From the NCBI RefSeq assembly GCF_003594885.1, contig NZ_QZEZ01000001.1:124001-188000 (forward strand): DNA of 64,000 bases, written 5' to 3'. Shown piece by piece: positions 1-64,000 of this stretch. The position numbers were made by a program, and so were the translations under genes. Below the pieces are notes generated by a model. It was not told the origin of the DNA, did no database searches, and saw only the letters and a program-made list of their open reading frames with translations. The stretch is from Vallicoccus soli (lineage in GTDB: Bacteria > Actinomycetota > Actinomycetes > Motilibacterales > Motilibacteraceae). Positions within the stretch are counted from its first letter, which is position 1. Each line of letters starts with the position of its first letter.

Positions 1-1
1 C

Positions 2-193
2 GCGTGGATGTACCACTGCCACGTCCAGTTCCACGCCGACGGCGGCATGGCCGGGATCTTCCTCGTGCGCAACGCCGACGGGAGCATGCCGCCCGGCGCG
101 CAGGAGTCCATCGACCGCTTCCACGCGGGCCACGGCCACGGCACCACCGCGCCGCCGGCGAGCGGCAGCACCGGCGGCCACGCCGGCCACTGA
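2..193 (+). CDS. Multicopper oxidase, C-terminal end (5' truncated by window)
   Basis: Only the last 63 codons are in the window; the reading frame is open to its left edge. The peptide holds the type 1/type 3 copper signature [12 protein letters not shown], the C-terminal motif of cupredoxin-type multicopper oxidases, where the Cys, flanking His and the Met 10 residues after the Cys are copper ligands. A His/Gly-rich tail (GHGHGTT, GGHAGH) follows and could bind further metal. The enzyme class couples one-electron substrate oxidation to reduction of O2 to water, usually outside the cell. The copper theme continues in the cupredoxin protein two genes downstream. Substrate (Cu(I), phenolics or nitrite) cannot be judged from this fragment. 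Confidence 0.9.
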
Positions 194-266
194 CCAGGCC
201 CCCCCGAGAGACCTCCCGGCCCGACCCTGCCCCGGGCGCCCGCACCGATGACGAAGGAGCCAGAGA

Positions 267-3200
267 GTGCTACGTAGGCGCGAGACCCCCACGACGGCGA
301 GGGGGCGCTCCCGACCGGGGGTCCTCCGGCCGCTGGCCGTGGCCCTGACGAGCGCGGCGCTCGCGGTCGGCCCGGCCGCGGTCCCCGCAGGCGCCCAGCC
401 CGACGCGGCAGCGCAGGCCACCGCGGCGCAGCAGGCTCCCGCGGAGGCCCGCACGAAGGCGGCCGCGAAGGCGTCCGCGAAGGCGGCGGCGACGGCGGCG
501 GCGCCGGTGCGCGTCCTCGTCTTCCACGGCGCCCCGGACGCGCAGGACGACCCGGTCGCGGAGGCGGCCCAGGCGGTCGCCCAGCTCGGCGCGCAGCACG
601 GCTTCGCGGTCGAGGCGTCCTCCGACCCGGCCGTGTTCAGCGCCGCGGGCCTGGACGGCTACCGCGGCGTGGTGTTCCTGTCGGCCGAGGGCGTCGAGCT
701 CACCGGCGCCCAGGAGAGCGCGCTCCAGGACTACGTCGGTGCCGGCGGCGGCTTCCTCGGCGTGCGCGACGCCGCGCGGGCCCAGGAGGCGTCGCAGTGG
801 TTCGGCGGCCTCATCGGCGCCCGCGTGGCCGGCGCCCGGCCGGACCCGGAGGACGTCGCGGAGGTCTCCGCCACGGCGGAGAACGCCCCGAACGAGGACG
901 CGGAGAACCTCGTCGACGGCGACCCCGGGACCAAGTGGCTGGCCTTCGAGCCGACCGCGACGCTCACGGTGCGCCTGGCCGAGGCGGTCGCGGTGAAGCG
1001 CTACACCCTGACCTCGGCGAACGACTTCGACGGCCGCGACCCCCGGTCGTGGACCCTGCAGGGCTCGCAGGACGGCCAGGCGTGGGAGGACGTCGACGCC
1101 CGCAGCGGCGAGGACTTCCCCGAGCGCTTCCAGCCGCGCGACTTCGACGTCGAGGGCGAGACCGCGTACGGCTGGTACCGCCTCGTCATCACCGAGAACG
1201 CGGGCGACGACCTCACGCAGCTCGCCGAGCTGTCCCTCTTCGGCCCGGACGCGGTCGAGCAGCCCGACCCCGAGCTGCCGGTGGAGGAGGGCACCGTCGA
1301 CCTCGTCGACCGCCAGCACCCGGCGACGGCCCCGCTGCCGCTCACGTGGGACCACGAGGACAAGTGGCTGGACTGGGCCGACGACCCGGCGGGCGAGGTG
1401 CACACCGTCGCCCAGCTCGAGCCGCAGGGCCAGCCGGCCGGCGGCGTCTCCGCGTTCACGCCCGTGTCCTGGTGCCGTGACTACGACGGCGGCCGCTCGT
1501 TCTACACCGGCCTCGGCGGGACGCCGGAGACCTGGACCGACGCGACGTTCCGCCGGCACCTGCTGGGCGCCCTGCAGTGGACGACGGGCACGGTCCGCGG
1601 CGACTGCCAGGCGACCATCGCCTCGAACTACCGCACCGAGCGCCTCACGGCGGAGAACGAGGACGGCGAGCTCGACCAGATCGGCGAGCCGCACGGCCTC
1701 ACGGTCGCGCAGGACGGCACCGTCTTCTACGTCGGTCGCGGCGCCTGCCCGAGCGGGCCGGTCGTGCCCTGGAGCGACCCCGACGTCGGGCTCGGCTGCG
1801 GCACGATCCACCAGTGGGACCCCGAGACCGGCCAGGCCTCGCTGCTGACGACGCTCGACGTCATGGGCAACCGCGGCAGCGGCGACGAGCTCGTCAAGAA
1901 CGAGGAGGGCCTGCTCGGCATCGTGCCGGACCCGGACTTCGCCGAGAACCACTGGCTCTACGTCTACTGGATGCCGCACGACTCGATCGACCGCGAGCGG
2001 CGCGTCGGGCTGCGCACGGTGTCCCGCTTCACCTACGACCCCTCGGGGCCGAGCATCGACCAGAACACGCGGGTCGACCTGCTGCAGTGGGAGACGCAGA
2101 TCCACAGCTGCTGCCACGCCGGCGGCGGGATGGCGTTCGACGACGAGGGCAACCTCTACGTCGGCTCCGGTGACAGCAACTCCTCCGGAGGGTCCGGCGG
2201 CTACTCCGGCAACAACTGGGAGCAGGAGTACGCCGGGATCAGCTTCCAGGACGCGCGCCGCACCGCGGGCAACACCAACGACCTCAACGGCAAGATCCTG
2301 CGGATCCACCCGGAGGACGACGGCACGTACTCGATCCCGGCCGGCAACCTCTTCCCGGAGTCCCGCGACCCGGGCGACAAGACCCGCCCCGAGATCTACG
2401 TCATGGGCGTGCGCAACATCTCGCGCCTGCAGGTCGACGCCGACACCGACTGGCTGACCGCGGCCTGGGTCGGGCCGGACGCCTTCGCGCCGGACCCCGA
2501 GCTCGGGCCCGCGAAGTACGAGACGGCGACGATCATCACCTCGGCGGGCAACCAGGGCTGGCCGTACTGCATGGGCAACGGCCAGCCGTACCGCGACCGG
2601 AGCAACGAGGACGCCGACGTCCTCGCCGGCTGGTACGACTGCGACGCGCCCAAGAACACCTCGCCGCGCAACACCGGCCTCGTCGACCTGCCGCCGGTGC
2701 GCGACAACATGATCTGGTACTCGCCGAGCGGCGGCGGCCCGGTCTTCCCGCTCCGCGAGGACGGCAGCGGCATCCCCACGTACGAGGAGGAGGACGCCAC
2801 CTACACGCTGCCGTGGCTGCGCGGCGGCGGGCAGGCCGTCATGTCCGGCCCGACGTACCGCACCTCGCAGGTCGACCCGGCCAGCGACGTGGCCTGGCCG
2901 TCGTACTGGGAGGGCAAGTGGTTCCTCGGGGACCAGTCCAACCCGAACAACCGCGTCGCCGTGACGGTCGACCCGGCGCAGGTGCCGGCCCAGGGCGCCC
3001 CCGCGTTCGGCGAGGACCTGCGGCACATCCTCCCCGGCGGGCGGGCGGACGACCGCGTGCAGAGCTGGATGGACGCCAAGTTCGGCCCTGACGGCGCGCT
3101 CTACATGCTCGACTACGCCGGCGGCTTCTTCAGCCTCGACGACAACCAGAAGCTCGTCCGGGTGACGTACCACGGCGGGGCCCCGACCCCCGCGCCCGCC

Positions 3201-4310
3201 GCGTCCGGCACGAGCGTGCAGGGCGACCCGCTGACCGTGGCCTTCACCGGCGAGCGGTCCGGGGGCGTCGCGTACCGCTGGGACTTCGGCGACGGCACCA
3301 CGTCGACGCAGGCGAACCCGCGGCACACCTACGCCCGGGTCGGCTCCTACGAGGCCACGCTCACCGTGACCTACGCCGACGGCAGCACCGCCACCGTCAC
3401 CGCGGACGCGACGACGACCTGCACCATCCCGGACGACCGGGGGACCGTGTGGTTCGGCGACGTGGACTCCGGGGTCGCCAACGACGACCTGGGCGGCTGC
3501 ACGGTCAACGACCTGTTCCAGGACGAGAAGGAGTGGGCGAGCCACAACCAGTTCCTGCGCCACGTCAAGGGCGTCGCGGCCGGCCTGTTCGAGGACAGCC
3601 GCATCACCCGCAAGGAGCGCCAGGCCCTGGTGAACGCTGCCGCCCGCTCGCAGATCGGCGTGGAGCCCGGCGGCTACCGCACGATCTTCGACGGCACGCG
3701 CGAGTCGCTGCGCGACTGGGTGCAGCTGCCCGGCGGGAGGTTCGACCTGCGCCCCGACGGCTCCCTGCGCTCGAACGGCGGGCTGGGGATGCTCTGGTAC
3801 GCCGGCGAGGAGCTCGGCGACTTCTCGGTGAAGCTGAAGTTCCGGGACGTGTCCCAGGGCGACACCTACGCCAACGGCGGCGTCTTTACCCGCTTCCCGG
3901 ACCCGACCGCCCCGGCGGACGAGCTGCCGGAGTGTGCGCAGGGCGCCTCGTCGCCGGCCTGGGTGGCCATCTACTGCGGCCATGAGATCCAGATCTACGA
4001 CGGGCCCACCGGCGAGCCGCAGAAGACCGGCTCGGTCTACAACTTCGACCCGGTCGGCCTCGACCAGGCCGCGGTCAGCCCGAAGGGCGCGTGGAACGAG
4101 TACGAGGTCCGCGTGGTCGGCCAGCAGTACACGATCATCCGCAACGGCGTGGTCATCAACGAGTTCGAGAACTCGCCCGGCAAGCAGTCGTCCCGGGCGG
4201 GCGACCCGCCGACGGACCTGCGCCAGTTCGAGCGCGGCTTCATCGGGCTGCAGAACCACGGCGCGAACGACCTCATCGAGATCCGCGACGTCCGGGTGCA
4301 GGAGCTGTAG
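267..4310 (+). CDS. Secreted multidomain protein: ThuA / F5-8 type C / sorbosone dehydrogenase-like / PKD / DUF1080
   Basis: The GTG start follows a GAAGGAG ribosome site at 253-259 and an Ala-rich signal peptide (about residues 1-43). Domains in order: ThuA-like (about 80-190), a discoidin/F5-8 type C carbohydrate-binding domain (about 199-328), the rest of ThuA (about 330-440), a glucose/sorbosone dehydrogenase-like beta-propeller (about 453-970), PKD (about 975-1050, with WDFGDG), a Cys-containing module (about 1052-1133), and a DUF1080/3-keto-disaccharide hydrolase-like lectin fold (about 1136-1347). The discoidin domain sits inside ThuA rather than beside it. The architecture suggests extracellular sugar binding and oxidation or hydrolysis. 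The 1052-1133 module recurs at the end of the next gene. The substrate is unknown. Confidence 0.88.
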   Translation: MLRRRETPTTARGRSRPGVLRPLAVALTSAALAVGPAAVPAGAQPDAAAQATAAQQAPAEARTKAAAKASAKAAATAAAPVRVLVFHGAPDAQDDPVAEAAQAVAQLGAQHGFAVEASSDPAVFSAAGLDGYRGVVFLSAEGVELTGAQESALQDYVGAGGGFLGVRDAARAQEASQWFGGLIGARVAGARPDPEDVAEVSATAENAPNEDAENLVDGDPGTKWLAFEPTATLTVRLAEAVAVKRYTLTSANDFDGRDPRSWTLQGSQDGQAWEDVDARSGEDFPERFQPRDFDVEGETAYGWYRLVITENAGDDLTQLAELSLFGPDAVEQPDPELPVEEGTVDLVDRQHPATAPLPLTWDHEDKWLDWADDPAGEVHTVAQLEPQGQPAGGVSAFTPVSWCRDYDGGRSFYTGLGGTPETWTDATFRRHLLGALQWTTGTVRGDCQATIASNYRTERLTAENEDGELDQIGEPHGLTVAQDGTVFYVGRGACPSGPVVPWSDPDVGLGCGTIHQWDPETGQASLLTTLDVMGNRGSGDELVKNEEGLLGIVPDPDFAENHWLYVYWMPHDSIDRERRVGLRTVSRFTYDPSGPSIDQNTRVDLLQWETQIHSCCHAGGGMAFDDEGNLYVGSGDSNSSGGSGGYSGNNWEQEYAGISFQDARRTAGNTNDLNGKILRIHPEDDGTYSIPAGNLFPESRDPGDKTRPEIYVMGVRNISRLQVDADTDWLTAAWVGPDAFAPDPELGPAKYETATIITSAGNQGWPYCMGNGQPYRDRSNEDADVLAGWYDCDAPKNTSPRNTGLVDLPPVRDNMIWYSPSGGGPVFPLREDGSGIPTYEEEDATYTLPWLRGGGQAVMSGPTYRTSQVDPASDVAWPSYWEGKWFLGDQSNPNNRVAVTVDPAQVPAQGAPAFGEDLRHILPGGRADDRVQSWMDAKFGPDGALYMLDYAGGFFSLDDNQKLVRVTYHGGAPTPAPAASGTSVQGDPLTVAFTGERSGGVAYRWDFGDGTTSTQANPRHTYARVGSYEATLTVTYADGSTATVTADATTTCTIPDDRGTVWFGDVDSGVANDDLGGCTVNDLFQDEKEWASHNQFLRHVKGVAAGLFEDSRITRKERQALVNAAARSQIGVEPGGYRTIFDGTRESLRDWVQLPGGRFDLRPDGSLRSNGGLGMLWYAGEELGDFSVKLKFRDVSQGDTYANGGVFTRFPDPTAPADELPECAQGASSPAWVAIYCGHEIQIYDGPTGEPQKTGSVYNFDPVGLDQAAVSPKGAWNEYEVRVVGQQYTIIRNGVVINEFENSPGKQSSRAGDPPTDLRQFERGFIGLQNHGANDLIEIRDVRVQEL

Positions 4311-4319
4311 CGCCCGGCC

Positions 4320-4354
4320 GGGCCGGCGGGGCGGCACGTCCGCCCCGCCGGCCC
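4320..4354 (+). terminator. Strong GC hairpin after the ThuA/DUF1080 gene
   Basis: A perfect 15-bp stem (4320-4334 with 4340-4354) closes a 5-nt loop CACGT ten bases after the stop codon. No U tract follows, as is usual for actinobacterial hairpin terminators. It may partly uncouple transcription of the downstream cupredoxin gene. Confidence 0.7.
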
Positions 4355-4421
4355 GGCGCCCCCTGCCGCTCCTGCGGCACACAGACCACCGGAACCACGA
4401 CGCACGAGGAGTGCGAACCCC

Positions 4422-6596
4422 ATGGATCGACGCAGCGCACGGCGGGTCATGGTCGGCGTGCTCGCCGGCCTCACCGCCGTCACGGTCGCCCCGGCAGCGG
4501 CCTCCGCCGCACCGGCGGCGGTCCCCGTCACGGCCCGGGCCGCCGAGCGGGCCGCGGAGCAGGCCGCCGAGCAGACCCTCGTCTGGACGGCCGACAACAG
4601 CGTCACGGACTACAAGTCCGCCCCGGCGACGGCCGTCGCCGGCGAGACCACCATCGTCTTCGAGAACAGCACGGCGACTGGCAACACCATCGCCATGCCG
4701 CACACCCTGACGTTCGACACGTCGACGCCGGGCTACAACCACGACGTCGCCCTCAACATCCTCGCCAACCCGTTCGACGCGAACCAGGGCCGGCACGAGG
4801 CGACGGTGACGCTGACGCCGGGCACGTACCTCTACTTCTGCTCCATCCCGGGCCACGGCCAGATGCGCGGCGAGCTCGTCGTCACCGGCGAGGGCGGGGG
4901 CGGCGACGAGGACACCACGGCGCCCGAGGTCACCGCCGAGGTGACCGGCGAGCAGGACGGCGACGGGGCGTACGTCGGCTCCGCGACCGTCGCGCTCACC
5001 GCCACCGACGAGGAGGGCGGCTCCGGCGTCGCCTCGGTCGAGTACGCCCTCGACGGCGGCGGCTGGACGGCGTACGGCGAGCCGGTCGTCGTCGACGCGC
5101 CGGGCGAGCACACGCTGACGTACCGGGCCACCGACACGGCGGGCAACGCCTCGGAGACCGGCTCGACGACCTTCACGGTCGTCGAGGGCGGCGGTGGCGG
5201 CGAGGAGGACACCACGGCGCCCGAGGTCACCGCCGAGGTGAGCGGCGAGCGGGACGCCGACGGGGCGTACGTCGGCTCCGCGACCCTCGCCCTGACCGCG
5301 ACCGACGAGGGCTCGGGCGTGGCGTCGATCGAGTACGACGCGCACGGCGGGCACTGGATGCCCTACACCGAGCCCGTGGTCTTCTCCGAGCCCGGCGAGC
5401 ACACGGTGTCGTACCGCGCCACCGACGAGGCCGGCAACGTCTCCGAGACCGGCTCGACGACCTTCACCGTCGTCGAGGGCGGGGGTGGCGGCGAGGAGGA
5501 CACGACCGCCCCCGAGGTCACGGCCGAGGTCAGCGGGCAGCAGGACGCCTCGGGCGCGTACGTCGGGTCGGCGGCCGTCACGGTCACCGCGGCCGACGAG
5601 GGCTCGGGCGTCGCGTCGGTCGAGTACGACCTCGACGGCGCCGGCTGGCAGCCGTACACCGGGGCGGTCGTCATCGACGGGCCCGGCGAGCACACGCTCT
5701 CCTACCGGGCCACCGACGAGGCCGGCAACGTGTCCGAGGACGGCTCGGTGACCGTCACGGTCGTCGCGGCGGACCCGGGCGACACCGAGGCCCCGTCGGT
5801 CTCGGCCCGCCTCACCGGCGCGCGCAACGCCGCGGGGGAGTACCTCACCGCCACGGTGCAGCTGAGCGCCAGCGACGGGGACTCCGGCGTGGAGAAGGTG
5901 GAGTTCCAGCTCGACGGTGGCGCCTGGACGCGCTACGCGAACAAGATCACGGTGACCGCGGCGGGCGAGCACGTGCTCGCGTACCGGGCCACCGACGTCG
6001 CCGGCAACGTGTCGGCGCCGCAGACGCTCGCCTTCGCGGTCGCCTCGCGGGTGCCCGCGGACACCACGGCCCCCGAGGTCACCGCGGCGGTCGGCGGGTC
6101 GCGGAACGGCGACGGCGCCTTCGTCGGGCGCGCGTCGGTGCAGGTCACCGCGACCGACGCGGGCTCCGGGGTCGGCACCGTCGAGGTGCAGGTGGACGGC
6201 GGCGCGTGGCAGCGCTACGCGGCGCCCGTCGTGCTCGTCGGCGACGGCGACCACACGGTCGCGTACCGCGCGACCGACGTGGCCGGGAACGCGTCCCGCA
6301 CCCGGTCCGTGACCTTCACCGTCGTCACGCTGGCCCGGGACGCCTGCCCCGGGTCGGACGTGCGCCCGACCGTGGTCATCGGCGGGCACGACAGCACGGT
6401 CGAGAACAAGGACGACGGCGAGGGCTGCACGGTCAACGACCACATCGCCGAGGGAGGCGACCACGCCAGCCACCGCGCGTTCCTGCAGCACGTCAAGGCC
6501 GTGACGTCGGACCTGACCCGCGGCAAGGTCATCTCCTGGGCGGAGCGCCGGCGCATCGTCGCCGCCGCGACGCTGTCGGACGTCGGCCGCAGCTGA
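4422..6596 (+). CDS. Secreted cupredoxin with five Ig-like (OmpL47-type) repeats
   Basis: ATG with GAGGA upstream and a signal peptide (about 1-30). Residues about 52-156 form a plastocyanin/azurin-like domain with a type 1 copper set visible as His94, Cys140, His145 and Met148. Five repeats of about 90 residues follow (about 164-635), each beginning D-T-(T/E)-A-P-x-V and ending near H-x-(L/V)-x-Y-R-A-T-D-x-A-G-N, the pattern of Ig-like OmpL47-type domains. The last 80 or so residues (from about 640) resemble the module at 1052-1133 of the preceding protein. It is probably an extracellular electron carrier or copper protein held on an extended stalk. Acidic Gly-rich linkers separate the first three repeats. 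Confidence 0.88.
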   Translation: MDRRSARRVMVGVLAGLTAVTVAPAAASAAPAAVPVTARAAERAAEQAAEQTLVWTADNSVTDYKSAPATAVAGETTIVFENSTATGNTIAMPHTLTFDTSTPGYNHDVALNILANPFDANQGRHEATVTLTPGTYLYFCSIPGHGQMRGELVVTGEGGGGDEDTTAPEVTAEVTGEQDGDGAYVGSATVALTATDEEGGSGVASVEYALDGGGWTAYGEPVVVDAPGEHTLTYRATDTAGNASETGSTTFTVVEGGGGGEEDTTAPEVTAEVSGERDADGAYVGSATLALTATDEGSGVASIEYDAHGGHWMPYTEPVVFSEPGEHTVSYRATDEAGNVSETGSTTFTVVEGGGGGEEDTTAPEVTAEVSGQQDASGAYVGSAAVTVTAADEGSGVASVEYDLDGAGWQPYTGAVVIDGPGEHTLSYRATDEAGNVSEDGSVTVTVVAADPGDTEAPSVSARLTGARNAAGEYLTATVQLSASDGDSGVEKVEFQLDGGAWTRYANKITVTAAGEHVLAYRATDVAGNVSAPQTLAFAVASRVPADTTAPEVTAAVGGSRNGDGAFVGRASVQVTATDAGSGVGTVEVQVDGGAWQRYAAPVVLVGDGDHTVAYRATDVAGNASRTRSVTFTVVTLARDACPGSDVRPTVVIGGHDSTVENKDDGEGCTVNDHIAEGGDHASHRAFLQHVKAVTSDLTRGKVISWAERRRIVAAATLSDVGRS

Positions 6597-6610
6597 CGAG
6601 GTCCCACCCA

Positions 6611-6660
6611 CGACGAGGGCCCGGGTCGCGCCCCTCCGGGCGCGGCCCGGGCCCTCGTCG
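6611..6660. terminator. Bidirectional hairpin terminator
   Basis: A 15-bp inverted repeat (6611-6625 with 6646-6660) encloses a second GCGCCC/GGGCGC stem. It lies between the convergent cupredoxin and DsbA-like genes and can serve both strands. Confidence 0.85.
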
Positions 6661-6680
6661 TACGGGCCCGGTGCAGCCCG

Positions 6681-7367
6681 CTAGGCCGCCGCGGCGGCGC
6701 GCCGCACGAGCTCCTCGACCGCGGACGGGTCGTCCTCGTCGACGACGAGGAACCCGGCCCCGGTCTCGCCCTCCTGGTGGATCGCGATCCCGGGGTTGTG
6801 CACGTCGGTGCCGTCGGCGAGGAAGAAGTGCGGGCTCCCCTGCACGGCGTCGCGGTGCGCGCGGTACTCGCGCAGCATCGGCCCCCGGGCCCGGCCCGAC
6901 TCGAGGTCGTCCCGCAGCCGGTCGAGGTCCACCCGGTCGCAGGCCGCGGCCACGTCGAGCACCTCGTGCAGCATCGACACGCAGCGGCTGTCCCGCCAGA
7001 AGCCCAGCCGCAGCGCCATGTCCAGCTGCTCCGCGGCGGCGTACGACTGCCCCTTGGCCGCCTGCACCGCCTCGTTGGCGAGCAGGCTCGTCACCGGGTA
7101 CTCGGAGAGGTCGCGCTGCCAGGGCTTCACGCCGAGGCCGGGCTCGCAGGCGCCGACGACGGGCTTCTCCGGCTCGATGATCCGCCAGCCCAGCGCCACC
7201 TGGTTGACGTCCTCCAGCAGGAACACCCGGTGGTCGACGCGGACCGCGTCGTCGAGCCCCGCGGCGGCGCGGGCCCGGTAGAAGCGGTGCAGGGCCACCG
7301 TGGCCCACCCGCACATGACGTCGCTGACGAGGGTGACGGTGCCGGGCGCGGTCGTCGGTCGGCTCAT
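6681..7367 (-). CDS. DsbA-family thioredoxin-fold protein with a single active-site Cys
   Basis: The 228-residue protein has the FrnE/DsbA-like layout: a beta-strand leading into SDVMCGW at residues 15-21, a helical insertion, and the cis-Pro region GSPHFFLADG near the C terminus. The usual CxxC is reduced to one Cys (Cys19), so a classical dithiol mechanism is unlikely; glutathione- or mycothiol-type chemistry, or a non-redox role, is possible. There is no signal peptide, so it is probably cytoplasmic. I chose the ATG at 7367 because the longer reading frame adds a 12-residue basic stretch that looks non-coding. It lies 45 bp after the SDR gene on the same strand and may be co-transcribed. 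Confidence 0.82.
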   Translation of the reverse strand: MSRPTTAPGTVTLVSDVMCGWATVALHRFYRARAAAGLDDAVRVDHRVFLLEDVNQVALGWRIIEPEKPVVGACEPGLGVKPWQRDLSEYPVTSLLANEAVQAAKGQSYAAAEQLDMALRLGFWRDSRCVSMLHEVLDVAAACDRVDLDRLRDDLESGRARGPMLREYRAHRDAVQGSPHFFLADGTDVHNPGIAIHQEGETGAGFLVVDEDDPSAVEELVRRAAAAA

Positions 7368-7412
7368 GCGGGCCGTCCTACCCCGCGCCCGGCGCGGCGG
7401 CACCCGGGGGCG

Positions 7413-8252
7413 CTAGAGGATCGGGCGCCCGCCGGTCACGGCGATGCGCGCACCGCTGATGTAGCTGCCCTCGTCGGAGGCGAGCAGGACGTACACCGGC
7501 GCGAGCTCCGCCGGCTGCCCGGGGCGCCCCAGCGGCGTGTCGCCGCCGAAGCTCTCGACCTTCTCCTCCGGCATGGTCGCCGGGATGAGCGGGGTCCACA
7601 CCGGCCCGGGGGCGACGCTGTTGGCGCGGATGCCGCGCTCGCCGAGCATCTGCGCCAGGCTCGCCGTGAAGTTCGCGATGGCGGCCTTGGTCGCGGCGTA
7701 GGGCGCGAGGGTCGGCGAGGGCGAGTCCGAGTTCACCGACGAGCTGCCGATGATCGACGAGCCCGGCCCCATGTGCGGCAGCGCCGCCTTGACCAGGTGG
7801 AACATCGCCCGCACGTTCGTGTCGAACGTCCGGTCCCACTCCTCGTCCGGGATCTCCTCGATCGACTGCCGCGTCATCTGGTAGGCGGCGTTGCTGACGA
7901 GGACGTCCACCTTGCCGAACTCCTCGACCGCCTTGGCGACGACCGCCTTGCAGTGCTGCGGGTCGGCGAGGTCGCCCGGCACGAGGACGGCGCGGCGGCC
8001 GGCCCGCTCGACCCAGGACGCAGTGTCGCGCGCGTCCTCCTCCTCGTCGAGGTAGCTGATGAGCACGTCCGCGCCCTCGCGGGCGTAGGCGATGGCGACG
8101 GCGCGCCCGATGCCGCTGTCGCCGCCGGTGATGATCGCGGCCCGGCCCTCGAGGCGGCCGTGCCCGCGGTAGCTCTCCTCGCCGCAGTCGGGCTTCGGCG
8201 TCATCTCGCCCTGGGTGCCGGGCACGTCCTGCTGCTGGGGTGGCTGGCTCAC
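7413..8252 (-). CDS. SDR-family oxidoreductase (YhdF/glucose-ribitol dehydrogenase-like)
   Basis: This 279-residue short-chain dehydrogenase has an N-terminal extension of about 36 residues rich in Gln, Pro and acidic residues, typical of the YhdF/GsiB-neighbour stress SDRs. The NAD(P)-binding motif TGGDSGIGR is at 42-50, NAAY at 121-124, and the catalytic Ser/Tyr/Lys set at S170-172, Tyr185 and Lys189. The C terminus carries the tetramer-type SGARIAVTGGRPIL. The GTG start has a clear AGGAGAGG upstream. The family uses NAD(P)H on sugars or small carbonyls; the substrate cannot be told. It is divergent from the Yellow-like gene across 214 bp of promoter region. Confidence 0.93.
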   Translation of the reverse strand: MSQPPQQQDVPGTQGEMTPKPDCGEESYRGHGRLEGRAAIITGGDSGIGRAVAIAYAREGADVLISYLDEEEDARDTASWVERAGRRAVLVPGDLADPQHCKAVVAKAVEEFGKVDVLVSNAAYQMTRQSIEEIPDEEWDRTFDTNVRAMFHLVKAALPHMGPGSSIIGSSSVNSDSPSPTLAPYAATKAAIANFTASLAQMLGERGIRANSVAPGPVWTPLIPATMPEEKVESFGGDTPLGRPGQPAELAPVYVLLASDEGSYISGARIAVTGGRPIL

Positions 8253-8466
8253 GTCGACCTCTCCTGTGGTGGTGGCGTACGCCGCCCCTGCTGCCCCGCG
8301 GCGGCCCGCTCACGCGCCCGGACCGCTCCCGGGCGCCGGGCGGGGCCGGCGGGTGCGCGGGGGGCGACGGGTCGCGCGGCCGCGGGCGGGTACGGGAGGG
8401 CAGCGGCCGGCCGGCCGACGACCAGCGGGACGGACCGCGGCCCGCGGACGACGACGGGAGACCCAC

Positions 8467-9600
8467 GTGCCCCTGGACCACCCCACCGAGCCCCCCGCGG
8501 CCGGCGGGCCGCCGGCGGACGAGCCCGTCGGCGAGCTCGAGCTCGTGCACGCCTTCACCGGTCCGATGCCGACCGGCGTGAGCGTCTCGCACGGCGGCCG
8601 CGTCTTCGTCAACTTCCCCGAGTGGGGGGACGAGGTGCCCGCGACCGTCGTCGAGCTGCGGGACGGGCAGGAGGTGCCCTTCCCCGACGAGCGGTGGAAC
8701 AGCCCCGCGGGCGACGACGACGCGACGGCCTTCGTGTCCGTGCAGAGCATCGTCGTCGACCCGCTCGACCGGCTGTGGGTGCTCGACACCGGCAGCCCCC
8801 TGTTCCGGCCGACGCGGCCCGGCGGTCCCAAGCTGGTCTGCGTCGACCTCGAGCGCGACGAGGTCGTGCGGGTCATCACCTTCCCGCCCGACGTGGCGCT
8901 GCCGACGACGTACCTCAACGACGTCCGCTTCGACCTGCGCCGGGGGACGGCCGGGACCGCGTTCATCAGCGACTCGGCCGACCAGGGGCCGAACGGGATC
9001 ATCGTCGTCGACCTGGGGTCCGGCACGTCCTGGCGGCGGCTCCACGAGCACCCGTCCACCACGGCGCTGCCGCTGCAGGAGTTCCGCCCGGTGGTCGAGG
9101 GCCGCCCGTTCCTCGAGCGGCCCGAGGAGGGTCCCCCGCAGCCCGTGACCATGGGCGCGGACGGCATCGCGATCTCCGCCGACGGGCACCGGCTCTACTA
9201 CTGCCCCCTGGCCTCCCGCCGGCTGTGGAGCGTCGCCGTCGGCGCGCTGCTCGACCGGGGCATGGACGACGCGACGGTGGCCGAGACGGTGCAGGACGAG
9301 GGCGACCGCGGGTCGGGCGCCGACGGCCTCGAGACGGACGACGCCGGGCGGCTGTACGCGACGGCGTACGAGCAGGACGCGGTGCTGCGCCGCACGCCCG
9401 ACGGGGACTGGGAGACCCTCGTCCACGACCCGCGGCTCCTCTGGCCCGACACCCTGTCCCTCGCCGCCGACGGGCACCTCTACGTCACGGCGAACCAGCT
9501 GCACCGCCAGGAGAAGTACCAGGGCGGGCAGGACCTGCGGCGCAAGCCCTACGCCCTGTTCCGCACGCCGGTCGACGCGGGCCCCGTGCTGCTGCGCTGA
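8467..9600 (+). CDS. Yellow/major royal jelly protein-like beta-propeller
   Basis: GTG start with GGGAG seven bases upstream; 377 residues. Characteristic strands include LWVLDTG, TYLNDVRFD and AFISDSADQGPNGIIVVD, which match the bacterial Yellow/MRJP family related to SMP-30/gluconolactonase propellers. There is no signal peptide. Bacterial members are mostly uncharacterised; hydrolytic or ligand-binding roles have been suggested for related propellers. It is followed after 16 bp by the spermidine-synthase-like gene, which has its own leaderless-type promoter, so co-transcription is possible but not needed. Confidence 0.88.
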   Translation: MPLDHPTEPPAAGGPPADEPVGELELVHAFTGPMPTGVSVSHGGRVFVNFPEWGDEVPATVVELRDGQEVPFPDERWNSPAGDDDATAFVSVQSIVVDPLDRLWVLDTGSPLFRPTRPGGPKLVCVDLERDEVVRVITFPPDVALPTTYLNDVRFDLRRGTAGTAFISDSADQGPNGIIVVDLGSGTSWRRLHEHPSTTALPLQEFRPVVEGRPFLERPEEGPPQPVTMGADGIAISADGHRLYYCPLASRRLWSVAVGALLDRGMDDATVAETVQDEGDRGSGADGLETDDAGRLYATAYEQDAVLRRTPDGDWETLVHDPRLLWPDTLSLAADGHLYVTANQLHRQEKYQGGQDLRRKPYALFRTPVDAGPVLLR

Positions 9601-9604
9601 GCCC

Positions 9605-9610
9605 TAGGCT
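9605..9610 (+). promoter_or_regulatory. -10 element, leaderless type (TAGGCT)
   Basis: TAGGCT begins 12 nt before the GTG at 9617 and no Shine-Dalgarno sequence is present. This spacing puts the transcription start at or next to the start codon, as for leaderless actinobacterial mRNAs. The same arrangement recurs at several other genes in the window. Confidence 0.55.
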
Positions 9611-9616
9611 GCGCCC

Positions 9617-10282
9617 GTGGACGCGGAGGTGCGCGAGGTCGAGCGGGTGCAGGGCGCCTGCGGCGAGCTCGTGCTGCGCACCGACGGACGGCACCACGAG
9701 ATCGTCGCCAACGGCACGTTCCTCATGGACGACCGCGACGGCCGCTCCGAGCGGCTGCTCGCCCGGGCGCCCCTCGACCTCGTCGCGCGCCCGGCCCACG
9801 TCCTGATCGGCGGGCTGGGGGTGGGGACGACGCTGCGGGAAGCGTTGTCCCACCCCCGCGCCGCCCGGGTGACCGTCGTCGAGGTCGAGCCGGCGGTCGT
9901 GCGCTGGAACCGGGAGCTGCTGGGGGGCGCGGGGGCCCTCGACGACCCCCGTACGGTCCTCGTCGTCGGCGACCTGCTCGAGCACCTGGCGACGACGGGC
10001 GCCACCTACGACGCGGTCTGCCTCGACGTCGACAACGGGCCGGACTGGACGGTCGTCCCGGGCAACGCCAGGCTCTACGAGCCGCAGGGGCTCGCGCTGG
10101 TCCGGCGGGTGCTCGCCCCCGGCGGTGTCCTCGCGGTGTGGGGGGCGGCCCGCGCCCCGGCGTACGAGGCCCTGCTGGCCCGGACGGGGGAGGTCGCCGT
10201 GCACGAGGTCCCGGTGGCGCGGGGCGAGCCCGACGTGGTGCTCGTGGTGCGGGCGGGAGGGGGTGGTCCCCGTGGCGGATGA
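9617..10282 (+). CDS. Spermidine synthase-like methyltransferase-fold protein
   Basis: The 221-residue protein has an N-terminal beta-hairpin (GELVLRTDGRHHEIVANGTFLMD) and a Rossmann core with the glycine motif LIGGLGVGTT near residues 62-71 and the acidic strand end VVEVEP near 89-94, the layout of spermidine synthases. It lacks the long N-terminal domain and clear polyamine-site residues of true SpeE, so the substrate is uncertain. The downstream gene overlaps it by 11 bp, which suggests translational coupling. Confidence 0.8.
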   Translation: MDAEVREVERVQGACGELVLRTDGRHHEIVANGTFLMDDRDGRSERLLARAPLDLVARPAHVLIGGLGVGTTLREALSHPRAARVTVVEVEPAVVRWNRELLGGAGALDDPRTVLVVGDLLEHLATTGATYDAVCLDVDNGPDWTVVPGNARLYEPQGLALVRRVLAPGGVLAVWGAARAPAYEALLARTGEVAVHEVPVARGEPDVVLVVRAGGGGPRGG

Positions 10283-10922
10283 CGCGCGCCGCGCGCCGGC
10301 CGGCCAGGGGCCGCTGTCGCGGGTGCTGCCGGCCGTCGGCCACGCGCTGCACGCGCTGGGCGTCGGGCGGCACGAGCCGCCCCCGCCGCCCCTGCGCCCG
10401 ACGGAGCGGGTCGTCGGGCAGGTGCGCCGGCTCGTGGCCGACGCGCAGGTGCTGCACGACGTCGCCGCCGAGCGGGTGGGCCGCAACGACCACACGATGC
10501 GCGAGTTCGTCCTCATCCGGGACCGGCTGGCGGACCTCGTCGGCGAGGACGGCGCGGCGGTGCGCACCGAGCTGTCCACCCGCTTCGACGACCCGGAGCA
10601 GTGCACCCGGATGGCGCGGCTCGTCGGCGGCGACGAGGTGCTGACGATCCAGGCGTTCGACGCCTACCGCTACGCGCGCGCCCGCGGTCGCGGCGCCGGC
10701 AGCTCCGTCGACGAGCTGTTCCTCGTCGTGGAGCGGGGCGGCGGCGCCGGCCGGGGTGCGCCGGAGGTCGTCGCGGTGCTCCCGCTCGACCCCGACACGC
10801 TGCAGTGGGAGGACGCGCTGCGCGGCGGCAGCCCGGAGGCGTGGCTGCGCGAGCTCACCCGCTTCGTCGAGCAGGACGCGGCCGCCGTGTCGGCGCAGGT
10901 GGGGCAGCTGCGCCGGAGCTGA
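10272..10922 (+). CDS. Hypothetical protein, 216 residues
   Basis: I do not recognise this protein. It starts at a GTG inside the 3' end of the spermidine-synthase-like gene. The first 40 residues are basic and Pro-rich; the rest is a mixed alpha/beta sequence, and residues about 125-216 end in a helix-rich, acidic stretch. There is no signal peptide, membrane segment or evident catalytic motif. The overlap indicates that it is translated from the same mRNA as the gene before it. It ends 5 bp from the convergent intradiol-dioxygenase-like gene. Confidence 0.7.
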   Translation: MADDARRAPAGQGPLSRVLPAVGHALHALGVGRHEPPPPPLRPTERVVGQVRRLVADAQVLHDVAAERVGRNDHTMREFVLIRDRLADLVGEDGAAVRTELSTRFDDPEQCTRMARLVGGDEVLTIQAFDAYRYARARGRGAGSSVDELFLVVERGGGAGRGAPEVVAVLPLDPDTLQWEDALRGGSPEAWLRELTRFVEQDAAAVSAQVGQLRRS

Positions 10923-10927
10923 CGCAC

Positions 10928-11899
10928 TCAGGACCGCGGGGGCGGCGCCATGCCGCCCGGGGCCCCGCCCCCGCTCGGCGGCTGCCCGCCGCCGGTGGGC
11001 TCGGTGCGGGTGTCGACGCGGACGGCGAGGGACACCGCGTAGCCCGCGTCCACGTCGCCGGTCGCCGTGGCGAGCTGGCTCGCGCCGCCGTCGTCGCCGA
11101 AGACGCCGTCGGAGTCCAGGCTGACGCGCGCCAGGTTGGCGACCGACGCCTCGTACCCGTCGGTCGCGTAGACGGCCTCGCACACGGCCTGCGGCAGGGC
11201 GAGCTGGGAGGTCGCGATGGCGTTCGCCGCGTCGTCCGTGCTGTCGAGGTCGGGGTAGACCTCGACGTGCACGTGCGGCCAGCGGCCGTCGTAGCAGGCG
11301 GGCACGACGCTGGTGAAGCGCACCCGGCCGTCGGCGTCGGCGACCTGGACGCCGCGCAGGTAGTCCTCGTCCTCGACGCCCTCGGAGTACATCGAGTACC
11401 GGCCCTCGCGGTCGCAGTGCCAGACGTACACCGCGACGCCGGCGAAGGCCGAGCCGCCGCTCGCCAGGTCGCTCACCGCGAGCTCCAGGGTCATCGGCAC
11501 GCCCTCGGCGGTGCCACCGGCGCCGCCGAGGCTCGTGCGCAGGTCGCTGCGGACGACGCCGCTCTGCTCGAGGACGTCCGGCCCGTTCGAGCCGTCCCCC
11601 GGGTACGGCCCCGCCGTCTCGTCGGGGATCTCGCCGGTGGCGCCCGCCGCGGACGCCGAGGACGTCCCCGAGGACGACGCCGAGGACGACGCCGAGGACG
11701 CCGCGGAGCCCGTCCCGCAGGCGGCGAGGCCGAGCCCCAGCGTCCCCAGGCCCAGGGCGCGCAGCGCCTGCCGCCGCCCGAGCAGCGTGCCCAGGTCGAA
11801 CCCGAGCCCCTGGTCGACGACCTCCTCGTCGGGGCGGGCCAGGGCCCGGCCCTCGTACGTCGGTGCGTCCCGCCGCGTGCGGCGCCCAGCGCGGTCCAT
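10928..11899 (-). CDS. Intradiol ring-cleavage dioxygenase-like lipoprotein (Tat/lipobox)
   Basis: ATG at 11899 follows GAGGAGG. Residues 42-64 carry a twin-Arg signal (RRQ) and a lipobox ending LAACG (Cys61), so export and lipid anchoring are expected. After a Ser/Ala linker the catalytic fold includes VYVWHCDREGRY (158-168) and ACYDGRWPHVHVEVY (201-215). Tyr168, Tyr203, His209 and His211 fit the two-Tyr/two-His ferric site of intradiol dioxygenases. The Pro/Gly-rich tail (from about 305) is low complexity. Secreted members of this family are common in actinomycetes and poorly characterised; cleavage of catechol-like aromatics is likely but the substrate is unknown. Confidence 0.9.
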   Translation of the reverse strand: MDRAGRRTRRDAPTYEGRALARPDEEVVDQGLGFDLGTLLGRRQALRALGLGTLGLGLAACGTGSAASSASSSASSSGTSSASAAGATGEIPDETAGPYPGDGSNGPDVLEQSGVVRSDLRTSLGGAGGTAEGVPMTLELAVSDLASGGSAFAGVAVYVWHCDREGRYSMYSEGVEDEDYLRGVQVADADGRVRFTSVVPACYDGRWPHVHVEVYPDLDSTDDAANAIATSQLALPQAVCEAVYATDGYEASVANLARVSLDSDGVFGDDGGASQLATATGDVDAGYAVSLAVRVDTRTEPTGGGQPPSGGGAPGGMAPPPRS

Positions 11900-12371
11900 C
11901 CGGTCCTCCTCGTCGTCCCCGCCGGTGCCTCCGGCGGTACGACGAGCCTCGGCGGTGGACCCGGGCACCGGCTGTGGCGCCCCTGTGGGCCTGCTGTGGA
12001 CGCTGCTCGAGCGGCCGCGCGTGGCGCCGGGGACCCGGGGTAGTCGCCGTCCACGACCTCGCGGCCGGCCGGCAGGTCGTGGGGCCGAGGCCCGGCGCTC
12101 CAGACCACGTGGGCGCCGGGCCGCCCCGCGCCCGCGACGGCCGGGGACGCGAGGGTCAGGCCGGGGAGCCAGCCCCGCGGCCGGTGGCGGACGCACGCGG
12201 CGTGCGCCGCGTCGCGACGCGTCGGGCGGCGACCTCGCGCAGCACCTGCGGGGCCAGTTGCGTGGTGGTCGCGAAGCCCTGGCCGGGCCTCCACCGCCTC
12301 CCTCCGCCGCCGCGCGCCGGTGGGCCGCGGGTCCCGCGCCCCCACCGGGGCTCGGCCCCGGCGGCGGCGCG
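11900..12371. other. 472-bp intergenic region, no gene supported
   Basis: Nothing with a start site and intact frame was found. The minus-strand stretch about 12030-12290 has coding-like composition in one frame, including HVVWSAGPRPHDLPAGREV, but has no start or family match that I can recognise. It could be an eroded gene. The promoter of the dioxygenase-like gene lies just above 11900. Confidence 0.5.
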
Positions 12372-14021
12372 TCACACGGCGAGGGCCGCGCCGCCGCCGG
12401 TGCGCGCCCCGGACCCCACCTCGACGACGCGCCAGCGCGCGTCCAGCGCCGCCGGGCTGTGCGTGACGAGCAGCACCGCGCGCGGGTCGTCGGCGAGCAC
12501 GCGCAGCACCCGGGCCGCGAGCGGGCCGTCGAGGTGCGCGGTCGGCTCGTCGAGCAGCAGCAGGGGCGCGGGGCTCAGCAGGGCGCGCGCGACCGACACC
12601 CGGGCGCGCTCCCCGGCGGAGAGCCGCTCGCCGGACTCGCCGACCCAGCCGTGCAGGCCGACGCCGTCGAGGACGTCGTCGAGGCCGAGGGCGCGCAGGA
12701 CGTGCGCGAGGTCGGCGTCGGTCGCGTCGTGCCGGGCGAGGCGCAGGTTGCCGGCGACCGTGCCGCCGAGGAGCTGGGGGGACTGGGCCGACCAGGCCGA
12801 GCGGGCCCGCACGTCGGCGAGCGCGAGGTCCCGCGCGTCGGTGCCGCCGAGGAGCACCCGCCCGCGGTCGGGGTCGCGGGCGCGCAGGGCGAGGGCGAGC
12901 ACGGTGCTCTTGCCGGCGCCGCTGGGCCCGGTGAGCGCGACCTTGTCGCCGGGGCCCACCTCGAGGTCGAGCCCGTCGAGGGCGGGGCGGGCCGCGCCGG
13001 GGTAGGTGAGGGCGACGCCCTCGAGCCGCAGCCCCGTCGCCCCGGGGGCGGGCAGCGGCTGCCCGGGCTCGCGGACCGCGGGCTCCAGCGCGCCGAGGGC
13101 CCGGACCCGGTCCGCCGCGGCGCGCACGCCCGCCGCGGCGGCCCAGGCGGCGCCCAGGCCCGCGACCGCCTCGAAGGCGCCGAGGACGCCGAGGGCGGCG
13201 GCGGCGAGGAGGGCGGGGTCCGTACCGCCCGCGGCGACGCCCTCCCCGACGAGCCACAGGGCCGCGACGAGCCCGAGCGCCGGCACGCCCTCGCGCAGCC
13301 AGGTGGTCGCCGCCGCGACGCGGGCGGCGGAGCGCTCGGCGATGACCTGCCGGTCCAGGTGCGCGTCGAGCGCGCCGAGGGCCGTACGGCCGCCGTCCGC
13401 GCCGAGGTGGTCGGCGAGCCCGTGCAGCAGGTCGAGGACGTCGGCGCCGACGGCCGCCTCCTCGCGCGCGCGGGCCACGGCCGAGCGCCGCCCCGCCCGC
13501 CGGGCCCACAGCGGCACGCCGGCCCCGAGCAGCACGAGCAGCGCGGCGAGGACGAGGGCCAGCGCCGGGCTCACGAGGGCGGTCAGGGCCACCGCCGCCC
13601 CCCCGGCCACGACCGCGACGGCGGCGGGGGCGAGCAGGCGGACGAAGGCGCCCTGCAGCTCGTCGACGTCCGCGCGGACCGTGGCGAGCAGGTCGCCGCC
13701 GCGCACCCCGGTCAGGGCCGCCGGCGCGAGGGGGACGAGCCGCTCGAGCAGCCCGGCGCGCAGGCGCGTGACGAGCCGCAGGGTGAGGTCGTGGGAGACG
13801 AGGCGCTCGGCGTACCGGGCCGCGGCGCGGGCCACGCCGAAGAGCCGGACGGCCGTGATGAGCGGCATGAGGACGAGCAGGGTGCTCGGCCGCTGGGCCG
13901 CGCCGGTGATGAGGGCGCCCGAGGCCGCGAGGAGGGCCGCGCCGCACAGGACGGTCAGCGTGCCCAGCAGCACCGCCAGCGCGGCCCGGCCGCGGGGGAG
14001 CAGGCGCAGCAGGTCGCTCAC
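12372..14021 (-). CDS. cydC: Thiol-exporter ABC subunit CydC
   Basis: The 549-residue fusion of a six-helix membrane domain (about 1-320) and an ABC ATPase has Walker [10 protein letters not shown], signature LSAGERAR and Walker B LLLLDEPT. With CydD it forms the heterodimer that exports glutathione or cysteine and is needed for cytochrome bd assembly. The membrane part shows the CydC hallmark of Arg-rich, tightly spaced helices (AARYAERLVSHDLTLRL). GTG at 14021 overlaps the cydD stop by 4 bp, so the pair is translationally coupled. It is the last gene of the cydABDC run. Confidence 0.93.
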   Translation of the reverse strand: MSDLLRLLPRGRAALAVLLGTLTVLCGAALLAASGALITGAAQRPSTLLVLMPLITAVRLFGVARAAARYAERLVSHDLTLRLVTRLRAGLLERLVPLAPAALTGVRGGDLLATVRADVDELQGAFVRLLAPAAVAVVAGGAAVALTALVSPALALVLAALLVLLGAGVPLWARRAGRRSAVARAREEAAVGADVLDLLHGLADHLGADGGRTALGALDAHLDRQVIAERSAARVAAATTWLREGVPALGLVAALWLVGEGVAAGGTDPALLAAAALGVLGAFEAVAGLGAAWAAAAGVRAAADRVRALGALEPAVREPGQPLPAPGATGLRLEGVALTYPGAARPALDGLDLEVGPGDKVALTGPSGAGKSTVLALALRARDPDRGRVLLGGTDARDLALADVRARSAWSAQSPQLLGGTVAGNLRLARHDATDADLAHVLRALGLDDVLDGVGLHGWVGESGERLSAGERARVSVARALLSPAPLLLLDEPTAHLDGPLAARVLRVLADDPRAVLLVTHSPAALDARWRVVEVGSGARTGGGAALAV

Positions 14022-15682
14022 CGCCCGGCCCCCGAGGGCACCGCGGCGCCGTCGCGCAGCACGACGACCCGGTCGTGCAGGGCCAGGGGCGCCTCGCGGT
14101 GCGTGACCGTGAGGACGGTGCGGCCGCGCGCCAGCGCGTCGAGGGCGGCGAGGACCTCCGCCTCGCCCTCGGGGTCGAGCTGCGACGTCGGCTCGTCGAG
14201 CACGACGAGGACGGCGTCCTTGACGAGGGCCCGGGCCAGCGCCACCCGCAGGCGCTCGCCGCCCGACAGCAGCGCGCCGTCCTCGCCGACGGGCGTCGCC
14301 GCGCCCCGCGGCAGTGCGCGCACGAAGCCCAGCGCGTGCGCGGCCGCCAGCGCCGCCTCCACCTCCGCGTCGCTCGCGCCGGGCCGGCCGAGGCGCACGT
14401 TGTCCGCGACGCTGGCCGGCATGAGCCACGGGCGCTCGGGGACGTACGCCACCCGCGCGCGCCAGGCGTCCGGGTCGAGCTCGGCGAGGGGCACCCCGTC
14501 GACGAGGACCGCCCCCTCGTCGGGCGCGGTGAAGCCGAGCAGGACCCGCGCGACGGTGCTCTTGCCGGCGCCGCTGGGGCCGACGAGCGCGGTGCGCGAG
14601 CCCGCGGGCAGGTCGAGGTCGAGCCCGTCGAGGGCCGCCTGCCCGTCGTGCCGCACCACGACGCCCTGCAGCCGCACGCCCGGCACGCCCGCGGGGACGG
14701 GGCGGGTGCCGCGCGGCGGCTGCGGCCGGTCCAGCAGCGCGAGGAGCCGCTCGGCGGCCGGCACCCCCTCCAGCCGCGCGTGGTGGTCGCCGCCGAGGGC
14801 GCGCAGCGGGGCGAAGAACTCGGGGGTGAGCAGCAGGACGAGCAGCGCGCGCTCGAAGCCGAGGTGGCCCTCGAAGAGCCGGACGCCGACGGTGACCGCC
14901 ACGAGGGCGGTGCAGAGCACCGCGCCGAACTCGAGGACGAAGCCGGAGAGGAACGCGGTGCGCAGCACGCGCATCGTCGACGCGCGGTACGCCTCGCCGG
15001 TGCGCACCAGCCAGTCCGCGCTGCCGCGCGCCCTGCCGTAGGCGACGAGGGTCGGCAGCGCGCGCAGCGTGTCGACGAGCAGGGCGCCGAGCCGGCCCAG
15101 GGCCTCCCACTGCCGGTCGGCGGCCTGGGCGGCGCGGGTGCCGACGAGCCAGAGGAAGACGACGAGGAGCGGACCGGTGACGACGAGGAGCAGGCCGCTC
15201 GGGGGGTCGAGCACGAGCACGGTCCCGGCGACGAGCACCGGCACCACGGCGGCGGTCACCGCCCCCGGCACGAAGCGGGCGACGACCGCGTCGAGCCGCG
15301 CCACGCCCTCCGTGGCGGTGCTCGCGACCTCGCCGGCGCGCTCCCCGACGACGGCGTCCGGGCCGAGCGCCAGCAGCGCGCGGGCGAGCCGGGCCCGGGC
15401 CGTGCGCCGTGCGGCGGAGGACGCGCGGGCGGCGAGCAGGTCGCGGGCCGCGACGGCACCGGCGCGGGCCGCCCAGGCCGCGAGCACGCCTGCGAGGGGC
15501 GCCGGCAGGGCGGCGGGCGGCGTGCCGTCGACCACGGCCACGACGACGTGCGCCACGAGCGCCCACTGCGCCAGCAGCAGCGCCCAGACGAGCACCGCCA
15601 GCGCGGCGCACGCCGGGACGAGCCACCGCGCGCCGGCGAGGGCGAGCACCCGTCCGGTCGCGCCCCCGGCTCCCCTGGCCAC
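14018..15682 (-). CDS. cydD: Thiol-exporter ABC subunit CydD
   Basis: The 554-residue half-transporter has N-terminal membrane helices from about residue 20 and a C-terminal ATPase with Walker [10 protein letters not shown], signature [15 protein letters not shown] and Walker B VLVVLDEPTSQLD. It partners CydC in export of reductant to the periplasmic side for cytochrome bd maturation. It lies 13 bp after cydB and overlaps cydC by 4 bp, so cydA, B, D and C form one operon. Confidence 0.93.
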   Translation of the reverse strand: MARGAGGATGRVLALAGARWLVPACAALAVLVWALLLAQWALVAHVVVAVVDGTPPAALPAPLAGVLAAWAARAGAVAARDLLAARASSAARRTARARLARALLALGPDAVVGERAGEVASTATEGVARLDAVVARFVPGAVTAAVVPVLVAGTVLVLDPPSGLLLVVTGPLLVVFLWLVGTRAAQAADRQWEALGRLGALLVDTLRALPTLVAYGRARGSADWLVRTGEAYRASTMRVLRTAFLSGFVLEFGAVLCTALVAVTVGVRLFEGHLGFERALLVLLLTPEFFAPLRALGGDHHARLEGVPAAERLLALLDRPQPPRGTRPVPAGVPGVRLQGVVVRHDGQAALDGLDLDLPAGSRTALVGPSGAGKSTVARVLLGFTAPDEGAVLVDGVPLAELDPDAWRARVAYVPERPWLMPASVADNVRLGRPGASDAEVEAALAAAHALGFVRALPRGAATPVGEDGALLSGGERLRVALARALVKDAVLVVLDEPTSQLDPEGEAEVLAALDALARGRTVLTVTHREAPLALHDRVVVLRDGAAVPSGAGR

Positions 15683-15695
15683 TAGGAGACCGCCA

Positions 15696-16730
15696 CTAGT
15701 AGCCCCGGTCGAGCGCGCCCTCGTCCGGGCGCACCCGCTCGCGGAAGACGTAGTAGTTCCAGATCTGGTAGCCGATGATGAGCGGCAGGAAGATGGCGCC
15801 GACCCACGTCATGAGCTCCAACGTGTACGGCTCGCTGGCCGTCTCCTCGAGGGTCAGGCTGAGGTCGTCGCTGATGGTCGACGGCAGGACGACCCCGCGC
15901 GTGAACAGCGCGATGAAGACCGTCATCGTGGCGAAGACGATGGTCAGCCCGCTCATGACGAAGGCGAGGACGTCCCGGCGCGTCACGAGCGCGAGCCAGA
16001 TGCTCGCCAGGGTCAGGAAAGCGGCTGCCGGGAAAAGCCACGGCAGCACGCCGAAGTCCTCGAAGAGGCCCTCGGTCACGTAGCCCTGGATGACGAACAC
16101 GAGGATCGCCACGGTCGCCAGGGCGCCCCAGACGAAGGCCATGGTCCGGGCCCGGCGGTAGAGGACGGTGTCCGTGTGCAGGCGCAGCAGCAGGAAGTTC
16201 GCGCCGTGCAGGACGAAGAGCAGCAGGGTCGCCGCGCCGCCGGCGAGCGCGAACGGCGTGAACACGTCGCCGAGCCCGCCGCCGACCGTCTGGTCGTCCC
16301 GCACCGGCATGCCCTCGATGATCTTGGCCATGACGACGCCCCACAGGAACGACGGCACGATGCTGCCGAGGAAGGACATCCAGTCCCAGACGTCGCGCCA
16401 GCGCTGGCTGTCCACCTGGTTGCGGTACTCGAAGGACACCCCGCGCAGCAGCAGCGCCAGCAGGATGACGACGAACACCGGGTAGAGCCCGCTGAAGAGC
16501 GCGCCGTACCAGACGGGGAACGTCGAGAACATCACGCCGGCGGCGGCGATCACCCACACCTCGTTGCCGTCCCAGAACGGGCCGATGGTGCCGGTGAGGG
16601 CGCGCTCCTCGCTCTCGTCCTTGGCGATGAGCGGGCGCAGCGCGTCGACGCCGAAGTCGAACCCCTCGAGGAAGAAGTAGAGGGTGAAGGTGAGCGCGAT
16701 GAGCCAGAACCAGAGGTCGACGAGGTCCAC
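15696..16730 (-). CDS. cydB: Cytochrome bd ubiquinol/menaquinol oxidase subunit II
   Basis: 344 residues with about eight membrane helices starting from MDLVDLWFWLIALTFTLYFF. It shows subunit II features such as LEGFDFGVDALRP near residue 22 and GPFWDGNEVW near residue 50. It pairs with CydA in the high-affinity quinol oxidase that reduces O2 to water without proton pumping. GTG start 3 bp after the cydA stop. Confidence 0.95.
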   Translation of the reverse strand: MDLVDLWFWLIALTFTLYFFLEGFDFGVDALRPLIAKDESEERALTGTIGPFWDGNEVWVIAAAGVMFSTFPVWYGALFSGLYPVFVVILLALLLRGVSFEYRNQVDSQRWRDVWDWMSFLGSIVPSFLWGVVMAKIIEGMPVRDDQTVGGGLGDVFTPFALAGGAATLLLFVLHGANFLLLRLHTDTVLYRRARTMAFVWGALATVAILVFVIQGYVTEGLFEDFGVLPWLFPAAAFLTLASIWLALVTRRDVLAFVMSGLTIVFATMTVFIALFTRGVVLPSTISDDLSLTLEETASEPYTLELMTWVGAIFLPLIIGYQIWNYYVFRERVRPDEGALDRGY

Positions 16731-16733
16731 GGC

Positions 16734-18167
16734 TCAGCGCTCCCGGTCGTAGCCCACGGGCCCGCCGACCCCCGTGCCCTCGTAGTCCGGGGCGGGCGCG
16801 GCAAGGATCTCGGCATCGGGCTTGTGCGTGCCCGCCTTCGCCGTCTTGGTGAGCAGGTAGATGTCGAGCCCGATGAGCCCGAGGTAGACCACCCACAGGC
16901 CGACGAGCCCGGTGAGCACCTCGGTCACGGAGTTGGCGCTGACGCCCTCGTCGACGGTGAGCAGGCCGTAGACCATGAACGGCTGGCGGCCCATCTCGGT
17001 CGTCATCCAGCCCGTGAAGTTGGCGATCCACGGCAGCGGCAGCAGGAGCACGAGGGCGCGGAGGTACCACCGGGTGCCGTCCAGGGCGCCGCGGCGGCGC
17101 CACCACAGGAACAGGCCCGCGAAGGCCGCGCCCATGAGCAGGACGCCGATGCCGACCATGATGCGGAACGACCAGTAGACCCAGGTGACCGGCGGGATGT
17201 AGTCGCGGCCCTCGCCGTAGAGCTCCTGGTACTCCTCGTTGAGCGAGTTCAGCCCGCGGTAGCTCGCGCTGAGGTTGTTCTCGGCGAGGATCGACCCGAC
17301 GTACGGGATCTCCAGGCTCCAGGTGTTCTCCCGGCGCTCCTCGTCGATGAGGGCGAGGGCGGACCAGGGGGCCGGGGAGCCCGAGTCCTCCCACTGGGCC
17401 TCCATCGCCGCGAACTTCATCGGCTGGTCCTCGCGGGCGTACTGCGCGGCGGTGTGCCCGCTGGCCGCCGAGAAGACCGTGCCGACGGCCGCGAAGACGA
17501 GCGCGAGGCGCAGCGCGCGGGAGAAGACGTCGACGTCGTGCTTGCGCAGCAGGTGGTAGGCGCTGATGGCCAGGACGAAGAAGCCGGCGACGGTCCAGGC
17601 GCTGCCCTGCACGTGCAGCGAGTAGAGCCACGCCTTGGGGTTGAAGACGACGGCGGAGAAGTCGGTGAGCAGCGCGCGGTCGCCCACCACCTCGTACCCG
17701 ACGGGGTGGTGCATCCAGGCGTTGGCGAGCACGATCCAGAACATGCTGATCTGGGTGCCGATGGCGACGAGCCAGATCGCGCCGAGGCGCATCCACGGCT
17801 TGAGCCGGTCCTTGCCGAACCACCACAGGCCGATGAACGTGCTCTCGAGGAAGAACGCCATGAGCACCTCGAGCGCCAGCGGCACGCCGAAGATGTTGCC
17901 GACGAACTCCGAGTACTCGCTCCAGTTCATGCCGAACTGGAACTCCTGCACGATGCCCGTCACGACGCCCACGGCGAAGTTGATGAGGAACAGGTGCCCG
18001 AAGAAGGAGCTCATCCGGTCGTAGACCGTGCTCCGCCCGCGCCGGAAGTACGCGAACGTCTCCATGACCGCGATGAGGAAGGCCAGTCCGACCGTCAGCG
18101 AGACGAAGAAGAAGTGGAAGATGCTCGTGGACGCGAACTGGAACCGGCTGAGATCGACCACGTCCAT
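16734..18167 (-). CDS. cydA: Cytochrome bd quinol oxidase subunit I
   Basis: The ATG at 18167, preceded by GGAGGAAGG, gives 477 residues. His18 in the first helix matches the high-spin heme ligand (His19 in E. coli); FFLESTFIGLWWFG covers the conserved Glu region; and the Q-loop side carries GRQPFMVYGLLTV. The usual GRQPW is GRQPF here. CydA holds hemes b558, b595 and d and oxidises quinol. The 5' leader contains a hairpin. The gene heads the cydABDC operon, which gives respiration at low O2. Confidence 0.95.
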   Translation of the reverse strand: MDVVDLSRFQFASTSIFHFFFVSLTVGLAFLIAVMETFAYFRRGRSTVYDRMSSFFGHLFLINFAVGVVTGIVQEFQFGMNWSEYSEFVGNIFGVPLALEVLMAFFLESTFIGLWWFGKDRLKPWMRLGAIWLVAIGTQISMFWIVLANAWMHHPVGYEVVGDRALLTDFSAVVFNPKAWLYSLHVQGSAWTVAGFFVLAISAYHLLRKHDVDVFSRALRLALVFAAVGTVFSAASGHTAAQYAREDQPMKFAAMEAQWEDSGSPAPWSALALIDEERRENTWSLEIPYVGSILAENNLSASYRGLNSLNEEYQELYGEGRDYIPPVTWVYWSFRIMVGIGVLLMGAAFAGLFLWWRRRGALDGTRWYLRALVLLLPLPWIANFTGWMTTEMGRQPFMVYGLLTVDEGVSANSVTEVLTGLVGLWVVYLGLIGLDIYLLTKTAKAGTHKPDAEILAAPAPDYEGTGVGGPVGYDRER

Positions 18168-18192
18168 GGGGTGCGGACCTTCCTCCGTACGG

Positions 18193-18225
18193 GGGACCGT
18201 GCCCGTCCAGCCTGGCACGGGTCCC
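18193..18225 (-). promoter_or_regulatory. Hairpin in the cydA leader
   Basis: GGGACC-GTGCC at 18193-18203 pairs with GGCAC-G-GGTCCC at 18214-18225, giving 11 bp with one bulged G and a 10-nt loop. It lies 26-58 nt upstream of cydA. It could be the terminator of the HPP gene upstream or a leader element of cydA; I see no Rex-type operator here. Confidence 0.5.
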
Positions 18226-18272
18226 CGCGGTCGGCAGGGGGACGTTCGTCACGCTGCCCCGGTACGGCGGGG

Positions 18273-18869
18273 TCAGTCGCCCCGGTCGGCGCTGGTGGAC
18301 CGCGTGGACCCGTTGCCGCGGGCACCGTCCCGGCGGTCGTCCCACAGGGGCTGCGGCGTGCCGAGCAGGCGGTTCAGCGCCACGCCGAGCACGGTGACGA
18401 GCACGACGGCGCCGCCCATCGCGACGAGCTCCGCGGCCGAGGTGAGGATGCCCAGGCTGACGATGAGCGTCGTCGCCCCGGCCGGCGGGTGCGGGGCGTC
18501 GAGGAGCTTGAGCACGAGGGCCGTGAGGGCGACGGAGAGCGCGGCCGCGCCCGTACGGGCCGCGGTCACGCCCTCCTGCACCACCGGCGGGTGGTCCGCG
18601 AGGCCGAAGGCGACGAGGCAGGCCGCACCGGCCAGCAGCGCCACGCCGTGCCCGAGGAGCGTGTTGCGCGGCGCGGCCGAGCGCTGCCGCGGCGTCTCGA
18701 AGAACAGCATCACGGTCGGGCCGAGGCTCGGGAAGAGCAGCGGCTGGCGCAGGAGCAGCGCGGCGAGCCCGGCCGCCGCCAGGACCGCGAGGCAGAGGAG
18801 GAAGGCGTACGCGCCGCCGCCGACCCGCCCGGCCCGCTCCTGCGCCGCCCCCAGCAGACCGCCGCTCAC
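18273..18869 (-). CDS. HPP-family integral membrane protein
   Basis: 198 residues with about four to five membrane helices and the family motif LDAPHPPAGATTLIVS near residue 130. HPP proteins in plants and cyanobacteria have been linked to nitrite transport in plastids; the bacterial role is less clear. GTG at 18869 overlaps the preceding gene by 4 bp. Its place after a nitrate-reductase-family molybdoenzyme agrees with a nitrogen-oxyanion role but does not prove it. Confidence 0.85.
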   Translation of the reverse strand: MSGGLLGAAQERAGRVGGGAYAFLLCLAVLAAAGLAALLLRQPLLFPSLGPTVMLFFETPRQRSAAPRNTLLGHGVALLAGAACLVAFGLADHPPVVQEGVTAARTGAAALSVALTALVLKLLDAPHPPAGATTLIVSLGILTSAAELVAMGGAVVLVTVLGVALNRLLGTPQPLWDDRRDGARGNGSTRSTSADRGD

Positions 18870-19333
18870 GTCGAGCCGCCGCCGGCGAGGAGCGCCTGCG
18901 GCGCGGCCTGCTTGATGCGGGTGTTGAGCCACCGCAGCTGCTGCGTCGTCTCCTGCTCGCACTCCGCGACGAGCTGGAGCAGCTCGCGGTCGCGCACGCC
19001 CTGCGCCGCCTGGCCCAGGACGGTCCAGGTGATGTCCACCAGGCTCGCGAGGAGGTAGAGGTCCTGCAGGTCGCGCAGCAGCCCCACGCCGCCGGAGCGG
19101 GTCTCGGACAGGGCTTGCGCGTGCAGCCGCTCGGGCTCCTCCTCACGCTGCTCGCCGTAGCGCTCGACGGCTGTCCGCAGGCGCTCGACGTGACCGTCGC
19201 ACCACTGGGCGAGGTGGTGGCAGAGGACGTGGACGTCGGGCTCGGCCGCGTGCCCGTCGGCGACCTGCCGGAAGGAGGCGGCGAGCGCCTGCGAGGCGCC
19301 GTGCTGCAGGCCGAGGTACGTCGCGAGGTGCAC
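18866..19333 (-). CDS. Hypothetical all-helical protein, His/Cys rich N-half
   Basis: 155 residues, predicted mostly alpha-helical with heptad-like Leu, and HVLCHHLAQWCDGH near residues 39-52. The pattern of acidic and His residues in long helices recalls ferritin-like or hemerythrin-like four-helix bundles, but I cannot match a family with confidence. It lies between the molybdopterin oxidoreductase and HPP genes with almost no spacing on either side, so it should act in the same process, perhaps as an accessory or metal protein. Confidence 0.7.
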   Translation of the reverse strand: MHLATYLGLQHGASQALAASFRQVADGHAAEPDVHVLCHHLAQWCDGHVERLRTAVERYGEQREEEPERLHAQALSETRSGGVGLLRDLQDLYLLASLVDITWTVLGQAAQGVRDRELLQLVAECEQETTQQLRWLNTRIKQAAPQALLAGGGST

Positions 19334-19334
19334 G

Positions 19335-21803
19335 TCAGCCCCTCCCGGTCCGGACGTCCTCGTCGACCCGGGCGTCCGGCCCGCCGACCGTCCGCGGCAC
19401 GCCGTCGGGCCGCGCCGGGGCGGAGGCCGTCGTCGTCGGGGCGGGCGAGGCGCCGGTGCCGGGCCGGACGCGCGTGATGCTCACGGCACCCACCTTGAAG
19501 AGCGGCTGCTTCGACACCGGGTCCCACTCGGTGAGGGTCATCTCGTTGGCCGCGCGGCCCGGCCCGCCGCCGGGCGATGACCCGTCGCCCGGGAGGTCCC
19601 AGTAGCCGAAGTGGAACGGCACGAAGGCCACGCCGTCGCGCCCCCTGCCGACCCGTGCCGGTGCCTCCACGGACCCGCGGGGCGAGGCGACCCGCACGAC
19701 GTCGCCCTCCTCGACGCCGAGCCGCTGCGCGTCGCCCACGGAGAGCTCGACCCACGCGCCCGGCGCCGCGCGGCGCAGCTGCCGGGACCGCCCGGTCTTG
19801 GTGCGGGTGTGGAAGTGGTAGACCGTCCGGCCCGTGGTCAGGGCGAAGGGGAACTCCTCGGACGGCGACTCCGGCGGCGGGACGTACGGTGCGCCCTTGA
19901 GGAAGGCGCGGCCGTCGGGGCGCTTCGCGCGGTAGGTCTGCTCCCCGATCGCCCCGCCGGTGAGCAGGTCGTGCCCGTACGACTCGCAGACGTCCGGCGC
20001 CGTGGGGAAGACGCCGTCGGCGTAGAGCCGGTCGGTGCCCTCCGGGCGCTCCGCCGGGGCTGGCCACGGGATGCCGCTGCCGCCGCGCAGGCGGTCGTAG
20101 GACAGGCCGGTGTAGTCGCAGGGGCGCCCGCGCGTGCACTCCCTCCAGGCCTCGAACACCTCCTCCGGGGAGGTCCAGGTGACGAGCGGCGCCCCGTCCT
20201 TGTCGCGGAAGCCCATGCGCCGGGCGTAGTCGAGGAAGATGTCGAGGTCGCTGCGCGCCTCGCCGGGCGGCTCGACGGCCTTGTCCGACAGGTGGACGGT
20301 CCGGTTCACGTTGGTGAACGTCCCCTGCTTCTCGCCCCAGAGTGCGGCCGGCAGGACGACGTCGGCGAAGCGGGCCGTCTCGGTGAGGAAGCCGTCCTGC
20401 ACGACCACGAACAGGCCCTCCCGCTGGAGGATCCGCCGGACCCTGGCCAGCTCGGGCAGGCTCACCGCGGGGTTGGTCGCGGAGATCCAGAGGAAGCGGA
20501 TCGACCCCTGCTCGCAGTAGCGCCAGATCTGCATCGCGTGGGTCGGCGGGGACCAGTGCGGGATGACGAGCGGGTCGACGTTCCACAGGTCCGCCAGCTC
20601 CTGGATGTGCTCGGCGTTGTCCCAGTTCCGGAACCCGGGGAGGTCGCCGTCGGCGCCGCACTCCCGGGTGTTCTGCGCCGTGGGCTGGCCGTTCATCTGC
20701 AGGACGCCGCAGCCCGGGCGGCCGAGCAGGCCGCGCAGCAGGTGCAGGTTGTTCACCTGGCAGGCCGCCGCCGTCGCCTGGTTCGACTGGTAGAAGCCCT
20801 GCAGCACGGTCGAGAGCACGCGCCCGCTGGTGCCGAAGACCTCGGCGGCGCGCCGGACGTCGGCGGCGGGGACCCCGCAGACCTCGGCCACGTGCTCCGG
20901 GGTGTACGGCTCGACCTCCCGCGCGAGCTCGTCGAGGCCCAGCGTGTGCGCGGCGACGTACTCCTCGTCGACCCAGCCGCGGTGGAGCACCTCCCGGACG
21001 AGCCCGTTCATGAGGGCCTGGTTCGTGCCCGGGAGGGGGGCGAGGTGCACGCCGCCGGTGGCGACGGCGGCCTCCGCGACCTTGGTGGTGCGGGGGTCGA
21101 CGGCGACGACCACCGGCGGGTCCACCCCCTCGATGCGGTCGAGCACGCGCATCCACAGGACCGTCTGCGTCTCGGCCATGTTGTGCCCGTAGAGGAAGAT
21201 CGCGTCGGTCGCCTCGATGTCGGTGTAGCTGCCCGGCTGGCCGTCCGAGCCGAAGCTCTCCTTCATGGCGGCGGCGGCCGTCGCCGTGCACAGGCGCGTG
21301 TTGCCGTCCATGTGCGGGGTTCCGAGGCCGGCCTTGCCGATGACGCCGAGGGCGTAGTACTCCTCGAGGAACAGCTGCCCGCTGGTGTAGAAGCCGTGGG
21401 TCAGCGCCCCCGCCTCGGTGGCCAGCAGGCGCTGGGACTCCGCGACGACCCGGCCCATCGCCGTGTCCCAGTCGGTCTCGACGAGCTCCCCGGAGCCGTC
21501 GCGCACCAGGGGCCGGGTCAGGCGGTCGCTGCGGTCCCACTGCCAGGAGCCGTACAGCCCCTTGGGCCCGAGCCGGCCCCGGTTGACGACGTCCACCGCC
21601 CGGCCGCGGACGCCGACCATCCGCCCGTCCTTGACGGCGATGTCGCACGCGCAGCCGTTGCTGCAGAGCACGCACGCCGACTGGACCCAGCGGTCCGGCT
21701 CGCCGGACCCGGGGTCGAGGTGGGTGTCGATGCGCACGGGCCACGGCTCGTCCCGGCCGTGCGGGGTGCGCGTGCCCCAGACGTCGGCGATGCGGTCGGT
21801 CAC
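19335..21803 (-). CDS. Molybdopterin oxidoreductase (Nas/Nap/Fdh family)
   Basis: GTG at 21803 follows GAGGAGG; 822 residues. The N-terminal Fe-S motif is CVLCSNGC (Cys44, 47, 51), but the expected fourth ligand in G-R-L-C-x-K-G reads GRLGPKG (Gly79). Cys172 in GNTRLC sits where Mo-coordinating Cys is found in assimilatory and periplasmic nitrate reductases. The C-terminal MopB domain, with TGRTVYHFHTRTKTGRS, is complete. No signal peptide is seen, so it is cytoplasmic. Nitrate reductase-like and formate dehydrogenase-like functions both remain open. It heads an operon-like run with the helical and HPP genes. Confidence 0.9.
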   Translation of the reverse strand: MTDRIADVWGTRTPHGRDEPWPVRIDTHLDPGSGEPDRWVQSACVLCSNGCACDIAVKDGRMVGVRGRAVDVVNRGRLGPKGLYGSWQWDRSDRLTRPLVRDGSGELVETDWDTAMGRVVAESQRLLATEAGALTHGFYTSGQLFLEEYYALGVIGKAGLGTPHMDGNTRLCTATAAAAMKESFGSDGQPGSYTDIEATDAIFLYGHNMAETQTVLWMRVLDRIEGVDPPVVVAVDPRTTKVAEAAVATGGVHLAPLPGTNQALMNGLVREVLHRGWVDEEYVAAHTLGLDELAREVEPYTPEHVAEVCGVPAADVRRAAEVFGTSGRVLSTVLQGFYQSNQATAAACQVNNLHLLRGLLGRPGCGVLQMNGQPTAQNTRECGADGDLPGFRNWDNAEHIQELADLWNVDPLVIPHWSPPTHAMQIWRYCEQGSIRFLWISATNPAVSLPELARVRRILQREGLFVVVQDGFLTETARFADVVLPAALWGEKQGTFTNVNRTVHLSDKAVEPPGEARSDLDIFLDYARRMGFRDKDGAPLVTWTSPEEVFEAWRECTRGRPCDYTGLSYDRLRGGSGIPWPAPAERPEGTDRLYADGVFPTAPDVCESYGHDLLTGGAIGEQTYRAKRPDGRAFLKGAPYVPPPESPSEEFPFALTTGRTVYHFHTRTKTGRSRQLRRAAPGAWVELSVGDAQRLGVEEGDVVRVASPRGSVEAPARVGRGRDGVAFVPFHFGYWDLPGDGSSPGGGPGRAANEMTLTEWDPVSKQPLFKVGAVSITRVRPGTGASPAPTTTASAPARPDGVPRTVGGPDARVDEDVRTGRG

Positions 21804-21959
21804 CGGTCCTCCTCGTACCCCGTCCCGTCGGTCCGGGCGCCGGACCGTCGCGACGACTACCCCGCGGGACCCGCGGCGCACCTGTCGGTCGCCTGACGGT
21901 CCCGACGGTGGTGCACCACCGGCCGTGTCCGGCGGCGGCCGGTGGGGCAGGGTCGGGGC

Positions 21960-23801
21960 ATGGGCTCCCGGATCGAGGACTACGCCGTCGTCGGCGACCT
22001 GCAGACCGCCGCGCTCGTGGGGCGCGACGGCTCCGTCGACTGGCTCTGCCTGCCCTCGTTCGACTCGGGGGCCTGCTTCGCGGCCCTGCTGGGCGACCGG
22101 CAGGCCGGGCGGTGGCGCGTCGCTCCGGCGGGGGCGGGGGACTGCACGAGCCGGCGCTACGTCGGGGAGTCGCTGGTGCTCGAGCAGACCTGGGAGACCC
22201 CGACGGGCACCGTGCGGGTGCTCGACCTCATGCCGCCGCGCGGGGAGGCGCCCGACCTGGTGCGCATCGTCGAGGGGGTGGAGGGCGAGGTCGAGGTCGA
22301 GAGCGACCTCGTGGTCCGGTTCGACTACGGCAGCGTCGTCCCGTGGGTGCGCCACCCCAAGGGCCGCTGGTCGGCCGTGGCGGGACCCGACGCGCTGTGG
22401 CTCGACACGCCGGTGCGGCTCGAGGGGCGCGACGACCGGACGACGTCGTCGCGGTTCCGGGTGCGGGCCGGCGAGCGGGTCCCGTTCGTGCTGACCTGGC
22501 ACGAGTCGTACCGCAAGGCGCCCCACCCGGTCGACCCGGAGCACGCGCTGCAGGAGACGCTGCGCTTCTGGCGGCACTGGCTGCGGGGCTCGACCTACGC
22601 GGGACCGTACGAGGCCGCCGTGCGCCGCAGCCTGGTCGTCCTCAAGGCGCTCACCTACGCCCCGACCGGCGGCGTCGTCGCCGCGGTCACCACGTCGCTC
22701 CCGGAGGCGCTCGGCGGGGTCCGCAACTGGGACTACCGCTTCTGCTGGCTGCGTGACGCCGCGTTCACGCTGCAGGCCCTCGCCGGCGCGGGCTTCGTCG
22801 ACGAGGCCAAGGCCTGGCGGCGCTGGCTGCTGCGGGCCGCCGCGGGCGACCCGGCCGACGTGCAGATCATGTACGGCCTCGACGGCCGCCGCCGGCTGCC
22901 CGAGCACGAGCTGCCGTGGCTGGCCGGGTACGAGGGCTCGTCGCCCGTCCGCGTGGGCAACGCCGCGGTCGACCAGTTCCAGCTCGACGTCTACGGCGAG
23001 GTCCTCGACGGCCTGCACGCCGCCCGCTCGGCCGGCCTGAGCGCCAACGACGACGCGTGGGACCTGCAGGTGGCGATCACCGAGCACCTCGCGACGGTGT
23101 GGCGGCGCCCCGACCGCTCGCTGTGGGAGGTGCGCGGCCCGGAGCGCCACTTCGTGCACTCGAAGGTCATGGCCTGGGTGGGCTTCGACCGGATGGTCAG
23201 GACCGCCGAGGAGGGGGGCCTGGACGCGCCGCTGGACCGGTGGCGGGCCGAGCGCGACGCGGTGCACGCGCAGGTGTGCGAGCAGGGCTGGGACGCGGAG
23301 CGCGGGACCTTCACGCAGTACTACGGCTCCCGCGGGCTCGACGCGGCGCTGCTGCTGCTGCCGCGCCTGGGCTTCCTGCCGCCGGAGGACCCCCGGGTGC
23401 GGTCCACGGTGCGCGCGGTGCAGCGCGAGCTGTGCGAGGACGGCTTCGTGGTGCGCTACCGCCCCGACGCCGACCCCGAGGGCGAGCACGGCAGCGTCGA
23501 CGGCCTCCCCGGTACGGAAGGCGCTTTCCTCGCCTGCAGCTTCTGGCTGGCGGACGCCCTGGCGCTCATCGGCGAGGAGGACGAGGCGGTCGCGCTCTTC
23601 GAGCGCCTCCTGGGACTCTGCAACGACGTCGGGCTGCTCAGCGAGATGTGGGACCCGCACCTCGGCCGCCAGCTGGGGAACACCCCGCAGGCCTTCAGCC
23701 ACGTCGAGCTGGTCAACACCGCGATCGCGCTTGGGGCGCACCGCCCGGAGCGGCTGCGCACCGACGACGGGACCGACGCGCGAGGTTGCGGGCCGGGGTG
23801 A
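21960..23801 (+). CDS. Glycoside hydrolase family 15 (glucoamylase/trehalase-like)
   Basis: 613 residues starting MGSRIEDYAVVGDLQTAALVG, the usual start of actinobacterial GH15 proteins. An N-terminal beta-sandwich (to about residue 220) is followed by the (alpha/alpha)6 barrel with RNWDYRFCWLRDAAFTL near residue 255. A mycobacterial relative with this architecture is a trehalase, so alpha-glucosidic trehalose or oligosaccharide hydrolysis is likely. There is no signal peptide. There is no good Shine-Dalgarno; CAGGGT lies 13 nt upstream, close to the leaderless pattern elsewhere in this window. Confidence 0.9.
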   Translation: MGSRIEDYAVVGDLQTAALVGRDGSVDWLCLPSFDSGACFAALLGDRQAGRWRVAPAGAGDCTSRRYVGESLVLEQTWETPTGTVRVLDLMPPRGEAPDLVRIVEGVEGEVEVESDLVVRFDYGSVVPWVRHPKGRWSAVAGPDALWLDTPVRLEGRDDRTTSSRFRVRAGERVPFVLTWHESYRKAPHPVDPEHALQETLRFWRHWLRGSTYAGPYEAAVRRSLVVLKALTYAPTGGVVAAVTTSLPEALGGVRNWDYRFCWLRDAAFTLQALAGAGFVDEAKAWRRWLLRAAAGDPADVQIMYGLDGRRRLPEHELPWLAGYEGSSPVRVGNAAVDQFQLDVYGEVLDGLHAARSAGLSANDDAWDLQVAITEHLATVWRRPDRSLWEVRGPERHFVHSKVMAWVGFDRMVRTAEEGGLDAPLDRWRAERDAVHAQVCEQGWDAERGTFTQYYGSRGLDAALLLLPRLGFLPPEDPRVRSTVRAVQRELCEDGFVVRYRPDADPEGEHGSVDGLPGTEGAFLACSFWLADALALIGEEDEAVALFERLLGLCNDVGLLSEMWDPHLGRQLGNTPQAFSHVELVNTAIALGAHRPERLRTDDGTDARGCGPG

Positions 23802-23807
23802 CGGGTA
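23785..23807 (+). promoter_or_regulatory. SigB/SigF-type promoter candidate upstream of the alcohol dehydrogenase
   Basis: GTTG (23785-23788) and GGGTA (23803-23807) are separated by 14 nt, matching the GTTT-N14-16-GGGTA form of SigB/SigF-family stress promoters. It overlaps the end of the GH15 gene and lies about 40 nt before the ATG at 23846. Confidence 0.45.
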
Positions 23808-23845
23808 GCCGGTGCCGGAGCGACCGACCAGCAACGGGAGGCACC

Positions 23846-25054
23846 ATGAAGGCCGTCGTGTGGCACGGGCCCGGCGACATCAGGCTCGACGACGTGAGCG
23901 ACCCGACCATCCAGGAGCCGAACGACGCGGTCGTGCGGATCACGACGTCGGCGATCTGCGGCACCGACCTGCACATGGTCCGCGGCACCATGGCCGGGAT
24001 GGAGCCCGGCACGGTCCTCGGGCACGAGGCCGTCGGCGTGGTCGAGGAGACCGGGCCCGGGGTCCGGAACCTGCCGAAGGGCACCCGGGTCGTCATCGGC
24101 TCGACCGTCGGGTGCGGCTACTGCTCGTACTGCCGCTCGGGGACGTACTCGCAGTGCGACAACGCCAACCCCAACGGGCGCAACGCGGGCACCGCGTTCT
24201 TCGGCGGCCCGGGGCCGACCGGGCCGTTCGACGGCATGCAGGCGGAGTACGTGCGCGTGCCGTTCGCCAACGTGGGCGCGGTCCCGGTGCCCGAGGGCGT
24301 CACCGACGAGCAGGCGATCATGGTGTCGGACATCTTCCCCACCGCCTGGTTCGGCGGGCGGCTCGCGGAGGTCGGCCAGGGGGACACCGTGGCGGTGCTC
24401 GGGGCCGGTCCCGTCGGGCAGTTCGCGGTCGTGTCCGCGCTGCTGCAGGGCGCCGGGCGGGTCATCGTCGTCGACGGGGTGCCGAGCCGGCTCGAGGCGG
24501 CGCGGCGGCTCGGTGGCGAGGCCGTGGACTACAACGCCGAGGACCCCGTGCAGGTCCTGCAGGAGATCACCGGCGGCAGCGGCCCGGACCGGGTCATCGA
24601 CGCGGTCGGCGTCGACAGCGAGCGCCCGAAGACCGGCCCCGCCGCCGAGGGCGCCGAGCCCGCCGAGCAGGCGGAGCAGGAGCGCGCCCAGGTCGCGCCG
24701 GACAGCGGGCAGCGGGGCGAGCAGTGGGAGCCGGGCGACGGGCCCTCGCAGGCGGCGCTGTGGGCCGTGCAGGGGATCGCCAAGGCGGGGACGATCGGGG
24801 TCATCGGCGTCTACCCGCAGACCTACGCGACCTACCCGTTCGGCCAGGCGTTCATGAAGAACCTGACGATCCGCACCGGCAACTGCCCGCACCGGCGCTA
24901 CATCCCCGACCTGCTGCGGCTCGTCGCGAGCGGTGTCGTCGACCCGGCCACCGTGATGACGCAGCACGAGGGGGTCACGAACGCGATCGAGGCGTACGAG
25001 ACCTTCGACCGCCGCGAGGAGGGCTGGATCAAGACGGTCCTGAGCACGTCGTGA
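23846..25054 (+). CDS. Zinc-dependent alcohol/formaldehyde dehydrogenase (MDR family)
   Basis: 402 residues, ATG with GGGAG upstream. Catalytic-zinc residues Cys38 and His60-Glu61 are present, as are the structural-zinc cysteines 90, 93, 96 and 104. The Rossmann motif GAGPVGQF lies near residue 190. An insertion of about 45 residues rich in Glu, Ala and Gln (from about residue 257) is characteristic of glutathione-independent formaldehyde dehydrogenase-like proteins. It probably oxidises an aldehyde or alcohol with NAD+. A SigB-like promoter precedes it and a 4-bp GTGA overlap couples it to the next gene. Confidence 0.92.
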   Translation: MKAVVWHGPGDIRLDDVSDPTIQEPNDAVVRITTSAICGTDLHMVRGTMAGMEPGTVLGHEAVGVVEETGPGVRNLPKGTRVVIGSTVGCGYCSYCRSGTYSQCDNANPNGRNAGTAFFGGPGPTGPFDGMQAEYVRVPFANVGAVPVPEGVTDEQAIMVSDIFPTAWFGGRLAEVGQGDTVAVLGAGPVGQFAVVSALLQGAGRVIVVDGVPSRLEAARRLGGEAVDYNAEDPVQVLQEITGGSGPDRVIDAVGVDSERPKTGPAAEGAEPAEQAEQERAQVAPDSGQRGEQWEPGDGPSQAALWAVQGIAKAGTIGVIGVYPQTYATYPFGQAFMKNLTIRTGNCPHRRYIPDLLRLVASGVVDPATVMTQHEGVTNAIEAYETFDRREEGWIKTVLSTS

Positions 25055-25509
25055 GGGCGCTGCTCGTCGGGGCGGCCGCCGGGGCGGCCGGCACGACGGC
25101 GCTCGACGCGGTGACCTACGTCGACATGGCGCTCCGCGGGCGACCCGCCAGCTCGACGCCGGAGCAGTCCGTGGAGAGGCTGGCGGACAGGGCGCACGTG
25201 CGGGTCCCGGGTGAGGGGGAGCAGCAGGACGCCCGGGTCTCGGGGCTGGGTCCGCTGCTCGGCATCGCCAGCGGCGTCGGCGTGGGCGTGCTGTACGGCG
25301 CCGTGCGCGACCTGGGCTGGCGCCCCTCCGTGCTCGTCGGCGGGCTGGCCACGGCGGCTGCCGCGATGGTGGGCACCAACGGACCCATGGCCGTGCTCGG
25401 CGTCTCGGACCCCCGGACGTGGAGCGCCTCGTCCTGGGTGTCTGACGTCGTCCCGCACCTCGCGTACGGCCTCGTCACCGCGGCGACGGCGGCAGCGGCG
25501 GAGCGCTGA
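25051..25509 (+). CDS. Small membrane protein of unknown function
   Basis: 152 residues; GTG overlaps the dehydrogenase stop by 4 bp. Hydrophobic segments occur at about 2-18, 72-90, 95-113 and 130-150, giving three to four membrane helices with a hydrophilic loop at 28-65. The family is uncharacterised as far as I can tell. Coupling to the dehydrogenase suggests shared stress expression. Confidence 0.75.
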   Translation: MRALLVGAAAGAAGTTALDAVTYVDMALRGRPASSTPEQSVERLADRAHVRVPGEGEQQDARVSGLGPLLGIASGVGVGVLYGAVRDLGWRPSVLVGGLATAAAAMVGTNGPMAVLGVSDPRTWSASSWVSDVVPHLAYGLVTAATAAAAER

Positions 25510-25518
25510 GGCGGAGGG

Positions 25519-26457
25519 TCACCGGCGGCGGTCGCGGACGAGGTCCGTGACCGCCGCCGCGTCGTAGCGGGGCCGCCCGCCCGCGACGGACACCGCGAGC
25601 GAGGCGGCGGCCGAGGCCCGCCAGGCCGCGTCCTCCACCGGGTCGCCCCTGAGCAGGGCGACGGCGAGGGCGGCGACGTACGAGTCCCCGCCGCCGGTCT
25701 TGTCGACGACGTCCACGTCGAGCAGGGGGATGCGCAGGCAACCGCGTTCCCACGCCACGACGTTGCCCTCGGGCCCCGCGCCAAGGGCCACGACCCGCGG
25801 GCCGGCGGCGACGAGCTCGCGGGCGGCTTCCTCGACGGCCCCGACGTCGGGCAGCTCGCGCCCCACGAGAAGCTCGGCCTCGTGCGCGTCGGCGCGCAGC
25901 ACGTCCGCCCGGCGCAGCAGCGCCTCGCGCAGGCCGTCGTCCCCCGGCGCGCCGTCGGCCAGCAGGCACGGAGCGCCCGGAGCGGCGGGGCCGAGGGCCT
26001 CGAGGGCGGCGTACGCGGCGTCCGCGGGGGTCTGCAGCTGGAGCAGGACCCACCGCGCGGCGGCGAGCGCACCCGCCGACGCCCTGACGTCCTCGGGTCG
26101 TACGAGCACCTCGTCCGGCGCGTCCTCCAGCAGCCGGCGGGTGCCGTCCTCCTCGACGACGTCGAGCAGCAGCGCGGTGGCGGCTGCGGGGCGCACCACG
26201 ACGCCCGACACGTCCACGCCGTCCCGGCCCGCCGTGCGCAGCGCCCGCGCGCCGGCGTCGTCGTCGCCGACCACGCCGACGAGCGCGGCGGAGGCGCCGA
26301 GCCGGCGGCACGCCACGGCCTGGTTCGCGCCCTTGCCGCCGAGGCCCTCCCACTCCCGTCGGGCCGGCGCCGACCCGTCGGGGCCGGGCAGGCGCGACGC
26401 GCGCACCACCAGGTCGCGGGCGACCTGCCCCACGACGACGACCTCGGCCGCGCTCAC
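25519..26457 (-). CDS. PfkB-family sugar kinase (ribokinase-like)
   Basis: 312 residues with the N-terminal substrate motif GGKGANQAV near residue 40 and the C-terminal catalytic motif DKTGGGDSYVAAL, where the usual TGAGD is TGGGD. The catalytic Asp is present. The family phosphorylates ribose, fructose or nucleosides with ATP; this sequence is closest to ribokinase in layout. GTG at 26457 overlaps the stop of a 59-codon gene by 4 bp. It converges with the membrane protein gene at 25509. Confidence 0.9.
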   Translation of the reverse strand: MSAAEVVVVGQVARDLVVRASRLPGPDGSAPARREWEGLGGKGANQAVACRRLGASAALVGVVGDDDAGARALRTAGRDGVDVSGVVVRPAAATALLLDVVEEDGTRRLLEDAPDEVLVRPEDVRASAGALAAARWVLLQLQTPADAAYAALEALGPAAPGAPCLLADGAPGDDGLREALLRRADVLRADAHEAELLVGRELPDVGAVEEAARELVAAGPRVVALGAGPEGNVVAWERGCLRIPLLDVDVVDKTGGGDSYVAALAVALLRGDPVEDAAWRASAAASLAVSVAGGRPRYDAAAVTDLVRDRRR

Positions 26458-26633
26458 CGCGCCACCGGGTCGCGCTGGCGGAGGGCCCGCCGCGAACGGC
26501 AGCAGGTGGCCGAGCGAGCGGCCGGCAGGACGTCGCCGGCGCTGCGCACGCCGAGGTCCGCGACCGCCCCCGCCGGGCCTGCCACGAGGTCCGGGTCCTC
26601 GCCCCGGGGGACCCGCCGGCCCACGTGCCGCAT
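26454..26633 (-). CDS. Small ORF, 59 residues, coupled to the PfkB kinase
   Basis: ATG at 26633 is preceded by a strong AGGAGG at 8-nt spacing, and the stop overlaps the kinase start as GTGA. The peptide starts MRHVGRRVPRGEDPDLV, is rich in Arg, Ala and Gly, and contains adjacent Cys residues near position 44. I recognise no family. A good ribosome site and exact overlap support translation; a leader peptide that couples kinase translation is one possibility. Confidence 0.55.
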   Translation of the reverse strand: MRHVGRRVPRGEDPDLVAGPAGAVADLGVRSAGDVLPAARSATCCRSRRALRQRDPVAR

Positions 26634-26852
26634 CCGTGCCTCCTGCGTCCTGCGTCCTGCCGCGCCCGGGCAGGCGCAGCGCAGGGTGCCGGGCTACCCG
26701 CCGAGGGGCCGCTCCACGCCGTGGCGCTCGCCGTGCCCCCGGGGAGGGAGCCGGACCGCCTGCCGCCCCGGACCGACGCCGCTGCCTTGCGGTCGCCTGA
26801 CGACCTCAGCCCGGGCCGTGACGCGCCCGGCCCGGCCGGGCACCGGGGCTCC

Positions 26853-27371
26853 ATGACCGGTGGACGACGCACGGCGCTGCGCGCCGCGACGGGGGCGCTC
26901 GCCGCCCTGGCCGTCGCGGGCTGCGGCGCGGGGACCTGGGGGCAGGAGCAGGAGAGCGCCTCGACCACGCCCGACGTGGCCGAGGTCGACGACGACCGGG
27001 GGGTGCTGCTGCGCGGGGCGTACCTGCAGGAGCCGCCGGACGGCGCGCGGGCGTGGGCGGAGGGCAGCGACGTGGCGGTGCAGGGCCGGCTGCTCAACGA
27101 GGCCGCGGCCCGCGACGCCGTGCTGTCCGCCTCCTCGCCGGCGGCGGCGGGCGTCGACCTCGTCGACCCGTCCGGCGCGGTCGTCGGCTCGCTCCCGCTG
27201 CCGCCGGGCGAGCCGGTCGACCTGCGTCCCGGCGGCCCGACGCTGGTGCTCCGCGACGTGCAGCGGGAGCTGCCCGAGGGCGAGCAGGTCCAGCTCACGC
27301 TCGTGCTGCGCGAGGCCGGCGAGCTGCCCGCGACCCTCCAGGTGCTCATCGAGGACCCGGCGGCCGGCTGA
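26853..27371 (+). CDS. Lipoprotein with PCu(A)C-like fold, copper ligands absent
   Basis: 172 residues with a lipobox AVAGCG (Cys24). The body (about 45-168) has the beta-strand order of PCu(A)C/DUF461 copper chaperones: VQGRLLNEAAARDAVLSASS, then VGSLPLPPGEPVDLRPGG and VQLTLVLREAG. The His and Met residues that bind Cu(I) in true PCu(A)C are absent. It ends 66 bp before the complex I-like cluster. It may be a structural or substrate-binding relative that has lost metal binding. Confidence 0.75.
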   Translation: MTGGRRTALRAATGALAALAVAGCGAGTWGQEQESASTTPDVAEVDDDRGVLLRGAYLQEPPDGARAWAEGSDVAVQGRLLNEAAARDAVLSASSPAAAGVDLVDPSGAVVGSLPLPPGEPVDLRPGGPTLVLRDVQRELPEGEQVQLTLVLREAGELPATLQVLIEDPAAG

Positions 27372-27373
27372 GC

Positions 27374-27397
27374 GTTCGCACCGCGCCCAGCGGGGTA
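27374..27397 (+). promoter_or_regulatory. SigB/SigF-type promoter candidate of the complex I-like cluster
   Basis: GTTC (27374-27377) and GGGTA (27393-27397) are 15 nt apart, the spacing of stress sigma promoters. The start of nuoA lies 41 nt downstream with GGGAGCGGAGG between. It suggests that this cluster is expressed under stress or in stationary phase rather than with housekeeping respiration. Confidence 0.5.
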
Positions 27398-27437
27398 GCG
27401 GCGTGCGGGGTCGGCCGGGAGGGAGCGGAGGTGCGCG

Positions 27438-27788
27438 ATGGGCGAGTACGCGGGTGCCCTCGGCCTCCTCCTCGTGGCGCTGGCCGGGGTCGGCGGGCTC
27501 TACCTCGTGCACCGTGCCACCGCGCTGCGCCCGGACGCCGTCGAGGCGCTGCCGTTCCTGTCCGGCTGGGAGCCGGAGCAGCACGCGCTGTCCCGCTTCC
27601 ACGTGCGCTGGTACCCCGCGACGCTCGTCTTCCTGGCCTTCGACGTGGAGATGCTCTTCATGTACCCGTGGGCCGTGGTGGTCGCGGAGGTCGGCGCGTC
27701 CGCCGTCGTCGAGATGTTCCTCTTCCTCGGCGTCCTGTTCGTCCCCGTGGTGTGGGCCTGGCGCGAGGGGGCGCTGCGGTGGGTCTGA
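27438..27788 (+). CDS. nuoA: NuoA-like subunit of complex I-like cluster
   Basis: 116 residues, three membrane helices. The conserved block RFHVRWYPATLVFLAFDVEM with the Asp/Glu pair of helix 2 is intact, followed by FMYPWAVV. The loop motif Y-E-C-G of ordinary NuoA/ND3, whose Cys reports the active/deactive switch, reads FLSG here. ATG at 27438 after GGAGG. The next gene overlaps by 10 bp. In complex I this subunit lies at the quinone-channel junction. Confidence 0.9.
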   Translation: MGEYAGALGLLLVALAGVGGLYLVHRATALRPDAVEALPFLSGWEPEQHALSRFHVRWYPATLVFLAFDVEMLFMYPWAVVVAEVGASAVVEMFLFLGVLFVPVVWAWREGALRWV

Positions 27789-28867
27789 GCCTGGACCGCC
27801 TCGCCCTCGGCGGCACGCGCGTGCTCGTCGCCGAGGCGCCCGGGGCCCGGGTCGTCCGCGCCGCCGTGGAGCGCGCGGCCCTGGGCCGCGGCTGGGGGCT
27901 GGCCTCGTCGCCGGCGCAGGCCGGGGTGCTCGTCGTCTGCGGCGCGCCGCAGCAGCGGCTGCAGGAGGCGGTCGACCGGGTCTGGGACCAGCTGCCGGGG
28001 CCCCGGGCCCGGGTGGGGGTGCTCGTGCCGCAGGACGCCGCCCCCGCGCTCGAGCGCGCCGCGGGGCACCTCGCCGACCGGGCCGAGCAGCGGCGCGACG
28101 CGGACGCGCGCGGCGCCGGCCCGGGCGCCGGCGGCGAGGAGGGCGACGACGGGGGGCACGGGGACGACGGGGACATGAGCGACATGGGCATGGCGCCCGC
28201 CGGGGTGCCGCTCGCCGGCGGCGACGAGGACCGGGACGGGCTGGAGATGGACGTCCTGCAGGTGCCGCTGGGGCCCGTCCTGCCGGCGTGGCCCGCGGGG
28301 CTCGTGCTGCGCTGCGCGCTGCACGGGGACGTCGTGGCGTCGGCGGAGGTCGAGGTGCTCGCGGGGAGCGGCCCGGGCGGCGGCAGCGCCGCTTCCCGGG
28401 CCGCCGACGGCGCGGCGCGGCTGCTCGCCCTGGCCGGCTGGGACGACGCCGCCGCCGCAGCCCGGCGGGCGCGCGACGCGCTGCTCGACGGGGACGACGC
28501 GCGCGCCGGGCACGTCCTGGAGGGCCTGCGGCGGCGCGTCGCCCGCTCCCGGGCCCTGCGCTGGCAGCTGCGGGGCCTGGGCCGGCTCGACGGGGCGGCG
28601 CTCGCCGAGCACGGCCTGCCCGGCCGGCTCGGCGGCGACGTGCACGACCGCCTGCTCGCGCTGCTCGACGCGGCCGCGGGCGACCCGCGGTATACGGGCG
28701 AGGGGGACCCCGACTCCGCCGCTGCTGCCGACGCCGCTGCGGCCGACGCTGCCGTCGTCGCGGCCCTCCCGGCGCTCGTCGCCGGGCTCGACCTCGCCGC
28801 CGCGCGCCTCGTCGTCGCGAGCCTGGACCCGGAGCCCGTACCGGAGCGGCGGGTGGCCCGTGGCTGA
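27779..28867 (+). CDS. Degenerate NuoB/NuoD-like fused protein with acidic, Met/His linker
   Basis: 362 residues in the position of the hydrophilic complex I genes. Residues about 43-82 (SSPAQAGVLVVCGAP, then AVDRVWDQLPGPRARV) follow NuoB around its V-A-G-T strand and helix, but the N2 cluster Cys motifs (CC and later GC, GCPP) are missing. Residues about 160-193 (VPLGPVLPAWPAGLVLR and following) echo the NuoD start P-L-G-P-Q-H-P-x-x-H-G-V-L-R, and 262-285 (RGLGRLDGAALAEHGLPG) echo its R-G-x-G motif. Between lies an acidic linker (about 110-155) with GGHGDDGDMSDMGM. Only two Cys occur, so no N2 cluster is possible. It overlaps nuoA by 10 bp and nuoH by 8 bp. The relation is my reading of weak similarity. 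Confidence 0.6.
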   Translation: MGLSLDRLALGGTRVLVAEAPGARVVRAAVERAALGRGWGLASSPAQAGVLVVCGAPQQRLQEAVDRVWDQLPGPRARVGVLVPQDAAPALERAAGHLADRAEQRRDADARGAGPGAGGEEGDDGGHGDDGDMSDMGMAPAGVPLAGGDEDRDGLEMDVLQVPLGPVLPAWPAGLVLRCALHGDVVASAEVEVLAGSGPGGGSAASRAADGAARLLALAGWDDAAAAARRARDALLDGDDARAGHVLEGLRRRVARSRALRWQLRGLGRLDGAALAEHGLPGRLGGDVHDRLLALLDAAAGDPRYTGEGDPDSAAAADAAAADAAVVAALPALVAGLDLAAARLVVASLDPEPVPERRVARG

Positions 28868-29801
28868 GGCGGCGGTGGAGACGGCCGCGGCGCCGTGGGC
28901 GCTGCTGGCGGCCGTGCTGCTGGGCGCGCTGGCGCTCGGGGCCGCGTGCCTCGACGGCGTCCTCGCGGCGTGCGCCGAGGGGGTCCCGGCACGGGTGGGG
29001 CTGCGCGCCCCCGTGGCGCGCACGGCCGCGCTGCTGCGCCAGCGCCGGCGCACGACCGTGGCGGCGGACGGGCTGCTGCAGCGGGCCGGTGGCGGCGGCC
29101 TCGTCGTCGCCGCCCTGCTCATGGTCGCGGTCGTCCCGCTGGGCGGGCACGCCCTCGCCGACCTCCCCGCCGGCGTCGTGTGGTTCAACGCGATGGACGT
29201 CCTCGTCTGGGCGCTCGTCTGGCTGGCCGGCTGGGGCGGGGACTCCGCCCTGGCCCTCGTCGGCGGCTACCGCTTCCTCGCCCAGGCCCTCGCGTACGAG
29301 CTCCCGCTCATGTTCGCCCTCACGGCCCCGGCGGTCGCCGCGGGCAGCCTCCGGGTCGCCGACGTGGCCGCGGCCCAGGACGGGCTGTGGCACGTGGTGT
29401 GGATGCCGGTCGCCTTCGCGGTGTACTGCGCCGGCGTCGTCGCCTTCAGCGTGCAGGGGCCCTTCGCGCCGCCGGCCGGCCTCGACCTCGCGGGGGGCGT
29501 CCTCACCGAGGCCTCCGGCGCCGACCGGCTCCTGCTGCAGGCCGGTCGGTACGCCCTGCTCGCCGCGGGGGCGGCGTTCGCGGTGCCGCTCTTCCTCGGC
29601 GGCGGCGCGGGGCCGCTGCTCCCGGGCTGGGCCTGGGTCCTGCTCAAGGCAGGGCTGCTGCTCGCCGCCCTCGTCGTCCTGCGCCGCCGCGTCCCGGCGG
29701 TGCGCCCCGACCGCTTCCTCGAGGCGGGCTGGCTGGTGCTCCTGCCCGCCGTGCTGCTGCAGCTGCTCGTCGTCGCCGTCGTCGTCGTGGGGAGGGGCTG
29801 A
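28860..29801 (+). CDS. nuoH: NuoH-like membrane subunit with altered quinone-loop motif
   Basis: 313 residues and about eight membrane helices. The helix segment GGYRFLAQALAYELPL with its conserved Glu identifies the family. The loop that in ordinary NuoH reads A-E-T-N-R-x-P-F-D-L-x-E-x-E-x-E-L-V and shapes the quinone site is replaced by FSVQGPFAPPAGLDLAGG (about 196-213), losing nearly all of its acidic residues. GTG start overlapping the previous gene by 8 bp. Confidence 0.82.
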   Translation: MAEAAVETAAAPWALLAAVLLGALALGAACLDGVLAACAEGVPARVGLRAPVARTAALLRQRRRTTVAADGLLQRAGGGGLVVAALLMVAVVPLGGHALADLPAGVVWFNAMDVLVWALVWLAGWGGDSALALVGGYRFLAQALAYELPLMFALTAPAVAAGSLRVADVAAAQDGLWHVVWMPVAFAVYCAGVVAFSVQGPFAPPAGLDLAGGVLTEASGADRLLLQAGRYALLAAGAAFAVPLFLGGGAGPLLPGWAWVLLKAGLLLAALVVLRRRVPAVRPDRFLEAGWLVLLPAVLLQLLVVAVVVVGRG

Positions 29802-29803
29802 GC

Positions 29804-30385
29804 GTGCCGACCGACCTGGGCGCCGCCGTGGGCGTCGCGTTCTGGGGGCTCGCCGTCGTGGCGGTCGCCGCCGGCGTCGCCGTCTTCCGCGTCGACTCGA
29901 TGGCCCGGGCGACGTACGCGCTCGCGGTCTCGTTCGTCGCCGTCGGCGCGGCGCTGCTCCTCGTCGGGCTCGACTACGTCGGGCTCGTCGTCGTCCTCAT
30001 GATGGTCATGGAGATGGCCGTCATGGGCGTCTACATGGTCATGCTCATGGGGATGAACCCGGCCCTCATGCCGATGAGCATGGTGCACTCGGGCCGGCGC
30101 GCGGCCGTGCTCGCCGCCGGGACCTTCGTCGTCCTCGCCGCCGGGGCGCTGCTCGTGCCCTGGCCCGAGCGCCGCGGCGCCCCCGCCCCCGACACGGTCG
30201 CCGCGCTCGGCACCGCGCTCATGGAGTCGACGATGCTCGTGATGCTCGTCGTCAGCCCGGTGATGGTCGCGACGATCGTGGCCGGCGTGGCGCTCGCCGT
30301 GCCGCGCGGGCGCTACGACCGGCTCGGCGACGACCTGCGCCGGCGCCCCGCGGACGACCCCCAGCCGGGCGGGGTGGGCCGGTGA
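29804..30385 (+). CDS. nuoJ: NuoJ-like membrane subunit with a Met-rich helix
   Basis: 193 residues, five hydrophobic helices. YALAVSFVAVGAALLLVGLD matches NuoJ helix 2. In place of the normal helix 3 (Y-V-G-A-I-x-V-L-F-L-F-V-V-M), residues 66-93 contain 12 methionines, including MVMEMAVMGVYMVMLMGM. NuoJ helix 3 carries the pi-bulge that transmits coupling in complex I, so this substitution should matter. GTG start 2 bp after nuoH; the stop overlaps nuoK as GTGA. Confidence 0.85.
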   Translation: MPTDLGAAVGVAFWGLAVVAVAAGVAVFRVDSMARATYALAVSFVAVGAALLLVGLDYVGLVVVLMMVMEMAVMGVYMVMLMGMNPALMPMSMVHSGRRAAVLAAGTFVVLAAGALLVPWPERRGAPAPDTVAALGTALMESTMLVMLVVSPVMVATIVAGVALAVPRGRYDRLGDDLRRRPADDPQPGGVGR

Positions 30386-30684
30386 CCCTCGAGGCCGTGC
30401 TCGTCGTGGCCGCCGCGCTCGTCGCCGTGGGCCTCTACGGCGCGCTGTCGCAGCAGGTCGTCGTCATGGTGATGATGGGCCTCGAGCTCATGCTCAACGG
30501 CGTCATCCTCGCCGCGGGGGCGGTGTGGTGGTTCCTCGCGCCCGACCCGACCGGGCAGGTGCTGCTCCTCGTCGTCGTCGCCGCCATGACCGTGGAGATG
30601 GCCATGGGGTTCGCCGTGGCCACGCTGCTGCACCGCTCCCGCGGCACGGACATGACCGACATGGCCGCGGACCTGCGGCGGTGA
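30382..30684 (+). CDS. nuoK: NuoK-like membrane subunit
   Basis: 100 residues, the standard NuoK length, three helices. Glu35 (MMGLELMLNG) and Glu72 (MTVEMAMGFAVATLL) match the two membrane glutamates essential in E. coli NuoK (36 and 72). The C-terminal tail RGTDMTDMAADLRR adds a D-M-x-D-M motif like that in the linker of the NuoB/D-like protein. Four-base overlaps join it to nuoJ and nuoL. Confidence 0.92.
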   Translation: MTLEAVLVVAAALVAVGLYGALSQQVVVMVMMGLELMLNGVILAAGAVWWFLAPDPTGQVLLLVVVAAMTVEMAMGFAVATLLHRSRGTDMTDMAADLRR

Positions 30685-32600
30685 GCGCTCTCCCGCTCTG
30701 GGGCCTCGTCCTGCTGCCGGCGGTCGCGGGGGCGGCGCTGGCGCTCGCCGGGCCGCGGGCCGAGCGGGTCGCCGTGCCCGTGTCGCTGGTGACGGCGACC
30801 GCCACGGCCGTGCTCGCCGGCGTCGCCGCGGTCCAGCGGCCGTCGCTGTCGGTGCCGTTCGTCGCGGGGGCGCCGTTCGCCCTCGCCGTCGACGCGCTCG
30901 CGGCCCTCGTGCTGCCGGCGGTGGCGGTGGTCACGCTCCTCGTGCTCGTCTTCGCGGCGGGGGACGTGCACGCCTCGCGGGCGCGGTTCCACGGCCTGGT
31001 GCTGCTCTTCGCCGCCGCGGTCGGCGTCACGGCGACCGCGACCACCCTGCCCGCGCTCCTGCTGGCGTGGGAGGTGATGGGGGCGACCTCGTACGCCCTC
31101 ATCGGCTTCCCCTGGTCCGACCGGGCGCACGTCGCCGGCGGCGAGGCGGCGTTCGTCACGACCCGCACGGCCGACCTCGGCCTCTACGCCGCGGCGGCGG
31201 CCGGGCTGGCGGGCGGCGCGGGGCTGCGCCTCGACGACCTCGCGTCCGCCGACGGGGCCTGGCAGGACCTGGCGGCGGCGGGCGTCCTCGTCGCGGCGCT
31301 GGGCAAGGCGGCGCAGCTCCCGTTCTCCGCCTGGCTCTCGCGGGCCATGCTGGGGCCGAGCCCGGTGAGCGCCCTCCTGCACTCGGCGGCGATGGTCGCC
31401 ATGGGCGGCTACCTGCTGCTGAGGGCCGCGCCCCTGCTGGAGGCGACGGGCTGGGCCGCGACCGCGGCGGCGTGGGCGGGTGCCGCGACGGCGCTGCTCC
31501 TCGGCGTCGTCGCGCTCGCCCAGCGGGACCTCAAGCAGCTGCTCGCGGCGTCCACCGCGGCGCAGCTCGGCTTCGTCGTCCTCGCGGCGGGCCTCGGCGC
31601 GGTGGCGGGCGGGGCGGCGCACCTCGTCGCCCACGCGGCCACCAAGGCGCTGCTGTTCCTCGCGGCGGGCGCCTGGCTCTCCGCCCTGGGCACGCGGCGC
31701 CTGGAGGCCCTGCGGGGTGCGGGGCGCCGGTGGGTGCTCGTCGGCGCGACGGCGGCGGTGGGCGCCCTCTCCCTCGCCGGGGTCGCGCCGCTCGCGCTCT
31801 GGGCGACGAAGGACGCGGTGCTCGCGGCCGCCCGGGAGGAGGCGCCCGCCCTGTACGCCGTCGGCCTGGCCGCCGCGGCCCTCTCGGCGGCGTACGCGGG
31901 CAAGGTCCTGCTCGTCGTGTGGCGGCCCGCTCCCGACGGCGTCGAGGACGGCTGGGACGACGAGCGCCCCGGGACGCGCCACGTCGGCCGCCTGGAGCAG
32001 GCGCCGCTGGTCGTGCTCGCGCTGGGGGCGGCGCTGCTCGGCGCGCTCGCGCTGCCGCCGGCCGGGGACGCGCTGCGCCGCGCCCTGGGCGGGTCGACGC
32101 CCGCCGCCGGCGCCGCCGAGCTGGCCCTGTCCGCGGTGCTGGCGCTGGCCGCCGTCGCCGCGGTGGCGCGGTGGGGCTCCCCGGAGCCGCGCTGGGCGCT
32201 CGACTGGCTGGGGCTCGAGCGGGCCACCCGGGCCGTCGCCGTGCGCCCCGTGCTGGCCCTCGCCGAGGGGCTGGCGCGGTTCGACGACCGCGTGCTCGAC
32301 CGGGCGGTGCACGGCGGCGCGGGCGCGGCGCTCGCGGCCGCGCGGGCGCTCGCGGGCCTGGACGACCGCCGGGTGGACGGCGCCGTCCGGGCCGCGTCCC
32401 GGGGCGGCCTGCTGCTCGGGGCCGCGGCCGCGCGGGCGGACACCGGGGGCGTGGACCGGGCCGTCGAGGCGACCGCCGGGGGCGCGCGGCGGGCCGGGCG
32501 GCTCGCCCGCCGCCCGCAGACCGGCCTCCTGCACGAGTACTACGCCCAGGCCGCCGCGGTGCTCGCGGCCGGTGTCCTCCTCCTCGTCCTCGTGAGGTGA
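30681..32600 (+). CDS. nuoL: NuoL-like antiporter subunit
   Basis: 639 residues. The helix 5 Glu is kept (Glu131 in LLLAWEVMGATSYALIG), as are the core Lys region ALGKAAQLPFSAWLSRAM and PSPVSALLHSAAMV. The C-terminal part (about 530-625) contains three amphipathic repeats (DDRVLDRAVHG, DDRRVDGAVRA, DTGGVDRAVEA) before a last membrane helix and corresponds to the lateral helix region. It is the only one of the three antiporter-like subunits here that clearly retains Glu in helix 5. Confidence 0.92.
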   Translation: MSALPLWGLVLLPAVAGAALALAGPRAERVAVPVSLVTATATAVLAGVAAVQRPSLSVPFVAGAPFALAVDALAALVLPAVAVVTLLVLVFAAGDVHASRARFHGLVLLFAAAVGVTATATTLPALLLAWEVMGATSYALIGFPWSDRAHVAGGEAAFVTTRTADLGLYAAAAAGLAGGAGLRLDDLASADGAWQDLAAAGVLVAALGKAAQLPFSAWLSRAMLGPSPVSALLHSAAMVAMGGYLLLRAAPLLEATGWAATAAAWAGAATALLLGVVALAQRDLKQLLAASTAAQLGFVVLAAGLGAVAGGAAHLVAHAATKALLFLAAGAWLSALGTRRLEALRGAGRRWVLVGATAAVGALSLAGVAPLALWATKDAVLAAAREEAPALYAVGLAAAALSAAYAGKVLLVVWRPAPDGVEDGWDDERPGTRHVGRLEQAPLVVLALGAALLGALALPPAGDALRRALGGSTPAAGAAELALSAVLALAAVAAVARWGSPEPRWALDWLGLERATRAVAVRPVLALAEGLARFDDRVLDRAVHGGAGAALAAARALAGLDDRRVDGAVRAASRGGLLLGAAAARADTGGVDRAVEATAGGARRAGRLARRPQTGLLHEYYAQAAAVLAAGVLLLVLVR

Positions 32601-34093
32601 GCGTGCTCAGCGTCCTCGTCGTCCTGCCCCTCGTCGCCGCGGCGGTGCTCGCCGCGGCCCCCGCGCTGCCCGACCGGGCCGCGCGCCGGGGCTGGGTCGC
32701 CGTCAGCGGCGTCGAGGTGGCCCTCGTGGCGGCGCTCTGGCTCGGCTACGAGGACCCCGGCCCCCGGCGGCTGGCGCACGAGGAGCAGGTGCCGTGGATC
32801 CCGGGCGTGGGCAGCAGCTACCACGTCGGCGTCGACGGGCTGAGCCTGCCGCTGCTCGCGCTGACCTGCGTGGTGTTCGCCGCGTGCGCGGTGCACGCGC
32901 TGCGCGAGGAGCGCCGGCCCCGCGTGCAGGCGGCGCTCATGCTGTTCCTCCAGGCGACCTGCCTCGGGGTCTTCGCGGCCCAGGACCTCGTCCTGTTCTT
33001 CGTGTTCTTCGACCTGTCGATCGTCGGGATGGACTTCCTCATCGCCGGCTGGGGCCACGGCGACGCCGCCCGCTCGGCGCTGAAGTTCTTCCTCTACACG
33101 TTCCTGGGCTCGCTCGCCCTGCTGCTCGGGTTCATCGGCCTCTACGCCGCGTCCGAGCCGCGCACCTTCGACATGGTCGCGCTGGCGCAGGACCCCCCGC
33201 TGCAGGACGAGCCCCTGGTGGGCGGCCTCGTGCTCGCGGCACTGCTCGTCGGCCTGGCGGTCAAGACGCCCACGTTCCCCTTCCACACCTGGCTGCCGCC
33301 CGCCCACACCGACGCGCCGGCGGTGGGGTCGGCCGTGCTGGCGGGCGTGCTGCTCAAGATGGGCACGTACGGCTTCGTGCGCATCGCGATGCCGATGCTC
33401 CCGGCCGCCTGGCGCGACTGGGCGTGGGTCGTCGTGGCCGTGGGGGTCGTCTCGGTCCTGCACGGCGCCCTCGTCGCGCTCGCGCAGACCGACCTCAAGC
33501 GCATGGTCGCCTACACGTCCGTGAACCACATGGGCTACGTCGTCCTGGCCGTCGGCGCCGCGGGCGTCGTCGCGGGCTCGGACGCCGAGGCCCGCGAGGT
33601 GGCCGTGACGGGGGCGGTCGTGCAGATGGTGAGCCACGGCCTCATCACCGGCGCCCTCTTCCTGCTGGCCGGCACGCTGCACGACCGGGCGGGCACCTAC
33701 GACCTCGACGCGTACGGGGGCCTCGGCACGGTCGCGCCGCGCTTCGCCGTGCTGCTGTCGGTGGGGGCCTTCGCCTCGCTCGGGCTGCCCGGCTTCAGCG
33801 GCTTCATCGCGGAGTTCCAGGTGTTCGCGGGCAGCGTCGCCACGGTGCCCTGGACCGCGGTCGCCCTGCTCGGGATCCTCGTGACCGCCGCGCTGTTCCT
33901 GCGGGCCCTGCAGCGCCTGCTCGTCGGCGAGGTGCGCGGGCGCTCGGCGGGCTTCCGCGACCTGCGCCCCTCCGAGGTGTGGTCGGTCGCCCCGCTGCTG
34001 CTCCTGGCCCTCGTCCTCGGCATCGTGCCGCGCCCGCTGCTCGACGTCGTGGAGCCCGCCGCCGGGGCCGTGGTCGGCCTCGTCGGGCGGTAG
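32597..34093 (+). CDS. nuoM: NuoM-like antiporter subunit, helix 5 Glu replaced by Asp
   Basis: 498 residues, about 14 helices. Lys223 (AVKTPTFPFHTWLPPAHTDA) and Lys254 (VLLKMGTYGF) match the proton-path lysines of E. coli NuoM (234 and 265). The helix 5 Glu (Glu144 in E. coli, in W-E-M-M-L-V-P-M) aligns without gaps with Asp139 in FDLSIVGMDFLIAGWGH. Starts GTG with a 4-bp overlap to nuoL. Confidence 0.92.
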   Translation: MSVLSVLVVLPLVAAAVLAAAPALPDRAARRGWVAVSGVEVALVAALWLGYEDPGPRRLAHEEQVPWIPGVGSSYHVGVDGLSLPLLALTCVVFAACAVHALREERRPRVQAALMLFLQATCLGVFAAQDLVLFFVFFDLSIVGMDFLIAGWGHGDAARSALKFFLYTFLGSLALLLGFIGLYAASEPRTFDMVALAQDPPLQDEPLVGGLVLAALLVGLAVKTPTFPFHTWLPPAHTDAPAVGSAVLAGVLLKMGTYGFVRIAMPMLPAAWRDWAWVVVAVGVVSVLHGALVALAQTDLKRMVAYTSVNHMGYVVLAVGAAGVVAGSDAEAREVAVTGAVVQMVSHGLITGALFLLAGTLHDRAGTYDLDAYGGLGTVAPRFAVLLSVGAFASLGLPGFSGFIAEFQVFAGSVATVPWTAVALLGILVTAALFLRALQRLLVGEVRGRSAGFRDLRPSEVWSVAPLLLLALVLGIVPRPLLDVVEPAAGAVVGLVGR

Positions 34094-34095
34094 GC

Positions 34096-35508
34096 GTGGA
34101 GCCGCTCGCCCTGCTGCCCGAGGCGCTGCTCCTCGGCGGGGCGCTCGCCGCCCTCCTGGCCGGCTCCTTCCTGCCGCGGGAGCGGCAGTGGGTCGCCCGC
34201 CTCGTCGCGGCCGCCGCGCTCCTCGCGTCGTCGGTGGCGTCGGCTGTCGCCCTCGCCGGCCCCGCGCGGACGGTGTTCGAGGGGACGTACGCCGTCGACA
34301 CCGCCACGGGAGCGGCCCGTCTCGTCGTGGCCCTCGCGACGCTCCTCGTGCTGGGCCTGGGGGTCGACGAGCTGGCGGGGGACCGGCAGGAGAGCGAGGC
34401 GTACTGCCTGCTCCTGCTCTCCGCGCTCGGGGCGGTCGTGGTCGCCGGCGCCGACGACCTGCTCGTCCTCGCCGTCGGCTTCCTCCTCGCGAGCATCCCG
34501 CTCTACGCGCTGGTCGGACTCGCCCGCACGCCCGCGGCGGCGGAGGCCGCGCTGAAGACGTACCTGCTCGGTGCCCTCTTCGGCATCACCATGCTCCTCG
34601 GGGTCACCGTCCTCTACGGCGCGACCGGCACCACCTCGTACGCCCTCCTCGGCGAGCGCTTGCCCGGTGCGCCGGACGCGGCGGTCGCGCTGGGCGCGGT
34701 CGCCGTCGTGGGTGGCCTCATGTTCAAGGCCGGCGGCGTGCCGGGCCACTTCTGGGTGCCCGACGCCGCGCAGGGCGCGGGGGTCGCGGCCGCGGCCTTC
34801 GCCACCACCGTGCCGAAGGTGGGCGCCCTCGTGGCCGTGCTCCGGCTCGTCGACGTGCTGGCGCCCGTGGCCGGCGTACGCCTCCTCGTCGGCCTCCTCG
34901 CCGCGGCCGGGATGGTGCTGGGGAACCTCGCGGCGCTCGGGCAGACCGACCCGCGCCGGCTGCTGGGCTGGTCGACCGTCGCCCAGGTCGGCTACCTGCT
35001 CGTCCCGGTCGCCGTGGTCGGCCGCTCGGACCTCGCCGTCCCGTCGCTGCTGCTCTACCTCGCCGCGTACGCCGTCACGAACCTCGCCGCCTTCGCGGTC
35101 GTCGCAGCGCTGCCCGCGCGGCGGGACCTCGCCGCGTACCGGGGCCTCGCCGGCGCGCGCCCTGGGCTGGCCGCGGCGCTGCTCGTCGCCCTGCTGGGTC
35201 TGCTCGGGACGCCGCCGACGGCGGTGTTCGCGGGGAAGCTCACGACGGCGACCGCGGCGTGGGACGGCGGCGAGCCCTGGCTCGCGGTCGTCGTGGTCGT
35301 CACCACGCTGCTCAGCCTCGGCTACCACCTGCGGTGGTTCGTCCCGGCGTACCGGGCGGGGGAGCCGCCGGAGCGCGCGGACCGCGGTGCCTTCGTCCCG
35401 CGGCCGCGGGCCGCGGCGGCCGCCGCCGTGGCGGCGGTGGCGAGCGTGGCGCTGGGGGTCGCGGCCGGCCTCGCCTGGGCCGTCGCCGACGGCCCGCTCG
35501 TGCGCTGA
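34096..35508 (+). CDS. nuoN: NuoN-like antiporter subunit, helix 5 Glu absent
   Basis: 470 residues. The lysines of the path are kept: Lys154 (EAALKTYLLGA), the Lys of MFKAGGVPGHFWVPDAAQG, and TTVPKVGAL. The helix 5 motif, normally G-I-E-L-x-S-L-P-L with an essential Glu, reads GFLLASIPLYALVGL, so the Glu is Leu130. Starts at GTG 2 bp after nuoM and ends the cluster before a hairpin. Confidence 0.9.
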   Translation: MEPLALLPEALLLGGALAALLAGSFLPRERQWVARLVAAAALLASSVASAVALAGPARTVFEGTYAVDTATGAARLVVALATLLVLGLGVDELAGDRQESEAYCLLLLSALGAVVVAGADDLLVLAVGFLLASIPLYALVGLARTPAAAEAALKTYLLGALFGITMLLGVTVLYGATGTTSYALLGERLPGAPDAAVALGAVAVVGGLMFKAGGVPGHFWVPDAAQGAGVAAAAFATTVPKVGALVAVLRLVDVLAPVAGVRLLVGLLAAAGMVLGNLAALGQTDPRRLLGWSTVAQVGYLLVPVAVVGRSDLAVPSLLLYLAAYAVTNLAAFAVVAALPARRDLAAYRGLAGARPGLAAALLVALLGLLGTPPTAVFAGKLTTATAAWDGGEPWLAVVVVVTTLLSLGYHLRWFVPAYRAGEPPERADRGAFVPRPRAAAAAAVAAVASVALGVAAGLAWAVADGPLVR

Positions 35509-35514
35509 GCCGCC

Positions 35515-35535
35515 GCCCCGGCGGTGCGCCGGGGC
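35515..35535. terminator. Bidirectional hairpin between nuoN and the DUF2254 gene
   Basis: GCCCCGGCG (35515-35523) pairs with CGCCGGGGC (35527-35535) over a 3-nt loop. It lies between convergent genes 30 bp apart. Confidence 0.75.
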
Positions 35536-35538
35536 CGG

Positions 35539-36786
35539 TCAGCGCAGCCAGGTGTCCGACGGGTCGCCGGGCCCCGGGGCCGGCGCGTCCTGCGCCGCGC
35601 TCCGCCGCGCGGCCACCGCCGCGTCCACGGCGTCCCGGTGCTCGGGCAGGGCGGCCTCCCGCAGGTCCGCGAGCATGACGTCCAGCCGCCGCAGGACGCG
35701 GGGGGAGTCCGAGCCCCAGTGGGCGATCTCCTCGGTGGCCAGGGCCAGGTGGTCGGCGAGGGCCGGACCGGGCACGTGGACCGCGAGCGCGCCGTCCCGC
35801 GTGCACCGCTGGCGCGGCCGCAGGTGCCGGCTGACCAGGCGGCGCAGGAGGTCGTGCAGCTGGTCGACGACCTGCACCGCGGTGGTGGGGTCGTTGACGC
35901 CCGGCGACAGCGCCCGCTCGGCGATGTCGACGAGCTGGCGCAGGCCGAAGCCCACGTCCTGCTGCAGGCTGCGCTCCTTGCCGAGCAGGACGCCCGCCCG
36001 CAGCCGCGCGGCGGGCAGCGCGTCCTCGTCGGCGCCGTGGACGTCGAGCAGCGGCGCCCCCGCCGGCACGAACTCGCCGACGGCGCGCCGCAGGACGACC
36101 GTAGCCCCGCAGCCGCCGGCGAGGCGGGCGAGCCCGGCGTCGTCGACCTCCTGCACCACCCCCGGCGCCGCTGCCGCCACCGTGCGCCCCGGCCACGGGG
36201 GCAGCGGCAGGCCCGCTGCGGGGTCGGCGTCGGCCGGGTGCACGCGCTCCAGCAGCGCGCGGGTCTCGTCGCCGATGCGCTCGACGATGGTGGCGGCCCG
36301 GATGGACTGCGCGATGTGGTGGATGTAGCCGAGGAAGACGAGCACGCTCGCGAGGACGAAGGCGAACGCGGTCGTGACGGCGAGCTGGGGGACGAACGGG
36401 TCGACCTGCGCGGTCCCCCGGACCGAGCGGAGCACGACGAGGGCGTACGTGAAGGTCGCCACGAAGACGCCGAGCGCGAGCTGGTTGGAGCGGTCGTCCA
36501 GGAAGCTGCGCAGCACCCGGGGCGAGAACTGGCTGCTCGTGAGCTGCAGGACGACGACCGTGATCGAGAAGACGAGGCCCGTGAACGAGATCATCGACGA
36601 GATGACGGCCGACAGGACGGCGCGGGCACCCTCCGGCCCGCCGGCGAAGAGGAACGGCAGCGTCAGCGAGGTGTCGAGCGAGCGGTCGAGCCGGGCCAGC
36701 GCGAGGCCCAGCAGCGCCGCGGACGCCGTGCACACCAGCGGGAGCACCCAGAAGCGCCGGGCCAGCCGGCGCACCCTCTCCAGCAC
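35539..36786 (-). CDS. DUF2254 membrane protein
   Basis: 415 residues; GTG at 36786 follows GGGGAGG, which is preferred to an upstream start that lacks a ribosome site. Four membrane helices lie in the first 170 residues, with MISFTGLVFSITVVVLQL and SSQFSPRVLRSFLDDR typical of DUF2254. The C-terminal soluble half contains DIAERALSPGVNDPTTA, also characteristic. The function is unknown; channel-like or sensory roles have been suggested on structural grounds only. Confidence 0.9.
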   Translation of the reverse strand: MLERVRRLARRFWVLPLVCTASAALLGLALARLDRSLDTSLTLPFLFAGGPEGARAVLSAVISSMISFTGLVFSITVVVLQLTSSQFSPRVLRSFLDDRSNQLALGVFVATFTYALVVLRSVRGTAQVDPFVPQLAVTTAFAFVLASVLVFLGYIHHIAQSIRAATIVERIGDETRALLERVHPADADPAAGLPLPPWPGRTVAAAAPGVVQEVDDAGLARLAGGCGATVVLRRAVGEFVPAGAPLLDVHGADEDALPAARLRAGVLLGKERSLQQDVGFGLRQLVDIAERALSPGVNDPTTAVQVVDQLHDLLRRLVSRHLRPRQRCTRDGALAVHVPGPALADHLALATEEIAHWGSDSPRVLRRLDVMLADLREAALPEHRDAVDAAVAARRSAAQDAPAPGPGDPSDTWLR

Positions 36787-36886
36787 GGGACCTCCCCGGG
36801 TACGGGCCGGCCCTTCCGGCGCCGGCCTCGTCCGCGCCCTGGCCACTCCCGACGCGACCGGTCACGGCGCGCGGCACGGGCCGGGC

Positions 36887-37195
36887 TCAGGGCGCCGCGC
36901 CGACGAGGAGCCCGCCGAGCCCGAGGAGCCGCAGGACGCGGGCCACCGGGGGGCGCGCCCCCCAGACGCGCAGGCAGGTGCCCCGCGCCTCGGCCTCGCC
37001 CGCGAGGAGCCCGAGGAAGCCGGCGCCGGCCGCGTCGGCGGAGGTGACGTCGGACAGGTCGACGACGAGCACCGGCGGGACCGGCCGGACCCGCTCCAGC
37101 ACCCGCTCGAGCTCGGGCACCCGGGCGAGGTCCAGCTCCCCGTCGAGCTCGACGGTGACGGCGACCGGTCCCCGGTCGTGGACGGCGACGTTCAT
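36887..37195 (-). CDS. STAS-domain protein (anti-sigma factor antagonist-like)
   Basis: 102 residues with the STAS pattern: VAVTVELDGELDLARVPELE, then VVDLSDVTSADAAGAGFL, where the Ser-Ala-Asp corresponds to the phosphorylatable Ser region of SpoIIAA/RsbV. ATG after GGGAGGGGG. Such proteins release stress sigma factors from an anti-sigma kinase. No anti-sigma factor gene is adjacent, but SigB-like promoter motifs occur elsewhere in the window. Confidence 0.85.
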   Translation of the reverse strand: MNVAVHDRGPVAVTVELDGELDLARVPELERVLERVRPVPPVLVVDLSDVTSADAAGAGFLGLLAGEAEARGTCLRVWGARPPVARVLRLLGLGGLLVGAAP

Positions 37196-37403
37196 CGGGT
37201 CCCCCTCCCGCGGCCTGACGGACGCCTCCACCCGACCAGCCGGCGGGCGCCCGGGCAAGCCCGCGGCCGGCATCGTCAGCGGACCGTCAGGCGCGGCGGG
37301 TGCCGCGGGCGGTGCGGGCGGGGGCGTGCCCGTCGCCGGGGCGGGTAGCGGACCGGCAGCGACCTCGGGCCCGCGGGGGCGCACCGGGAGGAAGGGGGCC
37401 GTG

Positions 37404-37844
37404 ATGGCCGGCAGCAAGCCGCACGAGGAGGCCGAGGAGCTGCGCGACGAGGTGCCCTCGACCGTGGCGCGGTCCGACGACAAGGCCGTGCGCACGTTCG
37501 CCAAGACGCTCGAGTCGGCGGAGGAGTCGTACGGGCCGGGCGAGCGCGCCCGGCGGACCGCCTTCGCCTCGCTGAAGCACACGCACGAGAAGGTCGGCGA
37601 CCACTGGGAGCCGAAGGACGAGAACGGGCCGTCCGACCCTCAGGCGGCGAAGAGCGCGCCGGAGTCGCGCGACGCCCCGCGGGAGAGCGCGCAGGGCGTC
37701 GACGCGGCGGCGAGCAAGGCGCACCTGCTCGAGGTGGCGGAGAAGGTGGGCGTGGAGCACACGAGCCGGATGACCAAGGACGACCTCGTCGAGGCGATCC
37801 AGAAGGCGAACGCCCGCGCCACGGCGAAGGCGCGCCGGGGCTGA
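37404..37844 (+). CDS. ChaB-like protein with a C-terminal Rho-N-type domain
   Basis: 146 residues, ATG after GGAGGAAGGGGG. Residues about 10-75 show the ChaB fold pattern (ELRDEVPSTVARSDDKAVRTF and HTHEKVGDHWEP), and 100-140 (KAHLLEVAEKVGVEHTSRMT, then KDDLVEAI) resemble a Rho termination factor N-terminal/SAP-like helical domain. This arrangement is common in actinomycetes; the role is unclear, probably nucleic-acid binding in stress. A GGGTA motif at 37343-37347 may be its -10 region. Confidence 0.88.
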   Translation: MAGSKPHEEAEELRDEVPSTVARSDDKAVRTFAKTLESAEESYGPGERARRTAFASLKHTHEKVGDHWEPKDENGPSDPQAAKSAPESRDAPRESAQGVDAAASKAHLLEVAEKVGVEHTSRMTKDDLVEAIQKANARATAKARRG

Positions 37845-38443
37845 GCGCGCCGTCCCTGCTCACGGTCGGGCACGGCACCCTGCCCGCCCCCGACCTCCTG
37901 GCGCTCCTCGCCGGCGCGGGCGTCGAGGAGCTCGTCGACGTGCGCCGCTTCCCGGGCAGCCGCCGCCACCCGGACGTCGCCGGACCGGCGCTCGCCGCGG
38001 AGCTGGAGCGGGGCGGGGTGGCGTACCGGTGGGAGGAGGCGCTGGGCGGGCGGCGCCGGCTCGCCCCCGGCGACCCCTCGCCCGACGCCTGGTGGCAGGT
38101 CGCCTCGTTCCGCGCCTACGCGGCGCACACCCGCACCCCGGGGTTCCGGGCCGCGCTCGACGCCCTGCTCGACGGCGCGGCGGGCCGGCGCACCGCGGTG
38201 CTCTGCAGCGAGGCGGTGTGGTGGCGGTGCCACCGCCGGCTCGTCGCGGACGTCGCCGTGCTGGCGCGCGGGCGGCCCGTCGACCACCTCATGCCGGACG
38301 GGCGGCTCGCCCCGCACCGCCCGGCGGCCGGGGCGCGCGTGGTCGGCGACGACCTGGTCTGGGACGGCCCGCCCCAGCAGCCTCAGGCGCCGGTCGCCGC
38401 GGGGCGCCCGCTCGCGCTCCAGGCCGACCAGGAGCCCGGGTAG
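37841..38443 (+). CDS. DUF488 family protein, probable CTG start
   Basis: The N-terminal strand SLLTVGHGTLP, the motif LVDVRRFPGSRRHP, the C-terminal VLCSEAVWWRCHRRLVADV and DHL are all present, so the DUF488 domain is complete. No ATG, GTG or TTG occurs in frame before the domain; the CTG at 37841 overlaps the ChaB-like stop as CTGA, in the style of the GTGA overlaps used all over the window. With that start it has 200 residues. The function is unknown; two Cys (CxEx6C-like) could bind metal. Its 3' end overlaps the convergent sulfurtransferase gene by 61 bp. Confidence 0.8.
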   Translation: MSAPSLLTVGHGTLPAPDLLALLAGAGVEELVDVRRFPGSRRHPDVAGPALAAELERGGVAYRWEEALGGRRRLAPGDPSPDAWWQVASFRAYAAHTRTPGFRAALDALLDGAAGRRTAVLCSEAVWWRCHRRLVADVAVLARGRPVDHLMPDGRLAPHRPAAGARVVGDDLVWDGPPQQPQAPVAAGRPLALQADQEPG

Positions 38444-39252
38444 AGGCGGCCGCGGCCGAGCCCGGCGTGCTCCATCGCGAGCAGCACGTGGCAGGCGGTG
38501 ACGCCGGACCCGCAGTACGCCACGACGGGCCGGCCGCCGTCCGCCCCCGCGGCGGCGAAGCGCTCCCGCAGCGCCGCCGGCGGCAGGAAGCGCCCGTCGG
38601 GGCCGAGCGCGCCGCGCGCGGGGAGGCTCACGGCCCCGGGGACGTGCCCGGGCCGCGGGTCCACCGGCTCCACCTCGCCGCGGTAGCGCGCGGCGTCCCG
38701 CGCGTCGAGGACGACGTGCGCCGGGTCGGCGGCGTCGTCGGCGTCCGCGAGCAGCGCCCCGGGCCACGGGCGCGGGGTGCGCGGGGCCGGCGGGAGGCGG
38801 ACGTCGGCGGTCTCGAGCGCGCCGGCCTCGGCGCTTCCGGCCGCGAGCCCGCCGTCGAGCAGGGCGGCCGGCTCGCCCAGGGCGCGCAGCAGCCACACGA
38901 GCCGCGCGGCGACCGTGCCGCCGGCGTCGTCGTACGCCACCACGGCCTGCCCGTCGCCCACGCCGAGCGCGCCGAGCCCCTCGGCGAACGCCGCCGGGTC
39001 CGGCAGCGGGTGCCGGCCCCCGTCCGCACTGGGCGGGGCCGCGAGCACGCGGTCGAGGTCGACGTGCACCGCGCCGGGCAGGTGCCCCTCCCGGTAGGCC
39101 GTCCGCCCCGACCGGCCGTCGAGGTACCAGCGCACGTCGGCGAGCACGACCTCCCCGCGGTGCGCGTGCAGCCAGTCCGCGTCGACGACGGGGGGCAGCC
39201 GGGGGTCGGGCGGCGCGGCGTCGGGGGCGGCGGGTGAGGCGGGTGCGGGCAC
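38383..39252 (-). CDS. Thiosulfate/3-mercaptopyruvate sulfurtransferase (two rhodanese domains)
   Basis: 289 residues, two rhodanese domains (about 20-145 and 165-287). The active-site loop of the second is CGSGVTA with Cys247, which favours thiosulfate or mercaptopyruvate transfer; the first lacks the Cys and is structural. EGHLPGAVHVDLD and RPGHVPGAVSLP are family motifs. GTG start at 39252. Tail-to-tail overlap of 61 bp with the DUF488 gene means that both 3' coding ends are constrained on both strands. Confidence 0.93.
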   Translation of the reverse strand: MPAPASPAAPDAAPPDPRLPPVVDADWLHAHRGEVVLADVRWYLDGRSGRTAYREGHLPGAVHVDLDRVLAAPPSADGGRHPLPDPAAFAEGLGALGVGDGQAVVAYDDAGGTVAARLVWLLRALGEPAALLDGGLAAGSAEAGALETADVRLPPAPRTPRPWPGALLADADDAADPAHVVLDARDAARYRGEVEPVDPRPGHVPGAVSLPARGALGPDGRFLPPAALRERFAAAGADGGRPVVAYCGSGVTACHVLLAMEHAGLGRGRLYPGSWSAWSASGRPAATGA

Positions 39253-39297
39253 GGCGGCAGCGTACGCGCGGGGCCTCCGCCCGGCACCGGAAAGACG

Positions 39298-39303
39298 TAC
39301 TGT
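39298..39303 (+). promoter_or_regulatory. -10 element, leaderless type (TACTGT)
   Basis: TACTGT starts 13 nt before the ATG at 39311 and there is no Shine-Dalgarno sequence, so a leaderless transcript is likely. Confidence 0.5.
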
Positions 39304-39310
39304 GGTTCGC

Positions 39311-39727
39311 ATGAAGCGGTCGCTGGGGGCCCTGGCCGCCGTCGTGGCGGCCCCCGTGCTCGCCGGGTGCGAGCGCCCCGTGCCGGCGGTCACGCTCGCC
39401 GCGGACGCCGGGTCGGTGCGGACCACGGCCGCCGCCTGGTGCTGGGGGCCGGCGGGGCCCTGCGTGGACCGCCCCTCGGACGTGCCGGGCCTGCCGGTGC
39501 GGGCCGGGGACTGGCTGCTCGTGGCGGTCGACCCCGACGTGGTCGAGCGGGGGTGGCGGGTGCTCCTCGACGGCGTGCCGCAGCCGCCGGTCACCGGGAC
39601 GACGACGCTGGAGCTGGTGGCCCCGCGCGTCGCCCCGGGCGGGCGGGTCGAGGTCGTCGTCGAGGCGCTCGGCGGCCCCGGGGGCGGGCCCTCCGGGCGC
39701 TGGGCGCTGCAGCTGCTGCCGCGCTGA
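39311..39727 (+). CDS. Small lipoprotein (DUF2771-like)
   Basis: 138 residues; signal peptide with lipobox VLAGCE (Cys20). The mature part has a Cys pair (WCWGPAGPC) and a beta-rich C terminus (VTGTTTLELVAP). The pattern recalls DUF2771 lipoproteins of actinomycetes. The function is unknown. It ends where the MarR-like gene begins on the other strand, the two stop codons being adjacent. Confidence 0.75.
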   Translation: MKRSLGALAAVVAAPVLAGCERPVPAVTLAADAGSVRTTAAAWCWGPAGPCVDRPSDVPGLPVRAGDWLLVAVDPDVVERGWRVLLDGVPQPPVTGTTTLELVAPRVAPGGRVEVVVEALGGPGGGPSGRWALQLLPR

Positions 39728-40012
39728 TCAGCTCCGGGGCGGGGCGACCAGGTCGAGGAAGGCGCTCACCTGCACGTGCGCCTCGAGCGGGTGCCGGAAC
39801 GGCAGCCCGGTCGCGACGCGGTACGTGTTGCGCCGCCCGACGCGCTCGCGCTCGACGTACCCGGCCTCCTCGAGGTCGCGCACGATGAGCTGCACCGCCC
39901 GCTCGGTGATGCCCACCCGCTCGGCGACCTCGCGCACCCGCGCGTGCGGGTCGCGGGAGAGGGCCACGAGCACGTGCCCGTGGTTGGACAGGAAGGTCCA
40001 GTCGGCGGCCAC
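39728..40012 (-). CDS. MarR-like winged-helix regulator, 94 residues
   Basis: Helix-turn-helix pattern HARVREVAERVGITERAVQLIVRDLEEAGYVERERVGRR with the wing residues after it is plain; the C-terminal part is short, so dimer contacts differ from long MarR proteins. GTG start with TAGCCT at 40019-40024 and no Shine-Dalgarno, so leaderless. A CGCAG/CTGCG inverted repeat at 40047-40065 near its promoter may be its operator. Confidence 0.88.
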   Translation of the reverse strand: MAADWTFLSNHGHVLVALSRDPHARVREVAERVGITERAVQLIVRDLEEAGYVERERVGRRNTYRVATGLPFRHPLEAHVQVSAFLDLVAPPRS

Positions 40013-40018
40013 GGGCCG

Positions 40019-40024
40019 AGGCTA
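40019..40024 (-). promoter_or_regulatory. -10 element of the MarR-like gene (TAGCCT)
   Basis: On the minus strand TAGCCT starts 12 nt before the GTG at 40012, fitting the leaderless promoters found elsewhere in the window. Confidence 0.5.
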
Positions 40025-40046
40025 GCGACCCGCGGCACCGGGGTTG

Positions 40047-40065
40047 CGCAGAACGACGAACTGCG
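40047..40065. promoter_or_regulatory. Inverted repeat, possible MarR operator
   Basis: CGCAG (40047-40051) and CTGCG (40061-40065) flank a 9-nt spacer. It sits about 23 nt above the -10 of the MarR-like gene and just before the Mn2+ riboswitch of the divergent terC gene, so it could control both. Confidence 0.4.
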
Positions 40066-40084
40066 TTTCACTGGTCGTGTCGTT

Positions 40085-40174
40085 GGAGGGGAGTACCCCC
40101 GCAGCGCAGCGTCGTCACTCCGGCCGCCAGGCCCGGCGCTGCGGACCCCCGGCAGGGGGTCGGGGGAGACCTCC
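40085..40174 (+). ncRNA. yybP-ykoY (manganese) riboswitch upstream of terC
   Basis: The segment contains the conserved pieces in order: GGGGAGTA at 40088-40095, GTCGTCA at 40111-40117, a CCGGC element and TGCGGAC, and GAGACCTCC at 40166-40174. GGAGG (40085-40089) pairs with CCTCC (40170-40174) to form P1. The same CCTCC can pair instead with the Shine-Dalgarno GGAGG at 40190-40194, seven bases before the TTG start. This gives a simple translational switch: Mn2+ stabilises P1 and frees the ribosome site. TerC-family exporters are known partners of this riboswitch class. Confidence 0.85.
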
Positions 40175-40200
40175 GGTCCCTGCGGATCGGGAGGCCCTCG

Positions 40201-41235
40201 TTGGACGTACCCCTCTGGGCGTGGCTCGCCGTCCTCGCCCTCATCCTCGGCATGCTCGCCGTCGACCTCGTGGCCCACCGGCGCGCGCACGCCATCGGCG
40301 TCGGCGAGGCGGCGGCCTGGTCGGCGGTCTGGGTGGCCACCGGCGTCGCCTTCGGCGTCGTCGTCTGGCGCGCCTGGGGCGCCGAGGCCGGCCAGCAGTA
40401 CTTCGCCGGCTACCTCGTCGAGAAGTCGCTCGCCGTCGACAACGTCTTCGTGTGGGCGGTCGTGCTCACCTGGTTCGGCGTCCCGCGCGAGCTCCAGCAC
40501 CGCGTGCTCTTCCTCGGCGTCCTCGGGGCGCTGGTCTTCCGCGGCGCCTTCATCGCCGCCGGCAGCGTCCTCATCGCGAGCTTCTCGTGGGTGCTCTACC
40601 TCTTCGCCGCGCTGCTGCTGTGGACGGGCTGGCGGATGCTGCGCCAGCGCGACCAGCACCTCGACCCCGAGCGCTCGCGCGCGCTGCGCCTGTTCCGGCG
40701 CTGGGTGCCGATGACCGACGCCTACCACGGACAGCGCTTCCTCGTACGGATCGACGGTCGCCTCCTCGCGACGCCGCTGCTCGCGGTGCTCGTCGTCATC
40801 GAGGTCAGCGACGTCGTCTTCGCCGTCGACTCGATCCCGGCCATCTTCGCCGTCACCGAGGAGCCGTTCCTCGTCTTCACGGCCAACGCGTTCGCGGTGC
40901 TGGGCCTGCGCGCCATGTACTTCCTGCTCGCCGACCTCATCCACCGCTTCGTCTACCTCAAGACCGGGCTCGCCCTCGTCCTGCTCTGGGTCGGCGTGAA
41001 GATGCTCCTCAAGGTCGACCTGGTCTACGTCCCCACCACGCTCTCGCTGGCCGTCGTCACGGCCATCCTCACCGTCTCCGTCGTCGCCAGCCTGCGGGCC
41101 ACCCGCGGCCAGGGCCGCCAGGCGCCCCCGGCGCCGGCCGACCCGCCGTTCCGCGTGGCCTCGCCGGAGGAGACCGCCGCCCTCGAGCCCGTCCTGCGCC
41201 GCCGCACCCGTACGACCGTCGGAGGAGCCCCGTGA
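40201..41235 (+). CDS. TerC-family membrane protein (Mn2+-regulated exporter)
   Basis: 344 residues with seven or more membrane helices. The family acidic motifs are present: EKSLAVDNVFVW near residue 80 and VIEVSDVVFAVDSIPAIF near residue 200. TTG start with GGGAGG six bases upstream. Related proteins (Alx, MeeF/YceF, YkoY) export manganese, and the Mn2+ riboswitch in front agrees with that. The following baeRF3-like gene overlaps by 4 bp. Confidence 0.93.
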   Translation: MDVPLWAWLAVLALILGMLAVDLVAHRRAHAIGVGEAAAWSAVWVATGVAFGVVVWRAWGAEAGQQYFAGYLVEKSLAVDNVFVWAVVLTWFGVPRELQHRVLFLGVLGALVFRGAFIAAGSVLIASFSWVLYLFAALLLWTGWRMLRQRDQHLDPERSRALRLFRRWVPMTDAYHGQRFLVRIDGRLLATPLLAVLVVIEVSDVVFAVDSIPAIFAVTEEPFLVFTANAFAVLGLRAMYFLLADLIHRFVYLKTGLALVLLWVGVKMLLKVDLVYVPTTLSLAVVTAILTVSVVASLRATRGQGRQAPPAPADPPFRVASPEETAALEPVLRRRTRTTVGGAP

Positions 41236-41275
41236 CCAGCCCCGTGACCAGCCCCGTGACCAGCGCCGTGACCGG
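41232..41275 (+). repeat. 12-bp tandem repeat over the baeRF3 start codon
   Basis: GTGACCAGCCCC occurs at 41232 and 41244, then GTGACCAGCGCC at 41256 and a diverged copy at 41268. Each unit begins with an in-frame GTG, so unit gain or loss changes only the number of V-T-S-P repeats and the choice of start codon. Confidence 0.8.
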
Positions 41276-42449
41276 CCCGCCGGACGAGCCCGCCGCGCCG
41301 GCGGCGGGCCCCTCGACCCCCGTGCGCCCCGCCGGTCGGGCCCGCCGCCCGCGCGTCCCCTCGCCGGCCCAGGTCTCCGCCCTGCAGGCGGTGCGCGGGC
41401 GGCCCTGCGTGTCCCTGCTCTGCAGCACGACGCCGGGGCAGCGCATGGCGCCGGCGGACGCCGCCCGCCTGCGCGCGCTCGCCGCGCAGGCCGTGCGCCG
41501 GGTCGCCGCGGAGGGCCGCGACGACGCCGACGCGGTCCTCGACCGCCTCGGGCAGCTCGTGCCGGAGGCGGTCGCGGGACCCGTCGACGCCGCGGTGGCG
41601 GTGTTCGCCTCGGCCCGGATCGGCCAGGTCGTGCACCTCCCCGTCCCCGTGGCCGACCGCGCGGTCGTGGACCGCAGCTTCGCCACCCGCGACCTCGTGC
41701 GCGCCCTGCACCGCACGCCCCGGCACGTGGTGCTGGTCCTCAGCGCCGACGAGGCCCGGCTGTTCGACGGCGTCGGGGGGACGCTGCAGCCCGCCGTGCG
41801 CAGCGGCTTCCCGCTGCGCGCCCGTGACGTCCTGCCGGCCCCGCGCGACGGGCGGGCGGACGGGCGCGGCGACCGCGGCGGGCGGCGCCCCGCCGACGCC
41901 GCCACCGCGGCGTTCCTCAGGGCGGTCGACCGGGTGCTCGTGGCGTACCTGCGGCTGCACCCGGCGCCCCTCGTGCTCGTCGGGCCCGAGCGGCTCGTCG
42001 CCGCCTTGCGCCTCACGACGCGCGCCACCCGGGTGGCCGGGGCCGTCACGGGCGCGCGCCCCGGGGCCCCGCTGCCGGAGCTGGCGCGGCTCGTGCGACC
42101 GGTGCTCGACGCGTACCTGCACTCGCGCCAAGCCGAGGCCCTCGCCCTGCTCGAGCGGCGCACCGGCCAGCACCGGGCCGTGTCCGGCCTGGAGGACTGC
42201 TGGTTCGCCGCCCGCCGCGAGCGCCCGGAGATGCTCGCGGTCGAGGACACCCTCGCCCGCGCGGCCCGGCTCGGGCCCGACGGCGACGTCCTCCTGCCGG
42301 TCGACGACCCGTCCTCCCCGGACGTCCTCGAGGACGCGGTGGACGAGCTCATCGAGCTGGTCCTCGAGCGCGGCGGGTGGGTCGCCCTGGTCGAGGAGGG
42401 CGCCCTCGCCGGCCGCGGCGGGGTGGCGCTGAGCCTGCGCACCCGCTGA
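41232..42449 (+). CDS. baeRF3-like protein (archaeo-eukaryotic release factor fold)
   Basis: 405 residues. The core (about 55-300) has the baeRF layout: CVSLLCSTTPGQRM, then RHVVLVLSADEARLFDGVGG, where eRF1/Dom34 domains carry their beta-strand and loop. The C-terminal part (from about 310) with DAVDELIELVLERGGWVALVEEG resembles the eL30/L7Ae-like domain. The class is proposed to act at ribosomes or in stress, but the family is largely untested. Four possible GTG starts lie in the tandem repeat. It is translated with terC. Confidence 0.85.
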   Translation: MTSPVTSPVTSAVTGPPDEPAAPAAGPSTPVRPAGRARRPRVPSPAQVSALQAVRGRPCVSLLCSTTPGQRMAPADAARLRALAAQAVRRVAAEGRDDADAVLDRLGQLVPEAVAGPVDAAVAVFASARIGQVVHLPVPVADRAVVDRSFATRDLVRALHRTPRHVVLVLSADEARLFDGVGGTLQPAVRSGFPLRARDVLPAPRDGRADGRGDRGGRRPADAATAAFLRAVDRVLVAYLRLHPAPLVLVGPERLVAALRLTTRATRVAGAVTGARPGAPLPELARLVRPVLDAYLHSRQAEALALLERRTGQHRAVSGLEDCWFAARRERPEMLAVEDTLARAARLGPDGDVLLPVDDPSSPDVLEDAVDELIELVLERGGWVALVEEGALAGRGGVALSLRTR

Positions 42450-42459
42450 CGAGGGGCAC

Positions 42460-42497
42460 CCCCAGGCGCTGCGCCCGCGCGGGCGCGACGCCTGGGG
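42460..42497. terminator. Bidirectional hairpin terminator
   Basis: CCCCAGGCG (42460-42468) pairs with CGCCTGGGG (42489-42497), with an inner GCGCCC/GGGCGC stem. It separates the convergent baeRF3 and ABC ATPase genes. Its left side GAGGGGCACCC resembles the unit of the array at 47588-47790. Confidence 0.85.
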
Positions 42498-42504
42498 CTC
42501 CCGC

Positions 42505-43304
<800 letters not shown>

Positions 43305-43308
<4 letters not shown>

Positions 43309-44315
43309 CGCGCCCCCCGGTCCCACGCGACGAGCCGCTGCAGGCCCTCCAGGGCGAGGGGCGACGGCGGCTCGGTGAAGTTGAAGAGCTGCGTGAAGAG
43401 CCGGTCCTCGCGGACCGCGGTGAGCCGGTCGGCCCCCGGCAGCGACGCCAGCGCCTCGCGCACCGGGCCCGGCTCGCCCTCGGAGTGCAGCAGGACGAGG
43501 ACGTCCGGGTCGCGGCCGATGACCTCCTCGAGCGTCACCTCGAACACCCGCTGGTCCACGTCCGCGAAGGCGTCCTCGAAGCCGGCGGCCTCGAGCTGCG
43601 GGTGCGCCATGCTCCGGGTGCCGTACGCGTAGAGCGTGCCGCCGCCGACGGTCGGGTAGAGCACGGCCGCGGTGCGGGCCTCGCCCTCGGGCGCGTCGAC
43701 CACGGACGCGGTCGTCTGCTCGAGCTCGGCCCGCAGGGCGGCGACGCGCTCCTCGGCGCGCTGCTCGCGGTCGAAGACGCGCCCGTACGCCCGCAGCTGC
43801 TCCTCCACGGCGGCGAAGGAGGGCTCCTCGGGCGGGTCGGGGCACAGGGCCGGCTCCTCGAGCAGCGGGACGCCGACCGCCTCCAGCGTGGCGCGGTCCA
43901 GGTTGTCGGTCTGGCCGAGCACGAGGTCGGGCTCGAGGTCGAGCACCGACTCCGGGGAGAGCTGCAGGTGCCCGCTCGCGTCGAGCTCGTCGGTGAGCAG
44001 CGGCACCTCCTGCAGCTCCGCCCACGTGGCGTCGTCGTAGTACCCGCGCGGGTAGGCCCCGGCGCGCGCCACCACCCGGTCCAGGACCCCCAGCTCGTGC
44101 AGGTACGTCACGGGCGCGCTCTTGAGGAGCACCACCCGCTCCGGCGGGGCGTCGAGGGTGACCTCCGCGCCGCAGTTCTCCAGCGTGAGCGGGTACGCGC
44201 CGCCCGCGGCGGCCGCGCCGCCCTGGTCGCCGGCACCGGCGTCCGCGCCGCAGGCCGGCAGGGCGAGGACGGCGGCCCCGGCGAGGGCGAGGGCGGTGCG
44301 GCGGCGGGCGGTCAC
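43305..44315 (-). CDS. Periplasmic binding lipoprotein of the importer
   Basis: 336 residues; lipobox LALPACG (Cys22), then the class III binding-protein fold with APPERVVLLKSAPVTYLHELG, DLVLGQTD and a long helix linking two lobes. It belongs to the FecB/FepB group (TroA-like). It delivers the ligand to the membrane permease upstream. The substrate is probably an iron complex; a few Trp/Tyr/Arg residues typical of siderophore pockets occur but do not settle it. Confidence 0.92.
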
Positions 44316-44349
44316 GGGGGGGTCCTCCGGGTGGTGTCGGGTCGCGCCG

Positions 44350-45468
44350 TCAGGCGGTGTGGAGGCGGCGGACGAGGGTCAGCAGGAACGGGGCGCCGAC
44401 CAGGGCGGTGACGATGCCGATGGGCAGCTCGCGCGGCTGCAGGGCGACGCGGGCGACGACGTCGGCCCAGACGAGGAACACCGCGCCCATGAGGGCCGCG
44501 ACCGGGACCGCGCGGGCGTGCGCGGCGCCGACGGCGCGCCGCGCGAGGTGCGGCACGACGAGCCCGACGAACCCGATGCTCCCCGAGACCGCGACGAGCA
44601 CGCCGACGCAGAGCGAGACGAGCACGAGGAGCCGCGTGCGGAAGGCCGTGGGGGACACCCCGAGCGAGAGCGCGGTGTCGTCGCCGATCGCGAGCGCGTC
44701 GAGCCGCCGGCCCCGGAGCGCCAGCAGCGCCACGGTCAGCGCGACGACGACGGCGACGACCGCGAGCGGGCCGCCCCAGCGCGCGAGGCCGAGCGAGCCG
44801 AGCAGCCAGAAGAGCACCGACCGCGCGCCCTCGGCCGAGCCGGAGGCGAAGATGAGGAAGCTCGTGGCGGCGTAGAGCGCGTACCCGACGGCGACGCCGG
44901 CGAGCAGCAGCCGCACGGAGGTCACCGTCCCCGCCGACCGCGCGACGAGGAACACGAGCAGCGCGGCGGCGAGGGCGCCGACGAAGGCGCTGCCCTGGAG
45001 CGCGTAATCGCCGAAGCCCGCCCCGACGCCGAAGAGGATCGCCGCCGCGGCGCCGCTGGACGCCCCGGAGCCGATCCCCAGCAGGTACGGGTCCGCGAGC
45101 ACGTTGCGCACCATGGCCTGCAGCGCGGCGCCGCAGACGGCGAGCCCCGCGCCGACGAGGACCGCGAGCAGCACGCGCGGCACCCGCACCTGCCAGACGA
45201 TGGCGTCCTGGCTCGGGCTCCACGCCTGCTCCGCGGGCCAGCCGAGGGTGTGGTGGCCGACCACGGCGGCGACGGTCGCCGGGGGCACGGCCACCGCCCC
45301 GGCGCCGACCGCCACGAGGACGCTGACGACGAGCAGGGCCAGCAGCCCCCCGGTCCACAGCACGGCCCGGCGCCGGCGCCGCGCGAGGCCGAGCCGATCG
45401 GCCGCGTTCGCGCCGGCCCCGGCGGGCGCCCCCGGGCGCGGCGGCGCGGGCGCGGGGCCTGCGCTCAT
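44350..45468 (-). CDS. FecCD-type permease
   Basis: 372 residues, ten or so membrane helices, with family motifs LAVCGAALQAMVRNVLADPYLLG and GSIGFVGLVVPHLARR. The short cytoplasmic N terminus is Pro/Ala rich. ATG at 45468 follows AGGAGG and overlaps the MFS stop as ATGA. A single permease subunit presumably makes a homodimer. Order of transcription is MFS, permease, binding protein, ATPase. Confidence 0.95.
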   Translation of the reverse strand: MSAGPAPAPPRPGAPAGAGANAADRLGLARRRRRAVLWTGGLLALLVVSVLVAVGAGAVAVPPATVAAVVGHHTLGWPAEQAWSPSQDAIVWQVRVPRVLLAVLVGAGLAVCGAALQAMVRNVLADPYLLGIGSGASSGAAAAILFGVGAGFGDYALQGSAFVGALAAALLVFLVARSAGTVTSVRLLLAGVAVGYALYAATSFLIFASGSAEGARSVLFWLLGSLGLARWGGPLAVVAVVVALTVALLALRGRRLDALAIGDDTALSLGVSPTAFRTRLLVLVSLCVGVLVAVSGSIGFVGLVVPHLARRAVGAAHARAVPVAALMGAVFLVWADVVARVALQPRELPIGIVTALVGAPFLLTLVRRLHTA

Positions 45469-46808
45469 GCCGGGGTCCTCCTGGGGGGTGCAGCGGTGGT
45501 CGTGCCGGCAGCCTCCCACGCCCCGCGACGCGTGTGCAATTGCGCAGCGTTCGCAGGAAGCGGGCGGAGGTGGCGGCGCAGCAGCGCGACGGCCACCGCG
45601 CCCGCGGCGGGCAGCGCGGCGACCAGGAGCCAGGGCAGCGCCCGGGCCGGCCCCGCGGCCCCACCCGCGTCGAAGGCGCGCCCGACCAGCGCGCCGCTCG
45701 CGAGGACGGCGACGCCGCCCGCGGTGCTCAGCAGCCCGTAGCGCGCGCCGAGGTGGCGCCCTGCCGCCAGGCGCGCGACGACGTCGCGGGTCACCGGCAG
45801 CAGGAGCATCTGCCCGAGCGTGAGCAGCAGCACGAAGCCGCCCGCCGCGGCGACGAGCGCGCCCGACGCGCCGGGCTGCGCCTGGCGGACCGCGGCGACG
45901 AGGAGCGCGCCGGCGGCGAGGGCGATGAAGCCGAGCACGAGGGACCGTACGGTCCCCAGCCGCCGCTCCGCCCACCGGGTGAGGGGCAGCTGGGCGAGGA
46001 CGACGAGCAGCGACGCGCCGACGAAGAAGGGGCCGACCGCGGCGTCGGAGCCGGTGCTGCGCGCGAGCTCCAGGGGCAGCGCCAGGTAGAGCTGGTGGTA
46101 GGTGGCGAGGTAGCCGCAGGAGGCCGCGGCGAAGAGCAGGAACGGCCGGTCGCGCAGCACCTCGCCCCAGCCGGCGAGCACCGGCGCGCCGCGGTGCGCG
46201 GGGGCGTCGCGCGGCAGCAGGCGCAGGTGGACGGCGAGGACGCCGGCGAAGACCGCCGCGGCCACCAGGCAGGAGGCCCGGAAGCCGGCGAGCAGCAGCG
46301 CGGTGCCGAGGGCGGGGCCGAGCAGGGTGCCCACCTGCGAGCAGACGCCGTTGAGCGCGAAGACCTCGCTGCGCGACGGCCCGTCCCCGCGCTCCTGCGT
46401 CGTCCGCGCGAGCGCCGCCTCCACCGCCGGCGTGAAGAGCGCGCCCGCCACGCCGACGAGCACGACCCCGGCGACGACGCCGCCGAGGCCCTGCGCGGCG
46501 CCGAGCAGCACGAAGCCCGCGATGCGCACGACGATGCCCGTGAGCACGACCGGCCGGGTGCCCAGGTGGTCCGCCAGCGTGCCCCCGAGGAGGAACAGCC
46601 CCTGCTGGCTCGCCGTCCGCAGTCCCAGCAGGAGGCCGACGGTGCCGGCCGCGAGGCCGAGGTCCTCGCCGAGGTGCACCGCGAGGAACGGCAGCACCAT
46701 GAAGAAGCCGACGTTGAAGGCGAGCATCGTCAGCACGAGCAGGCGCGCCACGGGGTCGACCCGCCGGAGCAGGGCGAGCGCGGACCAGCGGTCCAGGGCG
46801 CGCGGCAC
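45465..46808 (-). CDS. MFS transporter, first gene of the importer operon
   Basis: 447 residues and 12 predicted helices. LLLGLRTASQQGLFLLGGTLADHLGTRP and the second-half RWAERRLGTVRSL are the usual MFS loop motifs. The GTG start has GGAGG six bases above. Operons with an MFS gene and a FecCD importer commonly pair siderophore export or release with re-uptake, so a siderophore or metallophore exporter is a fair guess. The promoter region carries an inverted repeat shared with the divergent GNAT gene. Confidence 0.9.
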   Translation of the reverse strand: MPRALDRWSALALLRRVDPVARLLVLTMLAFNVGFFMVLPFLAVHLGEDLGLAAGTVGLLLGLRTASQQGLFLLGGTLADHLGTRPVVLTGIVVRIAGFVLLGAAQGLGGVVAGVVLVGVAGALFTPAVEAALARTTQERGDGPSRSEVFALNGVCSQVGTLLGPALGTALLLAGFRASCLVAAAVFAGVLAVHLRLLPRDAPAHRGAPVLAGWGEVLRDRPFLLFAAASCGYLATYHQLYLALPLELARSTGSDAAVGPFFVGASLLVVLAQLPLTRWAERRLGTVRSLVLGFIALAAGALLVAAVRQAQPGASGALVAAAGGFVLLLTLGQMLLLPVTRDVVARLAAGRHLGARYGLLSTAGGVAVLASGALVGRAFDAGGAAGPARALPWLLVAALPAAGAVAVALLRRHLRPLPANAAQLHTRRGAWEAAGTTTAAPPRRTPA

Positions 46809-46828
46809 GGGCTGCCTCCGGGTGCGGT

Positions 46829-46849
46829 TGCTGCGAGGACTTCGCAACA
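46829..46849. promoter_or_regulatory. Inverted repeat between the MFS and GNAT genes
   Basis: TGCTGCGA (46829-46836), a 5-nt spacer and TCGCAACA (46842-46849) match in 7 of 8 positions. A second, overlapping perfect hairpin CTTCGC-AACA-GCGAAG lies at 46840-46855. The divergent position makes an operator likely. It does not look like an IdeR/DtxR box. Confidence 0.5.
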
Positions 46850-46864
46850 GCGAAGCACACGCGC

Positions 46865-46870
46865 TAGCGT
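46865..46870 (+). promoter_or_regulatory. -10 element of the GNAT gene (TAGCGT), leaderless type
   Basis: TAGCGT starts 13 nt before the ATG at 46878, with TTCGCA 18 nt further upstream. No Shine-Dalgarno sequence is present. Confidence 0.5.
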
Positions 46871-46877
46871 CGCCCGC

Positions 46878-47447
46878 ATGACGGTCCTCGAGCGCGCGCC
46901 CGCCCCCGTCGGCGGGTACGCGGTCCGCCCCGCCGGACCGTCCGACCTGGCCGCGGTGCGCGCGCTCGTGCTCGACGTCACCCTGCGCGACCTCGGCTAC
47001 GGCTACGAGCCCGCGTGGCACCGCGACCTCGACCGCGCGGCGCAGACCTACCTCGCGCCCGGGCGCACGCTGCTCGTCGCCGTCGACGGCGACGGCCGGG
47101 TCGTCGCCACGGCGGGGGTCCGGCCGGGCGGGCCGACGGCGCCGGCCGCCATGGTCGAGCGGTACGCCCGCGCCGGGCGCGTCGCGCAGCTCGTCCGGGT
47201 CGCGACCGACCCGGCGCACCGGCGGCGGGGCCTGGCCCGCGCGCTCGCCGAGGGCTGCCGCGCCTTCGCCGCGACCGCCGGGTACGACGTCCTCTGCCTG
47301 CACACGAACGCCCGCACCCCCGCCGCGCTGCCGTTCTGGCGCTCCCTCGGGGCCGTCGTCGTGCTCGACGAGCGCGGGCGCGAGGCCGACCCTCGCCTGG
47401 CGACGGTGCACCTCGAGCTGCCGCTGGGTCGGGCCGCCGCGGGCTGA
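46878..47447 (+). CDS. GNAT-family acetyltransferase
   Basis: 189 residues; the acetyl-CoA motif A is QLVRVATDPAHRRRGLARALAEG, where R-R-R-G-L-A forms the pyrophosphate loop. The substrate is not evident. It diverges from the MFS/importer operon across 69 bp with a shared palindrome, so it may be part of the same response (for example siderophore modification), but this is inference. Confidence 0.9.
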   Translation: MTVLERAPAPVGGYAVRPAGPSDLAAVRALVLDVTLRDLGYGYEPAWHRDLDRAAQTYLAPGRTLLVAVDGDGRVVATAGVRPGGPTAPAAMVERYARAGRVAQLVRVATDPAHRRRGLARALAEGCRAFAATAGYDVLCLHTNARTPAALPFWRSLGAVVVLDERGREADPRLATVHLELPLGRAAAG

Positions 47448-47587
47448 GCCGGGTGGGGCCCGGCCGCGCCCGAGCCCGTCCTCCCGCGCGGCCGGCCGGG
47501 CGGGGCCGGGACAGGTCCGGCTGGTGCCGCGCGCCGGCGCCCCCGCTGCTGCCGCGGGTGCGCCGGCGTGACGGCCTTGTGTGCGCC
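47448..47587. other. Intergenic region before the repeat array
   Basis: 140 bp of GC-rich sequence with no gene, promoter or terminator that I can support. Confidence 0.4.
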
Positions 47588-47790
47588 ATGAGGGGCACCC
47601 TCAGGCAGCGGTGCCGGATGAGGGGCACCCTCAGGCAGGGGTGCCGGATGAGGGGCACCCCCAGGCAGCGGTGCCGGATGAGGGGCACCCTGAGGCAGCG
47701 GTGCCGGATGAGGGGCACCCTCAGCAGAGTCGAGTCTGCTGAGGGGCACCCTCAGGCGGGGAAGCCGCTCGAGGGGCACCCTCAGGCGGG
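47588..47790. repeat. Tandem array of a 30-bp unit containing two small hairpins
   Basis: A unit beginning ATGAGGGGCACCCTCAGG starts at 47588, 47618, 47648, 47678 and 47708 (exact 30-bp period), with diverged copies at 47740 and 47771. Each has the palindrome TGAGGG-GCA-CCCTCA and then GGCA-GCGG-TGCC. Variation between copies lies mainly in single bases of the stems. There are no spacers, so it is not CRISPR. It behaves like a REP-type or VNTR element between the GNAT and metallothionein-like genes. Confidence 0.85.
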
Positions 47791-47832
47791 AGGGTGAGGC
47801 ACGCTCAGGCGGCTGTGCTCAGGCGGTTGTGC

Positions 47833-48153
47833 TCAGGCGGCGTGCTTGCAGGTGCTGCAGGAGCAGTCGGCACAGGTGCAGTTCGCGCAGCTGTCGGAGC
47901 AGTGCGCGCAGGCGCAGGTGTTGTGGTTGCACGTGGCGCAGGTGCAGTCCGTGCACGAGCAGTTCGCGCACAGGTCGGTGCAGCCCTGGCACGAGCAGGT
48001 GGCGCACTCGTCGTAGTGGCCGTCGTGCTCGTGGTGGGCGTGGCCGTCGTGCAGGTAGTCGACGTGGTCCTCGTGGATCACGGCCTCGTGCCCGCAGGCG
48101 GGGCCGTGGGTGTGCCCGTGGGACTCGGCGGTGCGGTGGTCGGTGACCGTCAT
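47833..48153 (-). CDS. Metallothionein-like Cys/His-rich metal-binding protein
   Basis: 106 residues. Residues 1-48 are His-rich, with SHGHTHGPACGH and DYLHDGHAHHEHDGHYDE, a segment found as a short protein beside ArsR-type genes in actinomycetes. Residues 50-102 contain 19 Cys in repeats of C-x-C, C-x2-C and C-x3-C (CATCSCQGC, CANCSCTDCTCATC, CANCTCADCSCSTC). In total there are 20 Cys and 16 His. No signal peptide. Binding of Zn2+, Cd2+ or Cu+ in thiolate clusters is expected. An SmtB-type repressor lies directly upstream on the same strand. Confidence 0.85.
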   Translation of the reverse strand: MTVTDHRTAESHGHTHGPACGHEAVIHEDHVDYLHDGHAHHEHDGHYDECATCSCQGCTDLCANCSCTDCTCATCNHNTCACAHCSDSCANCTCADCSCSTCKHAA

Positions 48154-48231
48154 GCGGGGTTCCTCTCGTGCTCCCCGGCGCGGCGGGCGCCGGGGCAGGG
48201 CGGGGCGACGGCGGACCGGGCGTCCGTCGGC

Positions 48232-48266
48232 GGTGGTCGTGCTGGTGGTCGTGCGGGTGGTCGTGC
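48232..48266. repeat. Three 12-bp tandem copies, GGTGGTCGTGC
   Basis: Copies begin at 48232, 48244 and 48256. On the minus strand they read as His-Asp-His codons in one frame immediately after the ArsR stop, so they may be a frame-shifted remnant of a His-rich tail (see findings). Confidence 0.7.
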
Positions 48267-48272
48267 GCCCGG

Positions 48273-48602
48273 TCAGGTCGCGACGGGGCGGTCCTCGGCG
48301 GCGTGCTGCACCGCGTCGAGGACGATGTGCGCCACGTGCTCGTCCGCGAGCGCGTAGACGACCTCGCGGCCCTGCCGGTCGCCGCGCACGAGGTGCGCGG
48401 CGCGCAGGTGCCGCAGGTGCTGGCTCACCAGGGGCTGCGAGGCCCCCAGCGCGTCGACCAGCTCCTGGACCCGCCGCTCGGCCCGCGCGAGCTCCACGAC
48501 GATGCCCAGCCGGAGCGGGGTCGACAGCACCTTGAACAGCTCGGCGGCCGCCAGGAGGGCGGGGTCGCCCCCGGGGCGGCCGTCGGGCTGCTCGTCAGGC
48601 AC
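48273..48602 (-). CDS. ArsR/SmtB-family zinc-type repressor
   Basis: The GTG at 48602 gives 109 residues, with winged-helix segments FKVLSTPLRLGIVVEL and SQPLVSQHLRHLRAAHLV. The C-terminal helix carries Asp87, His89, His100 and Glu103 (D-x-H-x10-H-x2-E), the same spacing as the alpha-5 Zn2+ site of SmtB/CzrA. The alpha-3 ELCVCDL cysteine site is absent. This points to Zn2+ (possibly Co2+/Ni2+) sensing and derepression of the metallothionein-like gene. The promoter is leaderless type and overlaps a dyad operator. Confidence 0.9.
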   Translation of the reverse strand: MPDEQPDGRPGGDPALLAAAELFKVLSTPLRLGIVVELARAERRVQELVDALGASQPLVSQHLRHLRAAHLVRGDRQGREVVYALADEHVAHIVLDAVQHAAEDRPVAT

Positions 48603-48608
48603 CGCAGG

Positions 48609-48640
48609 ACCGTAGCACGTATAGCGACGTGTGCATATGT
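48609..48640 (-). promoter_or_regulatory. Leaderless promoter and SmtB-type operator
   Basis: On the minus strand TACGGT (48614 to 48609) begins 12 nt before the GTG at 48602. Directly upstream, 48617-48640, is an AT-rich dyad: arms A-C-x-T-A-T and A-T-A-x-G-T flank a central ACGT, 12-2-12-like in layout. Such AT content is striking in this GC background. It is the probable autoregulatory site. Confidence 0.6.
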
Positions 48641-48659
48641 CGATCTCCGCCGGCGGCAA

Positions 48660-49166
48660 TTACCGCACCGCGAGCGTGAAGAGCAGCAGCCCCGCCCCGT
48701 GCGTCTCGACCTCGAACTGGCCGGTCTCGTCGGCGGTGAGCTCCAGGGTGCCGGGCACGCCGGGCTCGAGGTCGAGCGACGGGCCGCCGAAGCCGTGCAC
48801 GTGCAGCTCGTCCTGCTCGTCGCTGGTCACGGTGATCCGCACGCGGTCGCCCTCGGCGATGTCGTACGTGCCCGTCGCCGGGCTGACCTCGCCGTCGGCG
48901 ATGGCCACCTCGATCTCCCGCGCCGCGGTGGCGTCGGGCGCCTCGGGCGCGGTCGTGCCGGGGGCGGGGACAGCGGCAGAGGGGCTGGCGGGCGGGCTGG
49001 CGGGCGGGCTGGCGGACGGGCTGGCGGACGCCGCGGGGGCGGCGCCCGACGTGCCCTCCTCGTCCGCCGACGCGCAGCCGGCGAGGCCGCCGGCGAGCGC
49101 GGCGAGCAGCAGGAGCGCGGCAGGGGCGCGGCGGGCGCGGGTCGTACGGGTCGTGCGCGTGGTCAT
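48660..49166 (-). CDS. Cupredoxin-like lipoprotein
   Basis: 168 residues; lipobox AGGLAGCA (Cys31), a Ser/Pro/Ala linker with tandem P-A-S-P repeats (about 44-65), then a beta-sandwich with VRITVTSDEQDELHVHGFGG and FEVETHGAGLLLFTLAVR. His in HVHG and in ETHG could be copper ligands, but the usual Cys and Met are absent, so type 1 copper is unlikely. The domain is common next to PepSY membrane proteins. Ends with TAA, rare here. Confidence 0.82.
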   Translation of the reverse strand: MTTRTTRTTRARRAPAALLLLAALAGGLAGCASADEEGTSGAAPAASASPSASPPASPPASPSAAVPAPGTTAPEAPDATAAREIEVAIADGEVSPATGTYDIAEGDRVRITVTSDEQDELHVHGFGGPSLDLEPGVPGTLELTADETGQFEVETHGAGLLLFTLAVR

Positions 49167-49268
49167 GCGTGGTCCTCCTGGGGCGTGCGGGGCCGCCGGG
49201 CCCGCCCCACGGACAGGGGCGGGCCCGGCGGGGCTCGGGTGTGCGCTCGTGGCGCGGGGGTGCGCGGG

Positions 49269-50846
49269 TCAGGCGCCGGCGGGCGTGCGCCGCCGCAGCC
49301 GGGCGCGCAGCCCGAGCAGCACGTCGACGGCGAGGAACGCGAGCAGGCTCACCCCGAGCAGGGGCAGGGCCCAGCCCACGGCGAGCGCGGCGAGGCCGAC
49401 GAGCGCGACCGCCCACGGCGGGGCCGAGCGCAGGGCGCCCCGCGGGTACGGCCGCCCCACCCCGCCGCGGCGGGACAGGTCGGGCCGGCGCTGCCACCAC
49501 ATCCGGTAGCCCCAGACGATCGTGCAGGCCAGGCCCAGGGCCAGGGCGAGCAGCACGAGCTGGTTGAGCAGGCCCCACGAGCCCATGTGCAGGTCGACGC
49601 CCCAGCGGGCCAGCTTGGCCATGAGCGGGTGGTCGGCGAAGTCGACCCGGTCCACGACGGTGCCGCTCGCGGGGTCCACCGACGCGGCGTCGACGTCGGT
49701 CGGGAAGCCGCGGTCGATCTCGGTGACGGTCCACGCCGCGCCCTCGCCGGCCGGCGGCTCCACCTCGACCTTGCCGGCGTCGATCCCGCCGTCGCGGGCG
49801 ACGGCCAGCGCGCGCTCGTAGTCCGAGGCCAGCGCCGCCGGGTGCACGTCGGCGCCGTGCCCCTCGTGCCCCGCGAGCCCGCCGTGGTCCGCGTGCTCGC
49901 CGGCCGGCTCGGAGGTGCCCTCGCTGCCGGGCAGCGCCGTGCTCACCGCGGGCGTCGACCAGCCCAGCGCGCTGCGGAGGTCGGAGACGCCGGCCCCGGC
50001 GTACGTCGACCACGTGAGGCCGGTCGCCGACAGCGCCAGGAGGCCGAGCGAGGTCCACGCGCCGACGGCGCCGTGGAAGCTGCGGGTGCGCCGCCGGCCC
50101 GAGGCCGACAGGTCGGGCAGCAGGAGCCGCCGGGCGCGCGCCCGGCGCCGCGCGCGCGCCGTCCACAGCACGAGGCCGCTGAGGGCGAGCACCCACAGCC
50201 ACGAGGCGGCGAGCTCGCTGTAGAGGCGTCCGGGCTCGCCGAGGTGCAGGTGCCGGTGCAGCTGGCTGACCCAGGTGCGCAGCGGGAGGACGCCGCTCGT
50301 GCCGTACACGGTGAGCTCGCCGCGCACCTCGCCCGTCCCGGGGTCGACGAAGACGGCCCGGGTCTCGGACTCCGCGAGGTCGCCGACGGCGAACATGACG
50401 CGGGTCGTGTCGGAGGGCGTCGGCGCGGGGCGCACCGCGACGAGGTCCTCGGCGTCGTGCACGGCGAACGCGGCTTCGACCTGCTGGCCGAGCGGCAGCT
50501 GCGTCGGCGACGGGTCGACGCGCAGCTCGTCGCGGTAGACGACCTGCTCGAGCTGCGGCGTGGCGGCGTAGAGGGCGCCGCTGAGCGCCGCGACGAGCAG
50601 GAACGGGCCGACGAGGACGCCGGCGTAGAAGTGCCAGCGCAGCAGCAGCGGGCGCCACCAGCCGGCACGGGGGGCGCTGGGGCCCTCCGGCGAGGTGCGG
50701 GGGCGGACGAGGGCGGTACGGGCGGCGCCGTCGGTGCGGCCGCCGGTGCGGCTGTCGGGGCCGGTGCGGGCGTCGGTCGGCGGGGTGGTCGGCGGGGCGG
50801 TCTGCGGGGCGGCGCCGGGCACGGCGGGGCCTGGGGGTGGGTTCAC
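49269..50846 (-). CDS. PepSY-domain membrane protein
   Basis: 525 residues with four membrane helices; the first follows LLLRWHFYAGVLVGPFLLVAALSGALYA, a PepSY-associated helix. Two PepSY-type periplasmic regions (about 100-165 and 300-420) lie between. The periplasmic His-rich stretch HADHGGLAGHEGHGADVH (about 295-315) suggests metal binding. Relatives act in ferric-siderophore or copper reduction. The long Pro/Thr-rich cytoplasmic N terminus is low complexity. Operon-like with the cupredoxin lipoprotein and the membrane protein at 50908. Confidence 0.88.
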   Translation of the reverse strand: MNPPPGPAVPGAAPQTAPPTTPPTDARTGPDSRTGGRTDGAARTALVRPRTSPEGPSAPRAGWWRPLLLRWHFYAGVLVGPFLLVAALSGALYAATPQLEQVVYRDELRVDPSPTQLPLGQQVEAAFAVHDAEDLVAVRPAPTPSDTTRVMFAVGDLAESETRAVFVDPGTGEVRGELTVYGTSGVLPLRTWVSQLHRHLHLGEPGRLYSELAASWLWVLALSGLVLWTARARRRARARRLLLPDLSASGRRRTRSFHGAVGAWTSLGLLALSATGLTWSTYAGAGVSDLRSALGWSTPAVSTALPGSEGTSEPAGEHADHGGLAGHEGHGADVHPAALASDYERALAVARDGGIDAGKVEVEPPAGEGAAWTVTEIDRGFPTDVDAASVDPASGTVVDRVDFADHPLMAKLARWGVDLHMGSWGLLNQLVLLALALGLACTIVWGYRMWWQRRPDLSRRGGVGRPYPRGALRSAPPWAVALVGLAALAVGWALPLLGVSLLAFLAVDVLLGLRARLRRRTPAGA

Positions 50847-50907
50847 GGGGGTCCGTCCTGGGACGCGGGGTGTCGGGGGCACGGCGGGGCCGGCCCCGCA
50901 CCCCGTC

Positions 50908-51480
50908 TCAGCGGACGGCGGCGGCGGCGACGGCCCGGCGGTGCGCCGGGGGGCCGCGACGGGCGGCGTCGAGCACGAGCAGGCGCGGGCGCAGCGGCAC
51001 GGGCCGCGCGGCCGGTCGCGCCAGCGGGGCGCGGGCGGGCAGCGCCCGGGCCACGAGCAGGCGCACGAGCGGGCGCAGCAGCTCCAGCAGGGCGGCGGCG
51101 GCCCGCTCGCCCGCGCGGAGCACGACGGCCGCGGCGAGCGTCGCGACGACGTGGGCGAGGCCCATCGCGTCCGGCGGCAGCACGGGGTCGGCGGCGGGCA
51201 GCGCGCCGTGCGCGTGCCCGGCGGCGCCGGCCGCGTGCAGGAGCACGTGCACCGCCACCTGCCCGAGGGCCAGCAGCGCCAGCACCTCGGCGGCACCGAC
51301 CGGGCGGCGCGTGGCGGGCCACCAGAGCGCCGCGACGAGCGCCGCGGACAGCAGGGCGGCGAGGGCGTCCGGCGGGTGGCCGGAGGCCAGGACGTGCGCG
51401 AGCACGCCCAGCGCCGTCGTCGTGCCGGCCGCGACGAGGCAGCGCAGGGCGCGCAGCGCACCCCGTGCCGTCGTCGTCAC
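50908..51480 (-). CDS. Small integral membrane protein
   Basis: 190 residues, three to five hydrophobic helices with H-V-L-L-H-A-A-G-A-A-G-H near the middle, otherwise unfamiliar. GTG start; minus-strand TAGGGT at 51493-51488 lies 13 nt upstream without a Shine-Dalgarno, so leaderless. It heads the PepSY/cupredoxin run. The function is unknown; similar proteins sit next to PepSY genes in other actinomycetes. Confidence 0.75.
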   Translation of the reverse strand: MTTTARGALRALRCLVAAGTTTALGVLAHVLASGHPPDALAALLSAALVAALWWPATRRPVGAAEVLALLALGQVAVHVLLHAAGAAGHAHGALPAADPVLPPDAMGLAHVVATLAAAVVLRAGERAAAALLELLRPLVRLLVARALPARAPLARPAARPVPLRPRLLVLDAARRGPPAHRRAVAAAAVR

Positions 51481-51487
51481 GCGGGCC

Positions 51488-51493
51488 ACCCTA
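51488..51493 (-). promoter_or_regulatory. -10 element (TAGGGT), leaderless type
   Basis: TAGGGT starts 13 nt before the GTG at 51480 on the minus strand. Confidence 0.5.
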
Positions 51494-51633
51494 GGCGCAG
51501 GCGCACCGCGCGCACGAGGGGTCCGGGGCGCGCGCAGGCAAGCCTCTCCTGCCTGGACGGACCTGTGCGGACCCGGCACGCTGGGGCACGACCCGGCCGT
51601 CACGGGTCGCCCGGCGACGAGGAGGAGAAGGAC

Positions 51634-51924
51634 ATGTCGACCGTCCAGGAGCTGCCCCCGGTCCAGGAGTGCTCCGTCGGCAGCTGCTCGTACAACGCGG
51701 ACGCCGCCTGCCACGCGGGCGCGATCACCGTCGGTGGCGAGCACGCCCACTGCGGCACCTTCGTGGAGATCCCGCTCAAGGGCGGTCTCGACCGGGTCGG
51801 CCGCGTCGGGGCCTGCCACCGGCAGGAGTGCCGGCACAACGACGACCTCGAGTGCGGCGCGCCGTCGGTGCGCGTGGGGCCGGCGCGCGACGTCGCCGAC
51901 TGCCTGACCTTCGAGCCGCGCTGA
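51634..51924 (+). CDS. DUF1540 Cys-rich protein
   Basis: 96 residues; two DUF1540-like halves, VQECSVGSCSYNADAACHAG (10-29) and the later GACHRQECRHNDDLECGAP, each with Cys in C-x4-C-x7-C spacing. The family is small, presumed to bind metal, and often stress-regulated. ATG after GGAGGAG. No neighbour in the same direction. The exact role is unknown. Confidence 0.85.
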   Translation: MSTVQELPPVQECSVGSCSYNADAACHAGAITVGGEHAHCGTFVEIPLKGGLDRVGRVGACHRQECRHNDDLECGAPSVRVGPARDVADCLTFEPR

Positions 51925-51993
51925 CGGCCGGGGCGCGACGAGCCCGGGCTGCCCTCGGCGTCGGCCGACCTGCCGCCGGGCCGGCGTGACCGG

Positions 51994-52443
51994 CTAGGGC
52001 GCGGCGAGGGCCGGCACGGCCAGGTCGTCGTGGGCGAGGGAGCCGTCGTCGCCGCACCGCAGGGCGGCGTCGGCCACGGCCAGCGCCGCCACGGGGTCGG
52101 CGTCGTCGAGCAGCACGGCCGCGCCGGTGGCCGCGACGCGGCGCACCGCGGCGAGGACGTCGCGTCGCTCGGCCGCGGCGAGCCCGGCCGAGGGCCGTAC
52201 GGCGAGGAGCACCGGCACGCGCTCCCGGCAGGCCTCGTCGAGGGCCGCGACGCGCGCGGCCGCGGGCTCGCCCGGGGCGGGCTCGACGCGCAGCACGCCA
52301 CGCACGGCGTGCCCGCCGGCGCAGCGCGCCGCGCGGGGGTCGAGCGCGGAGCGCACGCGGTCGCGGGCGCCCTCGGGCCCCAGCAGGACGGTGACCTGGC
52401 CGCGCTGCAGGCGCAGGCGCGGCGCGTCGTCGTGGCGGTGCAC
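51994..52443 (-). CDS. Degenerate ABC ATPase-like protein, iron-box regulated
   Basis: 149 residues. The N terminus (RLQRGQVTVLLGPEGARDRV) follows the pattern of an ABC ATPase, but the Walker A Lys is missing (GPEGARDR), there is no signature motif, and AAVLLDDADPVAALAVA occupies the Walker B place. So it is probably catalytically inactive or reduced. GTG with GAGGAG upstream. An IdeR/DtxR box spans 52463-52481, right in front, so it should be induced by iron starvation. It follows the FhuF-like gene on the same strand. Confidence 0.7.
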   Translation of the reverse strand: MHRHDDAPRLRLQRGQVTVLLGPEGARDRVRSALDPRAARCAGGHAVRGVLRVEPAPGEPAAARVAALDEACRERVPVLLAVRPSAGLAAAERRDVLAAVRRVAATGAAVLLDDADPVAALAVADAALRCGDDGSLAHDDLAVPALAAP

Positions 52444-52462
52444 GGCGCTCCTCGGCTCGGGG

Positions 52463-52481
52463 TCAGGGAAGCCTAACCTGA
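52463..52481 (-). promoter_or_regulatory. IdeR/DtxR iron box
   Basis: On the minus strand TCAGGTTAGGCTTCCCTGA agrees with the consensus TTAGGTTAGGCTAACCTAA in 14 or so of 19 positions, with the core AGGTTAGGCT exact. It overlaps the stop region of the FhuF-like gene and lies 20 nt before the downstream gene's GTG. Confidence 0.75.
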
Positions 52482-53240
52482 GCTCCGCCCCGGAGCCAAG
52501 GCCGTGCCCGCCGGCAGCGGGCAGTCGCCGCACGTCCCCCCGCCCGGCAGCCGGTAGTAGAGGCAGCAGGTCGAGCGCCGGAAGCCGCGCGACGCGCCGC
52601 CCGCGCCCCGCAGGGGGTGGCGGGCCAGCAGCCGGTCGACCAGGTCGTGCGCGCGCCCGCCGGCCTCCGCGTCGTGGCGGGCCAGCACCGCGGCCGCGCC
52701 CGCGAGCCCCGAGGCGACGTTCCCCAGGAGCAGGGCCCGGGCCAGGGGGGCGACCCGCCGCGCGGTGCGCGCCAGCGGCACGAGCAGGGGCTCGACGAGC
52801 TGCTCCTGCAGCGCGTCGGCCAGCCGGGGCGCGCCGCCGGTGGCGGCCCACGACGTACCGGGGTCGAGGCGCAGGGCCACGGGGCCGGGTCCCGCGTCGC
52901 GCCACCGGAGCCCGTCCGGCTGCGGGACCATGCCGTGCAGCGCCGCGAGGCCGAGGACGGGCGCGCTGAGCCGCGCTGCGACGCCGAGGACGACCACGGA
53001 CGCGGCCACGCGCTGCTCGACCTCCCCCGGCGCCAGCCCGGCGAGGCGGGCGAGCAGGGCGCGGCCCGCCTCCACCCGCCCCCGCAGGAGGGCCTCGTCG
53101 GCGACGAGCGCGCCGACCGGCCGCCACCCGCCGGGCGGATCGCCCGGCCCGGGTCCCTCGAGGATGAAGAACGGCCCCGCGCCCCCGAGGGAGCGCAGGG
53201 CCGTCGCGAGGTCCTGCGGGGCGGGACCGGCCTCAGGCAC
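52473..53240 (-). CDS. FhuF-like [2Fe-2S] ferric-siderophore reductase
   Basis: 255 residues. The C-terminal motif CCLYYRLPGGGTCGDC (Cys-Cys-x10-Cys-x2-Cys) is the [2Fe-2S] ligand set of FhuF-type reductases. The alpha-helical N domain carries LLGNVASGLAGA, matching the family. It would release iron from ferric siderophores in the cytoplasm, serving the FecCD-type importer found near 43-45 kb. GTG start overlaps the cbtA gene by 8 bp, so it is translated from the cobalamin-riboswitch mRNA. Confidence 0.9.
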   Translation of the reverse strand: MPEAGPAPQDLATALRSLGGAGPFFILEGPGPGDPPGGWRPVGALVADEALLRGRVEAGRALLARLAGLAPGEVEQRVAASVVVLGVAARLSAPVLGLAALHGMVPQPDGLRWRDAGPGPVALRLDPGTSWAATGGAPRLADALQEQLVEPLLVPLARTARRVAPLARALLLGNVASGLAGAAAVLARHDAEAGGRAHDLVDRLLARHPLRGAGGASRGFRRSTCCLYYRLPGGGTCGDCPLPAGTALAPGRSSG

Positions 53241-54036
53241 CGGCGGGCACGGGGGGAGCCGTCCGGTGGGCGCCCCGGCCGCGCAGGTGCCGGTCCACGA
53301 GCGCGCCGGTCACCAGGCCCAGCGCAGCCCAGAGCACGGCCTGCACGGCGAGCGTGCTCACCCGGAAGCGCCACAGGACGTCGGCGGGGAAGCCCTCGCT
53401 GGACACCTGCTGGTCGGGCAGCAGCAGCGCGACCAGGGCGCAGCCGACGACGTACGCGCCGACCGCCACCAGCACCGCGTCCCAGCGGCCGAGCCGCGGC
53501 ACGAGCGCCCCGGCCAGCACGGCCGCGGCGACCGCGAGGGCGACCGAGGCCGCGACCATGGCGAAGTACGTCGCCGTGCGCGTCCCGATGCTGTCCGGGT
53601 CGCCCACCGCGGGCGGGTTCGCCGGCTGCACGAGGAACGGGACCAGGTAGACGGCGACGAAGCCGACCAGCGCGAGCACGCCGGCCGTCGAGCGGGCGCC
53701 GGTGAGCCCGAGCGCGCGGAGCCGGCCGGAGGCGGCGCCCAGGACGAGGGCGAAGACGCCGCCGAGCGCCACGCCGTACAGCGTCGTGGCGGTCAGCAGG
53801 CCGACCCCGCTCTGGGTGGAGCGGCTGACGAGCTCCTCGTCGTCGGTGCCGGGCGCCTCGTCGGTGCCGGTGGCGGCGCCGTGGTCGTGGGCGCCGTGGT
53901 CGTGGCCGCCCGCCGCGCTCTCGACCGCGATGGCGTCGCGGAGCGGGGCCTCGCCGTAGGACCAGGCGACCACGAAGGCGAGCAGGCCCGCGACGAGCCC
54001 GGCGAGCAGGCCGCGGACGAGCAGGGTGCGTGCCAC
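53233..54036 (-). CDS. cbtA: CbtA-family cobalt transporter subunit
   Basis: 267 residues with five to six helices and the CbtA pattern: first helix LLVRGLLAGLVAGLLAFVVAW, then the His-rich segment GGHDHGAHDHG (about 43-53), a likely Co2+ entry site. It is the membrane subunit of the B12-regulated CbtAB importer. It lies 11 bp after cbtB, and the FhuF-like gene overlaps its end. Confidence 0.92.
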   Translation of the reverse strand: MARTLLVRGLLAGLVAGLLAFVVAWSYGEAPLRDAIAVESAAGGHDHGAHDHGAATGTDEAPGTDDEELVSRSTQSGVGLLTATTLYGVALGGVFALVLGAASGRLRALGLTGARSTAGVLALVGFVAVYLVPFLVQPANPPAVGDPDSIGTRTATYFAMVAASVALAVAAAVLAGALVPRLGRWDAVLVAVGAYVVGCALVALLLPDQQVSSEGFPADVLWRFRVSTLAVQAVLWAALGLVTGALVDRHLRGRGAHRTAPPVPAGA

Positions 54037-54047
54037 GCTCCCCCGCC

Positions 54048-54290
54048 TCAGTGGCAGGGGAAGCCGAGCAGGTGGCGGCCGTCGTGCACGAACTCGTGCA
54101 CGGCCTCGCCGGAGACCAGCGACGTGGCGCCCTGCTCGGCGCCGACGAAGTAGACGAGGACCAGGCCCAGCACGGCGGCGAAGAGCGCCCAGGGCAGGAG
54201 CTCGCGCACCGGCACGGTCGGCAGGCTCGGGGCCTCGACCGCGGTGCCGGTCAGGGCCGGGCCGGGCAGGGGGAGGGAGGGGCTGGACAC
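54048..54290 (-). CDS. cbtB: CbtB-family small cobalt transporter subunit
   Basis: 80 residues, one membrane helix (LLPWALFAAVLGLVLVYFVG) and the family C terminus HEFVHDGRHLLGFPCH with its conserved His and Cys. GTG at 54290 has GAGGAGG upstream. It is the first gene after the cobalamin riboswitch. Confidence 0.92.
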   Translation of the reverse strand: MSSPSLPLPGPALTGTAVEAPSLPTVPVRELLPWALFAAVLGLVLVYFVGAEQGATSLVSGEAVHEFVHDGRHLLGFPCH

Positions 54291-54331
54291 GGGGGCCTCC
54301 TCGGGATCGTGCGTCCCGTCGTGGGGTGACC

Positions 54332-54432
54332 GGCGGCGGAGGGTCTGACTCCCGGTCCTCGGCGCGCTGGGCGCCGGGGGCCGGACACAGTGGCGCGACC
54401 GTGCCGAGGTTTCATCGGCTTCCTCCACCGCC
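54332..54432 (-). ncRNA. Cobalamin riboswitch
   Basis: On the minus strand the segment reads GGAAGCCGATG, then GGCACGGTCGCGCCACTGTG (B12-box type) and GAGTCAGACCC (54351-54341). The outer stem pairs GGCGGTGGAGG (54432-54422) with CCTCCGCCGCC (54342-54332), 11 bp with one G-U. At 101 nt it is shorter than common AdoCbl classes. The ribosome site of cbtB lies about 30 nt downstream. Cobalamin would lower cobalt uptake through cbtB-cbtA and, in the same mRNA, the FhuF-like gene. Confidence 0.88.
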
Positions 54433-54564
54433 GCGCTGCGGAGGGCGAACGTACGCCACCGCCGCTCCGGCCGTCCACCCCCGTCCCCGCCCGGGCCCGG
54501 GTAGCGCCGCGGCGCCCGACCGGGGCGGTGGCCCGGCCGGGCGCCGCGGGCGCCGTACGGCCGC

Positions 54565-54771
54565 TCAGCCGTCGGTCGGGCCGCCGAGCTGGCCCTTGAG
54601 CTCCTGCATCACCGTGTTCGGGCCGTCCACCTCGCGCACGCCCTTGAGGGCGTCCACGAGCTCCTGGTCGGCACCGTTGGACTGGGCGAGCTCGGAGAGC
54701 GCCGCGCCGTCCATGGGGTAGTTGGCGCCCTTGAGGGCCTTCTGCACTTCGGTCACCTGGAATCCAGCCAT
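54565..54771 (-). CDS. DUF2795 protein
   Basis: 68 residues, VTEVQKALKGANYPMDGAAL with following Leu-rich helix, the DUF2795 pattern. Small, helical, soluble. ATG at 54771. Function unknown. No operon partner. Confidence 0.85.
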   Translation of the reverse strand: MAGFQVTEVQKALKGANYPMDGAALSELAQSNGADQELVDALKGVREVDGPNTVMQELKGQLGGPTDG

Positions 54772-54862
54772 GCGCCGGACGTACCCCCGCCGCGCGGGGC
54801 GAACCGCCCGCGCCCGGCCGCCGCGCCGGTGCGGCGCACCGCCGGGCCCCGGGTCCGGGACC

Positions 54863-54876
54863 GGGACCTAGGGCCC
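54863..54876. promoter_or_regulatory. DosR-type box upstream of the PPOX gene
   Basis: GGGACCTAGGGCCC agrees with the DosR core GGGACTWWAGTCCC in 11 of 14 positions. It is 37 nt from the GTG at 54913. A DevR/DosR-type regulator is encoded 3 kb downstream. Confidence 0.5.
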
Positions 54877-54912
54877 TGGCCGCGGTGCGGCGCGGGGGGC
54901 ACCGTCGGGGGC

Positions 54913-55332
54913 GTGGACGCGGAGATGACGATGATGGAGCGCGCGGAGTGCCTCGCGCTGCTCGCGGACCAGCAGGTGGGACGGGTCGTGCACGGGGGCG
55001 GTCCGCTGCCCGCGGTCGTCCCGGTGACGTACGCCCTCGACGGCGAGGACGTGCTGCTGCGCACCCTCGCCAGCTCCCAGCTCGCCGCGGCGGTGGGCCG
55101 AGTCGTGGCGTTCGAGGTCGACGAGGTCGAGCCGGCGCTGCGGGCGGGCTGGAGCGTGGTGCTCCAGGGGCGCCTCGAGCGCGTCACCGGGCCGGAGCAG
55201 GCGGAGCGGGCCGAGCGCCTCGTCGAGGCCTGGGCGCCCGGCCCGCGCGACCTGCTCCTGCGGGTGCGCCCGACCCTCGTCAGCGGCCGGCGCATCCGGC
55301 CCGCCACGGGCGCCCGGGCGCGGACGGGCTGA
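54913..55332 (+). CDS. PPOX-fold protein (pyridoxamine 5'-phosphate oxidase-like)
   Basis: 139 residues from GTG at 54913 (an ATG at 54925 is possible). Family core: LADQQVGRVVHGGGPLPAVV, VPVTYALDGEDVLLRT, and AFEVDEVEPALRAGWSVVLQG. This is the flavin-reductase-like split barrel found in DosR regulons. Cofactor (FMN, F420 or heme) unknown. A DosR-type box stands in front. It faces the 10-bp repeat array. Confidence 0.85.
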   Translation: MDAEMTMMERAECLALLADQQVGRVVHGGGPLPAVVPVTYALDGEDVLLRTLASSQLAAAVGRVVAFEVDEVEPALRAGWSVVLQGRLERVTGPEQAERAERLVEAWAPGPRDLLLRVRPTLVSGRRIRPATGARARTG

Positions 55333-55390
55333 GGGTCCCCGCCGGTGCCGCCGGCGCCGGGCCGCTCGCGGCGGCCCGGGTCGCTCCGGC

Positions 55391-55830
55391 CTGCTCGGGC
55401 CTGCTCGGGCCTGCTCGGGCCTGCTCGGGCCTGCTCGGGCCTGCTCGGGCCTGCTCGGGCCTGCTCGGGCCTGCTCGGGCCTGCTCGGGCCTGCTCGGGC
55501 CTGCTCGGGCCTGCTCGGGCCTGCTCGGGCCTGCTCGGGCCTGCTCGGGCCTGCTCGGGCCTGCTCGGGCCTGCTCGGGCCTGCTCGGGCCTGCTCGGGC
55601 CTGCTCGGGCCTGCTCGGGCCTGCTCGGGCCTGCTCGGGCCTGCTCGGGCCTGCTCGGGCCTGCTCGGGCCTGCTCGGGCCTGCTCGGGCCTGCTCGGGC
55701 CTGCTCGGGCCTGCTCGGGCCTGCTCGGGCCTGCTCGGGCCTGCTCGGGCCTGCTCGGGCCTGCTCGGGCCTGCTCGGGCCTGCTCGGGCCTGCTCGGGC
55801 CTGCTCGGGCCTGCGCTCGGGCCTGCTCGG
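55391..55830. repeat. 10-bp tandem array, 42 perfect CTGCTCGGGC units
   Basis: From 55391 to 55810 the unit CTGCTCGGGC occurs 42 times without a change; a few imperfect units follow to about 55850. As 10 is not a multiple of 3, all six frames stay open and give repeats such as A-C-S-G-L-L-G-P-A-R. The array lies between convergent genes and is not part of a supported gene. The + strand has GGG every 10 nt, so G-quadruplexes (G3-N7) are possible. Confidence 0.95.
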
Positions 55831-55871
55831 GCCTGCTCCGGCTGCTCCGGGGCCGCGCTGGTGCGGGCCGC

Positions 55872-56324
55872 TCAGAGGTACCCGTGCTGCTCGAAGGCCG
55901 GCGGCAGGGGCGCGGGGACGAGGCGGACCCCCGTGACCCGCTGCGGGATGAGCCTGACCCAGTGCTCGTGCGGGCCGGGGGCCCAGGGCTCGAGGCCCGT
56001 GGCCGCGCTGGCCCGCACGAGCGCCTCGTCGTGCTCGGGGCCGAGGACCTCGGCGAGCCCCCGCACGAGGACCGACCAGCCCGCCTCGTGCACGGGGTCG
56101 ACCTGGTCGACCTGCAGCGAGGCGTTCGCGTGGTCGGCGGCGTCGAGCACCAGCCCGGGCGCGAGGCGCAGCACGACGACCCGGTCGTGCAGGGCGTAGT
56201 TGACCGGGTGGACGACGGGCCAGTGCCCCGCGACGACCGCGAGCCGGCCCACGCGCTGGGAGGCGAGCAGGGTCCAGCAGGCGTCGGGGTGCAGGTGCAG
56301 GCGCTGCGCGCCGTCCGCGCTCAC
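55872..56324 (-). CDS. PPOX-fold protein
   Basis: 150 residues, with the family pattern CWTLLASQRVGRLAVVAGH, VHPVNYALHDRVVVLR, DQVDPVHEAGWSVLVRG. The second PPOX-like gene of this region. GTG overlaps the universal stress gene stop by 4 bp. Related proteins are in the DosR regulons of mycobacteria, where their substrates are unclear. Confidence 0.88.
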   Translation of the reverse strand: MSADGAQRLHLHPDACWTLLASQRVGRLAVVAGHWPVVHPVNYALHDRVVVLRLAPGLVLDAADHANASLQVDQVDPVHEAGWSVLVRGLAEVLGPEHDEALVRASAATGLEPWAPGPHEHWVRLIPQRVTGVRLVPAPLPPAFEQHGYL

Positions 56325-57181
56325 GGCGCGCTCCGGCGGGCCACCGCGACGGGGCACTCGGCGCGACGGAGGACCGCGCGGCTCACGGAGCCGAGCAGCA
56401 TGCCCGCGAAGGCGCCGCGCCCGTGCGAGCCGACGACGAGCAGCCGCGCGCCGCGGCCGGCGTCGACGAGGGCCGGTACGGGGTGGGCGGCCACGACGCA
56501 CTCCTCCACCCGGACGTCGGGGTGGCGCTCGCGCACCCCGGCCACCGACTCCGAGACCCAGCACCGCGCCTCCTGCACCAGCTGGGTGCGGAAGTCCTCG
56601 TGGACCCAGAGCTCGAGCGGGGCGGTGACGGCCATGACCACCTGCAGGAGCGCGCCCGCCGCGGAGGCCTGCTCCGCCGCGAACGGCACGGCGTCGAGCG
56701 AGCACGCGCTGCCGTCGACGCCCACGACGACCCGCTGGGGGCCCGTGCCCGCCGGGAGCGGGGAGCGGACGACGACGAGGGGGCACCGGCTGCGCGCCGC
56801 CAGGTGGGTGACGAGCGAGCCGACGCCGCGCGCGCCGACGAGGGACTCGTGCGCACCGAGGACGAGCACCGCCGAGCGCCCGCTCTCCTCGACGAGCTCG
56901 GGCACCCGCCCGCCGCGGCGCTCCACGACCTCGACCCGCAGGTCGGGGGCGACGGCCGCGACGTGCGCCTGCGCCTGCTCCAGGGCCTTGCGCCCCTGCT
57001 CGAGCAGCAGCCCGTAGAACGCCCCCGGCACCGGCGCGAGCGCCGCCTCGTGCGCGGCGAGGTCCGCGACGTTGACGAGCCGCAGCGGCACCCTGCGCCG
57101 CGACGCCTCCTGCACCGCCCAGTCCAGCGCGTGCGCGCCCGTCCCGCCCCCGTCGACCCCGACGGTCACCCTCTGCTGCAC
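56321..57181 (-). CDS. Universal stress protein, two USP domains
   Basis: 286 residues. Domain 1 (about 4-140) begins VTVGVDGGGTGAHALDWAV; domain 2 (about 148-280) begins RVVVGVDGSACSLDAVPFA and ends VVGSHGRGAFAGMLLGSVSRAVL, the ATP-binding G-x2-G-x9-G-S pattern; the first domain has VLGAHESLVGARGVGS, more diverged. Class as in DosR-regulated USP. Translationally coupled to the PPOX gene. Confidence 0.92.
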   Translation of the reverse strand: MQQRVTVGVDGGGTGAHALDWAVQEASRRRVPLRLVNVADLAAHEAALAPVPGAFYGLLLEQGRKALEQAQAHVAAVAPDLRVEVVERRGGRVPELVEESGRSAVLVLGAHESLVGARGVGSLVTHLAARSRCPLVVVRSPLPAGTGPQRVVVGVDGSACSLDAVPFAAEQASAAGALLQVVMAVTAPLELWVHEDFRTQLVQEARCWVSESVAGVRERHPDVRVEECVVAAHPVPALVDAGRGARLLVVGSHGRGAFAGMLLGSVSRAVLRRAECPVAVARRSAP

Positions 57182-57235
57182 AGCCCCTCCCGGTGCTCCT
57201 CGTGGTCCCCGTGGTCCCCGTGCCCGCTCGTGCGG

Positions 57236-57769
57236 TCAGCCGACGCGGGAGGGCGCCAGCGCCCGCCCGATCCCGGCGGCCCAGTCCTCGACCTGCGCCC
57301 AGTCGCGGAAGTCGCCCTCGGGCGCCCGCAGCGCGCGCAGCACCGCCCGCTCCGCGAACGACAGCCGGGCGCGCTCCACGCGGCCCGGCAGCACGCGGTG
57401 GTCGCGGGCCGCGGTGCTCGCCAGCACCCGCTCCACGTCGACCGGCTCCCCGACCGGGTACGGCGGGTCCCCGACCGGTCCGCTCGAGAAGAGCCAGACC
57501 GGCCGCAGGACCAGCTGCGCGCTGAGGCGCAGGGCGAGGGCGCGGGCGGGGGCGAGCCAGTGCCCCGCGTACACCGCGCTGCCGAGCACGACCGCGTCGT
57601 AGCCGTCGACGGCGCCGACGTCGTCGGGCCGCACGAGGTCGACGTCGTGCCCCCCGGTGCGCAGCACCTGGGCGACGCGCTCGCCGATCTCGGCGGTGGC
57701 CCCGTGCTTGCTGGCGACGCTCACCAGGACGCGGGCGCCGGCCGGCGCGCGCGGTGGGGTGGGGTGCAC
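57236..57769 (-). CDS. Flavodoxin-domain protein
   Basis: 177 residues with FMN phosphate loop SVASKHGATAEIGERVAQVL and VVLGSAVYAGHW, typical of flavodoxin-like (HemG-type) proteins. GTG with GAGGAGG upstream. Related genes sit in hypoxic regions of actinomycetes. Diverges from devR; a DosR-type box lies between them. Confidence 0.9.
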   Translation of the reverse strand: MHPTPPRAPAGARVLVSVASKHGATAEIGERVAQVLRTGGHDVDLVRPDDVGAVDGYDAVVLGSAVYAGHWLAPARALALRLSAQLVLRPVWLFSSGPVGDPPYPVGEPVDVERVLASTAARDHRVLPGRVERARLSFAERAVLRALRAPEGDFRDWAQVEDWAAGIGRALAPSRVG

Positions 57770-57824
57770 GGCTCCTCCTCGGGTCGTCTGCTCCCAGGCT
57801 CGCTGCGGCGCCCGTACGGCGGCA

Positions 57825-57838
57825 GGGCCGAAGGTCCC
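57825..57838. promoter_or_regulatory. DosR-type box between the flavodoxin and devR genes
   Basis: GGGCCGAAGGTCCC matches the core GGGACTWWAGTCCC in 11 of 14 positions. It lies 55 nt from the flavodoxin GTG and 36 nt from the devR ATG, so autoregulation of both is plausible. Confidence 0.5.
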
Positions 57839-57874
57839 GGCCCGGCCCCGCCGGCCTGCGGTAGGACTGGGCGC

Positions 57875-64000
<6,126 letters not shown>

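Follow-up and report, generated by a model that had tools for sequence, protein, structure and literature searches.

Few membrane machines have been studied as much as complex I (the 14-subunit NDH-1/Nuo), and the coupling of its head to the distant proton channels is still a matter of debate. Described systems that bear comparison with the present locus include the 11-subunit complex I-like enzymes without an N module, e.g. of Desulfitobacterium hafniense (PMC11238625), the Mrp cation/proton antiporters, which are cofactor-free ion machines (PMC7419157, PMC9568556), and DAB2, a pmf-driven CO2 hydration complex in which a NuoL-like subunit is proposed to drive a non-redox reaction at a cytoplasmic metal-site subunit (PMC13144422).

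The eight-gene system considered here was found in a 64,000-nucleotide stretch of Vallicoccus soli DNA (the window). It resembles complex I in the canonical order of NuoA, H, J, K, L, M and N, in the predicted NuoB and NuoD folds of its fused head (BD) and in the retained channel residues of L, M and K, but differs by the absence of NuoC, E, F, G and I, by fusion and shortening of B and D, by the lack of Fe-S ligands and of an FMN subunit and by a degraded quinone site, while Met-rich J, K and A subunits, a metal-binding insert and a location in copper islands are its own. The 11-subunit enzymes equally lack NuoE, F and G, yet keep separate NuoB, C, D and I, whereas NuoC, NuoI and the N2 ligands are missing here. 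NuoL/M/N-like and NuoK-like subunits are common by homology to Mrp, which, however, has no NuoA, NuoH or NuoB/NuoD head, with A, H and BD all present in the eight-gene system; in profile searches its subunits score highest with Nuo and not with Mrp models. DAB2 serves as a precedent only: DabA is carbonic-anhydrase-like and is accompanied by one NuoL-like subunit (DabB), whereas the soluble subunit here is NuoB/NuoD-like, and no homology of BD to DabA is claimed. CopA P1B ATPases, CusCBA and CopB-type systems occur in the same islands and display an HMBD domain or His/Met-rich motifs, as do the Rubrobacter-type and other BD proteins, but they run on ATP or an RND pump and contain no subunits of complex I type.

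Organization and distribution of the locus

The eight genes, encoding NuoA, the NuoB/NuoD fusion BD, H, J, K, L, M and N, are tightly packed on the forward strand at 27438-35508 (Table 1), and the reading frames and coordinates given for them in an earlier note on this DNA were confirmed. A and BD overlap by 10 nt, BD and H by 8 nt and J/K, K/L and L/M by 4 nt each, with gaps of 2 nt at H-J and M-N. Pfam profiles match above cut-off for all seven of A, H, J, K, L, M and N. The reported lack of NuoC, E, F, G and I likewise stands, as none is present in the window operon or in any complete locus of the eight-gene clade. That the missing subunits lie elsewhere in the same operon was rejected, none being found in the flanks of relatives and the canonical nuo cluster of the same genome being located on another contig. 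An orphan nuoD2 next to Mrp in the same genome was weighed as a candidate partner but set aside, as it lies on another contig.

Table 1. Features of the eight-gene locus and its upstream neighbour (window coordinates)
Feature	Position (strand)	Evidence and remarks
PCuAC-domain copper chaperone, putative lipoprotein	26853..27371 (+)	PF04314 E 1.2e-12, above cut-off; 66 bp upstream of nuoA
NuoA homologue, 116 aa	27438..27788 (+)	PF00507 E 9.6e-26; D79/E81 equivalents retained
BD, 362 aa, sole hydrophilic subunit	27779..28867 (+)	AF2 pLDDT 87 and structure matches
NuoB-like half of BD	27779..28114 (+)	AF2 pLDDT 92; no tandem Cys, no N2 ligands
BD linker	28115..28228 (+)	Low pLDDT; includes conserved DMGMAPAGVPLA stretch
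NuoD-like half of BD	28229..28849 (+)	Match 8e9h_D Z 15.7
NuoH homologue	28860..29801 (+)	PF00146 E 2e-41
NuoJ homologue, Met-rich	29804..30385 (+)	PF00499 E 7.9e-10
NuoJ residues 66-93, Met-rich with Glu70	29999..30082 (+)	Third transmembrane helix and following loop
NuoK homologue	30382..30684 (+)	PF00420 E 6e-13
NuoL homologue	30681..32600 (+)	PF00361 E 4.4e-39
NuoM homologue	32597..34093 (+)	TIGR01972 above cut-off
NuoN homologue	34096..35508 (+)	PF00361 E 2.4e-50

As BD is too divergent for one-step searches, in which it was found in 8 of 198 class genomes, NuoJ was used as the query. Conserved synteny was borne out across phyla: many actinomycetes, Rubrobacter and proteobacterial plasmids share the eight-gene arrangement, and the order of all eight genes is fixed in every complete locus. 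The systems form one clade (SH-aLRT 100) extending over Actinomycetes, Rubrobacteria and Alpha- and Gammaproteobacteria, with 11-gene clusters of other actinomycete classes branching just outside. Plasmid-borne loci are those of Arthrobacter FB24, Curtobacterium pC1a, M. avium pMAH135, Sulfitobacter, Halomonas, Roseivivax and Rubrobacter. The view of a complex I-like membrane arm uncoupled from NADH and kept as a unit is supported.

Association with copper islands

The linkage of the eight-gene system to copper genes is strong. At least two copper markers, whose family names were checked in Pfam, are present at 42 of 86 actinomycete loci and in none of 39 control regions of host genomes (p 1.9e-9), these controls coming from seven genomes only, with positions chosen by hand. 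Among the flanking genes of the same two sets, DUF305 (43 vs 0), multicopper oxidases (23 vs 0), P1B ATPases (23 vs 1), CopZ (15 vs 0) and CsoR (11 vs 0) recur, while response regulators and ABC ATPases are not enriched (86 loci vs 39 controls). Approximately 43% of the actinomycete loci have no copper marker in the flank examined, some flanks ending at contig ends. Upstream of the operon, all nine of nine Rubrobacter-type loci encode a CopA-like P1B ATPase, CsoR and CopZ, and the plasmid loci lie near CusA, CopB, a multicopper oxidase, CueR or a P1B ATPase. At the window locus PCuAC is the sole adjoining copper gene; CsoR and DUF305 are found about 34 kb and further off in the genome. A search of the open-access literature found no description of this system, and the earlier note was silent on these islands as well as on the His/Met-rich or heavy-metal insert of BD and the conserved Met of NuoJ, NuoK and NuoA.

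A cluster-free NuoB/NuoD head

The sequence match of BD to NuoB is weak (TIGR01957, NCBIfam nuoB_fam, E 3e-4, residues 41-77). In the AlphaFold model (mean pLDDT 87), residues 155-356 match NuoD (8e9h_D, Z 15.7, rmsd 3.0, 193 aligned), and residues 1-112, modelled separately (pLDDT 92), match NuoB-type chains with Z 8-9.3 (6u8y_J 9.3, 8qby_B 9.0) and, in Foldseek, with a probability of 1.00. As judged from these models, BD is a NuoB fold (1-112) followed by a NuoD fold (155-356), in agreement with the fusion proposed for the 362-residue protein. That its head is cluster-free was also upheld, as the window BD has two Cys and no tandem Cys; the CC pattern of the cluster N2 ligands is missing from the first 60 residues of all 90 BD proteins, BD being present in 90 of 90 loci scanned. 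Because GPxLPxWPxGL stands in the alignment where NuoD has GPQHPxxHG, the quinone-site His of NuoD is missing as well. No signal or membrane segment is evident in BD.

The linker between the two parts is long and His/Met-rich in most relatives, with a median of 20.9% His+Met and at least 15% in 63 of 79, and short and His/Met-poor in the window BD (one His and three Met in 50 residues). Rubrobacter BD proteins carry a heavy-metal-binding HMBD domain (Pfam PF19335, E 1e-13 to 2e-27) between the NuoB-like and NuoD-like parts, and Halomonas and Roseivivax have a His-rich NuoJ tail in place of the BD insert. The designation of the head as 'vestigial' was not sustained, given that BD is conserved throughout a clade of this breadth and has a metal-binding segment in many of its members. 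Such His/Met motifs are usual in extracytoplasmic copper proteins, whereas BD shows no evident signal or membrane segment, which counts against the copper role proposed below.

Loss of every Fe-S part with retention of the membrane arm, and this in copper islands, would also be expected of an Fe-S-free relative that sustains membrane energetics once Fe-S enzymes are poisoned by copper, being fed by another partner as the earlier note had imagined. Such a role is quite improbable: the flanking genes include no conserved redox partner, and with the quinone site degraded electrons could hardly enter.

Channel residues and methionines of the membrane arm

The proton-channel residues of NuoL (Lys/Glu/His) are intact, as are those of NuoM with E144 as Asp, and NuoK retains both channel glutamates, E36 and E72, with a clade-specific Met beside each; NuoN departs from the canonical sequence by E133 to Leu and H305 to Gln. 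The loss of the acidic quinone loop of NuoH is real in the window and close relatives, where D213, E216 and E218 are gone and E241 is Arg, with E157 and E228 retained. The absence of YECG from NuoA, in turn, fails as a sign of lost function because the functional E. coli NuoA, which reads PFESG, also lacks it.

A proton pump driven at BD by copper cycling between Cu(I) and Cu(II), with electrons passing to quinone or some other acceptor, from which the island would gain energy or detoxify Cu(I) by oxidation, would suit the complex I architecture, the multicopper oxidases often nearby and the part of the quinone loop retained in Rubrobacter-type NuoH. It is nonetheless improbable, since the cluster ligands and the quinone-site His are missing, E241 of NuoH is Arg in nearly all members checked, the operon has no other redox domain and electron transfer from Cu(I) to menaquinone would be uphill by established redox values. 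That a functionless, degenerate complex I copy is merely carried along in the islands could be read from the lost Fe-S and quinone sites and the short linker of the window's own BD, but this is extremely improbable, being contradicted by conservation: the gene order is fixed in all complete loci, and channel and Met residues are invariant over deep divergence and across phyla.

Compared with the canonical subunits of the same genome, Met is raised in NuoJ (9.7% vs 2.1%), NuoK (10.0% vs 3.0%) and NuoA (5.2% vs 2.5%) and not clearly raised in L, M, N and H. Eleven internal Met columns of NuoJ reach 94-100% conservation among 32 clade members; at ten of these columns the seven canonical or 11-subunit sequences compared mostly have other residues. 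When the NuoJ Met were tested for placement on a single helix face, the resultant was modest (0.36); by their helix angles only residues 67, 71, 74, 78 and 82 share one face, so we do not propose a strict stripe for the full set.

These Met inside the NuoJ, NuoK and NuoA helices, found clade-wide, would be left unexplained if copper at BD merely switched an Mrp-like H+ (or Na+/K+) antiporter or a controlled leak. Such gating is rather unlikely, and so is the accompanying idea that pH or membrane potential is protected under copper stress while copper is not moved, although homology links L, M, N and K to Mrp, the channel residues of L and M are intact, the metal-binding segment belongs to the BD linker, a stretch modelled with low confidence that could be a sensor, and the His-rich segments shift between BD and NuoJ.

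Proposed function

The eight-gene system probably serves copper handling rather than respiration, with ion flow probably coupled to Cu(I) movement. Taken together, and with slightly better than even confidence, the sequence features suggest a copper-homeostasis machine derived from complex I, in which BD and the membrane arm would carry out proton-driven Cu(I) export. A P1B ATPase is often encoded in the same island, so that a second exporter seems redundant, which argues against export. The actinomycete loci with no copper marker, the His/Met-poor linker of the window BD and its lone adjoining PCuAC gene likewise count against the copper reading. More tentatively, and with somewhat less than an even chance, the complex, borne on plasmids in both Actinomycetota and Proteobacteria, may be a pmf-driven exporter of Cu(I) or Ag(I) with about eight subunits, a metal-loading head and the E-channel region as a Met-lined metal path.

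To our knowledge, no other relative of complex I transports a transition metal instead of performing redox or inorganic-carbon chemistry, so that on this reading the system would be the first. It would also be an unsuspected part of mobile copper resistance, including plasmid-borne resistance in Mycobacterium avium and marine bacteria. As a natural version with channels but with apparent metal binding in place of electron input, it would offer a cofactor-free system for testing coupling. Annotation of the eight genes as NADH-quinone oxidoreductase subunits misleads metabolic reconstructions.

We infer that the eight gene products assemble as one complex with BD on the cytosolic side, that Cu(I) is the substrate, is coupled to ion flow and is moved outwards, and that the His/Met-poor member of the window works as its relatives do. 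The membrane arm A-H-J-K-L-M-N is retained, and in the proposed mechanism the single BD head, with a soft-metal-binding insert in many members, would stand in for those parts of the hydrophilic arm that served redox and quinone chemistry. Protons passing through L and M, whose channels are intact, would power metal export, with BD handing Cu(I) to the A/J/K region, where conserved Met occupy positions of the central gating helix that normally hold other residues. BD would gather this Cu(I) from the cytosol, with CopZ as the likely donor where co-encoded; at the Rubrobacter-type locus L158, CopZ and nuoA overlap by 4 nt.

Descent of the eight-gene system and loss of redox features

Seven of the eight products of the operon are assigned by Pfam to NuoA, H, J, K, L, M and N, and the sole hydrophilic subunit, the 362-residue fusion protein BD, gives a weak sequence match to NuoB (E 3e-4, residues 41-77). 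Its AlphaFold2 model (pLDDT 87, from 47 aligned sequences) resembles over residues 155-356 the NuoD subunit of the mycobacterial enzyme (Z 15.7, rmsd 3.0 over 193 aligned residues), the first in a long list of matching chains from complex I and formate hydrogenlyase, and the N-terminal 112 residues, modelled separately (pLDDT 92), are matched by NuoB-type chains (Z 8-9.3; Foldseek probability 1.00). As the top unrelated row in this second comparison reaches Z 8.7, the NuoB call draws on both the sequence hit and the consistency of the matches listed. The structural relation to NuoB and NuoD, on which the earlier note had staked its reading of a complex I-like arm with a cluster-free input protein, was thus found.

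That BD cannot hold cluster N2, as had also been proposed, is supported by all 90 BD proteins, whose first 60 residues are devoid of tandem cysteines, so that the usual construction of the cluster is impossible. Likewise, the NuoD quinone motif GPQHPxxHG aligns with GPxLPxWPxGL in BD, and the suspected loss of the acidic quinone loop of NuoH holds for most of the acids in the window's group, which retains E157 and E228, while E241 has been replaced by Arg in almost every member examined. The missing YECG of NuoA, taken by the earlier note as a further sign, is uninformative because E. coli NuoA has PFESG. Among those checked, the channel residues of NuoL and NuoM are conserved, with NuoM E144 being Asp in the window and NuoL H334 Gln in part of the relatives; NuoK E36/E72 and NuoA D79/E81 are conserved as well (with Glu for D79 in some members of group G2), and NuoN E133 and H305 are lost clade-wide.

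Distribution and phylogeny

A NuoJ scan of genome contigs recovered at least 497 relatives, of which 80 loci, all actinobacterial, were kept (Mycobacterium, Nocardioides, Arthrobacter, Kocuria, Micromonospora and others). The order A-BD-H-J-K-L-M-N is common to every complete locus, as the earlier note had anticipated in looking to conserved synteny for support, with gaps solely at contig ends. In a phylum-wide sample of 246 evenly drawn genomes NuoJ hits form tiers, and two remoter ones, G2 and the Rubrobacter-type G3, possess the same eight genes; two G3 loci appear to be those carried by the Rubrobacter tropicus and R. marinus plasmids. Through plasmid searches Sulfitobacter, Paracoccus, Roseovarius, Thioclava and Nitratireductor were added, whose NuoJ is 68-71% identical to that of Rubrobacter, as were Halomonas and Roseivivax at a greater distance.

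In a tree of K+M+N all eight-gene systems form one clade (SH-aLRT 100) with G3 as sister to G1+G2, and 11-subunit clusters, which are complex I-like without NuoE/F/G, fall outside. The system belongs to the complex I superfamily by descent, but lacks the defining redox features of both complex I and the 11-subunit enzymes, and matches the gene set of neither Mrp nor DAB. A search of the open-access literature found no description of it. Second complexes of the 11-subunit type (A-B-C-D-H-I-J-K-L-M-N) were seen in other classes of the phylum at four loci (L166, L167, L168, L170), three with a nuoN- or nuoLMN-like extra stretch nearby; some branch near the eight-gene clade.

Copper-gene neighbourhood

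In a label-free clustering of the genes flanking 86 actinomycete loci, with family names checked in Pfam, DUF305, multicopper oxidase and P1B ATPase were the most frequent. Next in frequency came a two-component system, a DUF305-like membrane protein, CsoR, ArsR and DUF326, and then CopZ and F510_1955-type proteins. Enrichment over 39 control regions of 19 kb each from seven host genomes was strong: DUF305 genes numbered 43 versus 0 (p 8.5e-13), multicopper oxidase 23 versus 0, P1B ATPase 23 versus 1, CopZ 15 versus 0 and CsoR 11 versus 0; at least two copper markers occurred at 42/86 loci and 0/39 controls (p 1.9e-9). P1B ATPase, CsoR and CopZ lie upstream in nine of nine Rubrobacter-type loci, and at one locus (L158) there is a 4-nt overlap between CopZ and nuoA. 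On plasmids the module is adjoined by a multicopper oxidase (Arthrobacter FB24), CopZ-P1B ATPase (Curtobacterium), P1B ATPase and an HMA protein (M. avium pMAH135), CusA (Sulfitobacter), CopB and a copper-resistance oxidase (Halomonas) or CueR-P1B ATPase (Roseivivax), and in the window a PCuAC copper chaperone gene (Pfam) precedes the operon by 66 bp in the same orientation. A copper-related role of the family is very probable.

A potassium-channel-like protein (Ion_trans_2) adjoins the module in about 11 of the 86 loci and in none of the 39 controls. On the Halomonas KO116 plasmid, a few kb separate the module from fdhF and an HPP gene; that this plasmid shares HPP/molybdopterin-type neighbours with the window may be chance.

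Metal-binding segments and methionines

The linker between the two BD halves is rich in MDHG-type repeats, with a median of 20.9% His+Met (at least 15% in 63/79; N-terminal core 5%). At this position Rubrobacter and Sulfitobacter BD, named 'heavy metal-binding domain-containing protein' by NCBI, have one or two CPMHPE...CPKCGM units, and those tested from Rubrobacter match the Pfam Heavy metal binding domain (E 1e-13 to 2e-27). In Halomonas and Roseivivax the NuoJ tail, not BD, bears a His-rich stretch. The window's own linker is poor in both residues, with 1 His and 3 Met in 50, so not every member has the metal-binding insert.

A methionine signature is more widespread: Met makes up 9.7% of NuoJ versus 2.1% of the same genome's canonical NuoJ, 10.0% versus 3.0% of NuoK and 5.2% versus 2.5% of NuoA, whereas none of L, M, N and H shows a clear rise. 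Within NuoJ, eleven internal positions are occupied by Met in 94-100% of 32 clade members, which represent all three groups; at ten of these positions the canonical and 11-subunit sequences used for comparison mostly have a different residue. Most of the eleven lie in the third NuoJ helix, which in complex I helps to gate passage between head and channels.

Proposed mechanism

Beyond the observed parts, folds, losses, conservation and copper linkage, a mechanism can be proposed in which the eight proteins would assemble into one complex with BD on the cytoplasmic side, where its ligand would presumably be Cu(I), and proton flow through L/M would be coupled to metal movement via A/J/K. We lean slightly towards such a coupled mechanism; actual Cu(I) transport through a metal path is a more tentative proposal, and the parts may instead serve copper-gated ion flux only. 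As for direction, the system may import metal, but the location in resistance islands speaks for export. DAB2 (PMC13144422) provides an earlier example of a non-redox reaction proposed to be driven by a NuoL-like subunit.

Additional genes

Further features, including a second nuoD standing alone, are listed with the operon in the Table.

Table. Positions of the operon and of other genes observed in the window, in relatives' loci (L159, L071) and at locus L005, which lies on contig C4 of the Vallicoccus soli genome
Feature	Sequence	Position	Strand	Remark
Eight-gene operon	window	27438-35508	+	junctions are overlaps of 4-10 nt or 2-nt gaps
Potassium-channel-like neighbour (Ion_trans_2)	L159	4953-5843		
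Potassium-channel-like neighbour (Ion_trans_2)	L071	9276-10148		
cydCD-like, cydB, cydA, HPP-family protein, molybdopterin oxidoreductase	window	12372-21803	-	clustered
Metallothionein-like ORF	window	47833-48602	-	His/Cys-rich, adjoins ArsR-type regulator (by eye)
His-rich membrane protein and small partner	window	53233-54290	-	resembles cobalt transporter CbtA/CbtB pair (by eye)
Second nuoD (nuoD2), alone	L005	6597-7964 (C4 ~206600-207350)		canonical-looking, 456-codon open frame, beside Mrp antiporter operon, away from full nuo cluster
Small membrane-protein gene	window	25051-25509		near eight-gene module; similar to next
Small membrane-protein gene	L005	7691-8854		near orphan nuoD2

Follow-up and report, generated by a model that had tools for sequence, protein, structure and literature searches.

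A candidate zinc-responsive ArsR-metallothionein gene pair in Vallicoccus soli and its actinobacterial relatives

The gene pair and its promoter

The window analysed here, a 64,000-nucleotide stretch of the Vallicoccus soli genome, carries on its minus strand a gene for an ArsR/SmtB-family metalloregulator (48273-48602, 109 aa) and, downstream of it on the same strand, a gene for a metallothionein (47833-48153, 106 aa), with a gap of ~120 bp between the two where most relatives have coupled genes. The metallothionein ORF starts with ATG and encodes 20 Cys, 16 His and a single Lys, with 19 of the Cys lying in the tail from C50 onward, as the first-pass annotation had described. Residues 1-49 (48007-48153, minus strand) form a His-rich module of the pattern HTHGPxCGH...HYDE, while the tail consists of a unit of nine Cys and one His repeated in tandem. 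In a regular-expression parse both repeat 1 (residues 53-77; 47923-47997, minus strand), preceded by C50, and repeat 2 (residues 80-104; 47842-47916, minus strand) read CxCxxCxxxCxxCxCxxCxCxxCxH, and a DNA tandem repeat with a period of 81 bp, spanning 47842-48001, mirrors the two units. The small size, the Cys content, the CxC/CxxC motifs and a spacing that is fixed across the family are features of metallothioneins as a functional class, and neither Pfam nor NCBIfam holds a model that matches the protein. AlphaFold returned no confident fold (mean pLDDT of 48), an outcome to be expected of a metal-free metallothionein and one that lends no structural support to this reading. Just 3′ of the gene, an array of 30-bp repeats (47588-47787) has the near-palindromic core TGAGGGGCACCCTCA, which occurs in 81 copies in the genome, frequently in arrays, compared with none for the reversed control; this dispersed repeat is possibly terminator-like.

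The regulator contains an ArsR winged-helix domain (PF01022, 4.7e-12; NF033788, 8.5e-25, above the cut-off), with the solved structures nearest to it being those of the ArsR-family regulator 8qkf (1.8e-26), NmtR, SmtB, and CzrA. The alpha-5 zinc site D-x-H-x10-H-x2-E/H is present as DEHVAHIVLDAVQHAAE, with exactly the spacing first noticed in the window, D-E-H-x10-H-x2-E. Among the 37 loci encoding the fused protein, homology places an ArsR gene at 27, and the D-x-H-x10-H-x2-E pattern is found in every one of these; at 22 loci arsR lies directly upstream of the metallothionein gene, mostly overlapping its start or a few bases away. Of the ten loci without an ArsR hit, L001 starts at a contig end and some have short flanks, where a missing gene means little. 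The alpha-3N Cys of SmtB (Cys61) has no counterpart in the window ArsR, which reads RRVQEL against LCVGDL in SmtB, and a Cys occupies this position in the ArsR of only some relatives (RCVHEL). The alpha-3N site is dispensable for sensing by SmtB, and the alpha-5 sites of ArsR proteins may respond to cadmium or cobalt as well as zinc. Translation of arsR likely starts at the GTG at 48602 rather than the TTG at 48659, since the candidate operator would then stay upstream of the gene. Directly upstream of arsR on the minus strand lie genes for a lipoprotein-like protein (48660-49166), with a weak cupredoxin match below the cut-off, and a PepSY_TM protein (49269-51461), whose products are possibly involved in copper or iron handling.

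Ahead of arsR, a palindromic candidate operator, GTATAGCGACGTGTGCATAT, spans 48619-48638, agreeing with the 48617-48640 proposed earlier from the window itself. The 20-bp palindromic element was derived from the family promoters, in which its motif score is 537 compared with 258-287 in shuffled sequences, a generous margin given that the controls are single-base shuffles and the sequences are related. With a leave-one-out matrix built from the relatives and free of the window, 48619-48638 ranks first of 63,981 positions at 13.8 bits, with the next non-overlapping site reaching 4.7 bits. The element is also present in metallothionein promoters without a directly upstream ArsR, for instance that of L018, which scores 12.2 bits although excluded from training, and held-out sites also occur near genes for stand-alone His proteins (L049, L051, and L055). 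On the strength of these sequences, ArsR is predicted to bind at 48619-48638 and to be released from it. No convincing operator was seen at the two CDF and two P-type ATPase genes of the window genome, and a whole-genome search with a degenerate consensus performed no better than its control (11 compared with 24 matches per strand), so that the consensus by itself is powerless genome-wide. A weaker operator-like site of 6.5 bits (1477-1496 of locus L060; C1:452597-452616 of the window genome) lies directly before another ArsR-like gene of that genome, and is perhaps the operator of that gene.

Distribution and conservation of the fused protein

A genome scan across bacteria yielded 24 fused loci and a sample of the same class 13 in 394 genomes, the window genome included, giving a set of 37 sequences, or 35 once two duplicates are dropped. 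The search for proteins with both segments, suggested in the first-pass annotation, therefore returned 36 further homologous loci (34 non-duplicate) of equal architecture, which span at least nine actinobacterial families with a constant Cys spacing; the Cys tail, initially judged an unusual fusion, belongs to a conserved family. Its members include Rothia, Kutzneria, Crossiella, Lentzea, Nocardia, Nocardioides, Cutibacterium, Actinomyces, Alloscardovia, and Actinopolymorpha, among other genera. Outside the class, one more distant match, at 50% identity, came from a 296-genome sample of the phylum. The gene is missing from the four searched genomes of the same family as the host, and the locus has no match in the plasmid collection, the phage collection or the viral contigs, where low-complexity filtering may mask some. 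The tree of the fused family is poorly resolved, too poorly for transfer between families to be shown.

In an alignment of 24 rows all Cys of repeat 1 are invariant and those of repeat 2 nearly so, with the gaps reflecting a form with one repeat; the regular-expression parse finds a single Cys repeat in two relatives, L022 and L040. The partial locus L001, in which Phe replaces one Cys, was left out of this alignment. All ten sequence pairs tested gave dN/dS below 1, in the His half and the Cys half alike, indicating purifying selection. Outside the Cys positions, the two repeats of one protein share a mean identity of 0.47, compared with 0.44-0.49 for same-position repeats of different proteins. 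Homogenisation of the repeats as a general rule was not seen, and high identity (0.71-0.86) is confined to a few proteins, such as those of Cutibacterium. From these sequence comparisons, the ArsR-metallothionein pair appears as a conserved actinobacterial unit and not a one-off fusion.

The His-rich module and linkage to zinc genes

Elsewhere in actinobacteria the His-rich module makes up a protein by itself, often in tandem, or closes a permease at its C-terminus. The stand-alone form had been anticipated, although as an actinobacterial segment, and copies are also found in Neisseria. The sole other His module of the window genome is the tail of the zinc permease ZnuB, with znuB situated between znuC and zur. 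Several fused loci are themselves close to zinc genes: at five Pseudonocardiaceae loci the metallothionein gene lies ~1.3-1.9 kb from an smtB-zur pair, at L037 zur adjoins it divergently, and the gene order is znuA-znuC-znuB-arsR-metallothionein-zur at L016 and znuC-znuB-metallothionein-zur at L038. ZnuC and Zur at L016 and L038 are named from their similarity to the proteins of the window genome, and znuB at both loci and znuA at L016 from reading the translations; similarity to ZnuC is by itself no proof of a zinc ABC transporter. At both L016 and L038, znuB stops without a His tail, and the module may have passed from permease to metallothionein or the reverse. No ArsR-type operator was seen at the metallothionein gene of L038, within its znu-zur cluster, so regulation differs among loci. 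Near the metallothionein gene in the window, at about 51639-51930 on the plus strand, lies a gene for a small protein rich in Cys, in which two stretches match DUF1540 (PF07561), a putative further metal binder.

Predicted function and its alternatives

The gene pair, the metal-site residues, the conserved operator-like palindrome, the repeats, their conservation, and the linkage to zinc genes together suggest that this is probably a metallothionein system induced by excess zinc, which buffers zinc and also cadmium. A dimer of the ArsR/SmtB-type protein on 48619-48638 would repress the arsR-metallothionein operon until a rise in cytosolic zinc or cadmium fills the two alpha-5 sites, each formed by D, H, H, and E across the dimer, whereupon the metal-loaded repressor would leave the DNA and the metallothionein would be produced. 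The two repeats of nine Cys and one His would then hold zinc tightly in metal-thiolate clusters, at about three divalent ions per repeat if they behave like M3Cys9 beta domains, with the His module binding additional zinc more weakly and exchanging it quickly. The metallothionein would serve as a zinc buffer and store, not as an exporter. The identity of the metal, the stoichiometry, and the division of labour between the two halves are what we infer from these features.

The layout resembles that of SmtB-SmtA of Synechococcus, in which an ArsR repressor with an equal alpha-5 ligand pattern adjoins a metallothionein and an operator-like palindrome lies in the promoter. The earlier description of the locus as SmtB-SmtA-like holds for the zinc-type site of the regulator, but not for the alpha-3N Cys of SmtB, which the window repressor lacks, nor for the metallothionein, which carries a His module in addition and has its 9-Cys unit twice. 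Homology to SmtA is rejected, with PF02069, the SmtA family, unmatched at the locus at E-values up to 10 while Synechococcus elongatus was among the matched controls. Function and layout appear to be those of SmtB-SmtA, whereas the protein family and modular architecture differ.

Likeness extends to the zinc-excess ArsR sensor of the mycobacterial smtB-zur operons, where SmtB leaves the DNA upon zinc excess (PMC7174638), and the ArsR proteins beside zur near the Pseudonocardiaceae metallothioneins are 50-56% identical to the window ArsR. In M. smegmatis the main target of SmtB is the exporter ZitA, with no metallothionein mentioned in the text of that study (PMC7174638), whereas in the window the metallothionein is itself the partner of ArsR, with zur at another place in the genome. 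Our literature searches found no paper on the exact fused family; however, Schmidt et al. 2010 predicted actinobacterial metallothioneins and metallohistins in silico, as cited in PMC4531530, and since the list in that work lay outside the reach of these searches, priority for the family is not claimed. The mycobacterial copper metallothionein MymT is likewise an actinobacterial Cys-rich metal-binding protein, of ~53 aa and related to copper, but as generally described has neither such a Cys repeat nor a His module.

Sharing of the His module with the ZnuB tail, and the position of the metallothionein within the znu-zur clusters of L016 and L038, could instead point to a role in zinc scarcity, with the protein acting as a reserve in which the His module would pass zinc between the Cys repeats and the ZnuABC importer. 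This is unlikely, as at most loci the gene is coupled to an ArsR repressor of the excess type and an operator-like site is present, and expression is therefore predicted at high and not low zinc, although the arrangement at L038 and the link to ZnuB may point to some storage role in scarcity. Of similarly low probability is a two-compartment zinc carrier, in which the His module would dock to, or exchange with, the tail of the ZnuB importer while the Cys repeats store the metal. Less likely still is a metallothionein chiefly for copper, or for soft metals in general, with control by ArsR incidental: the dense CxC/CxxC motifs and Lys-poor tail would suit Cu(I), and the cupredoxin-like and PepSY_TM neighbours could be copper-related, but the regulator carries a zinc-type alpha-5 site, zur or znu genes adjoin several relatives, and the His module is common to ZnuB. 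A chance fusion, frameshift or sequencing artefact, to which the low-complexity look of the tail and nothing else found would point, is rejected as wholly improbable, since the identical frame, Cys spacing, and repeat architecture in 36 other loci and the dN/dS values below 1 mark the Cys region as a real frame.

The family delimited here is a widespread actinobacterial one, found in Cutibacterium, Rothia, Actinomyces, and others and unmodelled in Pfam and NCBIfam, and as it brings its own regulator and candidate operator, zinc storage in these bacteria can readily be tested on it. Through the His module held in common with the ZnuB zinc permease, a possible connection between the uptake and the storage of zinc also becomes testable; the two-compartment carrier, if true, would couple these processes, with zinc being taken from, or returned to, the importer tail.
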